Shown: positions 1-64,000 of the stretch, in pieces
Layout: each line of letters opens with the position of its first letter
Position numbering within the stretch: position 1 is the first letter of the stretch
Origin: Streptomyces sp. MST-110588
GTDB lineage: Bacteria > Actinomycetota > Actinomycetes > Streptomycetales > Streptomycetaceae
Assembly (NCBI RefSeq): GCF_022695595.1
Contig: NZ_CP074380.1
Span: 7,468,501 to 7,532,500 of the forward strand
Reading direction: 5' to 3'
DNA length: 64,000 nucleotides
The notes under the pieces: generated by a model
Seen by the model: only the letters and a program-made list of their open reading frames with translations
The model's database searches: none
What the model was told of the DNA's origin: nothing
Translations under genes and position numbers: made by a program

Positions 1-1
1 A

Positions 2-514
2 CGGGAGGAGGTGCGGCTGCGGCCGGGCAGCGGCCCGCGCCACCTCGCCTTCCACCCGCGCGGCGAGCGGGCGTACGTGGTCAACGAACTGGCGCCCACG
101 GTCACGGTCTGCCGCTGGGACGCCACCGAAGGCCGCCTGACTCCCCTGGACGAGACCGGCCTGCTGCCCGACGGAGAGCCGCTGGGCGGCCCCGGCGCCG
201 GAGCCGAGACATATCCATCCGAAGTGGTCGTCTCGCCCGACGGACGCTTCCTGTGGGCTGCCACCCGGGGGCACGACAGCATCTCCGTGCTCACACTGGA
301 TGACGCGGGAGAGGTCCCGACCCTGGCCGCGAACGTCCCCTGCGGCGGCCACTGGCCCCGCGACCTGGCCCTCCACCCCGACGGCCGGCACCTCTACGCC
401 GCCAATGAGCGCTCCGGCGACGTCACCTGGTTCACCGTCGACCCGGCGACGGGCATCCCGGTCCGCGGCGGCGCCATCGAAGCGCCGGCCGCGTCGTGCG
501 TGGTCTTCGTGTGA
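2..514 (+). CDS. Lactonase-family seven-bladed propeller protein, C-terminal part
   Basis: The reading frame enters from the left edge of the window, so only about 170 C-terminal residues are present. Visible repeats such as PRHLAFHPRGERAYVVNE, VVVSPDGRFLWAATRG and DLALHPDGRHLYAANE are successive propeller blades of the 6-phosphogluconolactonase/YbhE (PF10282) family. Members hydrolyse 6-phosphogluconolactone or other sugar lactones in the cytoplasm, or are of unknown substrate. The end, ...AASCVVFV, is a typical closing strand. The true start lies outside the window, so substrate and operon context cannot be judged. Confidence 0.85.
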   Translation, partial: REEVRLRPGSGPRHLAFHPRGERAYVVNELAPTVTVCRWDATEGRLTPLDETGLLPDGEPLGGPGAGAETYPSEVVVSPDGRFLWAATRGHDSISVLTLDDAGEVPTLAANVPCGGHWPRDLALHPDGRHLYAANERSGDVTWFTVDPATGIPVRGGAIEAPAASCVVFV

Positions 515-576
515 ACACGGGCTTCGCCTGACCGCCGACTTCGAAGGCACAGCAAAGACAACAAAGCACAACAAAA

Positions 577-609
577 GGGCCGCTCCCTCCGGTATGTGAG
601 GAGCGGCCC
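577..609 (-). terminator. Intrinsic terminator between convergent genes
   Basis: A 10-bp perfect stem (GGGCCGCTCC / GGAGCGGCCC) encloses a loop of about 13 nt. Read on the minus strand the stem is followed directly by a T-rich run (TTTTGTTGTGCTTTG), so it works as a classic terminator for the chelatase gene ending at 747. It may also stop plus-strand transcripts from the lactonase gene. Confidence 0.75.
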
Positions 610-693
610 CGGGCGGTCGGCAGCCGACGACAGCCGACGGCACCCGTCCGCCGGCCGTGCGGCGATCGCTGAGCAGTGATCGGGCCGGGACAC

Positions 694-760
694 GATCACG
701 TACCGGACCCGATCACCTACCGGACCGGATCACGTACCGGACCGGATCACCGAGCCGGTA
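694..760. repeat. 17-bp tandem repeat, about 3.9 units
   Basis: Units begin at 694, 711, 728 and 745. The first three read GATCAC(G/C)TACCGGACC(C/G). The fourth is diverged and runs into the stop codon of the chelatase gene (747). The array lies between the terminator hairpin and the 3' end of that gene. No function is evident. Confidence 0.7.
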
Positions 761-1709
761 CGCCCTGCCCCTGCGCCTGCTGGAGCTTGACCCCCACCAG
801 CGTCGCGTAGTGGGACAGCACCAGTCGGCCCACCGTCCCATAGGCGCCCAGCGCCTCGGCCGCCGAGCAGCCCGCCTCCGCCGCTGCCGCCTCCACCAGG
901 CCCCCGGAGATCTCCGGGCCGATCAGGTACGGGGCCAGGGCGAGCTGCCGGGAGCCCGAGGAGCGCAGCTCGTCGGCCGCGCGGGAGATCGCGCCCTCCT
1001 CGTCCAGCGCGGCGGCCAGCACCGGCACCGCCAGACGTGCGGAGAGCAGCATGCCGGTGATCCCGGCGGCCTGTACGGCCTCCGGGCCGCCGACGGTGGC
1101 CAGGACGATGCCGTCCGCGGCCGTCGTGACCGTGAACAGCCGGGCCCGGTCCGCCCGCGCCAGACCGGCCTCGGAGAGCCGTACGTGCAGGGCCTCGGCG
1201 AGCAGCGGGTGGGGGCCCAGGACGTCGGTCAGCTCCGCCCCGGAACCGCTGTTCATGATCGCCTGGCGTATCCGGCGCAGCAGCGCGTTGTCCGGGCCCG
1301 CCAGCAGCGGTACGACCACCGCGGCGGGGCCTTCCTCGCCGGACCGCGCACCGTCGCCGCCACGGAGCTTGTGCTCGGCCGCGGCCTGTGCCAGTACGGC
1401 CTCCAGCGCGGGGAACTCCGCGTCTCCACCGTCGATGTAGCCGACCCGGGTGTCCAGGCCGGGCAGCTCGGAGCGGGCGAGGAAGGAGATCTCCTCCGCC
1501 AGGCTCCGGGACGCCGCGTCGGGTGTGCCGGGAACGGCCAGGACCAGGGCGGGCGCGCCCTCGGGCGCGGCGACCGGCTCCGGTCGGCGGTGGCGTCCGG
1601 ACTGGCGCGGACGCGGCATTCGTACAGGCAGGCCGGGTGCGGCCCCCGGGCTCGGGGAGACTTCGTCGAAGTGGGGCGAGCCGGGTGCGGGCCCAGTGGG
1701 GGAACTCAT
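747..1709 (-). CDS. Sirohydrochlorin chelatase-like (CbiX family) protein
   Basis: The 320-residue product has two tandem CbiX-type halves: a first half with PALVLAVPGTPDAASRSL and VVPLLAGPDN, and a second with LALAPYLIGPEISGGLV. Family enzymes insert Fe or Co into sirohydrochlorin for siroheme or cobalamin. Actinomycete members of this length are usually annotated as sirohydrochlorin chelatase. The first 50 residues are low-complexity and Pro/Arg-rich, so the true start may lie further in. A TAGCAT -10-like element sits just upstream and no clear Shine-Dalgarno sequence is seen, which would fit a leaderless message. The usual metal-binding His pair is not obvious, so activity is inferred from the family only. 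Confidence 0.72.
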   Translation of the reverse strand: MSSPTGPAPGSPHFDEVSPSPGAAPGLPVRMPRPRQSGRHRRPEPVAAPEGAPALVLAVPGTPDAASRSLAEEISFLARSELPGLDTRVGYIDGGDAEFPALEAVLAQAAAEHKLRGGDGARSGEEGPAAVVVPLLAGPDNALLRRIRQAIMNSGSGAELTDVLGPHPLLAEALHVRLSEAGLARADRARLFTVTTAADGIVLATVGGPEAVQAAGITGMLLSARLAVPVLAAALDEEGAISRAADELRSSGSRQLALAPYLIGPEISGGLVEAAAAEAGCSAAEALGAYGTVGRLVLSHYATLVGVKLQQAQGQGVPAR

Positions 1710-1816
1710 GGCGTCGGATGCTAACGCCTCGACAGGTTCCGGTGCGGAGGGAGGGCTCGGTCGGGAGGTATCCGTCCCGTTTTATCCCGCGCGTCTTCGC
1801 GCACGCGCCGGTCGGG

Positions 1817-2893
1817 TCAGCCCAGGAGCCGTGTGATCTGCAACAACTTCTCGTCATGGGGCAGCAGGAGCCGGTCGGCGGACAGCGCCGCCGCGATGCG
1901 CAGGGCACCGTCGAGCGGAGTGCCCGGGGCCTCGACCGGCTGTGCGTACGGCAGCCGTTCGGCGAGCGCCGCGCGCAGCGGCGCCAGCAGCGGTTCGCCG
2001 ATGCGGAACAGGCCCCCGGTGAACGCCACCGCGCACCGGCCGCCCGCGGGGCACACGGCCACCGCCGTGTCCGCGATGTGCCGCGCGGCCTCGCCCAGGA
2101 TCCCTGCGGCCACCGGGTCCCACCCGGCACAGCGGGCGACCTCGGGCGCGAACGAGGCCAGTACGGCGGTGCGGTCGGCGCGCGGATAGAGCCGGCCGGG
2201 CAGCTCGGCCACCGGCCCCAGCACCGCTTCGGTACGGGCCAGCAGCGCGGCCGAACCGCCCGTACGGCCGTCGTGGGCCCGCAGCGCCGCCTCCAGGCCG
2301 GCCCGGCCGATCCAGGCGCCGCTGCCGCAGTCGCCCAGCAGATGGCCCCAGCCGTCGGCGCGCCGCCAGCCGGCCGGGCCGCTGAGGTCCGTGCCCAAGG
2401 CGATCAGGCCGGTGCCGGCGGCGACCACGGCGCCGGGGCGCTGGCCCAGGGCCCCGGCGTAGGCGGTGACGGCGTCCGCCGCGAGCGCCAGATGCCGGAT
2501 GCCGAACGCGTCGGCCAGTGCGGCGGGCAGATGGGACCGCAGATCGGCGCCCAGGGTGACCATCCCCGCCGCCCCCACGCACGCCGCGTCGTAGCGCCGG
2601 CCGCCCACCTCGTGCAGCAGCTTCCGCGCGGCGGGCAGGACCTGGTCCAGCAGGTGGGTGGCGTCCATGCCGCGGGCGCCCGTACGGACCGGTTCGCGTG
2701 AGGCGTACGAGGCCAGCGGCCGGGCCTGGCGGTCGTCGGAGCGGGCGACCGCCAGGCGCAGGCCCGAGCCGCCCGAATCGACCCCCAGTACGTAGGTGGC
2801 CGGGTCGGGCCGCCGGGCGGACGGAGCGTGTGCCGGGGCGCCGCCGGGCTCGTCCGCCGGGGCGCCGCCGGGCTCACCCAAGGCCGCGGGCAT
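1817..2893 (-). CDS. BadF/BadG-type ATPase, N-acetylglucosamine-kinase-like
   Basis: The product is 358 residues. An Ala/Pro-rich leader is followed by the phosphate-1 motif VLGVDSGGSGLRLAVARSD. Later come GAVVAAGTGLIALGTD (phosphate-2) and AVAFTGGLFRIGEPLL (adenosine motif), all marks of the ASKHA/BadF-BcrA family (PF01869). Actinomycete relatives are GlcNAc or glucosamine kinases, phosphorylating amino sugars recovered from the wall or chitin. The start overlaps the last 20 bases of the upstream DUF2510-scramblase gene, so the two are probably translated as a coupled pair. The substrate is inferred from the family. Confidence 0.82.
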   Translation of the reverse strand: MPAALGEPGGAPADEPGGAPAHAPSARRPDPATYVLGVDSGGSGLRLAVARSDDRQARPLASYASREPVRTGARGMDATHLLDQVLPAARKLLHEVGGRRYDAACVGAAGMVTLGADLRSHLPAALADAFGIRHLALAADAVTAYAGALGQRPGAVVAAGTGLIALGTDLSGPAGWRRADGWGHLLGDCGSGAWIGRAGLEAALRAHDGRTGGSAALLARTEAVLGPVAELPGRLYPRADRTAVLASFAPEVARCAGWDPVAAGILGEAARHIADTAVAVCPAGGRCAVAFTGGLFRIGEPLLAPLRAALAERLPYAQPVEAPGTPLDGALRIAAALSADRLLLPHDEKLLQITRLLG

Positions 2894-3908
2894 CCTGCTT
2901 CAGGGCGGTGTCGACGGTCAGCGCCGTGGCGAGGACCAGGCTGAGCAGCGGATCGGGAAGCTGGTGGTGGATCTGGAGGACGTAGTTGTCCGCGGTGGTG
3001 AACATCGTCTTGGCCAGCCCCTCCCAGGTCTTGGTGATCCGGGCGACCTCTTGGTCGGCGTGGTCGACGATGGCGAAGTTCCAGGCACGCCAGTTCTCGG
3101 CCTTGATCGCGCCGATCTGCATACCGTCGGCGATCAACGCAAAGTTGATCTTGCCGATGGCGTTCTGCTGTACGATTTCGCCGACCGGCCGGCCGTCGGG
3201 GCGCTCCACGACGACCTTGGACTTGATGACCTTGGCCGGGCGGGTCAGGACGAGCTGCGGCTGCCCGTACGCGTCCCGGATCTCCAGCTTGTGCGTCAGG
3301 AACTGGTCGAGGCTGGAGACGATGCGCAGCACCTTCTTGGCGGCGCTCTGACCGACCTGTACGACCGTGCCGAGCGTGTTGCCGTGCTGGTCGAAGACGC
3401 TGTACTCGTTCGTCACCTCGATCAGCTTGGCCTTCTGGTTCACGACCAGGACCGGCTCGGTGAACAGGGTGCCGCCGCCGGGGGCGGCCGGGGCGATGCC
3501 GGCCTGCTGCTGGACCTGCCGCTGGACTTCGGGGTTGACGCCCGGGTGTCCCTGCTGCGGATGCTGCGGAGCGTACGGCTGCGGCCCAGGCTGCTGGTGA
3601 GGCGGGTAGCCCTGTCCGCCGCCCGGCTGCCCGCCGCCCGGCTGTCCGTACGGCTGCTGCCCGTACGCCTGGCCCGCTTGCTGGTGAGGCGCCGGGGCCT
3701 GAGCGGTCTGCTGCGGGGCCTGCGCCTGCGGGGCCGCCTGGGAGTGCGGCTGTGCCTGCGGCACGGTCCGGGCGGGCACCTGCTGCTCCTGGGCCGGCCG
3801 GCCCGGATGGGTGTGCTCGGTCCACCGGGAGCCGTCCCACCAGCGGAGCTGGTCGGGCGTGCCCTGCGGGTCGGCGTACCAGCCCGCAGGGATGTTCGCA
3901 TTGGTCAT
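2874..3908 (-). CDS. DUF2510 / phospholipid-scramblase-like (LURP-one) protein
   Basis: The product is 344 residues. Residues 6-35 form a DUF2510 module (IPAGWYADPQGTPDQLRWWD). A Gln/Pro/Gly-rich disordered linker follows (about 40-145). The C-terminal 190 residues fold as a scramblase/LURP-one barrel: TEPVLVVNQKAKLIEVTNEY, VVERPDGRPVGEI and a closing hydrophobic helix DPLLSLVLATALTVDTAL. The family binds membranes or lipids, and true scramblase activity in bacteria is unproven. The gene is transcribed toward and overlaps the sugar-kinase gene. The ATG at 3908 directly begins the DUF2510 module and is well placed. Confidence 0.85.
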   Translation of the reverse strand: MTNANIPAGWYADPQGTPDQLRWWDGSRWTEHTHPGRPAQEQQVPARTVPQAQPHSQAAPQAQAPQQTAQAPAPHQQAGQAYGQQPYGQPGGGQPGGGQGYPPHQQPGPQPYAPQHPQQGHPGVNPEVQRQVQQQAGIAPAAPGGGTLFTEPVLVVNQKAKLIEVTNEYSVFDQHGNTLGTVVQVGQSAAKKVLRIVSSLDQFLTHKLEIRDAYGQPQLVLTRPAKVIKSKVVVERPDGRPVGEIVQQNAIGKINFALIADGMQIGAIKAENWRAWNFAIVDHADQEVARITKTWEGLAKTMFTTADNYVLQIHHQLPDPLLSLVLATALTVDTALKQDARGLG

Positions 3909-4122
3909 GCGGGAACACTATCCCCCGCGGTCAGGGAGGCTTCCAGCCCACCGGAGGTGCGCCGTGCCACGGCAGGAAGCCGCTGGTGCCGCCGGACCGG
4001 GCGGCCGGCCGGAAGCCGAAGGCACCGTTCCCACGGCGCGGGGCCACGGCATAAGATCACCGTGGGACGGTCGTGGGACCACCCTGGGGCGGTCGCCGGG
4101 CAGGGGTGCGGGGGCTGCTCGA

Positions 4123-4152
4123 TTGGGGGCACGGGGTGCGCGCCAGTAGAGT
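4123..4152 (+). promoter_or_regulatory. Putative promoter of ung (near-leaderless)
   Basis: TTGGGG (4123-4128), an 18-bp spacer and TAGAGT (4147-4152) precede the GTG start at 4161 by only 8 bases. This spacing predicts transcription beginning at or next to the start codon, so ung would be leaderless. No Shine-Dalgarno sequence lies between the -10 box and the GTG, which agrees with this. Confidence 0.5.
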
Positions 4153-4160
4153 AACGCGGC

Positions 4161-4838
4161 GTGGCAGCACGACCGTTGAGTGAACTTGTAGAGCCCGGGT
4201 GGGCCGATGCGCTGAGCCCCGTGGCCGAACGTATCGCCGCTATGGGCGACTTCCTGCGCGCCGAGATCGCGGCCGGCCGCTCCTATCTGCCCGCCGGGCC
4301 ACACATCCTGCGGGCCTTCCAGCAGCCCTTCGACCAGGTACGCGTACTGATCGTGGGGCAGGATCCGTACCCGACCCCCGGGATGGCGATCGGGCTGAGT
4401 TTCGCGGTCGCGCCCGAGGTGCGGCGCCTGCCCGGCAGCTTGGAGAACATCTTCCGCGAGCTGAACACGGACCTGGGGCTGCCCCGGCCCTCCAACGGTG
4501 ACCTGACGCCCTGGACGAAGCAGGGCGTGCTGCTGCTCAACAGGGCCCTGACGACCGCACCCGGCCGGCCCGCCGCGCACCGCGGCAAGGGCTGGGAGGA
4601 GGTCACCGAGCAGGCCATCCGCGCGCTGGCCGCCCGTGGCACGCCGCTGGTGTCGATCCTGTGGGGGCGCGACGCCCGCAACCTGCGGCCGTTCCTCGGC
4701 GACTTCCCGGCCGTGGAGTCGGCCCACCCCTCGCCGATGTCGGCGGACCGCGGTTTCTTCGGCTCACGGCCGTTCAGCCGCGCCAATGAACTGCTGGCCC
4801 GGCAGGGGGCCCAGCCGGTGAACTGGCAACTGCCCTGA
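4161..4838 (+). CDS. ung: Uracil-DNA glycosylase, family 1
   Basis: The product has 225 residues, the normal length for family-1 UDG. The water-activating loop [15 protein letters not shown] (catalytic Asp) and the minor-groove/leucine loop [19 protein letters not shown] (catalytic His) are both present, as is LLLNRALTT. The enzyme removes uracil from DNA and starts base-excision repair in the cytoplasm. The start is GTG at 4161, apparently leaderless. The gene stands alone, converging on the BNR-propeller gene. Confidence 0.96.
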
Positions 4839-4937
4839 AGGTGCCCCGCCGTGCCTCGAAGGCGCCCCACCGTGCCTCTCGGACGGCCATGTTGACATGG
4901 CCTTCCAGAGGCGGGCCTGACACACACCTCCTTTGAT

Positions 4938-4970
4938 GCCGGCCCGGCGCGCTACGACCGCCGGGCCGGC
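4938..4970 (-). terminator. Strong GC hairpin between convergent genes
   Basis: A 12-bp perfect stem (GCCGGCCCGGCG / CGCCGGGCCGGC) has a 9-nt loop. It lies between ung (plus) and the BNR gene (minus), both ending nearby. A smaller hairpin, GGCCATG-TTGA-CATGGCC, lies about 50 bp to the left. There is no U-tract, as is common for Streptomyces terminators. Confidence 0.65.
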
Positions 4971-5004
4971 CCCCGGGGGCACGTACGGTTCCGTCGGAAG
5001 TGCC

Positions 5005-6090
5005 TCAGGCCACCACCGCCGCCCGTACACACAGGACGTCCGGCAGATGGGCCAGGAGCTGGCGCCAGGTGTCGCCGTCGTCCGCGCTGGCGAACACCTC
5101 GCCGTTGCGGTTGCCGAAATACACGCCCGCGGGGTCGCAGCCATCCACGCACAGCGCGTCCCGGAGCACCGTGCCGTAGTGGTCCTCCTGCGGCAGGCCG
5201 TCGGCCAGTGCCTCCCAGCTCCCGCCGGCGTCGCTCGTGCGGTACACCCGGCAGCGGTGCCCGGCCGGCACCCGGTCGATGTCCGCGGTGATCGGGAAGA
5301 CGTACGCCACGTTTCCCCGCGAGGGGTGGGCGGCCGTGGCGAACCCGAAGTCGGAGGGAAGGCCGCCGCCGATGTCCGTCCACCGCGCCCCCGCGTCGTC
5401 GCTGCGGTAGACGCCCCAGTGGTTCTGAAGATAAAGACGGTCCCGGTCCGCCGGGTCCTGCGCGATCTTGTGTACGCACTGGCCGAACTCCGGATCCGGG
5501 TCCGGCAGGAAGACCGCCTTGACCCCGCTGTTGGACGGCGCCCAGCTCTTGCCGCCGTCCCGCGTACGGAACACCCCGGCCGTGGAGACCGCGACCGTCA
5601 CCGCGTCGGCGTCCCGCGGGTCCGTGATCACCGTATGGACCGCCAGGCCGCCCCCGCCGGGCACCCACCTCTCCCGCGACGGGTGGTCCCACAGGGGGCG
5701 TACGAGCGTGAAACTCTCGCCGCCGTCCTCGGAACGGAAGAGTCCGCCCGGCTCCGTCCCCGCGTACACCACACCGGGCGCGGCGGGTCCCGCCGGATGG
5801 AGCTGCCACACCCGCTCCAGCGAAGTCCCGGTATCGGGCGGGTACTTGATCGCCGGCTGCCGTGGCTCCAGCCAGGTCTGGCCGAGGTCGTCGGACCGGA
5901 AGACGGAAGGGCCCCAGTGCGCGCTGTCGGCCCCGGCCAGCAGCCGGGGAGTGGGGCGACGGGTGTCGATCCCGATGGCGTACACGGCCTGGGCGGGAAA
6001 ATGCGGGCCGTCCCAGCCCCATGCGCCGTTTCGTCGTCGGCCGATGAACAGCCCTTTGCGTGTGCCTACCGCGAGCAGTACGTCAGTCAT
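5005..6090 (-). CDS. BNR/sialidase-like beta-propeller protein
   Basis: The product has 361 residues counted from ATG 6090, which has GGAGGT eight bases upstream. An in-frame upstream ATG at 6171 lacks such a site. The protein begins TDVLLAVGTRKGLFIGRR and carries repeated Asp-box-like motifs: FRSDDLGQTW, FRSEDGGESF, FRTRDGGKSW, YRSDDAGARW, YRTSDAGGSW and ASADDGDTW. These define a six- or seven-bladed sialidase/VPS10-type propeller. There is no signal peptide, so it is probably cytoplasmic. The sialidase catalytic Arg triad is not evident, so glycosidase activity should not be assumed. Confidence 0.85.
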   Translation of the reverse strand: MTDVLLAVGTRKGLFIGRRRNGAWGWDGPHFPAQAVYAIGIDTRRPTPRLLAGADSAHWGPSVFRSDDLGQTWLEPRQPAIKYPPDTGTSLERVWQLHPAGPAAPGVVYAGTEPGGLFRSEDGGESFTLVRPLWDHPSRERWVPGGGGLAVHTVITDPRDADAVTVAVSTAGVFRTRDGGKSWAPSNSGVKAVFLPDPDPEFGQCVHKIAQDPADRDRLYLQNHWGVYRSDDAGARWTDIGGGLPSDFGFATAAHPSRGNVAYVFPITADIDRVPAGHRCRVYRTSDAGGSWEALADGLPQEDHYGTVLRDALCVDGCDPAGVYFGNRNGEVFASADDGDTWRQLLAHLPDVLCVRAAVVA

Positions 6091-6476
6091 GCCGGACACC
6101 TCCGGACGCCGTTGTCTCAGGTAGGTGTCAGTCTGCACCCGGCCACTGACAACGGCGCCCCGGCGTGACAACCGGCCAGGTCACCTCGGGCGGGGCGGAC
6201 CGCGAGCCGCGTATCGGCCGAAGGGGCGGTGGTGGTGCCGCGCGACGGGGGAAGCGTCGACCGGCGTGCGGGGGGAAGTCGGTGGAGGGCTTGTGACCTG
6301 CTCTGTTACGGTTCGGTGGCCGGCCGCGGGACTCCGGCGCGACTTCCGGAACCTGCCTCTGAAGCAACGATTCGCAGCTCGTGCCCCCATTCCCCGGCCG
6401 GCATCCGCCAGGCCGGCACACGCGCCGTGCCGGCATCCATGCCGGACCGGCGTCCGTGCCACGGGAAGTGACGGGA
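6091..6476. other. Divergent intergenic region, no confident feature
   Basis: These 386 bp separate the BNR gene (minus) from the TROVE/vWA-like gene (plus). The region is GC-rich with short inverted repeats near 6400-6460 (GCCGGCA/TGCCGGC type). Since Ro-family proteins often have Y-like RNAs beside them, this is where such an RNA would be expected, but I could not fold a convincing tRNA-like module by eye. Confidence 0.35.
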
Positions 6477-7931
6477 ATGGAATCGTACGGGGACCTCGTC
6501 GCGGCCGACGACGTGCTGCTGTTCGTCAACGCGGCGATCACCTCCACCGGTCAGCGGGAATTCCACGGCGACGTGGACGAGCAGCGGCTGTCGTTGGACT
6601 TCCTCCACGCGTACATGCTGGGGAACTACCGTGATCTGTACGCCGGGGTCCTCGCGCTCGACATCAACGACCACAACGCGGCCCTGATCATCCGGCGTCT
6701 GCTGGAGACCGCCAAGGAGGCCACCGCCGAGCAGCGCCGCAGCGAGGGCCGGCTGATCGCCTCCCGCCTGGCGACGCTGCCGCCGCAGCGGGTGTACGGA
6801 CTGTTCGACGCGCTGCGCCGGGCCGGGGTGAACAACCGGCGCACCCGGGCGATCATGCGCGACTGGCTGTCCGCCCGACCGGACCCGGCCTTCGACGCCG
6901 TCAAGTACCGCGGCGGCCTCAAGAGGGCCCTTCGGCACGCCCATCTGGCCCCGGCCACCGAAGAGCTGGGGACGTTCGTGTTCGCGCCGCTGAGCCGGCC
7001 GCACTATGCGACGCCCCTTTTGGAGACATGGCGCCGCGCCCACTACGAGCAGGCCGCCCTGTACGAGCTGCCCTATACGGCTGCCGAGGGCTTCGCCGCC
7101 CGGCACGGCATCCCCCGGGAGGTCTTCCTCAAGCGCATCGCCCCACGGATGACCCGCCTGGAGACCCTGCGGCTGCAGGAGTCCGCGCGCCGGCGCGGGG
7201 CGGCGGGCGTGGAGACGGACCTGTCCACGATGCCGCTGACCAGGCTGGCGGCCTACGTACTCTCGCTCCCGGCCGAGGACTGCCTGCGCCGGCGCGCCGA
7301 GCTGACCCACGCCCTGGAATCGGCCGCCGGCCGGGTGGCGGGCACCCACCGGGGAAGCTGGGGCAAGGTCACCGCCGTCCTGGACGACAGCTTCTCCGCC
7401 TCCGGCTCGGGCCACAAGCGCCGCCGACCGCTGGCCGTGGCTCTGGCCTGCCACTACCTGCTCGCCGCCCTGGCCGGCGACTACACCGGACTGTGGACGT
7501 CCGGGCGCAGCGACGCGCTGCTGGCCTCTCCGTACGGGCCGACGCCGCTGGGCCGGCGCATCCTGGACGCGCTGGACACCGCCCCGTCCAGGCTGGTGAT
7601 CGTCTCCGACGGGTGGGACAACGCGCCGCCCGGCCTGGCCGGGGAGGTGCTGCGGGTCTGGCGGACCCGCCTGGACCCCGGGCGCCGCACCAGCGTCGTC
7701 CATCTGAATCCGGTGTACGACGCGGCCGGCTTCGACGTGCGCCGGCTGTCCGCGACGGTGCCCACCGCGGGTATCCGCGATGCCGAGGACCTTCCCGCGC
7801 TGGTGGAGCTCGCCCAGTTCGCGGAGGGCCGGACCGGCCTGGCCGAACTGACCGCCTACATGGACAGCCGAGCGGCCCATATGACCAGCGGGCGCCACCG
7901 GGAGCGGACGCGATGGCCACACTGGACCTGA
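6477..7931 (+). CDS. TROVE/vWA-like (Ro60-like) protein
   Basis: The product has 484 residues from ATG 6477; a longer in-frame start at 6381 adds only low-complexity sequence. The N-terminal two thirds are helical repeats (NNRRTRAIMRDWLSARP, RALRHAHLAP) of the kind that form the RNA-binding ring of TROVE/Ro proteins. The C-terminal third resembles a von Willebrand A domain: VLDDSFSASGSGHKRRRPLA provides a MIDAS-like DxSxS, and RLVIVSDGWDNAPPG matches the late D-G-x-D/N strand. Ro proteins bind misfolded or Y RNAs. The gene overlaps the next one by 19 bp, so the two proteins are co-translated. The family assignment was made by eye and could be a distant relative. Confidence 0.6.
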   Translation: MESYGDLVAADDVLLFVNAAITSTGQREFHGDVDEQRLSLDFLHAYMLGNYRDLYAGVLALDINDHNAALIIRRLLETAKEATAEQRRSEGRLIASRLATLPPQRVYGLFDALRRAGVNNRRTRAIMRDWLSARPDPAFDAVKYRGGLKRALRHAHLAPATEELGTFVFAPLSRPHYATPLLETWRRAHYEQAALYELPYTAAEGFAARHGIPREVFLKRIAPRMTRLETLRLQESARRRGAAGVETDLSTMPLTRLAAYVLSLPAEDCLRRRAELTHALESAAGRVAGTHRGSWGKVTAVLDDSFSASGSGHKRRRPLAVALACHYLLAALAGDYTGLWTSGRSDALLASPYGPTPLGRRILDALDTAPSRLVIVSDGWDNAPPGLAGEVLRVWRTRLDPGRRTSVVHLNPVYDAAGFDVRRLSATVPTAGIRDAEDLPALVELAQFAEGRTGLAELTAYMDSRAAHMTSGRHRERTRWPHWT

Positions 7932-9064
7932 CCGGCCTGGACACCCGCCCCTCCCAGGTCTGGGGTGGTGTCCGTCTGGTGCCACTGGTACGGGAGGAGC
8001 CCGTCGACGACCTCCGTCTGGGCTCGCTGAGCTACGGCGACGCGATGGGGGTGGTGCAAACCGGCCCGCGCCGTGCCTACTTCTCCTACATCCCGCACGG
8101 GTTCGTCGCCACGTGGTCCAAGGACGGCACGCCCGCAGCCGCCTACGGCACCCAGCTCCTCGCCGACGGCGACCCGGCTCCCGCCGACACGATGAGCCTG
8201 CGCTTCCACCGCGGGACGGCCCGCCGCGAGGCCAGGAACCGGCTGCGGTTCCTCCCCGTGCACCTGGCGCTGGAGGGCTATCTGACGCTGCACTTCGGCG
8301 GCCCCACGATCGCCTGGGAGGAGTGGTCGCAGCGGGCGGTACGCCAGGGGCTCGCACCCCGCGTCGAGGAGGCGTACGTGGGGGCGGAGGTGCGCGGACT
8401 CGCCGACGCGCTGCGCGTCTTCGAGATCCACCCCGGCCAGTGCGGCGTGCTGGTCCACCTCGCCGACGCCCTCGCGGCGGCGTTCGTGGTCCCGCACCCC
8501 GAGGACTACCGCGCGCTCCACCCGACCCTCGTCCAGGACCTGTACGGCGAACTGATCCACCACTACGCCACGCTGATGTCGCCGGTGCCGGACTTCAAGG
8601 CCCGCATCCCCGACGCCGGGATCAGCTCCCTGGCCGGCCTGCGCACGGCGGTCGCCGAGCAGGAGGACGCCTGGAAGCGCTTCCACGACACGACCATGGC
8701 GGGCGGTCTGCTGGAGCAGGCGTACACCTGGCGGACGGTTCACCGCATGGGGCGCTTCACGCTCTCCCGGTTCCTGCCGCCGTTCCGTCCCAAGCGGGAG
8801 AACCACATCGGTGAGGCCATCACCGACGACAGCGGCCGAATCGCCTACTTGAAGACATTCCGCCTCTCGGAGAGCCAGGTCCGCCGCGGTCATCTCCTGA
8901 GCCGGCTGGCCGACCACGACTGGCACCTGGGGGACACCGCGGCCGGCCTGGGCATCGACGAGGCTCAGCTCGGCCTGCGGCTGCGGTCCGCGGGCTTCGG
9001 CCACCTGCTCCGTCAGGACATCCTGGACGCGTACCGCAAGCAGGAACGGATCCGCCAGGGATGA
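7913..9064 (+). CDS. ARPP-type domain protein with C-terminal Fis-like HTH
   Basis: The product has 383 residues. The main domain contains FLPVHLALEGYLTLHFGGP, VFEIHPGQCGVLVHLADAL and HPTLVQDLYGELIHHYATL. It resembles the ARPP (ADP-ribosylglycohydrolase and rhodanese-phosphatase associated) proteins found next to TROVE/vWA genes in predicted RNA-repair or conflict operons; from memory the closest type is ARPP-2. The last 50 residues (LADHDWHLGDTAAGLGIDEA, then LGLRLRSAGFGHLL) look like a Fis-type helix-turn-helix. The start overlaps the upstream vWA gene, which supports a two-protein module. No catalytic residues can be named. Confidence 0.6.
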   Translation: MATLDLTGLDTRPSQVWGGVRLVPLVREEPVDDLRLGSLSYGDAMGVVQTGPRRAYFSYIPHGFVATWSKDGTPAAAYGTQLLADGDPAPADTMSLRFHRGTARREARNRLRFLPVHLALEGYLTLHFGGPTIAWEEWSQRAVRQGLAPRVEEAYVGAEVRGLADALRVFEIHPGQCGVLVHLADALAAAFVVPHPEDYRALHPTLVQDLYGELIHHYATLMSPVPDFKARIPDAGISSLAGLRTAVAEQEDAWKRFHDTTMAGGLLEQAYTWRTVHRMGRFTLSRFLPPFRPKRENHIGEAITDDSGRIAYLKTFRLSESQVRRGHLLSRLADHDWHLGDTAAGLGIDEAQLGLRLRSAGFGHLLRQDILDAYRKQERIRQG

Positions 9065-9130
9065 GCAGGGGCGAGCGTTGAGCAAGGGTTGAGCGTTGAG
9101 CAAGGGTTGAGCGATGAGCAAGGGATGAGC
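9062..9130. repeat. Short tandem repeat after ARPP-like gene
   Basis: Directly after the stop codon, TGAGCAAGGG(T/A)TGAGCG(T/A) is repeated about three to four times with small changes. Each copy carries TGA, so it forms a stop-codon-rich spacer between the two convergent genes. Confidence 0.7.
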
Positions 9131-9146
9131 GCGCCGCGCCCCGGCC

Positions 9147-10250
9147 TCACAGCGCCCGGTGGTAGGGCTGCGGCATGGCTGTCTCCACGCCCAGCTCCCG
9201 GGCGGCGCGACGGGCGAAGTACGGGTCGCGCAGCAGCTCCCGGCCGATGAGCACCACGTCCGCCCGCCCGTCGGCGATGATCTTCTCCGCCTGCCGGGGC
9301 TCGGTGATCAGCCCCACGGTGCCGACCGCCAGCCCGGCCTCCTTCTTCACCCGCTCGGCGAACGGCACCTGGTAGTCGGGCCCCGCCGGGATCCGGGCGT
9401 TCGGCGCGATGCCGCCGGTGGAGGTGTCCAGCAGGTCCACGCCGTGGTCGAGCAGGTCCGCGGCGAAGCGCACGGTGTCCTCGGCGGTCCAGCCCTCGCG
9501 CTCGTCCTGCGTGTTCTCCGAGAGCCAGTCGGTGGCGGAGATGCGGAAGAGGACCGGCAGTTCCTCGGGCCACACCGCCCGTACGGCGTCCACGACCTCC
9601 AGCGCGAAGCGCGTCCGGTTCTCGTACGAGCCGCCGTACTCATCGGTGCGCCGGTTGGTGTGCGGGGAGAGGAACTGGTTGATCAGATAGCCGTGGGCGC
9701 CGTGGATCTCGACCACCTCGTAGCCGGCGTCCAGGGCCCTGCGGGCGGCGGCGGCGAACTTCCCGACGATCTCCGCGATCTCCTCGGTGGTCAGCTCCCG
9801 GGGCGTGGTGTGCCGCTCGTCGAAGGGCAGCGGGCTCGGGCCCACCGGCAGCCACCCGTGACCCACGCCGGGGGCGAGCGGGCTGCCGCGGTCCACCCAG
9901 GTCCGCTCGGTCGACGCCTTGCGGCCGGCGTGTGCGATCTGGATGCCCGGGACGGTGCCCTGGGACTTCAGGAAGCGGGTGATGCGCCGGAACGCCTCCG
10001 TCTGGGTGTCGTTCCACAGTCCGAGGTCGTACGGGCTGACGCGGCCCTCGGGGCTGACGGCGGTCACCTCCGTGATGATCAGGCCGGTGCCGCCGACGGC
10101 CCGGGCGGCCAGGTGCTGGAAGTGCCAGTCGGTGGGGACGCCCTGCTCGGGTCCCTCGGGTGCCGCCGAGTACTGGCACATGGGGGCCATCCACAGGCGG
10201 TTCGGGACGGTCAGCGACCGGAGGGTGATCGGGTCGAACAGTGCGCTCAC
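9147..10250 (-). CDS. NADH:flavin oxidoreductase, old yellow enzyme (YqjM type)
   Basis: The product has 367 residues. The FMN-binding TIM barrel starts with LFDPITLRSLTVPNR. MAPMCQYSA carries the redox-tuning Cys of the YqjM class, and EIHGAHGYLINQFLSP carries the substrate-binding His-x-x-His and Tyr. The late phosphate-binding segment ADVVLIGRELLRDPYFARR is intact. These enzymes reduce activated alkenes with NAD(P)H in the cytoplasm, often in electrophile defence. The gene is divergent from an ArsR-type regulator and shares a palindrome-bearing promoter with it, so that regulator probably controls it. Confidence 0.93.
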   Translation of the reverse strand: MSALFDPITLRSLTVPNRLWMAPMCQYSAAPEGPEQGVPTDWHFQHLAARAVGGTGLIITEVTAVSPEGRVSPYDLGLWNDTQTEAFRRITRFLKSQGTVPGIQIAHAGRKASTERTWVDRGSPLAPGVGHGWLPVGPSPLPFDERHTTPRELTTEEIAEIVGKFAAAARRALDAGYEVVEIHGAHGYLINQFLSPHTNRRTDEYGGSYENRTRFALEVVDAVRAVWPEELPVLFRISATDWLSENTQDEREGWTAEDTVRFAADLLDHGVDLLDTSTGGIAPNARIPAGPDYQVPFAERVKKEAGLAVGTVGLITEPRQAEKIIADGRADVVLIGRELLRDPYFARRAARELGVETAMPQPYHRAL

Positions 10251-10292
10251 GGCGGGCTCCCACGTCAGGGGTTCGGTGTGCTGGACGCCTCG

Positions 10293-10324
10293 TACGATAA
10301 CTCTCGTAGTACGGCACCTGTCAA
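10293..10324 (-). promoter_or_regulatory. Promoter with dyad operator, OYE/ArsR divergent region
   Basis: On the minus strand TTGACA (10324-10319) is followed after 18-19 bp by a TTATCG/TATCGT -10-like element. Overlapping the -10 is the perfect dyad TACGA-N6-TCGTA (10293-10308). The site lies between the oxidoreductase gene (start 10250) and the ArsR gene (start 10478), the expected place for the operator of that regulator. Confidence 0.5.
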
Positions 10325-10477
10325 ACTACGGTGATCCTCGAACAAGAAGCCCGCCGAAGTATCATGGACACGCTTACGGCCGTACGGCGGCTTGTCCCCG
10401 GCAGCCCGTAACCCCCTTGCCGTGCCGGCCTCTTCCCCGTGCCGCGCCGTCCGGAGCCGACCTCTCAGGAGCCAGCA

Positions 10478-10870
10478 GTGCCGATCCCCCCGACGCCGCC
10501 GCCCGCCGGGAGCGCCTCCCGCGTCCTGGACCACCCGGAGCCCGCCGACATCTGCCTGGAGGGCGTCCTGCACGCCCTCGCCGACCCGGTGCGGCTGCGG
10601 ATCGTCCGCCGGCTCGCCGCCGACGGGGAACTCTCGTGCGCGGCCATCGACCTGCCCGTCAGCAAGTCGACGACCACCCACCACTTCCGGGTGCTGCGCG
10701 AGCACGGCGTGGTGAGCCAGATCTACCAGGGCACGGCGAAGATGAACGTGCTGCGCCGCACCGACCTCGACGCGCTCTTCCCCGGTCTGATCGACAGCGT
10801 GCTGCGCGCCGCGGAGCTCCAGGAGCGGCGGGGGAGCGGGGCCGCCGGACGCGGACCGCAAGGGGAGTGA
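10478..10870 (+). CDS. ArsR-family transcriptional regulator
   Basis: The product has 130 residues from GTG 10478, which has AGGAG six bases upstream. A GTG at 10439 in frame would add 13 residues without a better site. The winged helix contains LADPVRLRIVRRLAADGEL and the recognition helix STTTHHFRVLREHGVV. The metal-site CxC is absent, so it is a non-metal ArsR subtype that may sense redox or small electrophiles. It is transcribed divergently from the old yellow enzyme gene and probably represses it through the TACGA/TCGTA dyad. Confidence 0.88.
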   Translation: MPIPPTPPPAGSASRVLDHPEPADICLEGVLHALADPVRLRIVRRLAADGELSCAAIDLPVSKSTTTHHFRVLREHGVVSQIYQGTAKMNVLRRTDLDALFPGLIDSVLRAAELQERRGSGAAGRGPQGE

Positions 10871-10969
10871 GGCAGGGGCGGATCAGGGCGGATCAGGCGC
10901 AACCGGCTGTCGGCCACTTGACCGCCGGTCAGCCGCCGGACATCCGGTCGCTGCTCAGCCGGTCGCTGC

Positions 10970-12379
10970 TCAGCCGGTCGTCCGCGCCGCGGCCAGCAGC
11001 CCGTCCCAGTCCGGGATCTTGACGACCGTACGGCCCAGCTCCCGGCCCAGCGCCGCCTCCGCCGCCTCGATGCCCAGCCACCCCCGCCACGGCACCGGCC
11101 GCTGTCCGGCCTGCCGCAGCACGGTCACCGGGTCCTGCGCCGGCGGCTCTTCGTCCAGGGCACCGGCACCGGCGTCGGCCAGCAGTGAGGCCGCGGTCTG
11201 CTTCGCGCACGGACGGTTCGTGCCGATCACCCCGGTCGGGCCCCGTTTGATCCAGCCCGCCACGTACTCCCCGGGGGACGGTACGCCGTCCCGCAGCACC
11301 CGGCCTTCCAGATGGGGCACCGTCCCGCCCTCCTGGTCGAACGGCAGTCCTTCCTGGGGCGTGCCCCGGTAACCGACCGAGCGCAGCACCAGTTCGCCCG
11401 CGATGTCCTCGTACCGCCCGGTGCCCCGTACCCCGCCCCAGCCGTCGGGCGCGGTCCGTTCGAAGCGCACCCCGCGCACGCCCGATTCCGCGTCGCCCAG
11501 GATCTCGGCCGGCCGCAGGAAGAACCGCAGATGGATCCGGCGTACGAGGTCCGTCCCCGGCCGGCCTGTCCCCGGCCGGTCCGTCCCCGGCCGGTCCGGC
11601 TCCTGGGGCGCGGGGCGCTCCGCCCACCCGCGCAGTACCTCCACATTGCGCCGGTTCACGGCCGGCAGACCGCCCGGATCGCCGTACGCCGGGTCCAGGG
11701 CCAGCTCCTCGGGCCGTACGCACACCTCGGCGTGCGGCAGCGAACCGAGCTCGCGCAGTTCCTTCGTCGTGAACTTCGCCTGTGAGGGCCCGCGCCGCCC
11801 GACCATCCATATGTCCCGCACACGGCTGTCCGCGAAGGTTCCCAGCGCCGTCTGCGGCACGTCGGTGCCGGCCAGTTCGGCGGCTTCGCGGGCCAGTACC
11901 CGGGCCACGTCCACGGCCACGTTGCCCACCCCGATCACGACCGCCGAGCGGGCCGTGAGCGCGAAGCGGCCGGCCGGGGCGTCCGGATGCGCGCTGTACC
12001 AGGAGACGAAGTCGGTCGCCGAACAACTGCCGGGCAGGTCCTCGCCCGGGATGCCCAGACGCCGGTCGGTGGCGGCCCCCACACAGTAGACGACCGCGTG
12101 GAAGGCGCGCCGCAGCTCGCGCGGCCCCAGGCCGGGCGCGCCCACGTCCACGTTGCCCAAGAAGTGCACCCGGGGGTGCTCCAGCACCGTACGGAGGTTG
12201 TTCTGCAGCGACTTGATCTTCTCGTGGTCGGGCGCGACACCGTACCGGACCAGTCCGTAGGGACACGGGAGCCGGTCGAGCACGTACACCTCGATGCCCG
12301 GTACGGCCCGCTGTTCGACGAGCGCCTGCGCGGTGTAGACCCCGCTGGGTCCCGAACCGATGACTGCGACGCGAAGCAC
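10970..12379 (-). CDS. fprA: Ferredoxin/flavodoxin-NADP reductase, FprA type
   Basis: The product has 469 residues, similar to actinobacterial FprA. The FAD Rossmann motif VAVIGSGPSGVYTAQAL opens the protein, followed by CPYGLVRYGVAPDH. The NADP motif VVIGVGNVAVDVARVL lies near residue 150, and GWIKRGPTGVIGTNRPCAK is the C-terminal FAD/nicotinamide signature. The enzyme passes electrons between NADPH and ferredoxin, for example to cytochromes P450. A short run PGTDRPGTGRPGTD near residue 260 is a small repeat insert. The P450 at 59.9 kb could be a distant client, but no linkage is shown. Confidence 0.93.
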   Translation of the reverse strand: MLRVAVIGSGPSGVYTAQALVEQRAVPGIEVYVLDRLPCPYGLVRYGVAPDHEKIKSLQNNLRTVLEHPRVHFLGNVDVGAPGLGPRELRRAFHAVVYCVGAATDRRLGIPGEDLPGSCSATDFVSWYSAHPDAPAGRFALTARSAVVIGVGNVAVDVARVLAREAAELAGTDVPQTALGTFADSRVRDIWMVGRRGPSQAKFTTKELRELGSLPHAEVCVRPEELALDPAYGDPGGLPAVNRRNVEVLRGWAERPAPQEPDRPGTDRPGTGRPGTDLVRRIHLRFFLRPAEILGDAESGVRGVRFERTAPDGWGGVRGTGRYEDIAGELVLRSVGYRGTPQEGLPFDQEGGTVPHLEGRVLRDGVPSPGEYVAGWIKRGPTGVIGTNRPCAKQTAASLLADAGAGALDEEPPAQDPVTVLRQAGQRPVPWRGWLGIEAAEAALGRELGRTVVKIPDWDGLLAAARTTG

Positions 12380-12487
12380 GTTGGGCCCCTTCTGTCGGAG
12401 TGCCCCCAGGATCCCACCGCGGCGGGGCGGGCGGGAACCGACGCGCCACCGCCGGCACGGGGCACGGCGAGGGGCGTCGGCCGCGCC

Positions 12488-13210
12488 TCACGGCGACGGC
12501 TTCGGTGCTGCCGGCCCTGCCGGCCGCAGGGACCGCATCCGGCCGATCTCCGCGGTCTGCTGGGCGATGACATCGTTCGCCATCTCCTCCACGAGGGTGT
12601 TGTTCCCGTCGGACAGCACATCGGTGGCCATCGTCACCGCACCGGTGTGGTGGGTGGTCATGAGCGTCAGGAACAGCTCGTCGAAGCGCTGTCCGCGGGC
12701 CTCGCGCAGCGCGGCCAACTGCGCGGCGGTGGCCATCCCCGGCATCGACGCGTGCTCGTGGTGGCCGGAGGTCTTCCGCGGGCCGCCGTGGAGCTTCAAC
12801 CAGCCCCGCATGGCGCCGATCTCCGGGCGCTGTGCCGCGGCGATACGTTCCGCCAGCCGCTTGACGCGCGGCGAGCCGGCGTACCGGGCCGCCAGTCCCG
12901 TCATCGTCAGCGCCTGCTCATGATGCTTGATCATCATCTGTACGTAGCCGAAGTCCGCGGAGTTGGGGGAGTCGTCCCCGACCGCCTCGCCGGCCTCCTC
13001 GGCGGAGAGCGTACGGGCGGGTCCGCCCGGTTTCCCCGGCGCGATCACCTTCGGCGCCCGCCCGCCGTCCGCCCGCCCGTCACCCTCCGCGGAACAGGCG
13101 GAGACGGCAAGAGCGGCAAGGGTCATGACGAGACAGAGCGCGACGGCGCGGCAGGGCGCGGGGGCACCACTCGGCCTGGTGGGCGTGCGGACCTTTCCGG
13201 TACGTGTCAA
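12488..13210 (-). CDS. DUF305 lipoprotein
   Basis: The product has 240 residues. A lipoprotein signal peptide ends in the lipobox LAVSAC, so it is anchored outside the membrane. The mature part is a DUF305 four-helix protein with paired His/Met motifs: VQMMIKHHEQALTMTGLA, HHEHASMPGM and LFLTLMTTHHTGAVTMATD. DUF305 proteins are ferritin-like and often linked to copper or iron handling; the His/Met content agrees. It is divergent from the LVIVD gene, with about 110 bp between starts. This pairing recurs in streptomycetes as far as I recall. Confidence 0.92.
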   Translation of the reverse strand: MTRTGKVRTPTRPSGAPAPCRAVALCLVMTLAALAVSACSAEGDGRADGGRAPKVIAPGKPGGPARTLSAEEAGEAVGDDSPNSADFGYVQMMIKHHEQALTMTGLAARYAGSPRVKRLAERIAAAQRPEIGAMRGWLKLHGGPRKTSGHHEHASMPGMATAAQLAALREARGQRFDELFLTLMTTHHTGAVTMATDVLSDGNNTLVEEMANDVIAQQTAEIGRMRSLRPAGPAAPKPSP

Positions 13211-13318
13211 TGCGCGCTCCTCGGTCGTCGCGGCGGCCCCCTTGATATGTACATGAGCGTCGCGATACTACCGGGGGCCAGGATCCTTTCAACTCCCATG
13301 GAGACAAGGGAGGGCACC

Positions 13319-14899
13319 GTGAAACCGCTGTCCAGACCCCGGGCGCCACACAGGCCCCGGACATCACAAAGATCCCGGACATCACCAAGATCCCAAGCGC
13401 CATACAGACCACGTGTGTTACGCAGATCGCCGGCACGGCACAGGTTCGGCGGACTCACCGCGGCGGTCGCGGCCTTCGGCCTCGCCGCCTCGCTCCTGGT
13501 CGCCGGTCCGGCCGCCGCGATCCCCGGCCCGGGAGACACCCCGGTCCCCGACCGGCCGGTGAGCCGCTCACAGGAGGCCGGCACCCGGGCCGCGATCCGC
13601 GACGGCCGGATACCCGGCGTGGACGAGGCCGTGCACAGCGACAACGTCCGCCACCTCGCCAACATCCCCAAGCAGGCCCTGAAGGGCACCAACTCCGACC
13701 TGGCGTTCCAGGGGAAGTACGCCTTCGCGGGCAACTACGACGGCTTCGCGGTCTTCGACATCTCCCGCCCCGCGAAGCCCCGGCTGGTGAGCCAGGTCCT
13801 GTGCCCCGGGTCCCAGAACGACGTGTCCGTCTCGGGCAACCTGCTGTTCCTGTCCACCGACTCCTCGCGCAGTGACGATTCCTGCGCCAGCACCACCCAG
13901 CCCGCGACCGAGAAGTCGTCGTGGGAGGGCATGAAGATCTTCGACATCAGCGACAAGGAGAACCCGCGGTACCTCGCCGCCGTCGAGACCGCGTGCGGCT
14001 CGCACACCCACACCCTGGTCCCCGACCGGCGCGACGTCTACATCTACGTCTCGTCCTACTCGCCCAGCGAGGCGTTCCCGGACTGCCGGCCGCCGCACGA
14101 CGGCATCTCCGTCATCAAGGTGCCCCGCTCCGCGCCCCAGAAGGCCGCGGTCATCGACTTCCCCGTCCTGTTCCCCGACGGCGGCAACCCCGGCGACCCG
14201 GTCAACCCCGGTGTCTCGGAGACCACCGGCTGCCACGACATCACCGCCTTCCCCAAGCTGCGGCTGGCCGCCGGTGCCTGTATGGGGGACGGCATCCTGA
14301 TGGACATCTCCGACCCGGCCGCGCCCCGGGTCATCGACCGGGTCCAGGACAACGTCAACTTCGCCTTCTGGCACTCCGCGACCTTCAGTGAACGCGGGAA
14401 CAAGGTGGTCTTCACCGATGAACTCGGCGGGGGCGGAGCCGCCACCTGCAACGAGAAGACCGGACCGAACCGTGGCGCCGACGGGATCTACGACATCACC
14501 GGCAAGGGGGACCGCCGCAAGCTGGTCTTCCGGAGCTACTACAAGATCCCCCGTCACCAGGCCGACACCGAGAACTGCGTTGCCCACAACGGCTCGCTGA
14601 TTCCCGCCAGGGGCCGCGACATCATGGTCCAGGCGTGGTACCAAGGCGGAGTCTCCATCTGGGACTTCACCGATTCCGGCCACCCCAAGGAGATCGGGTA
14701 CTTCGAGCGGGGGCCGCTCTCGGCGGACACGCTCGTGTCGGGCGGCTCCTGGTCGGCGTACTACTACAACGGCCACATCTACTCCAACGACATGGCCAAG
14801 GGCTTCGACGTCCTGAAGATCGAGGACCGCCGTACGGACAGCGCCGGGCCGGTACGGCTGCGTGAACTCAACGTCCAGACGCAGCCCGACTACCGGTGA
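13319..14899 (+). CDS. Secreted LVIVD-repeat propeller protein
   Basis: The product has 526 residues from GTG 13319, which has GGGAGG five bases upstream. An in-frame ATG at 13298 has a weaker site. A long basic n-region precedes the hydrophobic core (AAVAAFGLAASLLVAGPAAA), a secretion signal. The mature protein has repeated blades with FDISRPAKPRLVSQV, IFDISDKENPRYLAA, MDISDPAAPRVIDRV and IWDFTDSGHPKEIGYF, the LVIVD signature. Function is unknown; the family is extracytoplasmic. It is divergent from the DUF305 lipoprotein, and the two may share a promoter region and a role at the cell surface. Confidence 0.9.
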   Translation: MKPLSRPRAPHRPRTSQRSRTSPRSQAPYRPRVLRRSPARHRFGGLTAAVAAFGLAASLLVAGPAAAIPGPGDTPVPDRPVSRSQEAGTRAAIRDGRIPGVDEAVHSDNVRHLANIPKQALKGTNSDLAFQGKYAFAGNYDGFAVFDISRPAKPRLVSQVLCPGSQNDVSVSGNLLFLSTDSSRSDDSCASTTQPATEKSSWEGMKIFDISDKENPRYLAAVETACGSHTHTLVPDRRDVYIYVSSYSPSEAFPDCRPPHDGISVIKVPRSAPQKAAVIDFPVLFPDGGNPGDPVNPGVSETTGCHDITAFPKLRLAAGACMGDGILMDISDPAAPRVIDRVQDNVNFAFWHSATFSERGNKVVFTDELGGGGAATCNEKTGPNRGADGIYDITGKGDRRKLVFRSYYKIPRHQADTENCVAHNGSLIPARGRDIMVQAWYQGGVSIWDFTDSGHPKEIGYFERGPLSADTLVSGGSWSAYYYNGHIYSNDMAKGFDVLKIEDRRTDSAGPVRLRELNVQTQPDYR

Positions 14900-14975
14900 C
14901 CCACCGCCCGCCGGTGCGACGCGCGTCCGCCGGCCGTGAACCTTCCCGTTCCCGGCACCTTCCGCGACCGCGTCC

Positions 14976-15700
14976 CTAACCCTGGTCCCGGCCCCGGCTG
15001 TCCGGGCCGGGAACCTGGTCCCGGCCCTCCTGGCCCTTCCGGCCCTCCTGGCCCCGGTCCTGGTCGGGCTGCCGTCGCACCAGCCCGCCGGGCGGCTTCT
15101 CGCCCGGCGGGTCCCCCATCTCCCAGTCCAGCTCATACCGCTGGAACAGCTCGGCCCGCAGCCGGGCCACCGGCATCGGGGCTCCCGGCAGCAGCACCGC
15201 CACCACCGCCCCATGAGCAGCGCACGCAGCAGCCGGTAGTCGGTGTCCGGGTCCGGGGACCCGTACCGCTGGACCGTCTCCCGCAGCAGGGAGGCCAGTT
15301 GCTGCTGTTCCGGGCACTGGATGAAGCCCTCGGCCGTCAGGATGCCCGCCATGTGCGTACGCATCAGCATCGGCCGGTCCCGCGCCAGGCCCAGGATCAC
15401 ATCGATGGCGCGCGCCAGCAGCTCCCGCCCCGCGTCGGCCCCGGCCGGCTGTGGCTCCCGCTCCAGCCTCGCCTGGAGCGACAGATGCATCAGCCGGTGC
15501 ACCGCGGACTGGAGGAGCTGCCGCTTGCCCGGGAAGTAGTACGACACCAGCCCGCGCGCCGACCCCGCCCGGCAGGCGATGTCCCCGAGCGTGGTCGCCT
15601 CGTACCCGCGCTCGTCCACCAGTTCGACGGTCGCCTGAAGCAATCGCTCACGTGAACGCCGCCGCAATTCTTCATTGACCGAGGCGCTTCGGGGGGACAT
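14976..15700 (-). pseudogene. TetR-family regulator with an internal frameshift
   Basis: ATG 15700 has AGGAG nine bases upstream and opens a TetR protein whose HTH is TTLGDIACRAGSARGLVSYY. The ligand domain runs in frame to RLLRALLMG near 15211. The continuation (AVVAVLLPGAPMPVARLRAE, then a Pro/Arg/Gln-rich tail) is in another frame and stops at 14976. Restoring one G in the ATGGGGCGG run joins both halves into a protein of about 240 residues. Either a homopolymer sequencing error or a real one-base deletion explains it. If real, the regulator lacks its C-terminal dimer helices. A 13-bp palindrome upstream is a likely autoregulatory site. Confidence 0.8.
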
Positions 15701-15722
15701 GCTATAACTCTCCTGCGTTGAC

Positions 15723-15735
15723 TGGCTCGGAGCCA
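15723..15735. promoter_or_regulatory. Perfect palindrome upstream of TetR gene
   Basis: TGGCTC-G-GAGCCA is a perfect 13-bp palindrome 23 bp upstream of the TetR start codon, next to AT-rich ATATACTCAGT. The position and symmetry fit an autorepressor operator. Confidence 0.5.
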
Positions 15736-15790
15736 ATATACTCAGTGAGTCTCCGGGTGTCCGGCCTGCCACGGGTCGGTATCCGGCCAA

Positions 15791-15835
15791 ACTGCCTAAT
15801 TCGGGCGACGCGGGGGATCGCCCGAATTAGGTGGT
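15791..15835 (-). terminator. Long stem-loop 1 downstream of lipoprotein gene
   Basis: The perfect 14-bp arms CCTAATTCGGGCGA / TCGCCCGAATTAGG are extended to 18 bp through two G-U pairs, with a 9-nt loop. There is no U-run. It is the second of two stem-loops placed after the stop codon at 15961 on the minus strand. It may act as a terminator, an RNA stabiliser, or a boundary before the TetR promoter. Confidence 0.55.
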
Positions 15836-15842
15836 GTTGCTC

Positions 15843-15892
15843 TCGGCCGACCCCTCCCACCTGCGCATGTCAGGGGGGGAGGGGTCGGCCGA
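15843..15892 (-). terminator. Long stem-loop 2 downstream of lipoprotein gene
   Basis: The 16-bp perfect arms TCGGCCGACCCCTCCC / GGGAGGGGTCGGCCGA enclose an 18-nt loop that contains a further CCTG/CAGG pairing. It starts 69 bp beyond the stop codon of the lipoprotein gene. Strength and position make it a probable terminator. Confidence 0.6.
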
Positions 15893-15960
15893 AGCGGTAT
15901 ACGGAACCGGTGGGGTTCTCCGTGGGGACGGGCCGTCAGATCGGCGGGTCGGCCCCGGCG

Positions 15961-17586
15961 TCAGCCGGAGTGGGGCTGCCGGGCGGCGGAGGAGAGATGG
16001 CCGGCCGCGAGCTGCCACTCACGGTGCAGGGTGCCCAGGGGGATGCGCTTCTGGAAGACCGGGGTGCCGAAGATCGTCAACTGGGTCTGGAGCGCACCGG
16101 ACAGGTCCAGTCCTCCGAAGACCTTCCAGTCGGCCGTGGCGGAGCCCTTCCCGTCGGAGGAGCCGGTGGCCGTGGCGGTGGCCTCGCCGCGCAGATACGG
16201 AGCGATGTCGGCGCTCACCCCGGCCACGCCGTACAGGCCCACGCTCGCCTCGGCGCCCAGGGTCGCCTTCGCCCGGCCCGCCGCCGTCACGGTGGCCCGG
16301 ACCGGCGTGGAGGTCAGGCCGGACTCGCTGACGGACTTCCAGCCCTTGGACCAGTTGTAGCTGCCGCCGACCCGGAAGTCGCCCTTGATGTCCTGCTTGA
16401 CGTCGACGCTCACCCGGCCGTCGGCCTCCACCGTGAGATAGCAGGTGAGGTCCAGGTTGACGACCACCGGCACCGGGCCGACCTGGATGACCGGATCGGC
16501 GTGCAGTTTGGCGAACGGCATCCGCAGCGGCTTGCCGGCCCCGGTCGAGGCGGCGGCCCGGCCCTTGAACTCCCACTGGGAGGACCAGTCGCCGGACAGC
16601 CCGATGAACGCGCCGCCGGGAGCCGTACCGCGGGGGCCGGATCCGGCGGCGGACGAGGCGTGCGCCCGGCTCCCGTCGTAGGCGAACTCCACCTTGGGGG
16701 AGAGCTGGAGGAAGCCGGAGACCGAGGCCGCTGCGCTCGCCGGGGCGCCCTCGGCGGTGGCGACCGACGCGCCGACGTCCACCCGCAGGCTGCCCAGGGG
16801 CAGCGTGGCGCCGTGCGGGCCGAAACGGCGTTGACCGTTCTTCGCCCAGGAGACCTGTACGCCCTTGACCAGCGGCCGGACGGTGACGTCCGCCGGGTCG
16901 ACGGGGACCTTGCCGTTGGCCTTGCCCTTGCCCAGCAGCGCGTCGAGGGTGGCCGGGGCGGTGTTGACCTCGGTGCCCGCCCGCGTCGTGCCCAGCACCT
17001 TGGTGACCTTGGCCAGTACGCCGCTGGGCGCGCCGGGGGCGGGCGCGGCGGCGATGACGTCACCGACGGCCACGGCCGCGTTCTTCCCGGCACCGGCGGA
17101 CTCCGAAGCGCCGGGGCTGCCGGTGTTCCCGGTGTTCCCGGGGCTCCCGGAAGGCTGCGGCGACCGGGTGGGCCGGGAGTCCTTGTGGCCGGGGTCGGAC
17201 GGCGTGGGAGCGGTCCCGGGCTTCTTGGGGGAGCCGGCCGGACCGGCGATGACCGCGCGTCCGCTGCGGCGGTCGTACGAGGCGATCCGCAGCGCGGACT
17301 TGTGAGCCCCACGCCCGCCGGCGGACGGGCGGGCGACAGCGGTGGAGCCGGTGGAACCGGAGGAGGCGGGAGCCGCGGCGACCGGCAGCCGCTGTCCGTC
17401 GGCGGCGGTGTTGCCGACGGCGCTCCCGGCGGCGTCCGCCTCGGCGGCCGGGGCGGCGGCAGCCGCTTGGCCACCGGCCCCGGCGGACCTCGCGGGGTGG
17501 CCGGCGCCGGCCGACGAACAGCCCACGGCCAGCAGGGAGATGGTGGTCAGGGCAGGTATGAATGCCTGCTTGGTGCTTCTGCGCAA
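15961..17586 (-). CDS. Large putative lipoprotein of unknown function
   Basis: The product has 541 residues. The N-terminus is a lipoprotein signal with lipobox LLAVGC, followed by about 190 residues rich in Ala, Gly, Pro and Ser that probably span the wall. The C-terminal 350 residues are beta-rich (VVVNLDLTCYLTVEADGRVS, SVGLYGVAGVSADIAPYLRG) and end in HREWQLAAG. I do not recognise the fold; it may be an adhesin-like beta structure. The gene stands alone between a terminator hairpin upstream and two stem-loops downstream, so it is probably monocistronic. Confidence 0.75.
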   Translation of the reverse strand: MRRSTKQAFIPALTTISLLAVGCSSAGAGHPARSAGAGGQAAAAAPAAEADAAGSAVGNTAADGQRLPVAAAPASSGSTGSTAVARPSAGGRGAHKSALRIASYDRRSGRAVIAGPAGSPKKPGTAPTPSDPGHKDSRPTRSPQPSGSPGNTGNTGSPGASESAGAGKNAAVAVGDVIAAAPAPGAPSGVLAKVTKVLGTTRAGTEVNTAPATLDALLGKGKANGKVPVDPADVTVRPLVKGVQVSWAKNGQRRFGPHGATLPLGSLRVDVGASVATAEGAPASAAASVSGFLQLSPKVEFAYDGSRAHASSAAGSGPRGTAPGGAFIGLSGDWSSQWEFKGRAAASTGAGKPLRMPFAKLHADPVIQVGPVPVVVNLDLTCYLTVEADGRVSVDVKQDIKGDFRVGGSYNWSKGWKSVSESGLTSTPVRATVTAAGRAKATLGAEASVGLYGVAGVSADIAPYLRGEATATATGSSDGKGSATADWKVFGGLDLSGALQTQLTIFGTPVFQKRIPLGTLHREWQLAAGHLSSAARQPHSG

Positions 17587-17944
17587 AGTGGACCCTTGAA
17601 AACGTGGGGTGGGGTGCGCCGCGGCGGAGTCGATGCCGATTCCGTGGACGACGCCTCACGACAACGGGACAACGAAATAACGGAAGAACGGGAAGAACAG
17701 GACAGCGGACCGTCCGCGAGCGGTGGCTCGCGGAAGGATCTGCGTGATCATGCCATGATCGCCGCGCTCGGGCGAACCGGGCCGCGTTGGTCCGGTCCAG
17801 CCCAACGGACGGCAGCCGCAGGTTGGTTGAGGCGTCAACGGCAGGAGCGTCTCCGCGACACGCCCCGGTGGTCCGGGCGCGGAACAAAGAGCGGGACGAG
17901 GAAGCGGGAAGAGGAAGTGGAACGAAGAAAGGGCCGGGCACGAG
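17587..17944. other. 5' region of lipoprotein gene with two hairpins
   Basis: About 130-175 bp upstream of the lipoprotein start lie the perfect hairpin TCCGCGAGC-GGTG-GCTCGCGGA (17713-17734) and the dyad GATCAT-GCC-ATGATC (17746-17760). The rest is purine-rich (GAACGGGAAGAACAGG). A regulatory or 5'-UTR role is possible, but no promoter boxes are clear. Confidence 0.45.
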
Positions 17945-17987
17945 GAAGGGGCCGGGCACGAGGAAAGTCCTCGCGCCCGGCCCCTTC
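17945..17987 (-). terminator. Terminator after glycosyltransferase gene
   Basis: The 13-bp perfect arms GAAGGGGCCGGGC / GCCCGGCCCCTTC continue inward as ACGAGG/CCTCG with a short AAAGT loop. It lies 65 bp after the stop codon at 18053. The left arm is part of an 18-bp direct duplication (GGGCCGGGCACGAGGAA). Confidence 0.8.
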
Positions 17988-18052
17988 ACGGCCTGACGGC
18001 AACCGTCCGGCCGCCCGTCGTCCAGTCGGCCGCCGGTCCTCCGGCAGCCCGC

Positions 18053-21000
18053 TCAGGCGTTCTTGGCCGCCTCGAACATCAGGTCCGCCACCCGGCGGGA
18101 CGCCTGCCCGTCGTCCAGGTCGCAGAAGTTGTGGTGGAACCGGTCGTACTGCTCCTGGTACCGCGCCGAGACCGCGTCGATGTCGGCGATCGCGTCGATC
18201 AGCTCCTCCGAGGTGTGGATCAGCGGCCCCGGCGCGTCCTGCTCGAAGTCGAAGTAGAAGCCGCGCAGGGTGTCGCGGTAGTGCTCCAGGTCGTACGTGA
18301 AGAAGAGCATCGGCCGGCGCAGGTGGGCGTAGTCGAACATGACCGACGAGTAGTCGGTGATCATGATGTCGGCAGCCAGGTACAGGTCGGCGATGTCCGG
18401 GTACTCCGAGACGTCGAAGACGAAGCCGCCGCCCGCGCCGGGGATGCTGTCCACGATGTTGGAGTGGCGGCGCACCAGCAGGACGTGGTCGGCGCCCAGC
18501 CGACGCTCCGCGTCCTGGAGGTCCAGCCGCAGGTCGAAGCGGAACTGGCCGACGCGGTGCGAGATGTCGTCCCGCCAGGTCGGTGCGTACAGCACGACCT
18601 TCTTGCCCTCGGGCAGGCCCAGCTTCGCGCGGATCTCCCGGGCCCGGGCGTCCCGGTCCGGCGCGTAGAGGTAGTCGTTGCGGGGGTAGCCGGTCTCCAC
18701 GACCGGGCCGTCGAAGGCCATGGCCCGCTTGAGGATCGGGGTGCTGAAGCGGTTGGAGGAGACCAGCATGGACCAGCTCCTGGCCTCCTCGCGCAGCCGC
18801 TCGTGGTACTTCGGGTCGAACTTCGGCGCGTCGATGTCCAGACCGATGCGCTTGAGCATCGTGCCGTGCCAGGTCTGCACGATGACCTGGCCCTCGCGGC
18901 GCTCCACCCAGTGCGGCAGGTGCGCGTTGGTGACGATGTACCGGCAGCGGGCCAGCGCCTCGTACCACTCGGTGGACTGGAAACGGACCTTCCCCACCGT
19001 GTCCGGCAGTTCGACCTGACCGTCGCGCACCACCCACAGGTGCTCGACGTCCGCGCCGCGCCGCAGCAGTTCCTCGTGGATGGCCTTGGGGCTGTCGGAG
19101 TACTGCTTGCCGTTGTAGCTGATGTAGAGGACCGCGTCCCGCAGCGGCTGCTGACGGCCCTTCTCGTAGACCTCGGTACGCAGGTGGTACTGACGGTACT
19201 TGCCGCGCTCCAGGACCGACAGGTCGCTGACGCAGTTGAGCTGCGGGAAGTCGAACCAGCGCGCCTCGACGGCGTACTCACGGCCCAGGTCGGTGCCCTG
19301 CACGGGGAACTTGGGGTTGGCCAGCCGGTCCAGGATGAAGGGCACCTCGCTCTCGCCGTCGGCCGAGCGCAGGAAGAAGTTCCAGCGGCCGGTCTTCAGC
19401 GGCAGCGTGCCCTGCGGGCCGCCCATCCGGGCCGGGGTGAACTCCGCCTCGAAGGTGCCGTCATCGAACATCCGGACCGGCACGGTCTTCTCGTCGAAGC
19501 GGTCCCGTGCCTTGATCACCAGCACCGGGTCGACGAGGTCGGCCGGGGTGCTGCCGATCAGGGTGAACCGGCCGTCCCGCCAGTACACATCGGTCAGCTT
19601 GGCCTGCAGGACGCGGCCGGAGAACTTCAGATAACCGGTCTGCCCGGCGAACACGCCGACCTCGTTGCGGTCCGCGCCCTCGCCGAGCGAGGCGGGCAGC
19701 CGCACCTGCGCGTCGGCCAGCCCCGGCCGTACGACCGTGGAGAAGCGCCGCTCCTTGCCGGAGGGCGAGGTGGCCACCAGTACGGTGCTCCAGTTCCGCC
19801 GGGCGGCCAGGGAACGGGAGCGCCGTACGCTTTCGAGCGGGCTGTCGGACAGGGCGTCCTGGTGCTCGGGCAGCAGCGCGATGTCCTCCAGCGGCACCGG
19901 CACACGGAAGCCCGTGACGCCGTTCGCGGCGGGGAACAGATCGGCCCGGTAGCTGAGCACGTCACCGGTGCCGCGGTTCTTCACCCCCAGCTCCACCACC
20001 TCACCGGGCGCCAGGGACTCACGGATCTCGCCGGTGACCTCGATGGTCCCGCCCGCCGCGCGGTAGCCGGTGACCAGCGCCCGGACCTTCTCGATCCGCA
20101 GCTTGAGCAGGTCCTTGTCGGGCAGCGGCAGCAGCCGGTGGTTCTCGTCCAGCCAGTGGTACGGGGGGTTGCCCGCGCTGGTGGCGCCGGCCGCGCGCAC
20201 CGCCCGCTTGCGCACCAGCCCGCCCGCGACCATCCCGATGCCGACGTGCCAGGTGCCCTCCTCCCACTGCTTGCCGCGGCGCAGCTTCCTGGGGTCCAGC
20301 AGCAGTTCCCAGCCGGACCAGTCGTAGTTGTGCTGGGTCTGGCCGGACTCGGTGGTGGCCTGGGGGCGGTAGACGTTGCGGACCGGCAGGACCGTACGGC
20401 GGCGCGAGCCCTCCTTGCGCAACTGGACGACCTTGACCGCGCTGTGCTTGGCGGGCTGGTCCATCCGCTCGATCCAGGCGTGGCCCAGCAGGCGCAGCTT
20501 GCCCTGTTCCCAGGAGATCTCCTGGATCGGGGCCTTCATCTTCAGGTCCTGGTCGATCCGGCGGATCTGCTTGGGCAGCCGGGCCGCGGCCCGGCCCGTA
20601 CCGGCGAAGCCCGCGTACTTGCGCAGCAGGCCCTGGATCTCGATCGGTTCGCCCTGCCGCTCGGCGTTGAGCATGCCGATCAGCTCGTCCATGGCGTGCT
20701 TGCGCACCAGCAGCCACTTCAGCCGTGCGCGGGCGGGCAGCGCCAGCGCCACCTGCGGGTCGACCTGGTCCAGGTAGCGGTTGACGGACTTCAAGAACTC
20801 CGCGCGGTACTCGTCGTCGCCGTCCGGCAGGACGTTGAGGAAGATCCGGATGTCACCGGTCAGGGCGGTGCGGTCGTACTCACGCTTGAGGTCGGCGCAG
20901 TCCGGTCGGGCGGCCAGGAAGCGGCTGACGGATTCCACGGCCGCGGTGCGGTCGCGCACGGCCTTGGGCTCGGTACGGCGCTGGGTGATCGAGGCGGGGC

Positions 21001-21646
21001 CGGAGCCGTCGCGCAGCCGCCAGTAGTACGTCGGCTCGCTGACCACGTCCACCGCGTCGGCGAGCACCTGCGCCGGCACGATGACCGGGGTGTCCTCGTA
21101 CAGGACGCCCTCGGGGAAGCGCAGGCCGTGCTTCTCCCAGAAGGTGCGGCGGAAGACCTTGTTGCAGGCGATCCGGTCGGTCAGCAGCCGCTTGTCCTCG
21201 GTGACATGCGTACGCCGCCGGGCGCCGCCCGCCAGGATGCGGTGCATCGGGGACTGCCAGACCCGGGTGGAGTTGATGTGGTGGACGTTGCCGGTCACGA
21301 AGTCCGAACCGGACTCGTCCAGGCTGGCCAGCATCATCCGGTAGGCGTCCGGCGGGATCACGTCGTCGCTGTCGACGAACGCGATGAACTCGCTGTGCGG
21401 GTGGATGCGCTCCAGGCCGGTGTTCCGTGCCGCGCCCAGACCCGCGTTCTCCTTGCGGATCAGGATGAAACGCGGGTCGCGGGCCGCGTACTCCGCCGCT
21501 ATCGCCGCGCAGTCGTCGGGGGAGCCGTCGTCGACCACGATGATCTCGATCTCGCGGAGCGTCTGCTCCTGGAGCGAGTCCAGGCAGGCCGGGAGGTACT
21601 CCTCGACGTTGTAGACGGGGACGATGACGCTGAGCCGTGGTGGCAT
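18053..21646 (-). CDS. Bifunctional GT2 glycosyltransferase / CDP-glycerol glycerophosphotransferase
   Basis: The product has 1197 residues from ATG 21646. Residues 5-230 are a GT-A family 2 domain: LSVIVPVYNVEEYLPACLD, IIVVDDGSPDD and EFIAFVDSDD as the DxD metal site. A middle part of about 500 residues is beta-rich. From about 845 a CDP-glycerol:poly(glycerophosphate) transferase domain (PF04464) follows, with VIVQTWHGTMLKRIGLDID, VLYAPTWRDD and ADIMITDYSSVMFDYAHL. The protein should add sugar and polyol-phosphate units to a teichoic-acid-like wall polymer at the inner membrane face. It follows a second gene of the same design, suggesting an operon. The reading frame stays open for 636 bp upstream of the ATG without a credible start. 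Confidence 0.9.
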   Translation of the reverse strand: MPPRLSVIVPVYNVEEYLPACLDSLQEQTLREIEIIVVDDGSPDDCAAIAAEYAARDPRFILIRKENAGLGAARNTGLERIHPHSEFIAFVDSDDVIPPDAYRMMLASLDESGSDFVTGNVHHINSTRVWQSPMHRILAGGARRRTHVTEDKRLLTDRIACNKVFRRTFWEKHGLRFPEGVLYEDTPVIVPAQVLADAVDVVSEPTYYWRLRDGSGPASITQRRTEPKAVRDRTAAVESVSRFLAARPDCADLKREYDRTALTGDIRIFLNVLPDGDDEYRAEFLKSVNRYLDQVDPQVALALPARARLKWLLVRKHAMDELIGMLNAERQGEPIEIQGLLRKYAGFAGTGRAAARLPKQIRRIDQDLKMKAPIQEISWEQGKLRLLGHAWIERMDQPAKHSAVKVVQLRKEGSRRRTVLPVRNVYRPQATTESGQTQHNYDWSGWELLLDPRKLRRGKQWEEGTWHVGIGMVAGGLVRKRAVRAAGATSAGNPPYHWLDENHRLLPLPDKDLLKLRIEKVRALVTGYRAAGGTIEVTGEIRESLAPGEVVELGVKNRGTGDVLSYRADLFPAANGVTGFRVPVPLEDIALLPEHQDALSDSPLESVRRSRSLAARRNWSTVLVATSPSGKERRFSTVVRPGLADAQVRLPASLGEGADRNEVGVFAGQTGYLKFSGRVLQAKLTDVYWRDGRFTLIGSTPADLVDPVLVIKARDRFDEKTVPVRMFDDGTFEAEFTPARMGGPQGTLPLKTGRWNFFLRSADGESEVPFILDRLANPKFPVQGTDLGREYAVEARWFDFPQLNCVSDLSVLERGKYRQYHLRTEVYEKGRQQPLRDAVLYISYNGKQYSDSPKAIHEELLRRGADVEHLWVVRDGQVELPDTVGKVRFQSTEWYEALARCRYIVTNAHLPHWVERREGQVIVQTWHGTMLKRIGLDIDAPKFDPKYHERLREEARSWSMLVSSNRFSTPILKRAMAFDGPVVETGYPRNDYLYAPDRDARAREIRAKLGLPEGKKVVLYAPTWRDDISHRVGQFRFDLRLDLQDAERRLGADHVLLVRRHSNIVDSIPGAGGGFVFDVSEYPDIADLYLAADIMITDYSSVMFDYAHLRRPMLFFTYDLEHYRDTLRGFYFDFEQDAPGPLIHTSEELIDAIADIDAVSARYQEQYDRFHHNFCDLDDGQASRRVADLMFEAAKNA

Positions 21647-21826
21647 GGGGAGGGAGTTGCCTTCCTGAAGGAGTGGTGCGAGGCGCCGGGCGCGGCGGCC
21701 GGTCGGGCCGCCGCGGCGCGGGCGCCGGACGTAACGGTCGGTCAGAGCGCCGGACGCAGCGGCTCCGTGGTGCCCGTCGTCGTCCGGGGCGCGGTCGCCG
21801 GGTTCAAAGGCTCGGTGGTGGCCGCC

Positions 21827-21901
21827 GCCGTGGTCGTGGCTGCCGTGGTGGTGGCCGGCGTGGTCGTGGCCGGCGTGGTCGTCACCGCCGTGGTCGTCGC
21901 C
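21827..21901. repeat. Five 15-bp tandem units across a stop codon
   Basis: The units G(C/G)CGTGGT(C/G)GT(G/C)(G/A)C(T/C) begin at 21827, 21842, 21857, 21872 and 21887. The stop codon of the upstream glycosyltransferase gene (21882-21884, minus strand) is inside the fourth unit. In the frame of the downstream gene the array reads as a G-[DH]-[DH]-H-[GA] pentapeptide repeat, and in another frame it is Thr/Pro-rich. Neither frame has a start of its own here. Confidence 0.8.
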
Positions 21902-24257
21902 AGGGGAGGACCAGGCGCATCTGCTCGGGGGCGCTGCTCGGCGTACGGTCCGTCCGTGCCGTGTCCTGCCGCGGTGCGGCGCTCTGCGGCGGTACGGCCT
22001 TCTGCGGCGGTACGGCGCCGAGCAGCAGGGCCGGGGCCGGCGCGGGGACGCGCTGTTCGAGGGGGACGATCGCCGGCAGGTCCGTCTGGCCCAGGAAGAC
22101 CCGGCGTACGACCCGTTCGGCGGCCCGGCCGTCGTCGAACTCGCAGAACCGCTCCCGGAAGGCCGCCCGGCGGCGGGCGGCCCGGGCGTCCTGCCAGGCC
22201 CCGGAGCGGAAGACCTCCACCAGCTCGTCGGGGGTGGTGGCGACCGCGCCGGGCCCCTCCTGGAGCAGGTCGAAGTAGACACCGCGGACCGCGGCGTAGA
22301 CGTCCCAGTCGTCGGCGAAGGTGACGATGGGGCGGTCCAGGTTGGCGAAGTCGAACATCACCGAGGAGTAGTCGGTGATCAGGGCGTCCGAGGCCAGGCA
22401 CAGCTCCTCGACCGAGGGGTGCCCGGAGACGTCCAGGACCCGGCCGTCGGCCCGGAGCTTGGCCAGGTCCGGGGAGTCCTTGTAGAAGTAGTGGGCGCGC
22501 ACCATCAGGGTGTAGCGCGGGCCCAGCCGCTCGGCGAGGGCGGCCAGGTCCAGCCGGGGGGTGAAGCCCGGCTCGTGGTCGCGGTGGGTGGGGGCGTACA
22601 GCAGGGCGACGGTGCCCTCGGCCAGACCCAGGGAGCGGCGAGCCCGCGCGACCTCGGCGGCACCGGCGTTCAGCAGGATGTCGTTGCGCGGGTAGCCGTA
22701 TTCCAGGGAGGTGTACGAGCAGGGGTAGACCCGCTCCCAGATCTCCGTGGAGAAACGATTCGCCGAGAGGCTGAAGTCCCAGCGGTCGCACCGCCTCATC
22801 AGATCCTCGAAGTCCACGCCCTTGGCCGAGGCGGGGAACCTCTGCTGGTCCAGGCCCATCGACTTCAGCGGGGTGCCGTGGTGGGTCTGGAGGTGGACCG
22901 AGCCCTCCCGCTTGACCACCTTGTCGGCGAAGTTGGCGTTGTTGACCAGGAACTTCGCCCGCGCGACGGCCGTCCAGAACTCCCGCGAGCCGACCCGTAC
23001 GAACTCGGTGCCCGCCGGCACCTTGTCCTCCTCGCCGGCCTTGATCGCCCACACCCGGCGGATGTGCGGGGCCAGCCGGGCCAGCTCCCGGTCGATGGCG
23101 GCCGGGTTGCAGGCCACCGAGCGGCCCCAGTAGGAGGAGAACACCGCCAGGTTCTCCTCCAGGGGACGCCGCAACTGGGAGCGGTAGTGCAGGTCCATGC
23201 CCGTGCGCTTGGCCTGGCGCAGTTGCTTGCCCGCCTGCCGGCGCAGTCCCCGGTGGATCCGCCCGGCCGACTTCACCCCGGCCAGGGCCGGGTAGAGGTC
23301 GCGGGCGAGCACGGCGTACTTGCCGCCGGCCACGCCCCCGGGCCGTACGAAGCCCTCCGGCTCCAGACGGCGGTAGTCGGACGCGGCCCGGTGGAAGAAC
23401 TCCGCCCGCGCCTCCTGGGGCAGCCGGCCCGGCTTGTCCAGGACCGTCAGGTAGTGGTCGATCATCTTGCGGAACAGATGGGGGTGCCAGGTACGCAGCT
23501 CGGGGTGCGCGTCCAGGTAGGCGAAGACCCGCGCGTACTGGTCGAAGACGTCGAAGTGCTTGCGGCTGGTGGTGCCCAGGATGTTGCCGCCCTGCCGGCG
23601 CTGGCGGTAGTGCAGGCAGACGCGGTCCAGTACGGCGATCCGCTGCGCGGTGATCATCGTGCAGAACGTCCAGGGGGCGTCCTCGTAGTACCCGGGCGGG
23701 AAGCGGAAGCCGTGCTCCTCCACGAAGGAGCGGCGGTAGGCCTTGTTGCAGGCGATCTGGAGCAGGTCCAGGAGCTCGGGTCGCTCGGCCAGGGAGAACA
23801 CCGGCGCACCGGACTCGGCGAGCAGCGCCGCGAGCTGGTTGCGCAGCACCTTGCCGTCCCAGTAGGTGCGCGCGTAGTCGAAGACCAGGATGTCGGGGTC
23901 CTCGGTGCCGGACAGCCGCGCGGCGAGCGCGCCCAGCGCGCCGGGTGTGAGGGTGTCGTCGCTGTCCAGGAAGAGGAGGTAGTCACCGCGGGCCCGCTCC
24001 AGGCCGGCGTTACGGGCCCGGCCCAGTCCGCCGTTCTCCGGCAGGTGCAGCACCTTCACCCGCCGGTCGCGCGCCGCGTACTCGTCCAGGATCTCGCCGC
24101 TGTGGTCGGGGGAGCGGTCATCGACCGCGATGACCTCGAAGTCCGTGAAGTCCTGCCCGAGCACCGAGTCCATGCACTCGCGAAGGAGCTCGTGCACCTT
24201 GAACACGGGAACGATGACGCTGAAGCGCGGGCTGCTGCCCAGGCCGGTGTCGGACAT
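21882..24257 (-). CDS. GT2 glycosyltransferase / CDP-glycerol glycerophosphotransferase
   Basis: The product has 791 residues from ATG 24257, preceded by GAGGAG. That site lies in a GTTAC-GAGGA-GTAAC stem-loop. Residues 10-240 are GT2: FSVIVPVFKVHELLRECMD, VIAVDDRSPDHSG and YLLFLDSDDTL. From about 370 comes the CDP-glycerol transferase domain: VHLQTHHGTPLKSMGLD, VALLYAPTHRDHEPGF and DALITDYSSVMFDFANL. It lacks the long beta-rich middle part of its neighbour. The C-terminus (about 60 residues) is Pro/Ala/Gln-rich and ends inside a 15-bp repeat array. With the following gene it should build or decorate a polyol-phosphate wall polymer. Confidence 0.9.
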   Translation of the reverse strand: MSDTGLGSSPRFSVIVPVFKVHELLRECMDSVLGQDFTDFEVIAVDDRSPDHSGEILDEYAARDRRVKVLHLPENGGLGRARNAGLERARGDYLLFLDSDDTLTPGALGALAARLSGTEDPDILVFDYARTYWDGKVLRNQLAALLAESGAPVFSLAERPELLDLLQIACNKAYRRSFVEEHGFRFPPGYYEDAPWTFCTMITAQRIAVLDRVCLHYRQRRQGGNILGTTSRKHFDVFDQYARVFAYLDAHPELRTWHPHLFRKMIDHYLTVLDKPGRLPQEARAEFFHRAASDYRRLEPEGFVRPGGVAGGKYAVLARDLYPALAGVKSAGRIHRGLRRQAGKQLRQAKRTGMDLHYRSQLRRPLEENLAVFSSYWGRSVACNPAAIDRELARLAPHIRRVWAIKAGEEDKVPAGTEFVRVGSREFWTAVARAKFLVNNANFADKVVKREGSVHLQTHHGTPLKSMGLDQQRFPASAKGVDFEDLMRRCDRWDFSLSANRFSTEIWERVYPCSYTSLEYGYPRNDILLNAGAAEVARARRSLGLAEGTVALLYAPTHRDHEPGFTPRLDLAALAERLGPRYTLMVRAHYFYKDSPDLAKLRADGRVLDVSGHPSVEELCLASDALITDYSSVMFDFANLDRPIVTFADDWDVYAAVRGVYFDLLQEGPGAVATTPDELVEVFRSGAWQDARAARRRAAFRERFCEFDDGRAAERVVRRVFLGQTDLPAIVPLEQRVPAPAPALLLGAVPPQKAVPPQSAAPRQDTARTDRTPSSAPEQMRLVLPWRRPRR

Positions 24258-24316
24258 GGTCGGTGTTACTCCTCGTAACGGGCATATACGCAATTTCGGA
24301 AAAGACCCGCCGAGGC

Positions 24317-24356
24317 CCTTTCGGTCAACTAGTTGACATTAGTCGACGCCGAAAGG
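24317..24356. promoter_or_regulatory. Nested palindrome in divergent intergenic region
   Basis: The 8-bp arms CCTTTCGG (24317-24324) and CCGAAAGG (24349-24356) enclose the perfect 12-bp palindrome TCAACTAGTTGA and a GTCGAC site. This is an AT-richer stretch between the glycosyltransferase gene (minus, start 24257) and the next gene (plus, start 24614), 60 bp upstream of the former. The two TTGAC motifs inside could be -35 boxes in opposite directions. Confidence 0.5.
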
Positions 24357-24613
24357 TTGTTTATTGTTGGCCTGCTGTTTCTGTGGTATGCGTCACGTCC
24401 GCTTGTGGCGGACGAGTCTGCCGAGCCGCGTCAATCGGTCGATCCATGGGCATCATACGGGGTTGGCCACCGGACCCTCCGGCATGGGAACGCCGCCCCG
24501 GCAGCGGCGGTGGGCTCCACCGCCGGAGCGGGGCCGGCGGGCCGCGCCGAGGGGCGCGGCAGGCCCGATACGATCGGCGTACGTGGTCGTCGCCGGGAGG
24601 GCGGGAGGAAGAG

Positions 24614-25561
24614 ATGGGCCTGTTCCGTCGCGGACCGAAGCGGGACCCGCGCGAAGCCCCGCGCGATGGCGAGTTCGCCTTCTTCTCCGACCGGGAGGGC
24701 GGCTTCTTCAGGTCGCAGGTCCGCCAGGCGTTCGCCGAACAGGGGCTGGAGGTCACCGTCTACGCGGGCGTGGTCGCCGACTCCTCCGGGCGCCAGTTCG
24801 GACTGGGCAACCTCGCCGCCGTCTGCCACCGCGACCGGCGCGGCGAACGCTCCTGGCCCGCGATGATCCGGGACCACGTCGGCAAGGTGCTGCGGACGAT
24901 GGACGGCCCGCAGCCCCTGGAGACCCTCTCCGAGGACGAGATCCGGGCCCGCCTGTACCCCCGGGTCGTCGCCGAGGACACCCTGCCGCCGTCCGACTCC
25001 TTCCGGTACGGACGCAGCCCGGCCCCGGGGCTGCGCGAGGTCCTGGCCCTGGACCTCCCCGAGGCCGTACAGATGCTCAGCGAGGACTCGCTGCTGGACC
25101 TGGGCGAGGTGCCCGAGCTGCGCATCCGGGCGATGAACAACCTGCGCGCCCTGCCGGTCGAGGGACACGAGACGGTGCGGCGCGGTGACGGCTCGGCCTT
25201 CGAAGTCGTCCTCGGCGACTCCTTCTTCACCGCCAGCCGGGTACTGGTGCTGGACGAACTGGTCCAGCGGGTCGTGGGCACACCGCTGACCGCGGACGGG
25301 GCCCTGGTGGCCCTGCCCTTCCGCCACCAGCTCGCCTTCCACCCCATCCGCGACGCACAGGTCATCCCCGCGCTCCAGTCCATGGCGCAGTTCGCGGCGT
25401 CGGGCCACGAGGACGCGGCGGGGGCGATCAGCCCCAACGTCTTCTGGTGGCGGCGCGGAACGATGACCCGGCTGAGCGAGCCGGACGGCGACGGGCTGCG
25501 GGTGGTCGTCGACGTGGACTTCCAGGACATGCTGGAGCGCCTGGTACAGGACGAGGCGTAA
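24614..25561 (+). CDS. Conserved hypothetical protein
   Basis: The product has 315 residues from ATG 24614, which has the strong site GGGAGGA seven bases upstream. It starts MGLFRRGPKRDPREA, a common actinobacterial N-terminus for soluble proteins. It contains FGLGNLAAVCHRDRRGERSW, a central FEVVLGDSFFTASRVLVLDE and LVALPFRHQLAFHPIRD. There are no signal peptide, membrane helices or catalytic motifs I can name. The C-terminal half loosely recalls DUF1444/YtpQ-like proteins, but I would not rely on that. It is a single gene converging on the DUF779 gene. Confidence 0.8.
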   Translation: MGLFRRGPKRDPREAPRDGEFAFFSDREGGFFRSQVRQAFAEQGLEVTVYAGVVADSSGRQFGLGNLAAVCHRDRRGERSWPAMIRDHVGKVLRTMDGPQPLETLSEDEIRARLYPRVVAEDTLPPSDSFRYGRSPAPGLREVLALDLPEAVQMLSEDSLLDLGEVPELRIRAMNNLRALPVEGHETVRRGDGSAFEVVLGDSFFTASRVLVLDELVQRVVGTPLTADGALVALPFRHQLAFHPIRDAQVIPALQSMAQFAASGHEDAAGAISPNVFWWRRGTMTRLSEPDGDGLRVVVDVDFQDMLERLVQDEA

Positions 25562-25640
25562 CGTCACCGAAGCGGCAACGAGAACATCGATGGCGTTGAC
25601 GGCCCCGGGTGGCGAGCCGTCGTCTGCCCGTACCGCCGTC

Positions 25641-26081
25641 TCAGCCGTCCAGCAGTTCCCGCTCCTCCTGACTGAGCAGCCGGGAGCGGATCAGGAAGCG
25701 GACCCCCTCGGGCGCTTCGAGCGAGAAGCCGCCGCCGCGCCCGGGAACGACGTCCACCGTCAGATGCGTGTGCCGCCAGCGCGCGAACTGGTCCGCCGAC
25801 ATGTAGAAGCCGACCGGTTTCCCGACACCGCGCACGGCCAGCCGCCCCAGCAGCACGTCCGAGGCACCCGTACGGAACTCACCGGCCGGATAGCACATCG
25901 GTGAACTCCCGTCACAGCAGCCGCCCGACTGGTGGAACATCACCGGCCCGTGGGAGGCGTACAGCTCGCGGATCAGCTCCTCGGCGGCGGGGGTCAGCGC
26001 GATCCGCGCCACCTCCCGCGCGGACCGGCCGCCCTCCTCCCGGCCCCGGGACACGGGCTCCACGGCTTCGTCACCCGGCAT
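25641..26081 (-). CDS. DUF779 protein
   Basis: The product has 146 residues from ATG 26081, which has GGAAGGAG nine bases upstream; a longer open frame to 26189 adds unlikely sequence. The Cys-rich motif MFHQSGGCCDGSSPMCYP is the DUF779 signature, followed by GFYMSADQFARWRHTHLTVD. The family is often encoded next to aldehyde or alcohol dehydrogenases and its role is unknown. No dehydrogenase is adjacent here. A Tn3-type transposon sits 190 bp upstream of its start and may have separated it from former neighbours. Confidence 0.88.
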   Translation of the reverse strand: MPGDEAVEPVSRGREEGGRSAREVARIALTPAAEELIRELYASHGPVMFHQSGGCCDGSSPMCYPAGEFRTGASDVLLGRLAVRGVGKPVGFYMSADQFARWRHTHLTVDVVPGRGGGFSLEAPEGVRFLIRSRLLSQEERELLDG

Positions 26082-26265
26082 GCCTGGCTCCTTCCTCGCC
26101 TGCCTCGCGCCGAACGCGGCCGTCACCGGCCGCCGCTGATGTGAGACTCGGCCACCTCCCGGCACGCCGCAAGGGGGGCGGCTGAGCACAGAGCCGCCGG
26201 TTATCGCTCCTCAGTTCCACGAGGGCGTCACGCATCCGCTCCGCCTGCTGACGACCGGCGGCCCC

Positions 26266-26270
26266 GGTGA
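26266..26270. repeat. Target site duplication, left copy
   Basis: GGTGA directly abuts the outer end of the left inverted repeat. The same five bases abut the right end at 32646-32650. Five-base duplications are the rule for Tn3-family insertion. Confidence 0.9.
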
Positions 26271-26316
26271 GGGGCGACGCCGAGGTAAGCCCAAAAGCCG
26301 CCAGTACTTGATCTTG
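26271..26316 (+). repeat. Left terminal inverted repeat of Tn3-family element
   Basis: The repeat starts GGGGCGACGCCGAGG and includes AAGCCGCCAGTACTTG. Compared with the right end it differs at positions 5, 6, 7, 23 and 41. The GGGG start and the length are typical of the Tn3 family. Confidence 0.93.
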
Positions 26317-26403
26317 ATTGCCTGCCCGGCCCCAGCCGTCACCCATTCGGCCGAAGGTCGTTGGTGCTGATACCGACTGATCTCTGGGCCTGGGGCGGGA
26401 CTT

Positions 26404-28532
26404 GTGACCTCGATCGGGCGGACCGCGTACCCGCGGTTCAAGCGGCTGATCACCGCGCATGAGCTGCATCTCCTCTTCGCGCCGACGAGGGAAGAGGCTG
26501 CGTGGGCTGCTGAGCGGATGGACTCCGACGGGCATCAGCTCGCCCTGTTGTTGGCGCTGAAGTCGTATCAGCGGATGGGCCGGTTCCCGAAGCCGGACGA
26601 GTATTCGGAGATGGTGGTCGACTTCGTCCGCCGTACGGTCGAGCTGCCGGAGGGCACGCTCCCGTCGTACGAGACGGGCCGGACCGCTGAGCGGCAGCGT
26701 GCCGAGGTGCGCCAGTGGGTGGGGACGAAGTACCAGCAGTCCCGGGCACGGCAGATCGCTGAGGGACAGTGACGGCACCACGCAGTTCAACCGGCTGAAG
26801 CAGACCGCCCAGGGCCCGAGCTGGTCGTACTTCAAGCGCCTGTTCACGCACCTGGAGTGGCTGGACGAGCTCGGCGACACCGCGGTGTGGGTGGACGGCG
26901 TCGCCGCGCCGAAGGTCACCGACTTCGCCGGGGAAGCGGATGCGGCGGACGCCTCCGAACTGCGGGACTACGTGGTCGTCAAGCGGATCGCGCTGCTGGC
27001 CTGCCTTGCGCACAAGGCACGGATGCGGGTCCGGGACGATCTGGCGACGATGTTCTGCAAGCGGGTCGCCATGAAGATCAAGAAGGCCAAGGAGGAGCTG
27101 GAGAAGATCCGGCTCGCCGAGCGGGAGATCGCCGATGCTCTGATCGGGAACTACCGCACCGTGCTCAAAAGCCTCGACGACGGCGGGCCCGCGCAGGAGG
27201 CGCTGGCGAAGGCTGAGGCGATGACCGCCGAGGCGGTGAAGGCCCTGGACGGGATGGACGAGGCGGCGCCGGTGGAAGAGGTCGCCCGGCGCCTGGGCGG
27301 GGAGGCTTCCCCGGCCGTGCTCGCCCTGGCTAAGGCCCAGTTGGTGCAGGCCGGCGGCGTGGGCGCGGTCACCAGGGCGGTGGAAAGCTTCGGTGGATTC
27401 GCGGGGCAGTACGAGCAGATCGAGAAGGTCTCCGCGCATCACGGCAACTTCTGGGAGGTGCTGCTGTACGGGCAGCTCGGCCGGGACCGGTCGGGGACAT
27501 CCAGGAGAAGCTGGCCGACTACCTGGTGGAGGTCGGTTTGTGCGAGGAGGGCGGTGGCGGATGCCGGGTACCCGGACAACGAGGGCCTGGTCATCGACCC
27601 GCAGACCGGCATCCCGTCACTGAAGCCGCACCGCTCCGAGGGACAGCGGCCTTCGGCGAAGCGCCTGGAGCAGGAGGTCAAGGCCCGGATGCCGGAGCGC
27701 ACACTGATGGGGATCGTGGCCCGCACCGCCTACTGGGTGGAGTGGTGGCGCCGCTTCGGTCCGCCCTCGGGCCACGACCCGAAGCTGAAGGACCCGTTTG
27801 GCCGGTACGTGCTGACCACGTTCGTCAAGGGCACCAACATGAACATGGGCCCGTACGAGGCGGCGAAGCACATCCCGGGGGTGTCCGGGCATGATCGACT
27901 CCCTGTTCGGGGAGGCGGGCAAGAACGTCATCGACTGGGATCTGATCGAGTCCCAGTTCCGGCACCTGATGAAGGTGGCCGTGTCCGTGCGGGAGGGCGC
28001 CATCTCCTCCGCGACGCTGCTGAAGCGGCTGCAGTCGGGCTCGCACAAGAACTCCACTTACACCGCGTTCCGCGAGGTCGGCCGCGTGATCCGCACGGTG
28101 CAGATGCTGCGCTACCTCTCGGACGCGCCGCTGCGCCGGCGGGTGACCGCGGCGACGAACAAGGTCGAGTCGTTCAACCGGTTCTCCCAGTGGGTCGGCT
28201 TCGGCAACCAGGGCGTCATCGCCGACAACGACCCCATCGAGCAGAAGAAGGCGATGAAGTTCAACGCCCTGCTCACCAACGCCATCATCTTCCATAACGC
28301 CCTGGACATCGCCGAGATCGTCCGCCAGCTCCTGGAGGAGGGATGGAAGATCGACCCGGAGGACCTGGCCCAGGTCTCCCCGTACCTGACCGAACACATC
28401 AAACGGTCCGGCGAGTACAGCACCCACGAACTCGGCATCCGGCCCGAGGCATACGACCCCAAGCTCGACGTTGACTTCACCCAGCTCCGCGAACAGGAAC
28501 CGGCAGCCTCCGGCTTCGGCACGGTCGCCTGA
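26404..28532 (+). pseudogene. tnpA: Tn3-family transposase with three internal deletions
   Basis: Three pieces in three different frames are homologous to consecutive parts of a roughly 1000-residue Tn3 TnpA. Piece 1 (26404 to about 26770) is the N-terminal DUF4158 part, from TSIGRTAYPRFKR to KYQQSRARQIAEG. Piece 2 (about 26770-27890) runs from DSDGTTQFNRLKQ to GPYEAAKHIPGVSGHD, with another break near 27490. Piece 3 (27891-28532) starts IDSLFGEAGKNVIDWDLIES, holds the catalytic Glu region AATNKVESFNRFSQW, and ends in a normal C-terminus. The stretch with the first two catalytic Asp residues is missing between pieces 2 and 3. The gene is therefore inactive. Confidence 0.92.
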
Positions 28533-28916
28533 GCACCGAAAGGGGCTCCGATCAGGAAAAGGACCAGGAAACCGGTGTTGAGCAGCTCAGGAACCGGCCA
28601 GGACGCTGATGATCTTCCCCGGAGGCATACGATGAACTGACCTGGATCGGGCCCGTGCTCGCTCAATCGACCCGTCGTCCGACGCGCCGCGCGAGAGCCG
28701 GATCGTCCCGTCATCCCGTGACTCGAAAGCGATGTCCAGCACGGCCCCCGGCCCCACGCGTCGAAGCCGTCAGCAGGTGCTCCTGAGCGAAGACAGCCTC
28801 GCCTCTCAGCGTCAAGAACCTGTACCTACAGAGCGTCACAGATCACCGATTGTGACATGGCTTCTCACCAGCATCGAGGAATTGCAGATCGGGCTGTGGA
28901 CCGGGCTGGAAAGCCT
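28533..28916. other. Spacer inside transposon, no gene seen
   Basis: These 384 bp lie between the transposase remnant and the convergent aminopeptidase gene. I see no reading frame with coding character and no strong hairpin. Confidence 0.5.
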
Positions 28917-31349
28917 TCAGCCGCGGGAGCGCAGTATGCGGCGCATCCGGTCGGCCTGGTCCAGGAGGTTCGTTCGGACGACCGGGACAACCTGTGCCGC
29001 GAGGTCTTGTGCTCGTTCCACGAAGGTCAGGTCGATACCGAACACCGGGAAGAGGCTCTTGGTGTAAGTCCGTGCCGGCATGGTTCCGCTGTGGTGGATA
29101 GTTTGCACGAGATCGAGGTAGGCCTCCGTGTGGGGCCTGAGCAAGTCGTCCTGACCGGCGCTCCAGAACAGCGTCGCAACTGACTGGATTGAAGCGAGGG
29201 GCACCGCGCAGTCTGTCACCAGCGCCTGCCACACCGCTTTCTTCTCTGCCGCGTCCAGGGTCGCCGCGCGGACCTGGAGCCTGCTGATCCATGCGTCGGG
29301 ATCCGGGTCGCGGTCGAGCAGCGCCTGTGCCTCGACTGCGGTCGGGCTTCCGAGCTGAGCCTTGCGAACCAGTGCTCGCCACTGGAGATCGATGTCCTCT
29401 CCGGCCTTGGCCTGGAGCCAGGCAACTTCCTCCGGTTCGGTCGCGGTGCGAGCGAAGCCGCGCAACGCCGCTTTGCGGTAGGCGCCGACGCCGGAGAGGC
29501 TGCGGCACGCCGCGGCTACTGCTCGCAGCAGCTCGTCCCGCTCCGACTGTGGGCTCCACAGATCTGCGGCCTCGACAGCCAGGTTGAGATACGGCTCGAT
29601 CACCGACGCGGACGTCTCGACAGCGAGCACTCCGGTCAGGCACTGCACGGCTTCGGCGGCTGTCGCTTCGCCGTTGATCAGCATGTCCCAGGCCGTGGCG
29701 ACGGCGACACCTCGCGCGGTCGCGGTGGGCAGGCGGGCGGCATTGCGGAAGAACGCGTCTCTGGTTGTGGCGTCAGGTCTCGTCGAGGTGAAGGTCAGGT
29801 CTTCATCGTTGACCAGATAAAGATCGGCTCCGGCAGGCAGGTCGAGCCGGGTTCGTTCGCCCGCTACCTCGACTTTGACGAGTGCCATGCGCTCAAGATG
29901 ATCCCCGGAGCCCTCGTAGGCGCCGACGGCAAGCACATGCGGGCGTGGACGGCCACCCGGTCCTTGAGCGACGAGGGTGAACCCGTCTGTGTCGTGGTCG
30001 AGAGTGAGCCGGTCGGTGCCCGCTGTTTCCAGCCATGCCGTGCGCCATTGGTCCAGGTCACGTCCGCTGGCGCCGGCGACGGCGTCGATCAGGTCCTGCA
30101 GCGTGGTGCTGCCCCAGGCATGCGTGGCCAAGTAGTTGGTGAGACCGGCAGAGAAGTTCGCTTCGCCGACGTACGTCATCAGCTGGTGCAGTACGGATGC
30201 GCCCTTGGGGTAGGTGATGGCGTCGAATGTCGCTTCGGCCTCGGAGACGTCGCGGACCTGCTGGCGGATCGGATGCGACATGGGTCCCTGATCCATGAAA
30301 TACGCTTTGAGTTTCTCGCCGACCAGGTGTGCCGTCCAGGCATCGGTGTACGACGTCACGCTCACGGCGGCCCAATTGCTGGCGAACTCCGCGAATGCCT
30401 CGTTCAGCCACAGGTCGTCCCACCAGCGCATGGTGACGATGTTGCCGAACCACATGTGCGCGAGTTCGTGCAGCAGGTACCGCGAGAAGATGTCCCACTC
30501 CGCTCTGGTCGGCGTGGTCCTGCGCAGGAACCAGTCCATCCAGGTGACGCAGCCGAAGTTCTCCATCGCGCCGGGGTACTCGGGCGTGAAGACCTGGTCG
30601 TACTTGTGCTGCGGAAACGGCATGCCGAACTTGCCGGCGAAGAACTCGAGCCCCTGGGTGGTCAGGGTGAACAGTTCGTCGGCGTCCCGGTCCAGGATGG
30701 AAGCCAGCGACTGCCGGCAGAAGAGCCCGAGATCATGACCAGCCCCGCGACGACGCAATTCGTAGTACGGGCCCGCATTGATCACGGTGTTGTACGCCGC
30801 GAGCGGCGGCGTGGGCGGGAAGGTCCAGCGTCGCACGGAGCCGAGGTCTTCGATCTGCGGGTCACCGCTGTTGCTCAGCACCCGCCAGCCGGCGGGAGCG
30901 GTCACGGTGAACGCCCACGGCGCCTTGAGGTCCGGCTGATCGAAGCAGGCCGACACATGGTGGGCGTAGTCGGGAGCGAAGTCGGTGAAGAAGTACCTCT
31001 CGCCGTCGGCGGGATCGACCGCCTTGTGCACGCCCCAGCCATCGGCCGAGCACTCCGTCACCGAGACCACCGTGAGGACGTTGTGCTCGGCAAGATCGGT
31101 CAGCGCGATCCGGCCCTCGACAGCCGACCGCAGCACGACCCCGTTGAGTGTGGCGCTCTCCACCGCCGCCGGACAATCGACAAAGGTCTCGGCCCCGGGC
31201 TGGTGAGACGTAAAGGTGATCGTCGATTCGCACCGGACCCGCGAGCCGGTCAGCAGATCCGAAAGGTCGACGGCAACGTCATACCGCTCGACCGTCAGCA
31301 GGCTTGCGCGCCCCTCGGCCTCAGTTTGGGTCAGACTCCTGCCGCTCAC
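28917..31349 (-). CDS. pepN: M1-family aminopeptidase (PepN-like), transposon passenger
   Basis: The product has 810 residues from GTG 31349, which has GGAGAGGG just upstream; an ATG at 31376 has no ribosome site. The exopeptidase motif PGAMENFG lies near residue 261. The zinc site LLHELAHMWFGN (HExxH) lies near 293, with the third ligand in LWLNEAFAEF. The C-terminal helical ERAP1-like domain is complete, so the enzyme should be active. Such cytosolic enzymes release N-terminal residues from peptides. Chromosomal Streptomyces PepN is about 850 residues, so this is a slightly short paralogue. As transposon cargo it could degrade or resist a peptide-like toxin or inhibitor, which is inference only. 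Confidence 0.95.
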   Translation of the reverse strand: MSGRSLTQTEAEGRASLLTVERYDVAVDLSDLLTGSRVRCESTITFTSHQPGAETFVDCPAAVESATLNGVVLRSAVEGRIALTDLAEHNVLTVVSVTECSADGWGVHKAVDPADGERYFFTDFAPDYAHHVSACFDQPDLKAPWAFTVTAPAGWRVLSNSGDPQIEDLGSVRRWTFPPTPPLAAYNTVINAGPYYELRRRGAGHDLGLFCRQSLASILDRDADELFTLTTQGLEFFAGKFGMPFPQHKYDQVFTPEYPGAMENFGCVTWMDWFLRRTTPTRAEWDIFSRYLLHELAHMWFGNIVTMRWWDDLWLNEAFAEFASNWAAVSVTSYTDAWTAHLVGEKLKAYFMDQGPMSHPIRQQVRDVSEAEATFDAITYPKGASVLHQLMTYVGEANFSAGLTNYLATHAWGSTTLQDLIDAVAGASGRDLDQWRTAWLETAGTDRLTLDHDTDGFTLVAQGPGGRPRPHVLAVGAYEGSGDHLERMALVKVEVAGERTRLDLPAGADLYLVNDEDLTFTSTRPDATTRDAFFRNAARLPTATARGVAVATAWDMLINGEATAAEAVQCLTGVLAVETSASVIEPYLNLAVEAADLWSPQSERDELLRAVAAACRSLSGVGAYRKAALRGFARTATEPEEVAWLQAKAGEDIDLQWRALVRKAQLGSPTAVEAQALLDRDPDPDAWISRLQVRAATLDAAEKKAVWQALVTDCAVPLASIQSVATLFWSAGQDDLLRPHTEAYLDLVQTIHHSGTMPARTYTKSLFPVFGIDLTFVERAQDLAAQVVPVVRTNLLDQADRMRRILRSRG

Positions 31350-31617
31350 TGATTTCCCTCTCCGAGATTCGTGCATTCGCTGCGAACCACCCGCTCAGCA
31401 GCAACCAGCCCACGTGAATCGGGGTGTGTGTCCATCGCGTCGCCTATCGGCTGATCGGCGGCTTCCTCCTAGACCTTGGAGGGCAGAGCACCCGGAAACG
31501 GCATATGATCACCCCCTGCCGCATTGAGTAGTCCCTGCTCGGGTGCCGTAAACGAAGGGCGAACCAACCGACATGTAGCTGAGCGTGGCATTCAGGTCGG
31601 CGGCTCGGCAGTGTGAT

Positions 31618-31862
31618 ACCGGTCAGGCGACATCGTCGGCGACAGGCCCGACGAGTCTTCCGCTAACTTCCGGACAGGTCGCGCATCTGCTCCGCGTCAG
31701 CAAGCTGAGTCAAGCGCCGACGCCTCGCCTGCCTGTCGTCAAACGATCGAATGACGACAGGCGCGAAGGACGTCCAATGAGCCCGGACTCTCCGGGGCCT
31801 GATGACGGCTCAGGTCCAATGGGATCCGATGCCGGTTGACGACAGGATTAGATGACATCTGG
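31618..31862. promoter_or_regulatory. Probable resolution (res) site of the transposon
   Basis: Upstream of the tnpR remnant lies the perfect dyad GCCTGTCGTCA-N10-TGACGACAGGC (31731-31762), sized like a resolvase subsite. Related half-sites occur on both sides: GCGACAT/GCGACAGG near 31626-31645 and TTGACGACAGG/ATGACATCTGG near 31837-31863. Two or three subsites beside tnpR are the usual res layout. Confidence 0.6.
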
Positions 31863-31893
31863 CGTCCGGTGCAGGGCAGAAGCGAGGGACAGC

Positions 31894-32434
31894 GTGGCCA
31901 ATCCCGTCTACAAGCGGGTGTCGACCGACCAGCAGTCGACCGACCGCCAGAACCTCGTCCTGGACGAGGCCGGGATCGAGGACCCGGTCGTCTTCGAAGA
32001 GGAGGCAGGAACCTCCAGCCGCCTGCATGAAGTTCATGGTGCAGACCCTCGCCGCCGTCGGCGAACTCCAACGCGATCTCCAACGGGAGCTGACGTACGA
32101 CGGGCTACGGACCGCCGAGGCCAAGGGCAACATGGGCGGACGCCGCCCCGTCCTCGCGGGCGAGACGGTCGCCGACGTGCGCACCGCCTACCTGGAAGGC
32201 CAGTCCCTCGCCGCCCTGGCCCGTGAACACGGCGTCAGCCGCGGCGCCGTCCGTACCGCCGTCGCCGACCTCCTGCCCGAGCACGTCGCCGACGAGAGTG
32301 CCCCGGTCCCGGAACTGCCCGTCACCCTTGACATGCCCGGCAAGGTCGCCGGCTTCCTCCGCGCCGCTGAGCTGGACGACGCCGGGCGGGTCGCGCTCGA
32401 CCACGGCGTCGCCGTACGACGCGGCACGGGCTAA
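31894..32434 (+). pseudogene. tnpR: Serine resolvase with internal deletion
   Basis: GTG 31894 opens VANPVYKRVSTDQQSTDRQN with the active-site Ser of serine resolvases. The frame breaks after EEEAGTSSRLH near 32026. The next frame gives KFMVQTLAAVGELQRD, TAEAKGNMGGRRP and a C-terminal HTH (SLAALAREHGVSRGAVRTAV). The segment between, normally about 70 residues of the catalytic domain, is missing. The protein is therefore inactive. Confidence 0.85.
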
Positions 32435-32599
32435 GCCCTCCGCGTCACCGCCCCGCCCGCGATCCACCGCCAACTCCTAGTCCGCTGCCGGACCCTCGAC
32501 GGCGCTGGGCGATCCCCGCCCAGCGCAAGGCCCGCCGCGAGTACGAGAACCGTGTCAAAGCCCTCGCGCCCGACACTCCGTAGGAAGCTCTTCGGGCGC

Positions 32600-32645
32600 C
32601 AAGACCAAGTACTGGCGGCTTTGGGGCTTACCTCGGCGCTACCCC
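32600..32645 (-). repeat. Right terminal inverted repeat of Tn3-family element
   Basis: Read inward on the minus strand it begins GGGGTAGCGCCGAGG and includes AAGCCGCCAGTACTTG, matching the left end at 41 of 46 positions. Confidence 0.93.
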
Positions 32646-32650
32646 GGTGA
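32646..32650. repeat. Target site duplication, right copy
   Basis: GGTGA follows the CCCC end of the right inverted repeat and is identical to 26266-26270. An undiverged duplication means the two ends belong to one insertion event. Confidence 0.9.
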
Positions 32651-32954
32651 CGGACAGGGCAAGATCAATACTGACCGGTGTGCGGGCCGGACCAGGGCAT
32701 GCCACCGACAGGCCATCGCCGGGCGGAAAGCCGGGAGCGGAACGCGGCCGTGCGGGAAAGGGCCGCACGGGAAAAGGTTGTACGGGAGAGGGAAAGCCAC
32801 CCCGGAACGGGGCCGTCCGTCCAGCGGCCGGTGATGCAACGAGCGCATCCGTGCCCGGTGCACTGCGACCACCTCTTGTCCCGTGCCACGCAGCGGTGTT
32901 CGACTCTCGGACGCCTCCGGCCGGGAGGCCCGGACACCCCGGGAGGGAGGGCCC
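32651..32954. other. Flank between transposon and propeller gene
   Basis: About 300 bp upstream of the PD40-protein start. It carries short GGGAAAG-type repeats (near 32755-32795) and the CGGGAGGGAGGG ribosome-site region. The transposon may have moved away an upstream promoter of the next gene. No gene was recognised. Confidence 0.4.
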
Positions 32955-34295
32955 ATGCCCGTACGCGCACGTGTGCTCCTCGGTGGCGCGCCGGCCGTCG
33001 CCTGCTGCGCCGCCGCGCTGCTCGCACCGCCCGCCGCAGCGGGCGCGGGCACCGGCACGGAGAGCGCCCACAAGCCGCGTACCGAATGGGCATCGGCGCC
33101 GTGGCAGGGCGCGCCGGACAGGCTCACCGCCACGGCACCCGCCGTCAGCGGCAACGGCCGGTACGTCGCCTTCCAGGCCGGGCCCCGGGTGACCGGCCCG
33201 CCCGGACCACCCTCCGGAAGTTGGCAGATCCACGTCCGCGACCTGTGGACCGGCGCCGTCGAGACGGTCAGCGTCACCGCCGACGGCAGGCCGTCCGCCA
33301 AGAACGCCTCGACCCCGGCGATCAGCGACGACGGCCGGTACGTGTCCTTCACCTCGCCCGCCTCCGACCTGGTGCCGGGCGACACCAACAACGCCTGGGA
33401 CGTCTTCGTCCGCGACCGGCACACCGGCACCACCCGGCGGGTGAGCATGGACCAGGACGGCGGCCAGATCGCCGGCGGCGCCTTCTACCCGGCTCTGAGC
33501 GGCGACGGACACCATGCCGCCTTCCAGACCCGGCAGGCGCTCGACCCGGAGGACACCAACAAGGCGGGGGACATCTTCGTACGCGACCTGCGCGCGGGCA
33601 CCACGCGTCGGGTCAGCCTCGCCGACGACGGCGCCCAGAGCGACGGCGAGTCGCGCTACCCCGAACTCAGCCGGGACGGCCGGACGGTGGCCTTCATCTC
33701 CGACGCCGGCAACCTGGTCCACGACGGCCCGCAGCGGCCCGGACAGAAGTTGTACGTACGGGACCTGCGCGCCGGTACGACGGTGCGGGGCAGCGTGTAC
33801 CCGGACGGCACCGTCTCGGGCGTCTCCCTGTCCGACGGCGCACTGAGTCCCGACGGCCGGTACGCCGCCTTCACCTCGGGTGCCCACGTCTACCTGCGTG
33901 ATCTGCGCGGGCGCAGCACCCGGCAGGTGGACGTCACCTACGACGGCAGCGAGCCGTCGATGTGGTCCTACAAACCGAAGGTGAGCCCCCAAGGCCGGTA
34001 CGTCCACTTCGGCTCCAACTCCGACAACCTGGTGCCGGGCGACACCAACGGCTGGTCCGACGTCTTCGTACGCGACCTGCGTGAGGGCACCACCCGCCGG
34101 CTCAGCCTGACCCACGACGGCGCGCAGGCCGAGCGCGGCATCTCTTCCTCCCCCTCACCGTCCCTGTCCGGACGCGTCGTCGCCTTCGAGTCCAACGCCG
34201 ACAACCTGGTCCCGCAGCCGACCGGGGGCACGGACCAGGTCTTCGTCCGGCGGTCGGACCGAGCGGAACGGACTGACAACAGCGGAACGGGCTGA
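32955..34295 (+). CDS. Secreted TolB-like (PD40) beta-propeller protein
   Basis: The product has 446 residues from ATG 32955, preceded by GGGAGGGAGGG. A signal peptide (VLLGGAPAVACCAAALLAPP) directs export. The mature protein has at least six repeats of the pattern SxDGRYVxFxSxASDLVPGDTN followed by DVFVRDxxTGTTRRVS, the PD40/TolB-type blade. No enzymatic domain is attached, so it is probably a binding or scaffold protein outside the cell. The insertion of the transposon 300 bp upstream may affect its expression. Confidence 0.9.
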   Translation: MPVRARVLLGGAPAVACCAAALLAPPAAAGAGTGTESAHKPRTEWASAPWQGAPDRLTATAPAVSGNGRYVAFQAGPRVTGPPGPPSGSWQIHVRDLWTGAVETVSVTADGRPSAKNASTPAISDDGRYVSFTSPASDLVPGDTNNAWDVFVRDRHTGTTRRVSMDQDGGQIAGGAFYPALSGDGHHAAFQTRQALDPEDTNKAGDIFVRDLRAGTTRRVSLADDGAQSDGESRYPELSRDGRTVAFISDAGNLVHDGPQRPGQKLYVRDLRAGTTVRGSVYPDGTVSGVSLSDGALSPDGRYAAFTSGAHVYLRDLRGRSTRQVDVTYDGSEPSMWSYKPKVSPQGRYVHFGSNSDNLVPGDTNGWSDVFVRDLREGTTRRLSLTHDGAQAERGISSSPSPSLSGRVVAFESNADNLVPQPTGGTDQVFVRRSDRAERTDNSGTG

Positions 34296-34371
34296 CAGCA
34301 GTGGGCCGGGAGACCGGGCACAGGGGCCGGACGGCAGCGCCGCACGGAGCGCGCAGCGAGGGAGTCGCGAC

Positions 34372-34767
34372 ATGGTGATGCAGTGGGAGGCGTTTTTGGA
34401 CCAGGTCATGGAGCGGGGCGGCTACCCCTCACGGCAGGAGGCCGAGCGGGCGGCCCGCGTCGTGCTCGCCCTGCTGGGGGCGCACGTGGTGGGCACGGAG
34501 CGCGCGGAACTGGCCGCCCGCCTCCCGGAGACCTGCGCCCTGGTCCTGCTCAACCCCCTTCAGGCCGCCGAACCGCTCACACCGGAGCGGTTCGTACGGG
34601 CCACCGCCGCGTGGATCGAGGGAGCCACCGACGAGACGGCGAAATGGGACGTCAGCGCCGTGCTCAGCGTGGTGGCCGACGTCGCCGACGAAGAGCTGAT
34701 GCACCGTGTGCTGCTCCAGCTCCCGCCCGGCTACGCCGCCCTGTTCGGGCGCCCCCAGGCTCTCTGA
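34372..34767 (+). CDS. DUF2267 protein
   Basis: The product has 131 residues. It starts MVMQWEAFLDQVMERGGYPS and contains AARVVLALLGAHVVGTERAE and LPETCALVLLNP, the repeated helical pattern of DUF2267. An ATG two codons downstream is an alternative start; GAGGGAG lies eight bases before the first. The family is small and soluble, found widely in actinobacteria near stress genes, and of unknown function. Here it converges on a dnaK gene. Confidence 0.88.
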   Translation: MVMQWEAFLDQVMERGGYPSRQEAERAARVVLALLGAHVVGTERAELAARLPETCALVLLNPLQAAEPLTPERFVRATAAWIEGATDETAKWDVSAVLSVVADVADEELMHRVLLQLPPGYAALFGRPQAL

Positions 34768-34809
34768 GCGACAACCGCCCCGCGCACATCACGCCCACTC
34801 CGGGACGGT

Positions 34810-36699
<1,890 letters not shown>

Positions 36700-36936
36700 C
36701 TCGCACTCCTCCCAGGGATGTCGGGCCCCGCCCGGGCCCGGAGTCCGCCGGCCCCGTGCGGCCCGCCCCCTCGCGTCCACTGCTCATGTCCCACGCCGGA
36801 ACCGGCCTGCGGGCCGCTCGCTCGTACCCGGCCGTACAGGTGCGCGTACCTGTGCGTGCCCGTACCGCGCGTGCGTCCGTACGCGCGGGTACCCGGTACG
36901 CGGACCCCCGCTCGGAGCCGAACCTCTCTGTCTGAC

Positions 36937-36966
36937 TACATAGAACCTGAGCGCACCCGTGTCAAG
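36937..36966 (-). promoter_or_regulatory. dnaK promoter with HAIR-like HspR operator
   Basis: On the minus strand TTGACA (36965-36960), a 17-bp spacer and TATGTA (36942-36937) form a good housekeeping promoter. Over the -35 box lies CTTGACA-N7-GCTCAGG (36966-36946). The HspR consensus HAIR is CTTGAGT-N7-ACTCAAG; each half matches 5 of 7 bases with the exact 7-bp spacing. The -35 box overlaps the stop codon of the HspR-like gene. Confidence 0.65.
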
Positions 36967-37276
36967 GTGCCGTCGGGCCCGGGGAAGAGCGCAGCGCCGA
37001 CAGGTCGGCCTGCAACCCGGCGACCTGCTCCCGCAGGGCCAGGACATGGCGCACCCCGACCAGCGTCACCCCTTCGTCGATCAGCTCCACCGCCTCCGCC
37101 ACCCGGTCGATCTCCCGGCGGGAGTAGCGGCGCTGGCCGCCCGGAGAGCGGCCGGGCACCACGATGCCCTGCTCGTCCAGCCGTCTGAGGAAGGCCAGTT
37201 GGACTTCGAGCAGGGCGGCGACCTGCCCGATCGTGTACAGGGCGGCGTCCTCGTCGTCGATCGGCAGCGTTCCCAC
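36962..37276 (-). CDS. MerR-family, HspR-like repressor
   Basis: The product has 104 residues from GTG 37276, which has GGGAGG six bases upstream; an ATG at 37315 would add 13 residues. The winged-helix MerR head is LYTIGQVAALLEVQLAFLRR, then RSPGGQRRYSRREIDRV, and a short coiled coil VLALREQVAGLQADLSALR completes it. The GV-x-L-x-GV stretch after the HTH and the lack of a ligand domain are like HspR, the repressor of dnaK operons. It lies directly upstream of dnaK, whose promoter has a HAIR-like site, so it probably represses that gene. Confidence 0.82.
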   Translation of the reverse strand: MGTLPIDDEDAALYTIGQVAALLEVQLAFLRRLDEQGIVVPGRSPGGQRRYSRREIDRVAEAVELIDEGVTLVGVRHVLALREQVAGLQADLSALRSSPGPTAP

Positions 37277-37680
37277 CGGCGGCCTCCCGGGTCGGGCGGA
37301 GCAGAAACGTGTCACTGAGTTTAGACAGCGGCTCCACCGCGGGTAACAGGAATGGTTCCGGTGCGTATGTCCGGGCGGCGGGGGAGGGGTGAGTCAACTA
37401 CCCGGCGCGCGACGCCCGTTCGGTGCCACCACGGCTGTACGGCCGCGAGAACGGCGAGAACGGCGGAAAGACGCCGGGAACGGCGGAAAGACGACGGGAG
37501 CGGGCGGGGCGGGCGTGACCCGGCGGCCTTGCAGGGGGGCGGTGCGCCCGCACGCGCCCCCGCACGCGTCCGGACGCACGGCCCTCCGGCACGTTCTGGA
37601 GACTCGCACGCGGCGACTGCCGGTGGCAACGGCACGTAGCCACAGCTTAATTACGCGGGACCCGGCGCTGCGGTGTCACC
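37277..37680. other. Intergenic region with short repeats
   Basis: Upstream of the HspR-like gene. The sequence GAACGGCGGAAAGACG is repeated imperfectly near 37455-37500. An AT-richer TAAACTCAGTGACA on the minus strand close to 37310-37325 may be the -10 region of the regulator gene. No gene was recognised. Confidence 0.4.
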
Positions 37681-37721
37681 CCCGGACGGGCGCCCCGCCG
37701 CTGGCGGGACGCCCGTCCGGG
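37681..37721 (-). terminator. Terminator after small basic protein gene
   Basis: The 12-bp perfect arms CCCGGACGGGCG / CGCCCGTCCGGG, one mismatch, then a CCCGCC/GGCGGG inner stem with a 3-nt loop. It lies 63 bp beyond the stop codon at 37784. Confidence 0.75.
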
Positions 37722-37783
37722 AGCGCTCAGAGAGCAGCGGGCACCGGTCAGGGCCAGGGAGCGGGAAGGGGGCGGGGCGGGGC

Positions 37784-38140
37784 TCAGTGGCCCAGCGCCT
37801 TGGCGAGCTGGTCCTTGTTCATCGAGGACCGCCCTTCGATGCCCTTCTTCTTCGCTTCCTCATAGAGCTGGTCGCGGGTGGGGCCGCCCGATCCCGAGCG
37901 CGAGCCCTGGCCCGTGGACTTCCCGGACCTGCCGGACCGCTCCCCGCCCCGTTGTGACGGCGACTTGCCCTTGGTGGAGCCGCTGCTGGAGGACTTGGCC
38001 TCACCCGACCGGGCGCGCTCCTTGTTCACCGTCCGGGCGGCCATCTCCTTGGCCCGGCCCTTGGACGCCCCGCGCTCCTCGGCGCTGTCCTTGATGTGCT
38101 CGTACTGGCGCTCCCGCTTGGAACTGGAACCTGCAGGCAT
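37784..38140 (-). CDS. Small basic protein with C-terminal Rho-N/SAP-like helix pair
   Basis: The product has 118 residues from ATG 38140, which has AAGGAGA nine bases upstream. Residues 1-50 are charged and helical (KRERQYEHIKDSAEERGASK, AARTVNKERA), the middle is Ser/Gly/Arg/Lys-rich, and the C-terminus (TRDQLYEEAKKKGIEGRSSM, then NKDQLAKALG) looks like a Rho-N or SAP-type nucleic-acid-binding helix pair. Relatives are annotated as plasmid-stabilisation or Rho termination factor N-terminal proteins. The high charge suggests DNA or RNA binding; function is unknown. Confidence 0.8.
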   Translation of the reverse strand: MPAGSSSKRERQYEHIKDSAEERGASKGRAKEMAARTVNKERARSGEAKSSSSGSTKGKSPSQRGGERSGRSGKSTGQGSRSGSGGPTRDQLYEEAKKKGIEGRSSMNKDQLAKALGH

Positions 38141-38295
38141 GATCGGTCTCCTTCCGGTGCCGGCCCGCTCCGCTCGCGCCGTCTGTCCTGGCAGGCGTGC
38201 GGGCCCGACGGGTGGATCCAAGACCGGGTTTCCTGCCGGTGCGCCGGTGAAACGGCCGGAGCGCGATGTGTCGGCGCCCGGTGGAACGGGCGGGA

Positions 38296-39390
38296 TCAGA
38301 CGCAGGAGGTGAAGTTCGGACTGGTGTTCGCGATGTAGACGGTCGCGCCACCGCTGGGGTCGCCCTTGAGGGGTACGGTGACGGTGTCCTCAGCCGTCCA
38401 GGGGAACCCGTACGCGTCGAACGTCCAGGTCCCGGTCACCTTCTTCGCCAGCACCGACAGCGTCACCCAGCCGTACTGCTTGGTGGGAACGGACACCGTG
38501 ACGGAGTCGTTGACGCTCTTGGAGCCCTGCCAGATCTGCTGGAAGGACACACCCGAGGCGACGGTCGCCTGCAGGACCTCCATGGCACCGCCGGCGAGCT
38601 GCGTCTTGAAGTCGGTGCCGATGCTGCTCTGCCAGCCGCTGGTGTGGGTCACCGAGAAGGCCTGCGAGATCGGCCCGTCGGTGTTGTTGTACCAGACCGC
38701 CGACGCGCAGACCTTGGGCAGCGGCGCCGCGGGGGCCTCGCTCTTCGTCGCCCAGGTGCAGGAGGAGGCGTCCCTCTGGCACCGCTTGGCTCCGTGGTCC
38801 ACGGCCAGGTTCCGCGCCTCGGCGGCCGTGGTGGTCCACTGCTGGTTGGTCCTGCCGTGGCAGGTGGACTTGCTGGTCCAGGCGTCGTCGTACTGGGCGC
38901 TGTTCAAAAGGTCCAGGCACGAGTTGTCGCTCTCGTTACGGATCATGAACGCCTGACCGGCCGGACCGGCCCCCGACACCGGCTGGAAGTACCACTTCTG
39001 GCTCTTCTGGCCGCGACAGGTCTGCTGCCGCAGCGCCGGCCAGCTCAGGTCGACGCACTTGCCCGTCGTGTTGTTCACGATGGTGAAGGAGGAGTCGGAC
39101 GGGTCGACGCTCAGGCGCCAGGACTGGTGGTAGCCCGGAGCGGTGTTGGTGACGATGATGGCGCCGTCGTCACGCGATCCGTTCTGTACGTCCAGCGCGC
39201 GGCCGTTGCTCACCGACGTGAAGCTCACGCACTGGAGCCCGGTGCCGCAGTTCGCCTCCGCGTGGGCCCGGTCCGTCATGAGCGGGGAGGCCGACAGCCC
39301 CAGGGCGACGCACAGGACCGTCAGGACGGCGGCGATCACCCGCAGGCGGGGGAGCGGACTTCTCGGGGGGTGGGCCGGAAACAGTGTCAC
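38296..39390 (-). CDS. Secreted ricin-type lectin with aerolysin-like C-terminus
   Basis: The product has 364 residues from GTG 39390. A signal peptide (VIAAVLTVLCVALGLSASPL) is followed by a beta-trefoil lectin of about 125 residues with QxW motifs (YHQSWRLSV, SQKWYFQPV, TNQQWTT) and paired Cys. The last 150 residues are beta-rich and Ser/Thr-rich: SVTHTSGWQSSIGTDF, QQIWQGSKSVNDSVTVSVP and WTFDAYGFPWTAEDTVTVPL. This resembles the pore-forming part of aerolysin/ETX-MTX2 proteins. Such a design, lectin plus beta-pore module, is typical of secreted toxins that bind glycans. The toxin reading is inferred from pattern only. Confidence 0.82.
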   Translation of the reverse strand: MTLFPAHPPRSPLPRLRVIAAVLTVLCVALGLSASPLMTDRAHAEANCGTGLQCVSFTSVSNGRALDVQNGSRDDGAIIVTNTAPGYHQSWRLSVDPSDSSFTIVNNTTGKCVDLSWPALRQQTCRGQKSQKWYFQPVSGAGPAGQAFMIRNESDNSCLDLLNSAQYDDAWTSKSTCHGRTNQQWTTTAAEARNLAVDHGAKRCQRDASSCTWATKSEAPAAPLPKVCASAVWYNNTDGPISQAFSVTHTSGWQSSIGTDFKTQLAGGAMEVLQATVASGVSFQQIWQGSKSVNDSVTVSVPTKQYGWVTLSVLAKKVTGTWTFDAYGFPWTAEDTVTVPLKGDPSGGATVYIANTSPNFTSCV

Positions 39391-39520
39391 AGGGTGGTTC
39401 CCTTCTTATGGGGGTTCCGGGGATTACGGGTCTTTCCGGTCGTCCTGGTCTCTCCGGTTCTTTCCGGACCCGGTGTCCTGTCGGCAGCGGGCGGCCGGTA
39501 CCGGCCCTTCCGCCGGCGGA

Positions 39521-40690
39521 TCAGGTGGCGGCGGCGAACGCCGCCTCCAGACGCGGGACGTAGTCCACGAGGTCCTGCGCCCAGCAGCCCCAGGTGTGGC
39601 CGCCGTTGCACTGACTGCCCCAGCCGGAGCCGCCGCGGTAGTTCACGTAGTGGTACGGGTGGCCGAGGGCGTCCAGCCGTTCCTTGGCGTGCTGGGCCGC
39701 CGACTGGACCCAGAACTCCGGGTTGGCGGCCTCGCCGTTGCCGTCGCCGGTGTAGATCGCCACGCCCGTACCGGCCCTGGCCAGGACGTCCATGTGCGCG
39801 ACCGGATCGGCCTGGTTCCAGCGCCAGTCGGCGTCGAAGACCGGATACGGCGTACCGAAGACCGCGTCGCTGGACACGGTGGGCCCGAAGTTCAGGGAAC
39901 AGGCGGGGCTGGAACTGCCGCACAGCGGGGCGCCGATGTTGGTCAGTGTGGCGACGACCGCGGCACGGATGACGGCGTGGTTCCTGGAGAGCTCGTTGGC
40001 ACCGGAGAACGTGGCCACCTGGCTGAACAGCCCGGGGTACCGCTGGGCGTAGTGCAGGGCGCCGAACCCGCCCATCGAGAGGCCGCCGACGGCCCGCCCC
40101 TGCCGGGTCGCCAGGGTGCGCAGGTTGGCGTCGATGAAGGGCATCACCTGGTTGATGTGGAAGTTCTCCCAGTTCTGCGCGCCGGCGGCGGTGTTCTGGT
40201 CGAGCCAGTTGGTGTACCAGCCCCGGCGGCCTCCGTCCGGAATGACCGTGATCATCGAGGTGGCGGCGGTGAGGGCGGGGTAGGCCAGTCCCGGATTGCC
40301 GGGGTCGTCGGACGCGCCGTGCAGGAAATAGAACACCGGGTAGCGTTTGGCGGGCTGGGCCGCGTAGTCGCCGGGCAGCAGGATCCGGATGCGGTGCTCC
40401 CCGGCGACCTGCGCCGTTTTCACGGTGATCACGAAGTTGGTGGCGGTGCCGGCGGGAGCGCCGACCTGGGTCAGGCCGAAGCCGTCCGTCATCGGGGGCG
40501 GGGCCGGTTCGTCGGCCCGCGCGGGCGGCGCGCCCAGCAGGAGGACGGCGGCGGCCACGGAGGCAGCGGCGGTCCTCCTGCGCGAGGGCCGGAGGGTCAA
40601 GGCCCGGATACGCGGGTGACGGACACGTAAGAGCCGGGCGAATAAGGAACGGGGGCGGAATGAGGCGACTGCTGAGTCGGGGTTCGCCAT
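39521..40690 (-). CDS. Secreted alpha/beta-hydrolase esterase (Ag85/feruloyl esterase type)
   Basis: The product has 389 residues from ATG 40690 (a GTG three codons earlier is possible). A long basic leader precedes the signal core ASVAAAVLLLGAPPARA. The catalytic nucleophile is in VGGLSMGGFGALHYA, and KRYPVFYFLHGASDD carries the oxyanion region. The C-terminal His is likely in CNGGHTWGCWAQDL. This is the PF00756 esterase family, which includes antigen 85 acyltransferases and feruloyl or acetylxylan esterases. Secreted cleavage of plant cell-wall esters or transfer of acyl groups are both possible. It is next to the lectin gene on the same strand, about 130 bp apart. Confidence 0.88.
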   Translation of the reverse strand: MANPDSAVASFRPRSLFARLLRVRHPRIRALTLRPSRRRTAAASVAAAVLLLGAPPARADEPAPPPMTDGFGLTQVGAPAGTATNFVITVKTAQVAGEHRIRILLPGDYAAQPAKRYPVFYFLHGASDDPGNPGLAYPALTAATSMITVIPDGGRRGWYTNWLDQNTAAGAQNWENFHINQVMPFIDANLRTLATRQGRAVGGLSMGGFGALHYAQRYPGLFSQVATFSGANELSRNHAVIRAAVVATLTNIGAPLCGSSSPACSLNFGPTVSSDAVFGTPYPVFDADWRWNQADPVAHMDVLARAGTGVAIYTGDGNGEAANPEFWVQSAAQHAKERLDALGHPYHYVNYRGGSGWGSQCNGGHTWGCWAQDLVDYVPRLEAAFAAAT

Positions 40691-40956
40691 GTCCCGCACC
40701 CTAGCCAGGACCAGAACGATTTTCTATAACTCCGCTCCAGTACAAGCGCATCGGCAACCCCCTGATCCCGCACCGCACAGAGAGGTTGACCGCTTTCACC
40801 GCACCGGAGCAGCCAGGACATCGGGACGCCGCCCGAGCGGTATCGTCCTGGCGCCACCGATTTAGGCTGTCCGCATGGTGAACACCATGACGCAGACGGC
40901 CCCGGCGACGGCCCGCCGGAAGCGGACCTCACTCACCACACCGAGGAGGCCGGGCG

Positions 40957-41553
40957 ATGTCCCCTAAACAGCAGCGCGGCCAGGCCACCGTGGAGCACCT
41001 GCTGACCGCCGCACTGCACGTGTACGCCACCTCCGGCCGGCAGGGCTTCACCGTGAACGCGGTCACGGCGGCCGGCGGGGTCAGCCTCGGCAGCCTCTAC
41101 CACCACTTCGGCAGCTTCGACGGCCTCGCCGCCGCCCTCCACACCCGCTGCACGCAGCAGCTCCGCGACGAGATGAGCACCGCGCTGCGCCGCTGCCGTA
41201 CGCCCCGCACCGGTATCCGCGCGCTCGTACGGGCCTATCTGCGCTTCACCGAAGAGCACCGTGACATCGCCCTCTTCCTCCACACCTCCGCCCACTCCGG
41301 CTACCTCGCCGGGCCCGCGGAGGAGATCCGCGCAGCCAAGGACGTCACGTTCGCGACCGTCACCGACTGGCTGCGACCGCACATCGAGGCCGGCAAGGTC
41401 GCACCCCTGCCCAAGGCGCTGATCGAGGTGCTCGTCATCGGCCCGGTCGCCGAGACCGCGCGCCGCTGGCTGACCAGCACCTACGACATCGACCTGCGCC
41501 AGGCCGCCCGTGTCCTCCCCGACCGGATCTGGCGCTCCCTGCGCCCCGACTGA
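40957..41553 (+). CDS. TetR-family transcriptional regulator
   Basis: The product has 198 residues, the standard length. The N-terminal HTH is TVNAVTAAGGVSLGSLYHHF. The ligand domain contains LRFTEEHRDIALFLHTSAHS. GAGGCCGGGCG just upstream is a modest ribosome site. The gene is divergent from the secreted esterase (265 bp between starts) and precedes an exporter gene on the same strand by 360 bp. It may regulate either, with the exporter a common partner for TetR proteins. Confidence 0.9.
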   Translation: MSPKQQRGQATVEHLLTAALHVYATSGRQGFTVNAVTAAGGVSLGSLYHHFGSFDGLAAALHTRCTQQLRDEMSTALRRCRTPRTGIRALVRAYLRFTEEHRDIALFLHTSAHSGYLAGPAEEIRAAKDVTFATVTDWLRPHIEAGKVAPLPKALIEVLVIGPVAETARRWLTSTYDIDLRQAARVLPDRIWRSLRPD

Positions 41554-41912
41554 GGCAGCTCGCCCCGCCCGCGCCGGCCGGCCCCGCCACCGCCACGTAC
41601 GGCGATCACGCCGGCCGGGCGCCCTGTTCACCGGCGGGTTCGCGTGCTCGAAAACGCCTTGCGAGGACGGGTGGCCTCCCGCGTACCATCCCCGGCGACA
41701 GTTTTGACTCTCAGAAGGGGACGACGGTGCGGACGGCACTACCTGCCGTGGGTGGCACGAGGGCGGGCCGCAGGCCGCTGAACGCCCATGCCACCTGGTG
41801 GCCGTTGGTCCGAAGACCGGTGCCGGCGCGCCGCTGAGCCCTGCCGAGGACGGCACGGCCCGGCGGAAGGCGCCTGCCGTCTTCCTCCATCAGCTCCGTC
41901 CCCCATGAGGCC
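41554..41912. other. Intergenic region before exporter gene
   Basis: These 359 bp contain no recognised gene. A weak promoter-like pair, TTGCGA (41659-41664) and TACCAT (41684-41689), has a 19-bp spacer. It could drive the exporter gene at 41913. Confidence 0.35.
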
Positions 41913-43115
41913 ATGACACAACACAACAGAAGATTCCTGCCTGCCCTGCTGCTCGTGACGCTCGTTGCCACGATCGTGGAGCTCGACATGTCCGTGCCCA
42001 GCTTCCCGGACATCGCCGAGGAGTTCGGGACGTCCGCGTCCGCGGTGCAGTTGACGATCACGTACAACTTCTTCGGTTACTGCCTGGGTGCCCTGGTGTA
42101 CGGGCCGCTCTCGGACCGCTTCGGCCGGCGCCGGGTCATGCTGGCCGGCAACACCGTGATGCTGGCCGGCGCGCTGGGCTGCGCGGTGGCTCCGGCCGTC
42201 GAGTTCCTGCTCGCGTCCCGCTTCGTCCAGGGCGTCGGCGCCAGCACCTCCGTGGTGCTGGTGTTCGTCATCATCGGCGACGTCTACCAGGGCAACCGGC
42301 TCTTCAAGATGTACGGACTCACCAACGCCGCGATGTCCGCCTTCATGACGGCCGCACCCGCGCTGGGCGGGCTCGTCAACCGGATGCTCGGCTGGCGCGG
42401 CAACTACGCGACGGTCCTCGGCATCACGCTGGTCTCCCTCCTTCTGATGGCGCTCTTCCTGCCGGAGACGAAGGGGGAGCCGGCCGAGGTCACCGTCAGG
42501 CAGGTGGCCGCCGACTACCGGAAGCTGCTGACGAGCAAGGAGTTCCTGGCGGCATCGCTCGTCCCGAGCCTGCTGTTCGCCGCCTACATGGTGTTCATCG
42601 CCGCCAGCTCCTTCCTCTACACCGGCACCTTCGGGCTCTCCACGGTGGCGTTCGTCGGCCATCTGCTGATCATCGTGACCTCCTTCGCGGTGACCAGTCT
42701 GTTCGCCTCGAAGCTGATCACCGTGTGCGGCGGACCCGAGAAGACCGTGGTCTACAGCGTCCTCGCCACCGTCCTCGGCATCGCCCTGTTCGTGGTGTTC
42801 GGTGACGGCCCCTGGACGACCACCGGCCCGGTCGCCGTGTTCTGCGCCGGGTTCGCCGCGCTCTACCCGGTCGTCTTCGGGCGCTCCCTGGAGATCTTCC
42901 CGGGCCTCCAGGGAGCAGCGTCCTCGCTGAACATGAGCGGACGGGCGTTGCTGGTGTCGCTGCTCACCGGCGTGGCCGGCGCTCTGTTCAGCGGCGACTC
43001 GCTGGTCACGGCCGGGGTGATGGGCCTCGTCGTGGCGATCGCCGTACCGCTGGCCTTCGTCGCAACCAAACCGGACCGGACCCGGAAGGAGGCTGCCGTG
43101 GCGGACACCCGCTGA
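41913..43115 (+). CDS. MFS exporter, Bcr/CflA drug-resistance type
   Basis: The product has 400 residues with about 12 hydrophobic segments. The Bcr/CflA signature begins with TLVATIVELDMSVPSFPDIA and SASAVQLTITYNFFGYCLGA, followed by MFS motif A, YGPLSDRFGRRRVMLAGN. This is a proton-coupled exporter of small molecules in the cytoplasmic membrane; members export bicyclomycin, chloramphenicol or cysteine-pathway metabolites. The TetR gene upstream could be its regulator. Confidence 0.9.
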   Translation: MTQHNRRFLPALLLVTLVATIVELDMSVPSFPDIAEEFGTSASAVQLTITYNFFGYCLGALVYGPLSDRFGRRRVMLAGNTVMLAGALGCAVAPAVEFLLASRFVQGVGASTSVVLVFVIIGDVYQGNRLFKMYGLTNAAMSAFMTAAPALGGLVNRMLGWRGNYATVLGITLVSLLLMALFLPETKGEPAEVTVRQVAADYRKLLTSKEFLAASLVPSLLFAAYMVFIAASSFLYTGTFGLSTVAFVGHLLIIVTSFAVTSLFASKLITVCGGPEKTVVYSVLATVLGIALFVVFGDGPWTTTGPVAVFCAGFAALYPVVFGRSLEIFPGLQGAASSLNMSGRALLVSLLTGVAGALFSGDSLVTAGVMGLVVAIAVPLAFVATKPDRTRKEAAVADTR

Positions 43116-43172
43116 CACCCGCCGGCCCGGTAACGTCCTTCGGGCAAGGTACGGGGGAGGGGGCGGTTCGCG

Positions 43173-46100
43173 GTGATGGCTCGTCGCCCGGGAAGGGCCG
43201 AAGACGGCAAACGCGGGTTCGACGCGTTCATTTCCTACAGCAGTGCCGCGGACTCCGAGGTGGCGCCGGCGATCCAGCAAGGGCTGCACAGGCTGGCCCG
43301 GCCCTGGTACCGCCGGCGGGCCCTGCGGGTGTTCCGTGACGGGTCCGGGCTGGAAACCTGCCCGGACCTGTGGCGGAGCCTGGCGGAAAAGCTCGGGCGC
43401 ACGGACAGTTTCATCCTGCTGGCTTCACCTGAGTCGGCACGTTCGGAATGGGTCGCCAGGGAAGTCGGATTCTGGCTGCACCACAAATCCACCACCGACT
43501 TCTACATCGTGCTCACCCGCGGAGAAATCCACTGGGACGCCTCCCGGGGCGACTTCGACTGGCGGCGTACCGATGCCCTTCCCGCCATCCTGGAAAACCG
43601 GTTCGCGGCCGAGCCCAAGTGGGCGGATCTGCGATGGATCCACGAGGAAATGGAGCGCCGCCACGGCACTGCGGACGCCAAGCAGAAAGCCGGGAACCCC
43701 CTTTCCCTGAAGCACCGTGACTTCCACCGCGAAGTGTGCTCGCTGGCCGCTCCTTTGCACCGGATGGACATGGACCATCTGTACGCCGAGGACGCGCGGC
43801 GGCACCGGCGGGCGATCGGGGCCCTGTGGAGCGGTATCGCGGTCGTCACGGCGCTGTCCTGTGTCGCGGGCCTGGCGATCCACGACTCCATTCAGGAGGG
43901 GCAGGACCGGGACCGCCAGCAACGGACCGCCCGGGAACAGCAACTGCGGCGTACCCGCGGCGACTTGATGGGTCAGGCCGCGCGGCTGCGCGATGCGCGG
44001 CCCCAACTCGCGCTGCGCATGAACCTCGCGGCCGACACCATCCGGCCCACGGCGCAAAGCAGGGAGGAACTGCTGGCCTCCCTCACCGCCACCCACTGCC
44101 TGGGGAGCGCGCACGGCCCGGCCGTGCACCCGGGAATCGAGGGCGGCGCCTCGGTGGTGTCCGGCTCCGGGGGCGGATTCTTCGTCGTACGGTTCAACAG
44201 GTCCAGCGCCGCCGCGTTCAGCCCCGACGGCACACGGCTGGCCGTGGTGGGAAAGTCGGGGAAACTGGAACTCCGGGACGTGGCGAGCCCGGGCCGGCAG
44301 CGCACCTTGGCCACTCTCGGCAACATGTCCGAAGGGGCGAATTCGCTGTCCTTCAGCCCCGACGGCAGGCAACTCGTTGCGGTCGGGGTCGACAACGGGA
44401 ACGTCCGCCTGTGGGATGTGAGCGATCCCCGCCGTCCGTACGCATCGTCTCTCCCCCATACGGACAAGGCGACCGGCGCGGCCTTCGGTCCCGACGGCAC
44501 CAGGCTTCTCCTCGCGACCGACAGCACCGCGAACGAGCTGGACGACCAGCCGAACGGAAAGATCTCGTTCTGGGCTGCCGGAAACGGAAAACCGTCGTGG
44601 CAGGGCGAATACGCCGGGCTCCGGGACGCGTCCGATGTCGTGGTCAGTCCGGACGGACGGACTCTGCTGACCGTCAACCGCAGGGAGATCGGAGTGGGCA
44701 AGGCGGGGGGAGGAATCAAGAGCAGAACCCCTGCGGGCGTCTCGGTCTTCGACGTGCGCAACAGCGCACAGGCCGTTCCCCGCGGAAGGATCGACGGCTG
44801 GGTGTCCGGTCCCGTCTTCAGCCCGGACAGCAGCATGTTCGCCCTGGCCGACGGCCCTCGGATCACCTTGTGGAGCAATGCCCCCGACAGGCCGCCGAAG
44901 CTGCTGGCCACTTTGAAAGGGCACCGTAAGACCGTACGGGACCTGGGATTCAACAGGGACGGGACCCTGCTCGCCTCCGGCGGTGACGACGGAAGGGTCA
45001 TCCTGTGGGACACGGCACGACCGAGCGGAAAGATCACGGCGGCACACCTGCTCGGTCACCCCGGCGCGGTCCAGGCGGTCGCCTTCCGGCCGGACGGCGA
45101 GCACGACCGGGTCGTCAGCGTCGACGACACGGGAGCCGTGTTCCACTGGAGGGCCGCGAATCCGGGTCCCTCGCGGCTCGCCGCGGACCACCGTCCCTAC
45201 GCCGCGACCCTGCAGCTCAGTTCGGACGGGACCATGGCCGCCACCGGGGAACCCGGCGAGTCCCTGCAAGGAGCCGGGGAACGTACGGAGGCCGTGGCGC
45301 TGTGGGACATCCGCCACCGCACCCGGCTCGCCCTGCGCTCCACGTACAAAGTCCACCCGGCGGGAACACCGGTGGCGTTCAGCCCTGACGGCAGGCTGCT
45401 GGCGACCGGCGAGGCCGATGACTCGGCAGCCGAACTCGACCTGTGGCGCACCTCCGGCCGGCGCGGCACCGGGCCGGCCTCCACCTGGACGGTCAAGGGG
45501 AACGCGGTACTCGCCCTCACCTTCTCCCCCGACGGGAAACGGCTGCTGACCGCCGGAGAGGCGGGCACGACGGCCTGGCACCTGACGGGGCCCAAGCCGG
45601 TCAAGGGCGCCTCGCTCCCCGCTCTCAAAACCTCCGACACTTCCGGCACCTCCGATCCACAGCCATGGGAACTGACCTACCTGCCTGCCGCTTCGGCGAC
45701 CGGCTCCTCGGTGGTGATGCTCACCGGCGATGGCGGCACCGTCCTCGCCGACGAACGCGGGAAACGCCTGCGCACAGTCAAGGGCGGCCACGCCGCCGTG
45801 GCGGGGAACGGAAAGGTGATGGCCACCGTCACCGGAACCGGCAAAAAGGTCGCTCTGTGGGACATCCGATCACCTCTGCGCCCCCGCCCGACCGGTGAAC
45901 TGCCCGGCACGGTCACCACGGTGGGCCGACTGGCGGTCAACCCGCGAGGGACACTCCTGGCGAGCTGGGAGAGCGACGGCACGATCACCCTGTGGGACAT
46001 CACCCGCCCCCGCGAGCCCGTCCGTGCCGGCTCCCTCGCCCACGACACCGCGGAACCCGGGCCCCTGGCCTTCACCCGCCAAGGGGACGCCCTGGTGACG

Positions 46101-46262
46101 GGCGGCGGAGACGGCATCACCGTCTGGGGCCTCGGCGCCCTGACCGACATCATCACCGACCCGGTGGGCCGGGCATGCCGCATCGCCAACGGCGGTCTGA
46201 GCAGGGCGGAATGGAAGCGGTACGCCCCCGGCATCCCCTACCAGGACGGCTGCGCGCCCTGA
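43173..46262 (+). CDS. TIR domain - transmembrane - WD40 repeat protein
   Basis: The product has 1029 residues (GTG 43173; ATG one codon later is equally possible). Residues 14-150 are a TIR domain: RGFDAFISYSSAADSEVA, ALRVFRDGSGLE, then ASPESARSEWVAREVGFWL, where the Glu after Trp is the expected NADase catalytic residue. A transmembrane helix lies near 215-235 (ALWSGIAVVTALSCVAGLAI). From about 320 to 1000 it is a double WD40 propeller with many SPDGxxLAxxG and VxLWDI repeats. The C-terminus (SRAEWKRYAPGIPYQDGCAP) is the one usually seen in STAND-WD40 proteins. It probably senses a ligand with the propeller and signals through TIR, as in anti-phage proteins. Confidence 0.9.
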   Translation: MMARRPGRAEDGKRGFDAFISYSSAADSEVAPAIQQGLHRLARPWYRRRALRVFRDGSGLETCPDLWRSLAEKLGRTDSFILLASPESARSEWVAREVGFWLHHKSTTDFYIVLTRGEIHWDASRGDFDWRRTDALPAILENRFAAEPKWADLRWIHEEMERRHGTADAKQKAGNPLSLKHRDFHREVCSLAAPLHRMDMDHLYAEDARRHRRAIGALWSGIAVVTALSCVAGLAIHDSIQEGQDRDRQQRTAREQQLRRTRGDLMGQAARLRDARPQLALRMNLAADTIRPTAQSREELLASLTATHCLGSAHGPAVHPGIEGGASVVSGSGGGFFVVRFNRSSAAAFSPDGTRLAVVGKSGKLELRDVASPGRQRTLATLGNMSEGANSLSFSPDGRQLVAVGVDNGNVRLWDVSDPRRPYASSLPHTDKATGAAFGPDGTRLLLATDSTANELDDQPNGKISFWAAGNGKPSWQGEYAGLRDASDVVVSPDGRTLLTVNRREIGVGKAGGGIKSRTPAGVSVFDVRNSAQAVPRGRIDGWVSGPVFSPDSSMFALADGPRITLWSNAPDRPPKLLATLKGHRKTVRDLGFNRDGTLLASGGDDGRVILWDTARPSGKITAAHLLGHPGAVQAVAFRPDGEHDRVVSVDDTGAVFHWRAANPGPSRLAADHRPYAATLQLSSDGTMAATGEPGESLQGAGERTEAVALWDIRHRTRLALRSTYKVHPAGTPVAFSPDGRLLATGEADDSAAELDLWRTSGRRGTGPASTWTVKGNAVLALTFSPDGKRLLTAGEAGTTAWHLTGPKPVKGASLPALKTSDTSGTSDPQPWELTYLPAASATGSSVVMLTGDGGTVLADERGKRLRTVKGGHAAVAGNGKVMATVTGTGKKVALWDIRSPLRPRPTGELPGTVTTVGRLAVNPRGTLLASWESDGTITLWDITRPREPVRAGSLAHDTAEPGPLAFTRQGDALVTGGGDGITVWGLGALTDIITDPVGRACRIANGGLSRAEWKRYAPGIPYQDGCAP

Positions 46263-46291
46263 GCCGGTGGCGTACTCCTGTACGTACGTGG

Positions 46292-46318
46292 GTTGCCGAG
46301 GCGGCAACAATGGTTGCC
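46292..46318. promoter_or_regulatory. Three-part GTTGCC operator-like repeat
   Basis: GTTGCC (46292-46297), its complement GGCAAC (46303-46308) and GTTGCC again (46313-46318) sit with constant spacing of 5 and 4 bp, 69-95 bp upstream of the cupin start. A palindromic GTACGTAC lies just before. This looks like a regulator binding site, target protein unknown. Confidence 0.45.
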
Positions 46319-46386
46319 GGAACAGGTGCAGTGGCCGCAACCTGATGTCCGGCCGAAGGCCCTCGAAAACATCAGGAGGCCCCACG

Positions 46387-46854
46387 ATGACCACCCATGA
46401 AGGCATCCGTTCCGCGGTGAGCACCGACGGCGATGCGCCGCTGAACAACCGTGTCCACCACGTCCGGTCCGGAGAGCTGGACGGCTACGCCGCCATCAGC
46501 GGCAGCACCGTCGGCTCGAAGAAACTGTGGATGGGCCTGGTGGAGAACCCGCCGCTGAGCGCGACGGACAACCACCACCACGGCGCATCGGAGGCGGGGA
46601 TCTACGTGGTCAGCGGACACCCCGTGTTCGTCTACCACGACGGCACGCAGGAGGTGCGGATCACCGCCCACCCCGGCGACTTCGTCCTCGTCCCCCCGAA
46701 CGTGCCCCACCGGGAGGAGAACCCGGACCCGGAGGAGCCCGTGGTCGTCGTGATCGCACGGACCACGCAGGAACCGATCAAGGTCTCGCTGCCCGAGCTG
46801 TACCAACTCAAGGAGGCGGAGACGGAGACGGAGGCGCAGGCGCAGGCGCGGTAG
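46387..46854 (+). CDS. Cupin-domain protein
   Basis: The product has 155 residues from ATG 46387 with CAGGAGG upstream. The conserved cupin metal motifs are DNHHHGASEAGIYVVSG (motif 1 with the His cluster) and PGDFVLVPPNVPHREEN (motif 2 with the last His). The C-terminal tail (KEAETETEAQAQAR) is charged. Small single-domain cupins are dioxygenase-like or binding proteins; the substrate cannot be told. The gene is separated from the TIR protein by about 120 bp that hold an operator-like repeat. Confidence 0.88.
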   Translation: MTTHEGIRSAVSTDGDAPLNNRVHHVRSGELDGYAAISGSTVGSKKLWMGLVENPPLSATDNHHHGASEAGIYVVSGHPVFVYHDGTQEVRITAHPGDFVLVPPNVPHREENPDPEEPVVVVIARTTQEPIKVSLPELYQLKEAETETEAQAQAR

Positions 46855-46893
46855 GGAGTGGAGGTGAGGGGCTGAGCGGGCAAGGATGTTCGC

Positions 46894-47112
46894 TCAGCCC
46901 CTGGTCGCCTTGAGCATGTCCAGGTAGACGGGGAGTTTGTCGACGGCCTTGCGCGATACGGGGGCCACATGCCGGATTCCGCGTACGCCGTCCGTCACGG
47001 TCAGCGTGTAACGGCCGTCTTTGTAACGGAGTTGAGCGGTGTAGACCACGGTTCCGGCCTCGGTGTCCTTCTCCTCGGGCTCCGTGGTCACGTGGTCGGC
47101 TCCTTCGGTCAT
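46894..47112 (-). CDS. Small conserved protein of unknown function
   Basis: The product has 72 residues from ATG 47112, preceded by GGAGAAGGAGAA. It contains VVYTAQLRYKDGRYTLTVTD and KAVDKLPVYLDMLKATRG: a three-strand sheet followed by a helix. It has no export signal. I do not recognise the family. It converges on the cupin gene with only 39 bp between stops. Confidence 0.7.
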   Translation of the reverse strand: MTEGADHVTTEPEEKDTEAGTVVYTAQLRYKDGRYTLTVTDGVRGIRHVAPVSRKAVDKLPVYLDMLKATRG

Positions 47113-47351
47113 ACGCGTTCTCCTTTTCTCCTGCCTTCTCCGCCGGCGGAAGTCGCAGAGCAGGTGCGGTTCACGGGGCGGTCGCATCGTCCGCGAGGCG
47201 GAGTGCCTCGCCTACCCGAACGGGTGAATACACCTGTTTGGTCTGGTCCGGGGTACGGGATACCGCCTAGGCTGATCACGCAGGGCTTCAGTGTATACGC
47301 GCTAAGTGATACCCGACCCGTCCCGGGTGCAGTCCGCAGGGGGAGCGAGAC

Positions 47352-47393
47352 ATGACGACAGACCGCACGGTCTGCGGTGGCAGACACATGTGA
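47352..47393 (+). CDS. Possible 13-residue leader peptide
   Basis: ATG 47352 follows the strong ribosome site GGGGGAGCGAGAC. The short frame MTTDRTVCGGRHM ends at TGA 47393. Inside it the dyad CAGACC-GCAC-GGTCTG could form a hairpin. It lies 105 bp upstream of the DUF5132 gene. It may be an attenuator-type leader or chance. Confidence 0.3.
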   Translation: MTTDRTVCGGRHM

Positions 47394-47497
47394 CTCGCTG
47401 CGGTGTTGCAACAGAGTTCGCGGGATCGCCTCACGGTTTCGCGTCAGGCGATCCGACCGTCCCCCGTACGCGCACCGGATGAGAGGACCGAACCACC

Positions 47498-47767
47498 ATG
47501 GCCGCATTCCCTCCCTTTCTCGCTGGACTATTGGTGATTCCCGTCGCGAAGCGAGTGGTCAAACCACTCGCTCGGGGTGTGGTCAAGACGTCGCTGAAAC
47601 TCGCCATGGACGCCAAGAAGGCCGTTCACGAGGCGAGCGAGGAACTGCACGACCTCGCCGCGGAGGTGAGTGCCGAGGCGTTCATCGAGGAAGCCGCCGA
47701 CACGACGAACAAGGACGACCGCAAGGCCGCCCCGAAGCAGCGCTCCGCGCCGGCGAAGGCCCACTGA
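47498..47767 (+). CDS. DUF5132-type small membrane-associated protein
   Basis: The product has 89 residues with GAGAGGA upstream of ATG 47498. It starts MAAFPPFLAGLLVIPVAKRV, one hydrophobic segment, then VVKPLARGVVKTSLKLAMDA and a charged tail ending in KAAPKQRSAPAKAH. DUF5132 proteins are commonly found next to P-type metal ATPases and HMA-domain proteins in actinobacteria. Here the next gene starts with an HMA-like region fused to an ABC exporter, so the pair resembles that neighbourhood with the ATPase replaced. Confidence 0.75.
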   Translation: MAAFPPFLAGLLVIPVAKRVVKPLARGVVKTSLKLAMDAKKAVHEASEELHDLAAEVSAEAFIEEAADTTNKDDRKAAPKQRSAPAKAH

Positions 47768-47928
47768 CGTACGCAGGTGTGTGCGTGCGTACGTACGCGC
47801 CGGGCAAGGCTTCCGTTCCGTCCGCCGGCCGTACCGTCGCGCGCCCACCAGGCTTCCTCACAGGGGCCGTACGGGATGAGGCGTGCACGTACGCACAGTC
47901 GGCCCTCATCACCGGTGGTTCTCAGAAC

Positions 47929-50349
47929 ATGCCCTTTCTCCTGGACGCGTCACGCACGGGCGTGCCCGCACGAGGCCGTGCCCCGGCGGTGCTGCCCCTG
48001 CGGCCACGGTCCGTCGTTCCCGGACGTCAGCGCTGGGACGTCGCCCCCATCCTGCGCCGCCCTGCCCTCGCCCGGCTCGTGGAGACGACGCTCCTGGCCG
48101 TGCCGGGCTTCCATGAAGTGCGGGCCAACCCGGTCACCGGCCGGGTGCTGGTACTGCACGACCGTGCCCTTGACCCGGAGCAGGCGGAACGGCTGCTGCG
48201 CCGGGCCCTGTCGAGTGTGCCCGCGAAGGCCGCCGGACAACGCCACCGCTCCTGCGGTGCGAGGACGACGGGCAGCGGCACCGCGGGCGACGACGGTGCC
48301 GGGGCACGCGTACGGGCCGCCGGCGGGGAAGCGGCCCCGCGCCGTCCCCGCTCCCCGGCACGGCTCGCCGGGGTCGCGGCGGCCGGACTGGCCCTGGGGT
48401 GCGGGACATTCTGCGCCAAGCTTCTGCTGCGCCCCCTGGTCAGTCTCGGTGTCGTCGCCGTCGCGACGGCCGTCGTCATCAGACGGGGGTGGCGGCGGCC
48501 CCACGGCGAACAGCCCGAACCCGCGACCGGGCAACGCCACCCGCTGGCGCGCATCATCGGTCCGCACCGGCGCACGTTCGGTGTGGCCGCGCTGCTCTCG
48601 GTGCTCGGCCAGATCGCCGAGTCGGGCCTGTTCATGCTGGTCTCCTTCGCCGTCATGACCCTGAGCCAGGGGGAGAGTTCGGTCCTGGCGGCTCTGGGGC
48701 TGACGGCCACCGCGAGCCAGGTGCTGTTCCTCGCCGGAGCCGCCGCGCTGGTGTGCGTGGCGGTGGCCGGCCTGTCCTACGGCGCCCACGTCACCTGGCG
48801 AGGGCTGGGGCAGACGGTCGAGCACGAGTGGCGCACCACCACGTACGCCCACGTGCAGCGGCTGGCCCCGACGGACCTGGAGAGCGGCCGGACCAGCCGC
48901 ACCTCCCAGGTGCTGACCGAGGACGTCACCCAGATCGGCACCTTCGTCGGGCACACCCTGCACGAGACGATCCAACTGGCCACCTGCTTCGCCGTGATGG
49001 TACCGGCGTTCCTCCTGCTGGCCCCCCAGATCGCCTGGGTCGCCTTCGCGCCCGTACCGCTCGTCGCCTGGCTGTCGCTGCGCTACCACGAGCGCGCCGT
49101 CGCGGACCGGAGCACCTCGGGCGAGAACCGGGCGCGGCTGCACGCCCGGCTGGTGGACAACCTCCAGGCCGGTACGACCGTGAAGGCGTCCTGCGCCGAG
49201 GACCACGAGGAGGCCCGGATCGCCGCGATGAGCGCGGAATACGGCGAGACCAACCGCCGTACCGACCGCAGCGCGGTGCGGCAGGCCCAGATCGTACGGC
49301 TGTGTGCCGTGGCCGCGGTGCCGGGAACGCTCTTCGCGGGAGGCCGGGCCGTCATGAAGGGCGAACTGGCGGCGGAGGCGTTCGGCCCGCTGCTCGACCT
49401 GCCCGTGTCGGCGCTGTGGCGGCTCAACCGGCTCGGTCCCCTCACCGAGCAGTACCAGCGGACCCTCGCCGCCTTCGACCGGGTACGGCACCTGCGCGCC
49501 CTGCCCGTCGAGAAGGACGGGGGCGCCCCGCGACCGCGCGGCCACCGGGTCACCGGCGCCATGGCCCTGAAGAAGGTGACCTTCGCCTACCCGGGCCGCC
49601 CGGCGGCACTGCGCGACCTGTCGATGTACATCGCGCCGGGGCGGGTCACCGGAATCGTCGGCGCCACCGGCGCGGGCAAGACCACCGTCGCCAAACTGCT
49701 CATGCGCCTGCGGGAACCGGACGCGGGGCAGGTACTGCTGGACGGCGTCGACATCGCAGACCTGGCCCTGCACGACCTGCGCGGCGCGATCGGGTACGTC
49801 GCCCAGGAACCGTACATGTTCGACGGGACGATCGCCGACAACATCCGCTACGGCACGTTCGACGCCGATGACGCACGCCTCGCCGCGGCGGCGCGCACGG
49901 CCGGGGCGGACACCTTCATCGAGACGCTGCCCGACGGGTACGACACCGTCGTCGGGGAGCGCGGCGCCGCCCTGTCCGGCGGCCAGAAGCAGCGCATCGC
50001 CCTCGCCCGCACGATCCTGAAGAACCCCCCGATCGTCCTTCTGGACGAGGCCACCTCCGCGGTCGACAACGAGACCGAGGCGGCCATTCAGCAGGCGCTC
50101 AACACCTTCGCCGAGGACCGGACGCTGGTGGTCATCGCCCACCGGCTGTCCACCATCCGCAACGCCCACCACATCTACGTGCTGGCGCCGGGCGGCATCG
50201 TGGCGGAACAGGGGACCCATCCGGAGCTGGTGGGGCGCGGCGGGATCTACGCGGGTCTGTGGCAGCTCCAGGCGGGCGAGGAACCGCCCGTACCGTCACT
50301 GTCCCGCGCGCGGGGGGCGCCGGCCCGGGCCCGGGAGGCGGGACGCTGA
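47929..50349 (+). CDS. HMA-like domain fused to ABC exporter (permease plus ATPase)
   Basis: The product has 806 residues from ATG 47929. Residues about 40-100 resemble the HMA-type domain of metal ATPases (LARLVETTLLAVPGFHEV, NPVTGRVLVLHD) but lack a CxxC. An Arg/Gly-rich linker and a pair of hydrophobic segments follow. From about 200 to 500 is an ABC-type-I membrane domain, then the ATPase: Walker A GIVGATGAGKTTVAK, signature ALSGGQKQRIALART, Walker B PPIVLLDEATSAVD and H-loop VVIAHRLSTI. It is a full half-transporter that should dimerise to export a substrate. It converges on the LanB gene and could export the product of that cluster. Confidence 0.88.
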   Translation: MPFLLDASRTGVPARGRAPAVLPLRPRSVVPGRQRWDVAPILRRPALARLVETTLLAVPGFHEVRANPVTGRVLVLHDRALDPEQAERLLRRALSSVPAKAAGQRHRSCGARTTGSGTAGDDGAGARVRAAGGEAAPRRPRSPARLAGVAAAGLALGCGTFCAKLLLRPLVSLGVVAVATAVVIRRGWRRPHGEQPEPATGQRHPLARIIGPHRRTFGVAALLSVLGQIAESGLFMLVSFAVMTLSQGESSVLAALGLTATASQVLFLAGAAALVCVAVAGLSYGAHVTWRGLGQTVEHEWRTTTYAHVQRLAPTDLESGRTSRTSQVLTEDVTQIGTFVGHTLHETIQLATCFAVMVPAFLLLAPQIAWVAFAPVPLVAWLSLRYHERAVADRSTSGENRARLHARLVDNLQAGTTVKASCAEDHEEARIAAMSAEYGETNRRTDRSAVRQAQIVRLCAVAAVPGTLFAGGRAVMKGELAAEAFGPLLDLPVSALWRLNRLGPLTEQYQRTLAAFDRVRHLRALPVEKDGGAPRPRGHRVTGAMALKKVTFAYPGRPAALRDLSMYIAPGRVTGIVGATGAGKTTVAKLLMRLREPDAGQVLLDGVDIADLALHDLRGAIGYVAQEPYMFDGTIADNIRYGTFDADDARLAAAARTAGADTFIETLPDGYDTVVGERGAALSGGQKQRIALARTILKNPPIVLLDEATSAVDNETEAAIQQALNTFAEDRTLVVIAHRLSTIRNAHHIYVLAPGGIVAEQGTHPELVGRGGIYAGLWQLQAGEEPPVPSLSRARGAPARAREAGR

Positions 50350-50353
50350 GCGA

Positions 50354-50408
50354 GGGCGCCGGTCCGCGGCGCACGGAGCGGGTGCCCGTGCGCCGCGGAC
50401 CGGCGCCC
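50354..50408. terminator. Bidirectional terminator with 23-bp perfect stem
   Basis: The arms 50354-50376 and 50386-50408 are perfectly complementary (starting GGGCGCCGGTCCGCGG) with a 9-nt loop. It starts 5 bp after the ABC exporter stop codon and 32 bp from the end of the convergent LanB gene, so it probably stops both transcripts. Confidence 0.88.
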
Positions 50409-50439
50409 CCTCAATGCTCCCTGGCCGGTGCCCCGCCGG

Positions 50440-52923
50440 TCACTCTCCGGTCAGCGGATCACGATCACCGGCCGCCCGCCGCCGCGTCCGCAGCGGGTCG
50501 ACGGCGATGACGCGCAGTTCCGCCGTGTAGCGCTCACCGGCCGCGTCGGTCAGCCAGGTCTCGTCGGCGTCGGGCAGCGTCTCCGTGAGCGTGATCACCG
50601 CATCGGCGTCCCGTACCGCCGCCCGCCGTACCGCCGTGGCGAACAGGTTGACCAGAGCCGGACTCGTGAAGTCGGCATACATCGGCTTGTCCTCCGCCGG
50701 CGAGGTGTAGAACAGCCGGTCCGGGAGCGCCCGCGCGCCGCGCCAGGCCCGCGCGCCGAGGTAGCGCTCCGGTTCGTCCCGCAGCGCAGTCCAGGACAGG
50801 TCGGCGACCGGGAAGGACCAGGACTCCCGTGCCAGTACGAGACGGTCGACGGTGACGCGCGGCCGGTGCCGGGCCGGTGCGAAGGGGGCGAAGCTGTTGA
50901 CGGCGACTCCGGACAGCGGCTCGGACAGCACCTCCAGCAGCGGCGCGCGGAAGGTTCCCGCGCCGTCGCGCACCACGAGCCGGCCCTCCCCGTCGGAGTG
51001 GACGGACAGGTCCGCCAGCGCCAGCACCGGGCCCGTCGGCTCCACGCAGGGGTGACGTGTGGTCCAGTAGACGGTGTCCCGCCCCATCAGGGCCGAAGGC
51101 GGCGTCAGCCGGGGTCCGATCGACAGCCACCAGTTCTCCCGGGGAGGGATCATGTAGACGCGCTGTCCGGCGTGGTCGGCGGCGTCCGCGTCCATGAGGG
51201 CGCCGGGGTCCGGGTGCTGTTCCACCGCGGCGCGGTTCTCCAGGGTGTTGAAGGAGACGTGCAGTTCGCCCAGCACCACCTGGTAGTCGCCCGCGCCGAC
51301 CGCCTCGGCCGAGGCGGCGGCGATCATCAGGTCGGGCGCGTGGTGGATCGCCGCGGACCAGGGGGGCGGCGCGGGCGGGAACTCCTCGCGTACGAGACCG
51401 GCGAGCCGCCCCGAGGAGAAGGTCCGCCGCGCGCCCGGGGCCGTCCCGCCCTGCGGCAGCGCCGTCCTGCCCTGCGGCAGCGCCGTCCCGTCCTGTGGCC
51501 CCGCCGCCTCGCCCGGCGGCAGCGCTTCGAGGGCATCCAGCACCCGCGCCCACCGCTCCTGGAACTCACCGACCGCCGCCCGTACGGGAGCGGGAGCGGT
51601 CCGCAGCGAGAAGACGAGGTGCGGTGCGGCAATCTCCAGCAGCGCGGCCAGCGGCATGGCTCCGGGGCCGGACCGGCTCGCCGACCACTCCCGGTGAATG
51701 GCGTGGAACAGCGCCTCGTACTCCGTGGCGATCCGGCCGACGAGCCACCGGGCACTGTCCAGCACCGGCCCGAGCGCGCCCGCCAGTTCGCCGCGCAGCC
51801 GGGCGCCGAGTGCCACCCGTACGTCCCGGACGGTGTCCTCGTAGACCAGGGTGCGGCTGGCGTAGGTCTGCCCGTGCAGACGTACCGCCTCCTGGCCCGT
51901 GATGTCCTCGAACGTGCTGTTCAGCCGGTCCATCGCCGAGGCCAGCGCGTCCGGGTCACCGGCCGCCGCGGCGACCTGGCGCCGGGCGTTCAGCAGCCGG
52001 TCCAGCACCGCCAGCGCCCGCTCGCGCGGCTCCGGGTCGCCGATCGCCGCCAGTTTGTGCCGCAAGGTGCGCTCCGGCCACGCCTCGATCGGGCCTTCCA
52101 GGTCGACGGCGGCCAGGCCGTGCTCCTCGAAGCGGGCCAGCGCCCCGGTCAGGTCCGCCGGGTGTGGGAACGGGCGCTGCGCACCGACCAGTTCACGGAT
52201 CAGCTCCCGCACCGGCCGCCCCGCGTCACATGCCTTGAGCAGCATGGTCTCGGCAGCCGTCAGGCGCAGCGGCGCCCCGTACGGGCGGCGTGCGAGGTCA
52301 CCGTCGAGTACGACGGCCGGGTCGCGGCGCGGCACCAGCCACGGCCGCAGCGCCGGATCCGCCGCCAGGGCACGGGCGAGTGCGTCGATCGCCCAGCTCT
52401 CGAAGTACACCGTCCGGCGGGCGAGCAGACGCGGCCCGGGCACCACGCGCAGCGGCAGGTCCTGGGGGGCGTCGGTCCAGGACGCCCAGCCGGTCGGCCC
52501 GAAGAAGCCGATGGTGTCGTTCTTCAGGGCATAGCGCTGCAGGTGGGCGGCGATGGTCTTCTCGTGGTCCCGGCCGCGCTTGTTGCGCCGCTCCCCGGCT
52601 GCCGCCTTGTCCAGACAGGTGGCCACCAGCGCCCGGTTCTGCCAGGTGACCGCCTCCCGGAAGCGGCGGTCGGCGGCGATGTCGCGGACCGCCGTACGCA
52701 GCCGCTCCACCGAGGCGTCGAACACCGCCCGGAAGTCCCGGGTGCTGGAGGACCCGTCGAGCACGGCGTTGGCGGCCATGGCCAGTTGAGGATCGGCGAG
52801 CTCGTGGACCAGCCGGGCGGGGAACCCGGCGCCGCGCAGCAGGACGTCCCGCCACAACTGCCAGCCGGACGCCCCCAGCGGGAGGAGATGGGGCGCGCTG
52901 CCGGGCGCGCTCGCCGGCGTCAT
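50440..52923 (-). CDS. LanB-type (lantibiotic dehydratase / PEARL-like) enzyme in NRPS cluster
   Basis: The product has 827 residues. Features of the LanB glutamylation domain include YALKNDTIGFFGPTGWASW, LHGQTYASRTLVYEDTVRD, VLGELHVSFNTLENRAA and VTVDRLVLARESWSFPV. It lacks the roughly 300-residue elimination domain (SpaB-C) of full-length NisB, so it resembles split LanBs or PEARLs, which attach an amino acid from aminoacyl-tRNA to a peptide. The start ATG overlaps the A-T NRPS stop codon by 4 bp (ATGA). No LanC, elimination protein or precursor peptide is seen nearby. It may act on a carrier-protein-bound or released NRPS product; this is inference. Confidence 0.82.
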   Translation of the reverse strand: MTPASAPGSAPHLLPLGASGWQLWRDVLLRGAGFPARLVHELADPQLAMAANAVLDGSSSTRDFRAVFDASVERLRTAVRDIAADRRFREAVTWQNRALVATCLDKAAAGERRNKRGRDHEKTIAAHLQRYALKNDTIGFFGPTGWASWTDAPQDLPLRVVPGPRLLARRTVYFESWAIDALARALAADPALRPWLVPRRDPAVVLDGDLARRPYGAPLRLTAAETMLLKACDAGRPVRELIRELVGAQRPFPHPADLTGALARFEEHGLAAVDLEGPIEAWPERTLRHKLAAIGDPEPRERALAVLDRLLNARRQVAAAAGDPDALASAMDRLNSTFEDITGQEAVRLHGQTYASRTLVYEDTVRDVRVALGARLRGELAGALGPVLDSARWLVGRIATEYEALFHAIHREWSASRSGPGAMPLAALLEIAAPHLVFSLRTAPAPVRAAVGEFQERWARVLDALEALPPGEAAGPQDGTALPQGRTALPQGGTAPGARRTFSSGRLAGLVREEFPPAPPPWSAAIHHAPDLMIAAASAEAVGAGDYQVVLGELHVSFNTLENRAAVEQHPDPGALMDADAADHAGQRVYMIPPRENWWLSIGPRLTPPSALMGRDTVYWTTRHPCVEPTGPVLALADLSVHSDGEGRLVVRDGAGTFRAPLLEVLSEPLSGVAVNSFAPFAPARHRPRVTVDRLVLARESWSFPVADLSWTALRDEPERYLGARAWRGARALPDRLFYTSPAEDKPMYADFTSPALVNLFATAVRRAAVRDADAVITLTETLPDADETWLTDAAGERYTAELRVIAVDPLRTRRRAAGDRDPLTGE

Positions 52924-55085
52924 GTCATCGCTCCGGAGGTACGGGGCCCCTCAGCGGGGCCGGTGCGCCTGCCGGAGCCATCGGTGACCTGGGAGGCCCG
53001 GCCCTCACCCATCAGCTCCTGGACGTGCCGGCACAGGGCGGACAGGTCGGGCTGCCGCAGCAGCCGCGAGACCCGCACCCGCACACCGCAGTGCGACTCG
53101 ACGGCGTGGATGAGTTTCATCGCGGTCAGGGACGTGCCTCCGGCGGCCAGGAAGTTGTCGTCCGGCCGCAGCCCGCCGATCCCCAGCAGATCCTCACAGG
53201 TACGCAGCACCAGAGCCGTGACGTCGGACGGGGCGGCGGCCACCGGCGTACGGTCCCCGCCGTCCGGGCCGTCCGGGCCGTCCGGGCCGTCCGGCCGTCG
53301 TGGCGGCCCGGCGCACCGGGCGGCGGCTGCCAGCGCCCGGCGGTCCACCTTGCCGTTGGGCGTACAGGGATACTCCTCGACGACGGTGACGTGGGCGGGC
53401 AGCGCCTGTACGGGAAGCAACTCCCGGCAGCGCCGCAGGATCTGCGGCACATCGATGTCCTCACCCCGGCGTGCGCCCCGCAGGAAGGCGGCGAGCCGGG
53501 TCTGCGCCGGGGCCTCGCCGACGGGGACGACGACGGCCTGCCGTACGGAGCCCGCGCCGGCCCGTTCCAGCGCCGCCTCCACCTCCGCCATCTCGATCCG
53601 TACCCCACTGATCTTGATCTGCTGGTCCAGCCGTCCCAGGTACTCCAGCACTCCGTCCCGCCGCATCCGCACCTGGTCGCCGGTCCGGTAGACACGCGTG
53701 ACGCCTTCGCCGAAGCCGGGCGGCGGGGCGGTGAACCGGCAGGCCGTCTCGGCCGCCCGGCCCAGGTAGCCCAGGCTGAGCTGCGGCCCGGCGAGCACCA
53801 GCTCGCCCGTGCCGCCGCGCGGCAGCAGCCGCCCGTCCTCACCGATGACGCCCAGCCGTACACCGCCGACAGGACGCCCGATGGGCGGCGCGCCCTGGGC
53901 CCGGCCGTCGGCGAACTCCTCGGCGAGGCGGTGGGTGACGCAGAAGACCGTCGCCTCGGCGGGGCCGTACACGTTGTGGACCGCGGCCGTGGGGCGCCGC
54001 GGGCGGGAGCGCAGCTTGTCACCGCCGACGAACAGATGGCGCAGCGCCAGTCCTTCGGGCCACGGCGGCTCGAAGAGCAGCTCGGCGAGCGGGGTGGGCA
54101 CGATGGCGTGGGTGACGGCGCGTGCGCGCAGCCAGTCCACGAGCGCGCCGACCGAGCGTGCCACCTCTTCCGGGGCCTGCGGTACGCACAGGGTGGCGCC
54201 GAAGGCCAGGGCCGGCCACAGGTCGCCCAGGTGCGCGTCGAAGCCCGGCCGGATGAGCAGGGCGTGCCGGCAGCCCGGACCGGCGCCGTATGCCTGGCCG
54301 TAGCCACGCAGGAAGCCGCCCAGGGACGTGGCCGTGACGCCGACGGCCTTCGGCGTGCCGGTCGAGCCGGAGGTGAGGACGGCGTAGAAGGCCGCCTCGC
54401 ACATGCTCCTGGTGGCCGAGGGCAGTCCGGGCCGGCCCCGCGGCGGGTGGAGGGTCAAGGCGGTGTGCGGGGCGAGCGGCAGCCGCAGGTCCCGGCCCGG
54501 TCCGTACGCCGTGCCGGGGGCGGCCTGCCCCTTCTCGGTGATCAGGGAGCCGACGGGCAGGTCGCGTACGAGCGCGGTGACCCGGCCGGCCGGGGGCCGT
54601 GGGCCGAGCGGGAGGTAGACGGCGCCGAGCCGGGCCGCGGCCAGCGCCACCGCGACCAGCGCCGGGGAGTTCTCCAGACAGACGGCCACGACGTCGCCGG
54701 GGGCGACCGTGGGCGCCAGCCAGGAGGCGACCGCACCGGCCGCCTCGTCCAGTTGCCGGTACGTCCAGGTGCCGCTGCCGAAGTCCACGGCGGGCGCCCC
54801 GGGCGTGGCCTCCACCCACCTCCGGTACCAGTGGTAGGGAGTGGGGCCGGGGGCCGGGGGCGGCGGCAGCGCGGGCCCCGAGGCGAGGCTGAGCCGGTCC
54901 GCCTCCGCCCGGACGCCGGGGCCGGGGCCGGGGCCGGGGCCGGCCAGGTCATCGGGCGGCCGACGGCGCTCACCGGCCGGATGGTGTTCAGGGGCTGGAT
55001 GGTGTTCAGAGGACGGATGGTTTTCACCGGGCAGACGGTGCTCGCTCGGCGGTCGGTGTCCGCCCGGCGGACGGTGCTCGCTCAT
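52920..55085 (-). CDS. NRPS adenylation-thiolation didomain
   Basis: The product has 721 residues. After a repeat-bearing His/Pro-rich N-terminus (1-80) comes an A domain with LTSGSTGTPKAVGV (A3), NVYGPAEATVF (A5), VYRTGDQVRM (A7), QIKISGVRIEMAEVE (A8) and NGKVDRRAL (A10 Lys). A Pro/Gly/Asp linker leads to a carrier domain with LAAGGTSLTAMKL, phosphopantetheine Ser near residue 652. It should load one amino acid and hold it as a thioester. Asp of FDAHLGDLW would bind the amino group, so an alpha-amino acid is expected; I do not recognise the full specificity code. The start overlaps the acyl-CoA dehydrogenase stop by 4 bp and the stop overlaps the LanB start by 4 bp. Confidence 0.93.
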   Translation of the reverse strand: MSEHRPPGGHRPPSEHRLPGENHPSSEHHPAPEHHPAGERRRPPDDLAGPGPGPGPGVRAEADRLSLASGPALPPPPAPGPTPYHWYRRWVEATPGAPAVDFGSGTWTYRQLDEAAGAVASWLAPTVAPGDVVAVCLENSPALVAVALAAARLGAVYLPLGPRPPAGRVTALVRDLPVGSLITEKGQAAPGTAYGPGRDLRLPLAPHTALTLHPPRGRPGLPSATRSMCEAAFYAVLTSGSTGTPKAVGVTATSLGGFLRGYGQAYGAGPGCRHALLIRPGFDAHLGDLWPALAFGATLCVPQAPEEVARSVGALVDWLRARAVTHAIVPTPLAELLFEPPWPEGLALRHLFVGGDKLRSRPRRPTAAVHNVYGPAEATVFCVTHRLAEEFADGRAQGAPPIGRPVGGVRLGVIGEDGRLLPRGGTGELVLAGPQLSLGYLGRAAETACRFTAPPPGFGEGVTRVYRTGDQVRMRRDGVLEYLGRLDQQIKISGVRIEMAEVEAALERAGAGSVRQAVVVPVGEAPAQTRLAAFLRGARRGEDIDVPQILRRCRELLPVQALPAHVTVVEEYPCTPNGKVDRRALAAAARCAGPPRRPDGPDGPDGPDGGDRTPVAAAPSDVTALVLRTCEDLLGIGGLRPDDNFLAAGGTSLTAMKLIHAVESHCGVRVRVSRLLRQPDLSALCRHVQELMGEGRASQVTDGSGRRTGPAEGPRTSGAMT
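54954..55079 (-). repeat. Seven tandem 18-bp (hexapeptide) repeats at the NRPS 5' end
   Basis: Residues 3-44 of the A-T protein form seven hexapeptides of the type E-H-R/H-P-x-G/S: EHRPPG, GHRPPS, EHRLPG, ENHPSS, EHHPAP, EHHPAG and ERRRPP. They precede the A domain and look disordered and metal- or docking-capable. DNA-level similarity between units is visible as repeated GGTG(C/T)TC. Confidence 0.8.
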
Positions 55086-56335
55086 ACCGTGACCTCCGGC
55101 AGCAGCCGCTCTTCCTCTGCACGCCGCCCGGGGGCGCCGGGGGCGGGCCCCTGCGCCAGGCTGCCCAGCCCCAGGGCATGGGCGATGATCACCTTCTGGA
55201 TCTCGGTGGTGCCGCCGACGATCGGCATCATGCGGGCGTAGCGGTAGAGGTACTCCAAGGGGTGCCCCTTCATCCAGCCGCGCCCGCCGAGCACCTGCAA
55301 CGCGTGGTCGACGGCCCGTTTGAGCAGCTCGGTGGCGGTGATCTTGGCCATCGCCGCGTCCTCGGACGTCAACTCCTTGTACTCGTCGGCCTGGTGGGTG
55401 CAGGCCAGGGTCAGCAGCTTGGACGCCGCCAGTTCGGTCCTGGTGGTGACCAGGTGTTCCTGTACGTGCTGGAAGGTGCCGACGGGCCGGCCGAACGCCA
55501 CCCGCCGGCGGGCATGTTCCAGGCCCAGGTTCAGGGCGTACTCGGCCAGGCCGTTGCAGTCCGCGGCGGTCAGCACCCGGCCGCGCGGCAGGCTCAGCAT
55601 GCTGTGCGCAACGGCGAGATGCGCCTGCTCGGGGCCTCCCAGGACGGCGTCCGCCGGCAGCCGGACGTCGTTGAGCAGCAGCTCGTACAGCAACTCCCCG
55701 GACATGCCCTGGAAGGACTGCCGCACGGTCAGGCCGGGGGTGCCGGTGTCCACGATGAACACCGCCGTGCTGTTCGGGCCGCCGTGCTCGTCGGTGGCGG
55801 CGAAGACCAGGACGAAGTCGACGACCTCCAGGTTGCTCAGGAAGATCTTGTGGCCGTTCAGGACCCAGTCACTGCCGGACCGGCGGGCGCGGGTGGCCAG
55901 GTGGTAGGCGTCCGAACCGGCGAGGGGTTCGGTCAGTCCCAGGCTGCGCATCTTCTCGGCCCGTACCAGCGGGGCGAGATAGCGCTGCTGCTGTTCGGGA
56001 GTGCCGTGGGCCAGGAGGGGTGTGGGGCCCTCGGGCCCGGGGAGGGCCAGCGGGGCGAGCGGACAGCCACTGCCGCCCGCCAGGTGCCGCAGCACCGCCA
56101 CCGCCGTCAGCGGCAGGCCGCGTCCGCCCACCGCCTCGGGGAACTCCGCGCCGTAGAAGCCGAGTTCGGCCGAGCGGCGGCGCACATGGCGCTTGACGTC
56201 CTGCGGGATGTGCTCGGGCGTACTCTCGCCGAACTCCTCCCACAGTGGTTCCAGTTCGCCGGTGACGAAGCGCCGGAACGCCTCGATGGTGGGCTGGTGC
56301 CGCGTTTCGAACACGGCGGTGAGGCTGGCGTTCAC
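55082..56335 (-). CDS. Acyl-CoA dehydrogenase-like flavoprotein
   Basis: The product has 417 residues from GTG 56335 with AAAGGA upstream. It has a normal ACAD layout: helical N-domain, FAD-binding middle (SLGLTEPLAGSDAYHLATRA, DWVLNGHKIFLSN) and C-domain (VAFGRPVGTFQHVQEHL, VLGGRGWMKGHPLEYLYR). The usual catalytic Glu of YEGT is replaced: the motif reads PIVGGTTEIQK. The alternative position used by isovaleryl-CoA dehydrogenase reads SLPRGRV and lacks it too. In NRPS loci such proteins desaturate carrier-bound aminoacyl groups, as in pyrrole formation from prolyl-PCP. It is coupled to the A-T gene by a 4-bp overlap. Confidence 0.9.
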   Translation of the reverse strand: MNASLTAVFETRHQPTIEAFRRFVTGELEPLWEEFGESTPEHIPQDVKRHVRRRSAELGFYGAEFPEAVGGRGLPLTAVAVLRHLAGGSGCPLAPLALPGPEGPTPLLAHGTPEQQQRYLAPLVRAEKMRSLGLTEPLAGSDAYHLATRARRSGSDWVLNGHKIFLSNLEVVDFVLVFAATDEHGGPNSTAVFIVDTGTPGLTVRQSFQGMSGELLYELLLNDVRLPADAVLGGPEQAHLAVAHSMLSLPRGRVLTAADCNGLAEYALNLGLEHARRRVAFGRPVGTFQHVQEHLVTTRTELAASKLLTLACTHQADEYKELTSEDAAMAKITATELLKRAVDHALQVLGGRGWMKGHPLEYLYRYARMMPIVGGTTEIQKVIIAHALGLGSLAQGPAPGAPGRRAEEERLLPEVTV

Positions 56336-56423
56336 GGTGTCCTTTCGTGTTCCTGTGGTGTGCGTGCCGGCCCGTCCTCGGACTCCTCCTGGCTCCCTCG
56401 GTTCGCGGGGACGGCGGCAGGCG

Positions 56424-59400
56424 TCAGGCCGGCAGCGGATCCCGTTCCCCCGCCCAGACGTCCAGGGCCTCGGCCAGCGCCTCGAAGACCGGGTTCTCGA
56501 AGACGATGCGCAGCGGTGGCCGGGCGCCCAGGCGGTCCCCGAGCCAGCTCACGAGGTGGATCACGAGCAGGGAGTGGCCACCGACACGGAAGAAGTGCGA
56601 GGAACGGGTGAAGGCGTCGTGCCCCAGCACCTCCCGCCAGCCCTCGGCGAGCACCTTCCGTACGCCGTGCCCGTGGCCGGCCGGTGACGGACCGGCTCCG
56701 TCCCCGCCACCGTTGTGCTCCTCGCGCGGTTCCGGAGCCGCCCGCCGGGCGATGCGCTCCAGCGCGGCCCGGTCCGGCTTGCCGCCCGGCAGGCTGGGCA
56801 GGGTCTCCAGCCGCACCCACAGGGCGGGCAGCAAAGGGCCCGGAAGGCGCTCGGCCAGCAGCTCGGACACCCGCTCCGGCGGCAGGGAGCCGCCGCTGAA
56901 GAAGCCCACCAGGCGCGGCGCCAGGGGTCCCGATCCGTCGTGCACGACGGCGCACGGCAGGTCCCCGGTCACCTGGCGGGCTGCGGCCTCGATCTCCTCC
57001 AGTTCGATGCGGTGCCCGCGCAGCTTGACCTGGTTGTCCGCACGGCCCAGGAAGTACAGCTCCCCGTCGGGGCCGAGGTAGCCGCGGTCACCGGAGAAGT
57101 ACGCGCGAAGTTCCTTCCCGCCCGGGCCCGGCAGGGTGGCGAAGCGGGCGGCCTGTGCCTTCGGCGCGTCCAGGTACCCGTCGGCGAGGGCGGGGCCGCA
57201 GACGGCGATCTCCCCGACCATGCCGGGCGGCAGCGGGCGGCGCAGCGCGTCCAGGACGTACACGGTGGTGCCGGGCAGCGGGCGCCCCAACGGCAGCTCC
57301 CCGAGCGGGTGGTGATCGTCCCGGGCACCGACCTCGTGCACGGTGGAGGTGACGGTGGCCTCGGTGATGCCGTACGCGTTCAGGACCCTGCCGCCGCCCA
57401 GCGCCTGGGCCGCATCGCACGCCGCGCCGGCGTGCAGCCGCTCACCGCCGAGCACCAGCAGACGCGGGCGCCACCGGCGCTGCCGGAAGCACCCGGTCAG
57501 CTCGCCGCGCACCGAAAGGAAGTAGCTGGTGGGCAGGTTGACCACGCTGACCTCGCGGGCCGCGGCCAGCGCGATGAGCTCCTCGGCGGAGGGGAGGTCC
57601 TTGCGGGGCAGCACCACGGCCCCTCCCGCGTGGAGGGTGGGCAGGATCTCCTCCAACGAGACGTCGAACCAGGGTTGTGCGAAGGCCAGGGCCCGGTCCT
57701 GGGAGGTGAGCTGGAACCGCCGGGTGATCGCCGTCAGGTAGTGGGCGAGGGCCGTACGGCCTACGGCCACCGCCTTGGGGCGGCCGGTCGAGCCGGAGGT
57801 GTGGATCACGTACGCGGCTCCCGGCAGCCGGCGCGCCTCACCCTGGCACCCGGCGTCCCGGCCCGTCTGCACGCGCAACGGCCGGGGCGCGGGCGATGCC
57901 GGTGGCGGTGGCGAAGGAATGGCGGCTGCCGGGGACCGGGGCGTGGCGTACGGGGACTGTCCGGGCACCTGGGTGTCCGCATGGCTCAGCACCACCTGCG
58001 GACGCAGCCGTTGCAGCGCCGCCGTACGGCGCGAGGGCGGGTCCTTCGGCGACAGCGGGCAGGCCACCGCCCCCATCCGCAGACACGCCAGCAGCGCCAC
58101 GATCCAGTCGGTGCCCTTGGGCAGTACGCAGGCCACCAGGCCGCCCTCGCCGACGCCGTGGGCCCGCAGCACCCCGGTCAGGGCGACGATGCGCTGTTCG
58201 AGGGCGCCGTGGTCCAGCGTACGCAGTCCGGTGATCAGCGCGGGGCGGCGCGGGTCCCGGGCGGCGACCGTGCGCACCAGCCCCGTCAGGATCTCCTCGG
58301 CCTGCGCGGCGCACAGGTCTGCCGCCGCGGCGTCCGTAACCGTCGTGTCGTCCGGCGCCGTCGTGTCGTCCCGGGCCGTCCCGGGCTCCTCCCCGGTGGA
58401 GTCGCGCGGTGTGGCGTCGAGCAGGGCCAGGGGCGTCCCGGGCCGCTCCAGGTAGTCCCGTACGAGGGCGTCGAACCGGGTGTGCAGCGTGTGCACCGTG
58501 GCCTCGTCGAAGAGGTCGGCGTCGTACTCCCACAGCAGGGTCGCCCCGCCCTGGCCCGCGCGCGGGCCGACCGTACGCCGGGCGTCCGGCAGCAGTACGA
58601 CGTCGAGGTCGAACCGTACGGTCCCGAAGTTCAGGCCCTCCTGTACGGTCACCTCCAGGCCGGGCACCTCGCCGTCAGGCAGCACCGCGTCGTGCGCGCT
58701 GAACATCGCCCGGAACAGCGGGTTCCTCAGATCCGCCGCGTATCTGCCCAGGGCCCGGGTGACCTCCTGGATGGGCGCGTCCGCGTGGGCCAGGCCACGG
58801 ACCACGTCCTCGGCGACATCGTCGATCACCTCGCACGCCGGGCGTTCGGGGGCGGCCTCCAGCCTGACCGGGACGGTGTTGACGAACATGCCCACCGACT
58901 CCTCGAAGCCCTCCGGCCGGGTGTCCACGGCGGTGCCCAGCACCAGGCCCGGATCGGGGCTGTGCCGCCGCAGCAGCTCCCCGAAGAGCCCCAGCAGCGT
59001 CACGAACGGGGTGTGCCCCTGCTGCCGGCTGATCTCGCGCAGCCGGGTGGCCGTCGCCACGTCGAACGTACGGCGGAGCTGTGCGCCGCGCTCACCGCGG
59101 GCCGGGCCACGGGAGAGTCCCGGCAGCCGCAGTTCGGTGGTGGCGCCGTCCAGGGCTGCCGCCCAGTGCTCGACGCTCCGGCGCCGCTCCTCGGCGGGCC
59201 GCCGGCATGCGGGCAGCTCCAGGAACTCCTCGTACGGCCGGGTCGGCGGCAGCTCCGGAGGTTTGCCCGACAGATTCGCCGCGTAACAGGAGAACAGGTC
59301 GCGCAGCGCGACCGCGAAGGACCGCCCGTCGTGGATCAGGTGGTGCTCGGTGTGCAGAAGGCGGTGGTGCTCGGGGCCGAGGGTCACCAGGGTCCAGCGG

Positions 59401-59744
59401 ATCAGCGGCGCTTCGTCGAGACGGAAGGGCGTGGTGGCGTGCCGGCGCAGCACCTCGTCGTAGCGTTCGCCGCCGACCGGTTCACCGGTGAGGTCGACGG
59501 TCGCGTACCGGGGCTCGCAGGACGGGAGGACCCGCTGCGTGGCGGGCGTGTGGTCGCCCGGCTCCAGTGCCAGCCGCAGACCGCTGTGGCGGGCGAGCAG
59601 TTGGGCCAGTGCGCGGCGCAGCGCGGCGGTATCGAGCCGGCCGCGCAGGTCGATGACGGCGGTGAAGTGGTAGGCGTGCCCGTCGGGGAACGCCTGCTCG
59701 TGGAACCAGACGATTTCCTGGGACGGGGAGAGCGGCAGCGGCAC
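56424..59744 (-). CDS. NRPS condensation-adenylation-thiolation module
   Basis: The product has 1106 residues from GTG 59744 with AAGGAG eight bases upstream. Residues 1-430 are a condensation domain beginning PLPLSPSQEIVWFHEQ, with active-site HHLIHDG near 133. The A domain (about 470-960) has VIHTSGSTGRPKAVAV, NAYGITEATV, YFSGDRGYLG, NQVKLRGHRIELEEIEA and GGKPDRAAL. The carrier domain has FRVGGHSLLVIHL, Ser near 1056. No epimerisation or thioesterase domain is present. It should condense an upstream acyl or aminoacyl donor with its own amino acid. With the A-T gene it makes a two-amino-acid assembly line lacking an obvious release step. Confidence 0.95.
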   Translation of the reverse strand: MPLPLSPSQEIVWFHEQAFPDGHAYHFTAVIDLRGRLDTAALRRALAQLLARHSGLRLALEPGDHTPATQRVLPSCEPRYATVDLTGEPVGGERYDEVLRRHATTPFRLDEAPLIRWTLVTLGPEHHRLLHTEHHLIHDGRSFAVALRDLFSCYAANLSGKPPELPPTRPYEEFLELPACRRPAEERRRSVEHWAAALDGATTELRLPGLSRGPARGERGAQLRRTFDVATATRLREISRQQGHTPFVTLLGLFGELLRRHSPDPGLVLGTAVDTRPEGFEESVGMFVNTVPVRLEAAPERPACEVIDDVAEDVVRGLAHADAPIQEVTRALGRYAADLRNPLFRAMFSAHDAVLPDGEVPGLEVTVQEGLNFGTVRFDLDVVLLPDARRTVGPRAGQGGATLLWEYDADLFDEATVHTLHTRFDALVRDYLERPGTPLALLDATPRDSTGEEPGTARDDTTAPDDTTVTDAAAADLCAAQAEEILTGLVRTVAARDPRRPALITGLRTLDHGALEQRIVALTGVLRAHGVGEGGLVACVLPKGTDWIVALLACLRMGAVACPLSPKDPPSRRTAALQRLRPQVVLSHADTQVPGQSPYATPRSPAAAIPSPPPPASPAPRPLRVQTGRDAGCQGEARRLPGAAYVIHTSGSTGRPKAVAVGRTALAHYLTAITRRFQLTSQDRALAFAQPWFDVSLEEILPTLHAGGAVVLPRKDLPSAEELIALAAAREVSVVNLPTSYFLSVRGELTGCFRQRRWRPRLLVLGGERLHAGAACDAAQALGGGRVLNAYGITEATVTSTVHEVGARDDHHPLGELPLGRPLPGTTVYVLDALRRPLPPGMVGEIAVCGPALADGYLDAPKAQAARFATLPGPGGKELRAYFSGDRGYLGPDGELYFLGRADNQVKLRGHRIELEEIEAAARQVTGDLPCAVVHDGSGPLAPRLVGFFSGGSLPPERVSELLAERLPGPLLPALWVRLETLPSLPGGKPDRAALERIARRAAPEPREEHNGGGDGAGPSPAGHGHGVRKVLAEGWREVLGHDAFTRSSHFFRVGGHSLLVIHLVSWLGDRLGARPPLRIVFENPVFEALAEALDVWAGERDPLPA

Positions 59745-59921
59745 GGGACGGACTCCTTGGGTACGGCGGGGACTGCGGCGCGGTGACCGTGGCGCGGTGA
59801 CCGTGCCGGGGGACTGAGGAGGACGACCGCGGTGGGGACCGTGGAGGAGGGACGTAGTGAAGAGGGGCTGTGGCGGTGTGGGGGTATGGGGCAGGGGGTC
59901 GTGGCGGGGAGCGGGCGGGAC

Positions 59922-61139
59922 TCACCAGGTGACCGGAACGGCCTCCGGGGTACGCAGGATCAGGCCGTCGCGCCAGGACAGCCGTTCCGCGGGGACGGCC
60001 AGGCGCAGGCCGGACAGACGGGGGAGCAGCGCGGCCAGCGCGCAGTGGATCTGCAGACGGGCCAGTGCCGCGCCGGGGCAGTAGTGCTCGCCGTGCCCGA
60101 ACGCCAGATGCTCGGCGTCCCGGCGCGTGACCTCCAGCCGGCCGGGCCGGGGGAAGGCGGCGGGGTCGTGGTCGGCGGCGTGCAGGGCCACCACCACCAG
60201 CTCGCCGGCGGCGACCGTGACACCGCCGATCCGTACGCGCTCGGTGGCGATCCGGGCGACACCCCGGTTCTCGATCAGCACGTACCGCAGGAGTTCCTCC
60301 ACCGCCGCGGGCAGCAGCCGCGCGGGGTCCTGGGCCGTACGGCGGGCCTGCTCCGGGTGGCGCAGCAGGGCGACGGCGGCCAGCGCGAGAAAACTGATGA
60401 GGGTCTTGTACCCGACCACCAGCAACCCGGCCGCCACGTCCAGGAGTTCGTCCTCGGAGAAGGACCCGCGCTGTTCGTGGGCGGCGACCAGAGTGGTGAG
60501 CAGGCCGTCGCCGGGGTGGCGCCGCTCCCGGGCCACCGCCTGGGCCAGGTACCCGCGCAGACCCGCCCAACTTGCCGCGATCTCCCGCGGATCACGGCTG
60601 TTCATGCTGAACGCCACGTCGGACCAGTACGTCAGGTGCTCTTCGTCCGCGTACGGGGGCAGCCCGTTGCGGCCCGTCTCCAGACCCAGCACCCGGCACA
60701 TCACCGCCAGCGGAAGCGGCGCCGCGTAATCGGCCACCAGGTTCCCCGGTGCGCCCCGCCGTATCATGGCCTCCAGCAGTCCTTCCGCCAGGCTTTCGAG
60801 CCACGGGCGGTGCACGGCGATCCGGCGCGGGCGCAGGTGCTGCAGCACCGCCTTGGCCTCGCCGGTCCGGCGCAGCAGCTCCATGCCGTTGAAGGCGTCG
60901 GGGGGCACGCTCGGGATCTGCTGGCGCGGCCCGCCGGGGGATGCGATCGCGCTCCGGCTGAAGCGGGCGTCCCCGAGCACGGCGCGGCATTCCTCGTAGC
61001 CGGTGACGAGCCAGGCGGGATCTCCTGTGGGCGTGGTGATCCGGGCGATGGGCCGCTCACGCAGCAGACGCTTGTACTCGGGCTCCAGTTCGAGCCCGCC
61101 TGAGGTGAAGGGATAGCCGATGACAGTCTCGGTACTGAT
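59922..61139 (-). CDS. Cytochrome P450, apparent ATC start codon
   Basis: A GTG at 60980 gives 352 residues but cuts off the conserved P450 N-terminus. The open frame continues upstream: ISTETVIGYPFTSGGLELEP, LLRERPIARITTPTGDPAWL, VTGYEECRAVLGDARFSR. No ATG, GTG or TTG occurs before the upstream TAG. An ATC at 61139 has GGAG six bases upstream and gives 405 residues, the normal length. Heme ligand Cys is in FGHGEHYCPG, and ExxR in EELLRY. The I-helix reads VVGYKTLI, with Lys where Asp/Glu is usual before Thr. It may hydroxylate a carrier-bound amino acid of the NRPS line. Confidence 0.85.
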   Translation of the reverse strand: MSTETVIGYPFTSGGLELEPEYKRLLRERPIARITTPTGDPAWLVTGYEECRAVLGDARFSRSAIASPGGPRQQIPSVPPDAFNGMELLRRTGEAKAVLQHLRPRRIAVHRPWLESLAEGLLEAMIRRGAPGNLVADYAAPLPLAVMCRVLGLETGRNGLPPYADEEHLTYWSDVAFSMNSRDPREIAASWAGLRGYLAQAVARERRHPGDGLLTTLVAAHEQRGSFSEDELLDVAAGLLVVGYKTLISFLALAAVALLRHPEQARRTAQDPARLLPAAVEELLRYVLIENRGVARIATERVRIGGVTVAAGELVVVALHAADHDPAAFPRPGRLEVTRRDAEHLAFGHGEHYCPGAALARLQIHCALAALLPRLSGLRLAVPAERLSWRDGLILRTPEAVPVTW

Positions 61140-61418
61140 GGCGTGCTCCGTATCGGGTTCGTGGGACGTACGTACGGAAGGCGCGTCGAAGCGGGACCGG
61201 CACAGGGAGCGCGCGTCCTACAAGGCTCCCGTTCACCGCGGGATGGCTGGGGTGATGCGTGTCTTCGCGAGCCGCAAAGCGGACACTGCCCGTCGGAAGG
61301 GTCGAAAAACCCGCCTCATTCCAAACCACCCGCCGGAATGAAAGGGAGGCTCACACGCTCCCCGCCCACGCCCCCAAGCCCCCAGCGCACGCCCCGCCTG
61401 AGGTCCCCGGGACACGCA
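61140..61418. promoter_or_regulatory. Upstream region of the biosynthetic operon with a dyad
   Basis: This region holds the only gap of notable size before the P450 gene and so probably carries the cluster promoter. TCATTCC-N12-GGAATGA (61316-61341) is a perfect dyad. CGTACGTACG (near 61168-61177) is a palindrome closer to the gene. No regulator gene of the cluster is present, so an outside regulator would bind here. Confidence 0.4.
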
Positions 61419-61451
61419 GCGGCCCGCCGGATCACCGATCCGGCGGGCCGC
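61419..61451 (-). terminator. Terminator after M4 peptidase gene
   Basis: 15-bp perfect arms GCGGCCCGCCGGATC / GATCCGGCGGGCCGC with a 3-nt loop, 26 bp after the stop codon at 61477. It separates the peptidase transcript from the biosynthetic operon. Confidence 0.85.
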
Positions 61452-61476
61452 CCGCCACCATGGGGTCAGGAACCGG

Positions 61477-64000
61477 TCAGCCGCACCTGCCGGCCGGCCG
61501 GGTGCGCGTCACGAGATTGCTGATGCCGGTGGTCGCGTCGAGCCACACCACCTGGCTCCCGGGCGCCGCGGCGGGGGAGAGCTGTTCGCCGCGGTTGCAC
61601 GAGACCCGGCCCTTGCGTACGCCCTCACCCTGGGGCGCGCCGTCGGCCGCGAACTGCCAGAGCTTGGCCAGCGATTCGTTGTTCAGTCCGGGGCCGGGAC
61701 CGGGACCGGGGACGCGGGCGCCGACGGTCACCGCGGTCTGGGAGGCCGTCAGGTCGGAGATGTTCAGCGCGTCCGGTCCGCTCTCCGGGCTGAGGTCCAC
61801 CGCGTCGGAGCCGTCGAGCCCGGCGCGGCGCAGGGCGGTTCTCCCGTCGCCCGGTACCGCGTCCAGCAGCCAGAAGACGTGCTTGCCGGTGACGGCCGTC
61901 GGGCCCAGGCCCGTCTCCGCGGTGGCCTTCTGGACCACCCGGTCCTCGCCGGTGGCGACATCACGGAGCCGTGTGCTGTACGCGTACGTGGTGCCGCGCA
62001 CCCGTCGCGTCTCCTGGTAGGCGATGCGACCCTGGTGCACCGACGGGAAGTACGTCCGCCAGTACCTGCCCCCGCCGATGCTCTGCGTGCGGGACGGGTC
62101 GCTGATCCGCAGATAGGTCACATAGCGGATGCCGCCGCGCGGCCTGGACTCGAACGTCACGATGTCACCGTCGACCGCCACCGAGGAACCGGCGCTCCGT
62201 CCGGACCACAGCTTCTTGACGGGACCGCCCGCCAGCGGCCTGGCCAGGATCTCCACGCGGCCGGGCCCGTACGCCTGCCACACCACGTACCTGCCGTCGG
62301 TGGCCGGATTGACGTGGAAGCGGCCGTCGTTGGGGCTCATCAGCTTGAGCTGTCCCTTGCCGTCGTTGCGCCCGGCCCACACGGAGTACGGCTCGGAGCC
62401 GTCCTCGTTGGACTTGGCGGCCACCCACCAGGCGCCGCCCGCGCCCAGGCGCGAATCGGCGGTGTTGACCCGGGCGAGCAGCACGTCGGAGTCCACGCCC
62501 AGGGCCAGTTCCCAGCCGGGCACGATGCCGTGGGCGTTGAAGGCCCGCTCCAGGGCCCTGAGGTCGTCCGGGCCGGCCGCGAGGGCTTTCGCGGCGGCGA
62601 GCACCGCGTTGCGGGCCTCGGTGAAGCCGTCGAGCGGGGTGAGGTACTCGCTGAGCGCCTTGTAGACGATCCTGTCGGTGAGCGTCGCGCCGAGGTCCTC
62701 GCGAGCGTCCCACAGCGCACCGCTGAAGATGGTGGAGTTCAGGTGCACGCCGCCGTTGTCGGTGCCGAAGCCCACACCGAGGAAGTGCTTGGCCGTGTTC
62801 CGCCCGTCGTTGAGGTCGCGGATGGCGCACTGGCGCGGCCCCTTGGTCCGGCAGAGCCTCTCGCCCAGCAGCCCCGAGTCCGGGTCCTCCACCGGGATGC
62901 CGTACACGTCCGACTCGACGGCGTTGCCGAAGTAGTCGGCGATCGCCTCGTCCAGGGCGCCGGACTGGCCCGCGTAGACCAGGCCCGCGGTGTGCTCGAC
63001 GACGCCGTGCGTCATCTCGTGGCCGACGACGTCCAGGCCCGCGGCCAGCGGCCGGTACTCGGCGTCACCGTTGCCGTACACCATCTTCTGGCCGTCCCAG
63101 AAGGCGTTGACGAAGGGCAGCCCGAAGTCGCTGACACCCACCAGGGAGTGGATGGCCATGCCGTGGCCGTCCAGGCTGTCCCGGCCGTGCTTGCTCTTGT
63201 AGTAGTCGTAGACCTTTCCGGCGGCCCAGTGCGCGTCCACCGCCCCCGACTCGGTCGCATCGGTGCCGAAGGCCGGCGTGGGCGAGCTGAACTCCAGGAG
63301 GTCGGCGGGCCATTTGCCCAGCACGTCATCGACCCACTTGCCACGCGCGTCCCAGGTGTCCAGCACGTTGCCGCTGCTGTTCTGCATCCGGGAGTGATCG
63401 CGCATGACGTAGGCGTTGCGGCCCTCGTCGCGGGCTACCTGCAACTCGACGCTTCTCCCGTCGAGCTTCACCCCCGACCCCGGCACCCCGGGACCGGGCT
63501 GCGCGGCGCCTGGCTGCCGGTGCGTCACGCTCTCCTCGCCGGCCGTACCGGCCCTGGCGCTCGCCGGGATCCCGCCCGGTGTGCCGAACGTCTTGATACC
63601 GCTGTACTGGAGGACCGGATACCCTGCCCGCGCGTCGAGGTACACCTCGCGCAGCACCGGCTCGCCGCTCGCCGGATCCATGCCCCGTACGGTGACGTGC
63701 CGGGTGAGCACCCCCGCCCCGAGCGGCAGGACGACCAGCCCGTGCGAGGCGCCCGTCAGCGACGGCTCGCCTTCCTCGCCGGTACCGCCGTCCTTGCCCT
63801 TCCCACGCCCGGAGAACGCCTTCTTCTCCAGTTCCGCACGGACGGCGTCGACTGCCCGCTCGACGGCCACCGCTTCTGCGACCTCGGGCGTCGTGCCCGT
63901 CCGCAGCCCGGTGAAGTACTTGCCCGAGGTGCCCGTGACGACCCGGTCGCCGTCCTTCCGCTCCATCTGTACGACGTACTGGCCGCCCAGGACCGGCACG
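61477..64000 (-). CDS. M4 thermolysin-type metallopeptidase with C-terminal propeller-like region, partial
   Basis: The frame is open to the window edge, so the signal peptide and the start of the propeptide are missing; at least 840 residues are present. The propeptide (FTP/PepSY-like) includes YFTGLRTGTTPEVAEAVA. The catalytic domain has VVGHEMTHGVVEHTAGLVYA (HExxH) and GALDEAIADYFGN (third zinc ligand), then HFLGVGFGTDNGGVHLNSTI with the catalytic His. After about 460 residues an extra 330-residue beta-rich part follows (WVAAKSNEDGSEPYSVWAGR, DGRYVVWQAYG, GSSVAVDGDIVTFESR), which looks like a PD40-type propeller. It is a secreted protease; the propeller may bind substrate or the wall. Confidence 0.93.
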   Translation of the reverse strand, partial: VPVLGGQYVVQMERKDGDRVVTGTSGKYFTGLRTGTTPEVAEAVAVERAVDAVRAELEKKAFSGRGKGKDGGTGEEGEPSLTGASHGLVVLPLGAGVLTRHVTVRGMDPASGEPVLREVYLDARAGYPVLQYSGIKTFGTPGGIPASARAGTAGEESVTHRQPGAAQPGPGVPGSGVKLDGRSVELQVARDEGRNAYVMRDHSRMQNSSGNVLDTWDARGKWVDDVLGKWPADLLEFSSPTPAFGTDATESGAVDAHWAAGKVYDYYKSKHGRDSLDGHGMAIHSLVGVSDFGLPFVNAFWDGQKMVYGNGDAEYRPLAAGLDVVGHEMTHGVVEHTAGLVYAGQSGALDEAIADYFGNAVESDVYGIPVEDPDSGLLGERLCRTKGPRQCAIRDLNDGRNTAKHFLGVGFGTDNGGVHLNSTIFSGALWDAREDLGATLTDRIVYKALSEYLTPLDGFTEARNAVLAAAKALAAGPDDLRALERAFNAHGIVPGWELALGVDSDVLLARVNTADSRLGAGGAWWVAAKSNEDGSEPYSVWAGRNDGKGQLKLMSPNDGRFHVNPATDGRYVVWQAYGPGRVEILARPLAGGPVKKLWSGRSAGSSVAVDGDIVTFESRPRGGIRYVTYLRISDPSRTQSIGGGRYWRTYFPSVHQGRIAYQETRRVRGTTYAYSTRLRDVATGEDRVVQKATAETGLGPTAVTGKHVFWLLDAVPGDGRTALRRAGLDGSDAVDLSPESGPDALNISDLTASQTAVTVGARVPGPGPGPGLNNESLAKLWQFAADGAPQGEGVRKGRVSCNRGEQLSPAAAPGSQVVWLDATTGISNLVTRTRPAGRCG

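What the first reader, a model, noticed from the sequence alone, without database searches (positions are those of the whole stretch)
50440..61139. NRPS operon ending in a LanB/PEARL-like enzyme, with no peptide precursor
Five genes on one strand, two junctions with ATGA overlaps, encode P450, C-A-T, acyl-CoA dehydrogenase, A-T and a LanB-type protein. LanB glutamylation domains known so far use aminoacyl-tRNA to modify a ribosomal peptide. Here there is no precursor peptide, LanC or elimination partner, and the NRPS genes have no thioesterase. A plausible reading is that the LanB-like enzyme transfers an amino acid from tRNA onto the carrier-bound or released NRPS intermediate, acting as the release or tailoring step.
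Basis: partly seen in the sequence, partly recalled or inferred. Interest (0 to 1): 0.88.

Follow-up and report, generated by a model that had tools for sequence, protein, structure and literature searches.

The report
Ureido-peptide operon with PEARL-like ligase
This Streptomyces operon most likely makes a small urea-linked peptide and lengthens it at its far end with an amino acid taken from tRNA, a trick first shown for another bacterium's cluster in 2024, so it is a variant of a known system whose odd point is a helper enzyme that has lost its usual catalytic residue.

Summary
The five genes, their order and the two ATGA overlaps are real. The 827-residue protein has the LanB glutamylation fold without the elimination domain, and its conserved residues look PEARL-like (aminoacyl-tRNA ligase). 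C-A-T / acyl-CoA dehydrogenase / A-T is the chain-reversing cassette of antipain-like clusters, and a like cassette lies elsewhere in this genome; here it is joined to a PEARL and a P450. Best reading: the NRPS builds X-CO-Y, leaving X a free carboxylate; the PEARL-like enzyme activates it with ATP and couples it to an aminoacyl-tRNA. It thus works at the end away from the thioester and is probably not the release step. The operon recurs complete in a second Streptomyces genome. New: the dehydrogenase, kin of a reported arginine cyclase, has Gly for the catalytic Glu yet is the most constrained of the five genes. PEARL kin lie near NRPS domains in 28 of 30 loci read. Product, tRNA and release are unknown.

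The parts
59922..61139 (-). Cytochrome P450, first gene; ATC start conserved in the second genome
   Evidence: PF00067; 86% identical in G664; ATC in both genomes
56424..59744 (-). C-A-T NRPS module with a ureido-forming type C domain (EHHLIHDG at about 59348) and A-domain code DVENVGAVT
   Evidence: Pfam; motif; 120 of the 120 homologues listed of 545 carry EHHL[IV]HDG
55082..56335 (-). Acyl-CoA dehydrogenase-like flavoprotein with Gly374 in place of the catalytic Glu
   Evidence: Pfam; Gly374 against Glu/Asp in 116 of 121; aligned with the Glu of EGTSEIQ in solved short-chain dehydrogenases
52920..55085 (-). A-T didomain, the probable loading unit; code read as DAGIFGVVF
   Evidence: Pfam; code
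50440..52923 (-). LanB-fold PEARL-like ligase, 827 aa, no elimination domain
61140..61399 (-). 5' region of the operon, conserved in G664 (88% over 61399-60901)
   Evidence: blastn
50350..50439 (.). GC-rich hairpin between the convergent LanB-like and ABC genes, probable two-way terminator
   Evidence: fold z-score -8.0 on 50345-50445; sequence
47377..50349 (+). Convergent ABC transporter gene (real start probably downstream of 47377), conserved beside the operon
   Evidence: PF00664 and PF00005; 86% identical in G664 over most of its length
46894..47187 (-). Small conserved protein, 72-97 aa, no Pfam family; kin lie downstream of P450 genes near NRPS genes

Best explanation
The operon makes a short ureido peptide that is extended on both sides of a urea link. 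The A-T protein loads amino acid X and the C-A-T protein loads Y (probably arginine). The Curea domain joins their amino groups through a carbonyl, giving X-CO-Y-S-T, so X keeps a free, unactivated carboxylate that the NRPS cannot extend. The LanB-like protein, a PEARL-like ligase, phosphorylates that carboxylate with ATP, lets the amine of an aminoacyl-tRNA attack it, and hydrolyses the tRNA ester, adding one amino acid opposite to the NRPS direction. The P450 and the altered flavoprotein tailor the chain. Release is not by the PEARL but by hydrolysis, a thioesterase from elsewhere, or self-cyclisation. Shown: genes, order, conservation, signatures, fold, residues. Inferred from the SnaE precedent: the reaction and its site. 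Guessed: Y = Arg, X hydrophobic, the tRNA identity, release.
For: EHHLIHDG matches the EHHXXHDG signature that the 2024 paper says appears sufficient and necessary for ureido formation (motif), and 120 of the 120 listed C-A-T homologues carry it. A-T plus Curea-A-T is SnaA's domain set split over two proteins (paper). The enzyme has PF04738 without PF14028, the TbtB/MibB/NisB fold, and invariant Arg30, Arg130, Glu553-x-His555 and Glu802-x-Arg804 in 40 of 40 relatives aligned (40 of the 120 listed); Glu553-x-His555 is absent from both other LanBs of this genome and Glu802-x-Arg804 from the one in which that stretch can be read. Published PEARL residues have the same patterns. Complete operon in G664. 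NRPS A or C domains in 28 of 30 loci of relatives against 1 of 20 windows of the own genome. Curea motif in 4 of those 30. C-A-T/ACAD/A-T order with the Curea motif also in 7 of 7 other ACAD loci read, of 10 listed.
Against: No chemistry was measured. SnaE's sequence could not be fetched, so no direct alignment with it or with TglB/BhaBCTrp; residue matches rest on spacing and on alignment to LanBs. In the window the Tyr of the expected CCA site is His127 (Tyr in 33, His in 7 of 40). 24 of 30 PEARL loci show NRPS domains but no Curea motif in the stretch held, so the clade is not tied to urea formation; on the tree the Curea label needs 4 changes. No MbtH or thioesterase family was seen in the 40 window frames scanned.
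Confidence: 0.72

Rival explanations
1. The PEARL-like enzyme is the release or capping step: it acts on the Y end, coupling the aminoacyl-tRNA to the carboxyl freed from the last carrier protein.
For: No thioesterase or reductase domain in the five proteins; the gene is last in the operon and overlaps the A-T gene.
Against: PEARLs are described as starting from a free carboxylate and ATP, not a thioester. The Curea motif supplies such a carboxylate at the other end, and SnaE works there. One Curea-PEARL relative, L050, has a thioesterase gene of its own nearby.
Confidence: 0.1
2. It is a tRNA-dependent glutamylating LanB (dehydratase half) that modifies a Ser/Thr of the NRPS chain or of an unseen ribosomal peptide.
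For: Same fold as TbtB, NisB and MibB; PF04738. Two of five annotated plasmid loci of relatives have a LanM gene some 5-10 kb away.
Against: No PF14028 in the protein or the window; the own genome's three PF14028 places lie at 1.77 and 5.73 Mb, beside its other two LanBs. Glu553-x-His555 is invariant here and absent from both of those; Glu802-x-Arg804 is absent from one and falls in a gap in the other, whose frame ends early. The block conserved with G664 (46891-61399) holds no recognisable precursor.
Confidence: 0.06
3. The enzyme adds an amino acid to something else, such as a side-chain carboxylate or a tailored intermediate, and the urea's free end is not its acceptor.
For: 26 of 30 loci of relatives lack the Curea motif in the stretch held; some have a stand-alone A domain, carrier protein and PLP enzyme; a review notes that some PEARLs attach Gly to an indole ring.
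Against: Here the Curea cassette offers the very substrate type of the precedent; Curea motif and PEARL-like gene occur together in five other loci, two of them near-copies (L040, L048, L050, L070, G664).
Confidence: 0.12

Closest known systems
Threopeptin cluster (sna) of Stackebrandtia nassauensis with PEARL-like SnaE (PMC11212132, 2024; abstract and text up to the start of the reference list read)
   Same: NRPS with two A-T units and one Curea domain, a stand-alone LanB-like ligase, an acyl-CoA dehydrogenase, no precursor peptide.
   Different: sna has one A-T-C-A-T protein, a PKS, MbtH protein and thioesterase, and no P450 is named; here the NRPS is split, no PKS or thioesterase is seen and the dehydrogenase lacks its Glu. 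SnaO's Glu was not checked.
Antipain / chymostatin / omicsynin-type ureido clusters (PMC12783407, passages read)
   Same: The window's C-A-T, ACAD and A-T order, C motif and C-A-T A-domain code recur in cassettes that I take for this type; one lies in this genome at C1:387-397 kb.
   Different: Those loci continue with further A and C domains; the paper describes a terminal reductase, which I did not look for in them. Here elongation modules are missing and a PEARL and P450 are added.
PEARLs TglB, AmmB, BhaB (PMC11962472 passages, PMC12945691 section 9)
   Same: LanB-like protein without elimination domain; Arg, Glu-x-His and Glu-x-Arg patterns.
   Different: Those extend ribosomal carrier peptides; here none is recognisable.
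Livipeptin of Streptomyces lividans (PMC10548850, abstract read)
   Same: A tRNA-using enzyme cooperates with an NRPS.
   Different: The enzyme is of the leucyl/phenylalanyl transferase family and the NRPS lacks a C domain.

Membership tests
PEARL (peptide aminoacyl-tRNA ligase) | PF04738-type domain and LanB glutamylation-domain fold without elimination domain PF14028 | tested here: met
   PF04738 only; fold
PEARL (peptide aminoacyl-tRNA ligase) | ATP-site residues (BhaBCTrp Glu575, His577, Arg715, Glu813, Arg815; Asp558) | tested here: inconclusive
   Glu553-x-His555, Arg689, Glu802-x-Arg804 in 40 of 40 match by pattern; Asp531 fits Asp558 only with a 5-residue shift; no PEARL sequence was at hand to align
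PEARL (peptide aminoacyl-tRNA ligase) | tRNA 3'-CCA Arg (BhaBCTrp Arg208) and active-site Arg (Arg34) | tested here: inconclusive
   Arg130 and Arg30 are invariant in 40 of 40 and align with Arg in both other LanBs of the genome; equating them with Arg208 and Arg34 rests on pattern; the nearby Tyr is His127 here
PEARL (peptide aminoacyl-tRNA ligase) | ATP- and aminoacyl-tRNA-dependent amide bond formation | not testable with these tools
   needs purified enzyme
Ureido-forming C domain (Curea) | active-site signature EHHXXHDG | tested here: met
   EHHLIHDG
Ureido-forming C domain (Curea) | urea formation between two loaded amino acids | not testable with these tools
   needs assay
Class I lantibiotic dehydratase (LanB) | elimination domain PF14028 fused or encoded nearby | tested here: not met
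   not in the protein and none of the genome's three PF14028 places lies in the window
ACAD-type arginine cyclase (AnpI/OmnC kin) | kinship with the ACADs of ureido cassettes | tested here: met
   52-56% identical to most of the 120 listed homologues; same gene order in 7 of 7 loci read. That AnpI is an ACAD of this kind is recalled; the passage read says only 'arginine cyclase'
ACAD-type arginine cyclase (AnpI/OmnC kin) | catalytic Glu of the EGTSEIQ motif | tested here: not met
   Gly374; 5 of 121 have Gly, 116 Glu or Asp

The most novel reading that the evidence does not exclude
A minimal, thioesterase-free assembly line that grows in two directions: the urea-linked chain is lengthened from tRNA at one end while the thioester end frees itself, for instance by ring closure of a urea nitrogen onto the thioester to a hydantoin; the flavoprotein, stripped of its catalytic base, no longer cyclises arginine but does another job under strong selection, perhaps in partnership with the P450.
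Probability: 0.15. Interest if true: 0.65.

Novelty: new variant of a known kind. Interest (0 to 1): 0.42.

Why it matters
It is a compact test bed for how aminoacyl-tRNA enzymes were drafted into nonribosomal pathways: two carrier proteins, one ligase, two oxidising enzymes, and a sister cassette without the ligase in the same genome as a natural control. If right, it gives a second, PKS-free case beside threopeptin and predicts a urea peptide extended from tRNA. The flavoprotein that lost its base but stays the most constrained gene asks a sharp mechanistic question, and the spread of PEARL kin beside NRPSs without the urea signature says the known case may be only one use of this enzyme class.
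Full report
WHAT IS THERE. The five genes are as described, on the minus strand between 61139 and 50440. Pfam: P450; Condensation, AMP-binding, PP-binding; acyl-CoA dehydrogenase domains; AMP-binding, PP-binding; Lant_dehydr_N alone. Two junctions are ATGA overlaps. The window lies at 7.47-7.53 Mb of a single-contig 7.9-Mb genome; the nearest named relative of the LanB-like protein is from Streptomyces sp. CB02923 (82%). A strong GC hairpin (z -8.0) sits between the last gene and a convergent ABC transporter gene. Forty window frames were scanned with Pfam; no thioesterase PF00975, elimination domain, LanC or MbtH family was seen.

IS IT A UNIT. A second genome, G664, has P450, C-A-T, ACAD, A-T and LanB-like in the same order at 86, 92 (C) and 86 (A), 95, 83 and 81% identity, plus the convergent ABC gene (86%) and the small protein (54%); the M4 peptidase, cupin, WD40 and Hsp70 proteins of the window gave no match in the 40 kb. 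Its contig length equals that given for CB02923 and it holds CB02923's C-A-T from residue 6 on letter for letter, so it is that strain or a near copy. The stop in G664's LanB-like stretch lies at its end, 8 codons before the match ends. DNA similarity starts at about 61399 and runs past the ABC gene to about 46891, the last 0.5 kb at 73%. dN/dS, window against G664: P450 0.35, C-A-T 0.28, ACAD 0.13, A-T 0.47, LanB-like 0.47. By equal contig length the protein lists suggest LanB-like, ACAD and C-A-T together in Streptomyces sp. NPDC017529, and LanB-like plus C-A-T in S. rimosus, from which no ACAD of this kind is among the 120 listed of 735; contig length is an inference, not a map.

THE C DOMAIN. 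Yu and van der Donk (PMC11212132; abstract and text up to the start of the reference list read) report that ureido-forming C domains carry EHHXXHDG and that C domains with other functions in MIBiG do not. The window's C domain reads EHHLIHDG. Of 545 homologues of the C domain the 120 best were listed, the window's own entry included; 120 of 120 carry EHHLIHDG (87) or EHHLVHDG (33). The A-domain code could be read in 119 of them; most are DVENVGA[VI]T or DVENVGV[IV]S. That this code means arginine is an inference from gene kinship, not a test.

SISTER CASSETTES. The own genome has a second C-A-T / ACAD / A-T cassette at C1 about 387-394 kb followed by further A and C domains. Five other genomes (L092-L096) and G664's second copy (L123) have the same order. 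All 7 carry EHHL[ITV]HDG and none has a LanB hit. One search listed 10 such other ACAD places; three (in G360, G583, G350) were not read. PMC12783407 (passages) calls OmnC a homologue of AnpI, an arginine cyclase of antipain biosynthesis; one listed ACAD (52%) comes from Streptomyces sp. NRRL 30471, the strain of the muraymycin cluster (PMC4902027 passages). That the cyclase is an ACAD-like flavoenzyme acting on an NRPS-bound intermediate is recalled from a paper not held. The loading A-T of the window and G664 has another pocket (DAGIFGVVF, DAGIFGAVL) than six of the seven sister cassettes, which begin DP; the seventh, L096, reads DAMFGGAVV. X therefore probably differs.

NEIGHBOURHOODS. I read 30 loci of relatives, 6.6-22 kb long (3, 20 of the matches, 7; chosen by score, window and G664 not counted). 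A or C domains at 50 bits or more: 28 of 30; in 20 spaced 20-kb windows of the own genome: 1 of 20. At 80 bits: 26 of 30 against 0 of 20. C domains alone at 50 bits: 23 of 30 against 0 of 20. The two without are L005 and the 6.6-kb contig L066. The control is one genome only. Curea motif: 4 of 30 (L040, L048, L050, L070). L048 and L050, near-copies of each other, have SnaA-like A-T-C-A-T proteins, and L050 a thioesterase gene. Kin of the window's ACAD or P450 at 50 bits: 0 of 30. In a tree of 37 proteins (3 rows dropped for a stop in the matched stretch: one each of L054, L057, G664; matches under 1.8 kb also left out) the Curea label needs 4 changes, at least 2 forced by well-supported branches; 15 of 500 shuffles came as low. 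So the enzyme and urea chemistry have met or parted more than once, unless motifs lie outside the stretches. Of five annotated plasmid loci of more distant kin (32-37% identity), four have A or C domain genes nearby and three an MbtH gene; the fifth has no NRPS gene in the stretch, and two also have a LanM gene 5-10 kb away.

THE ODD FLAVOPROTEIN. In the window's ACAD and its 120 listed homologues (of 735), position 374 is Glu in 113, Asp in 3 and Gly in 5: the window, P0125 (CB02923), P0126 (NPDC017529), P0127 (NPDC050617) and the fragment P0223. It aligns with the Glu of EGTSEIQ in short-chain acyl-CoA dehydrogenases, the catalytic base by textbook knowledge (recalled). The acidic residue that 100 of 121 have at 247 is Leu here. 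Yet its dN/dS is the lowest of the five. So it is not decaying, and probably does not do the usual dehydrogenation.

MECHANISM. Two A-T units and a Curea domain give X-CO-Y on a carrier, with X's carboxylate free. A PEARL needs just that: a free carboxylate, ATP and an aminoacyl-tRNA. This accounts for a ligase without a precursor peptide and without an elimination partner. It does not account for release, and I could not identify X, Y or the tRNA.

VERDICT. What remains new is the variant: a split ureido cassette without PKS, joined to PEARL and P450, with a base-less flavoprotein.

Noticed in passing
window 55082-56335 (residue 374): ACAD-like protein with Gly for the catalytic Glu, shared by 5 of 121 homologues, under the strongest constraint in the operon.
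   Followed up: partly
window 46894-47187, minus strand: Small protein without Pfam family; kin in G309, G317 and G221 lie just downstream of P450 genes near NRPS genes: possibly a P450/NRPS helper.
   Followed up: partly
window 61139: The P450 appears to start with ATC, with an upstream GGAG, identical in a second genome; no ATG, GTG or TTG fits until 60980.
   Followed up: partly
own genome C1:387000-397000 (L079): Second ureido cassette (C-A-T, ACAD with the usual Glu, A-T, more A and C domains): probable antipain-like cluster.
   Followed up: partly
own genome C1:5732765 (L001) and C1:1772944 (L002): Two further LanB genes, each with an elimination domain beside or fused (PF14028 at 5734901, 5736989 and 1771751).
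   Followed up: partly
L041-L045, L047, L057, L073, L124: Clusters with two PEARL-like genes each around a stand-alone A domain; in L073 and L124 also a PLP enzyme and carrier protein, with a LanM gene some kb away: a separate group of NRPS-linked PEARLs.
   Followed up: partly
window 61314-61343, minus strand: Hairpin followed by a T-rich stretch between the M4 peptidase gene and the P450 gene.
   Followed up: no
window 18053-24293, minus strand: Two large neighbouring glycosyltransferase / CDP-glycerol glycerophosphotransferase proteins, probably cell-wall polymer genes.
   Followed up: no
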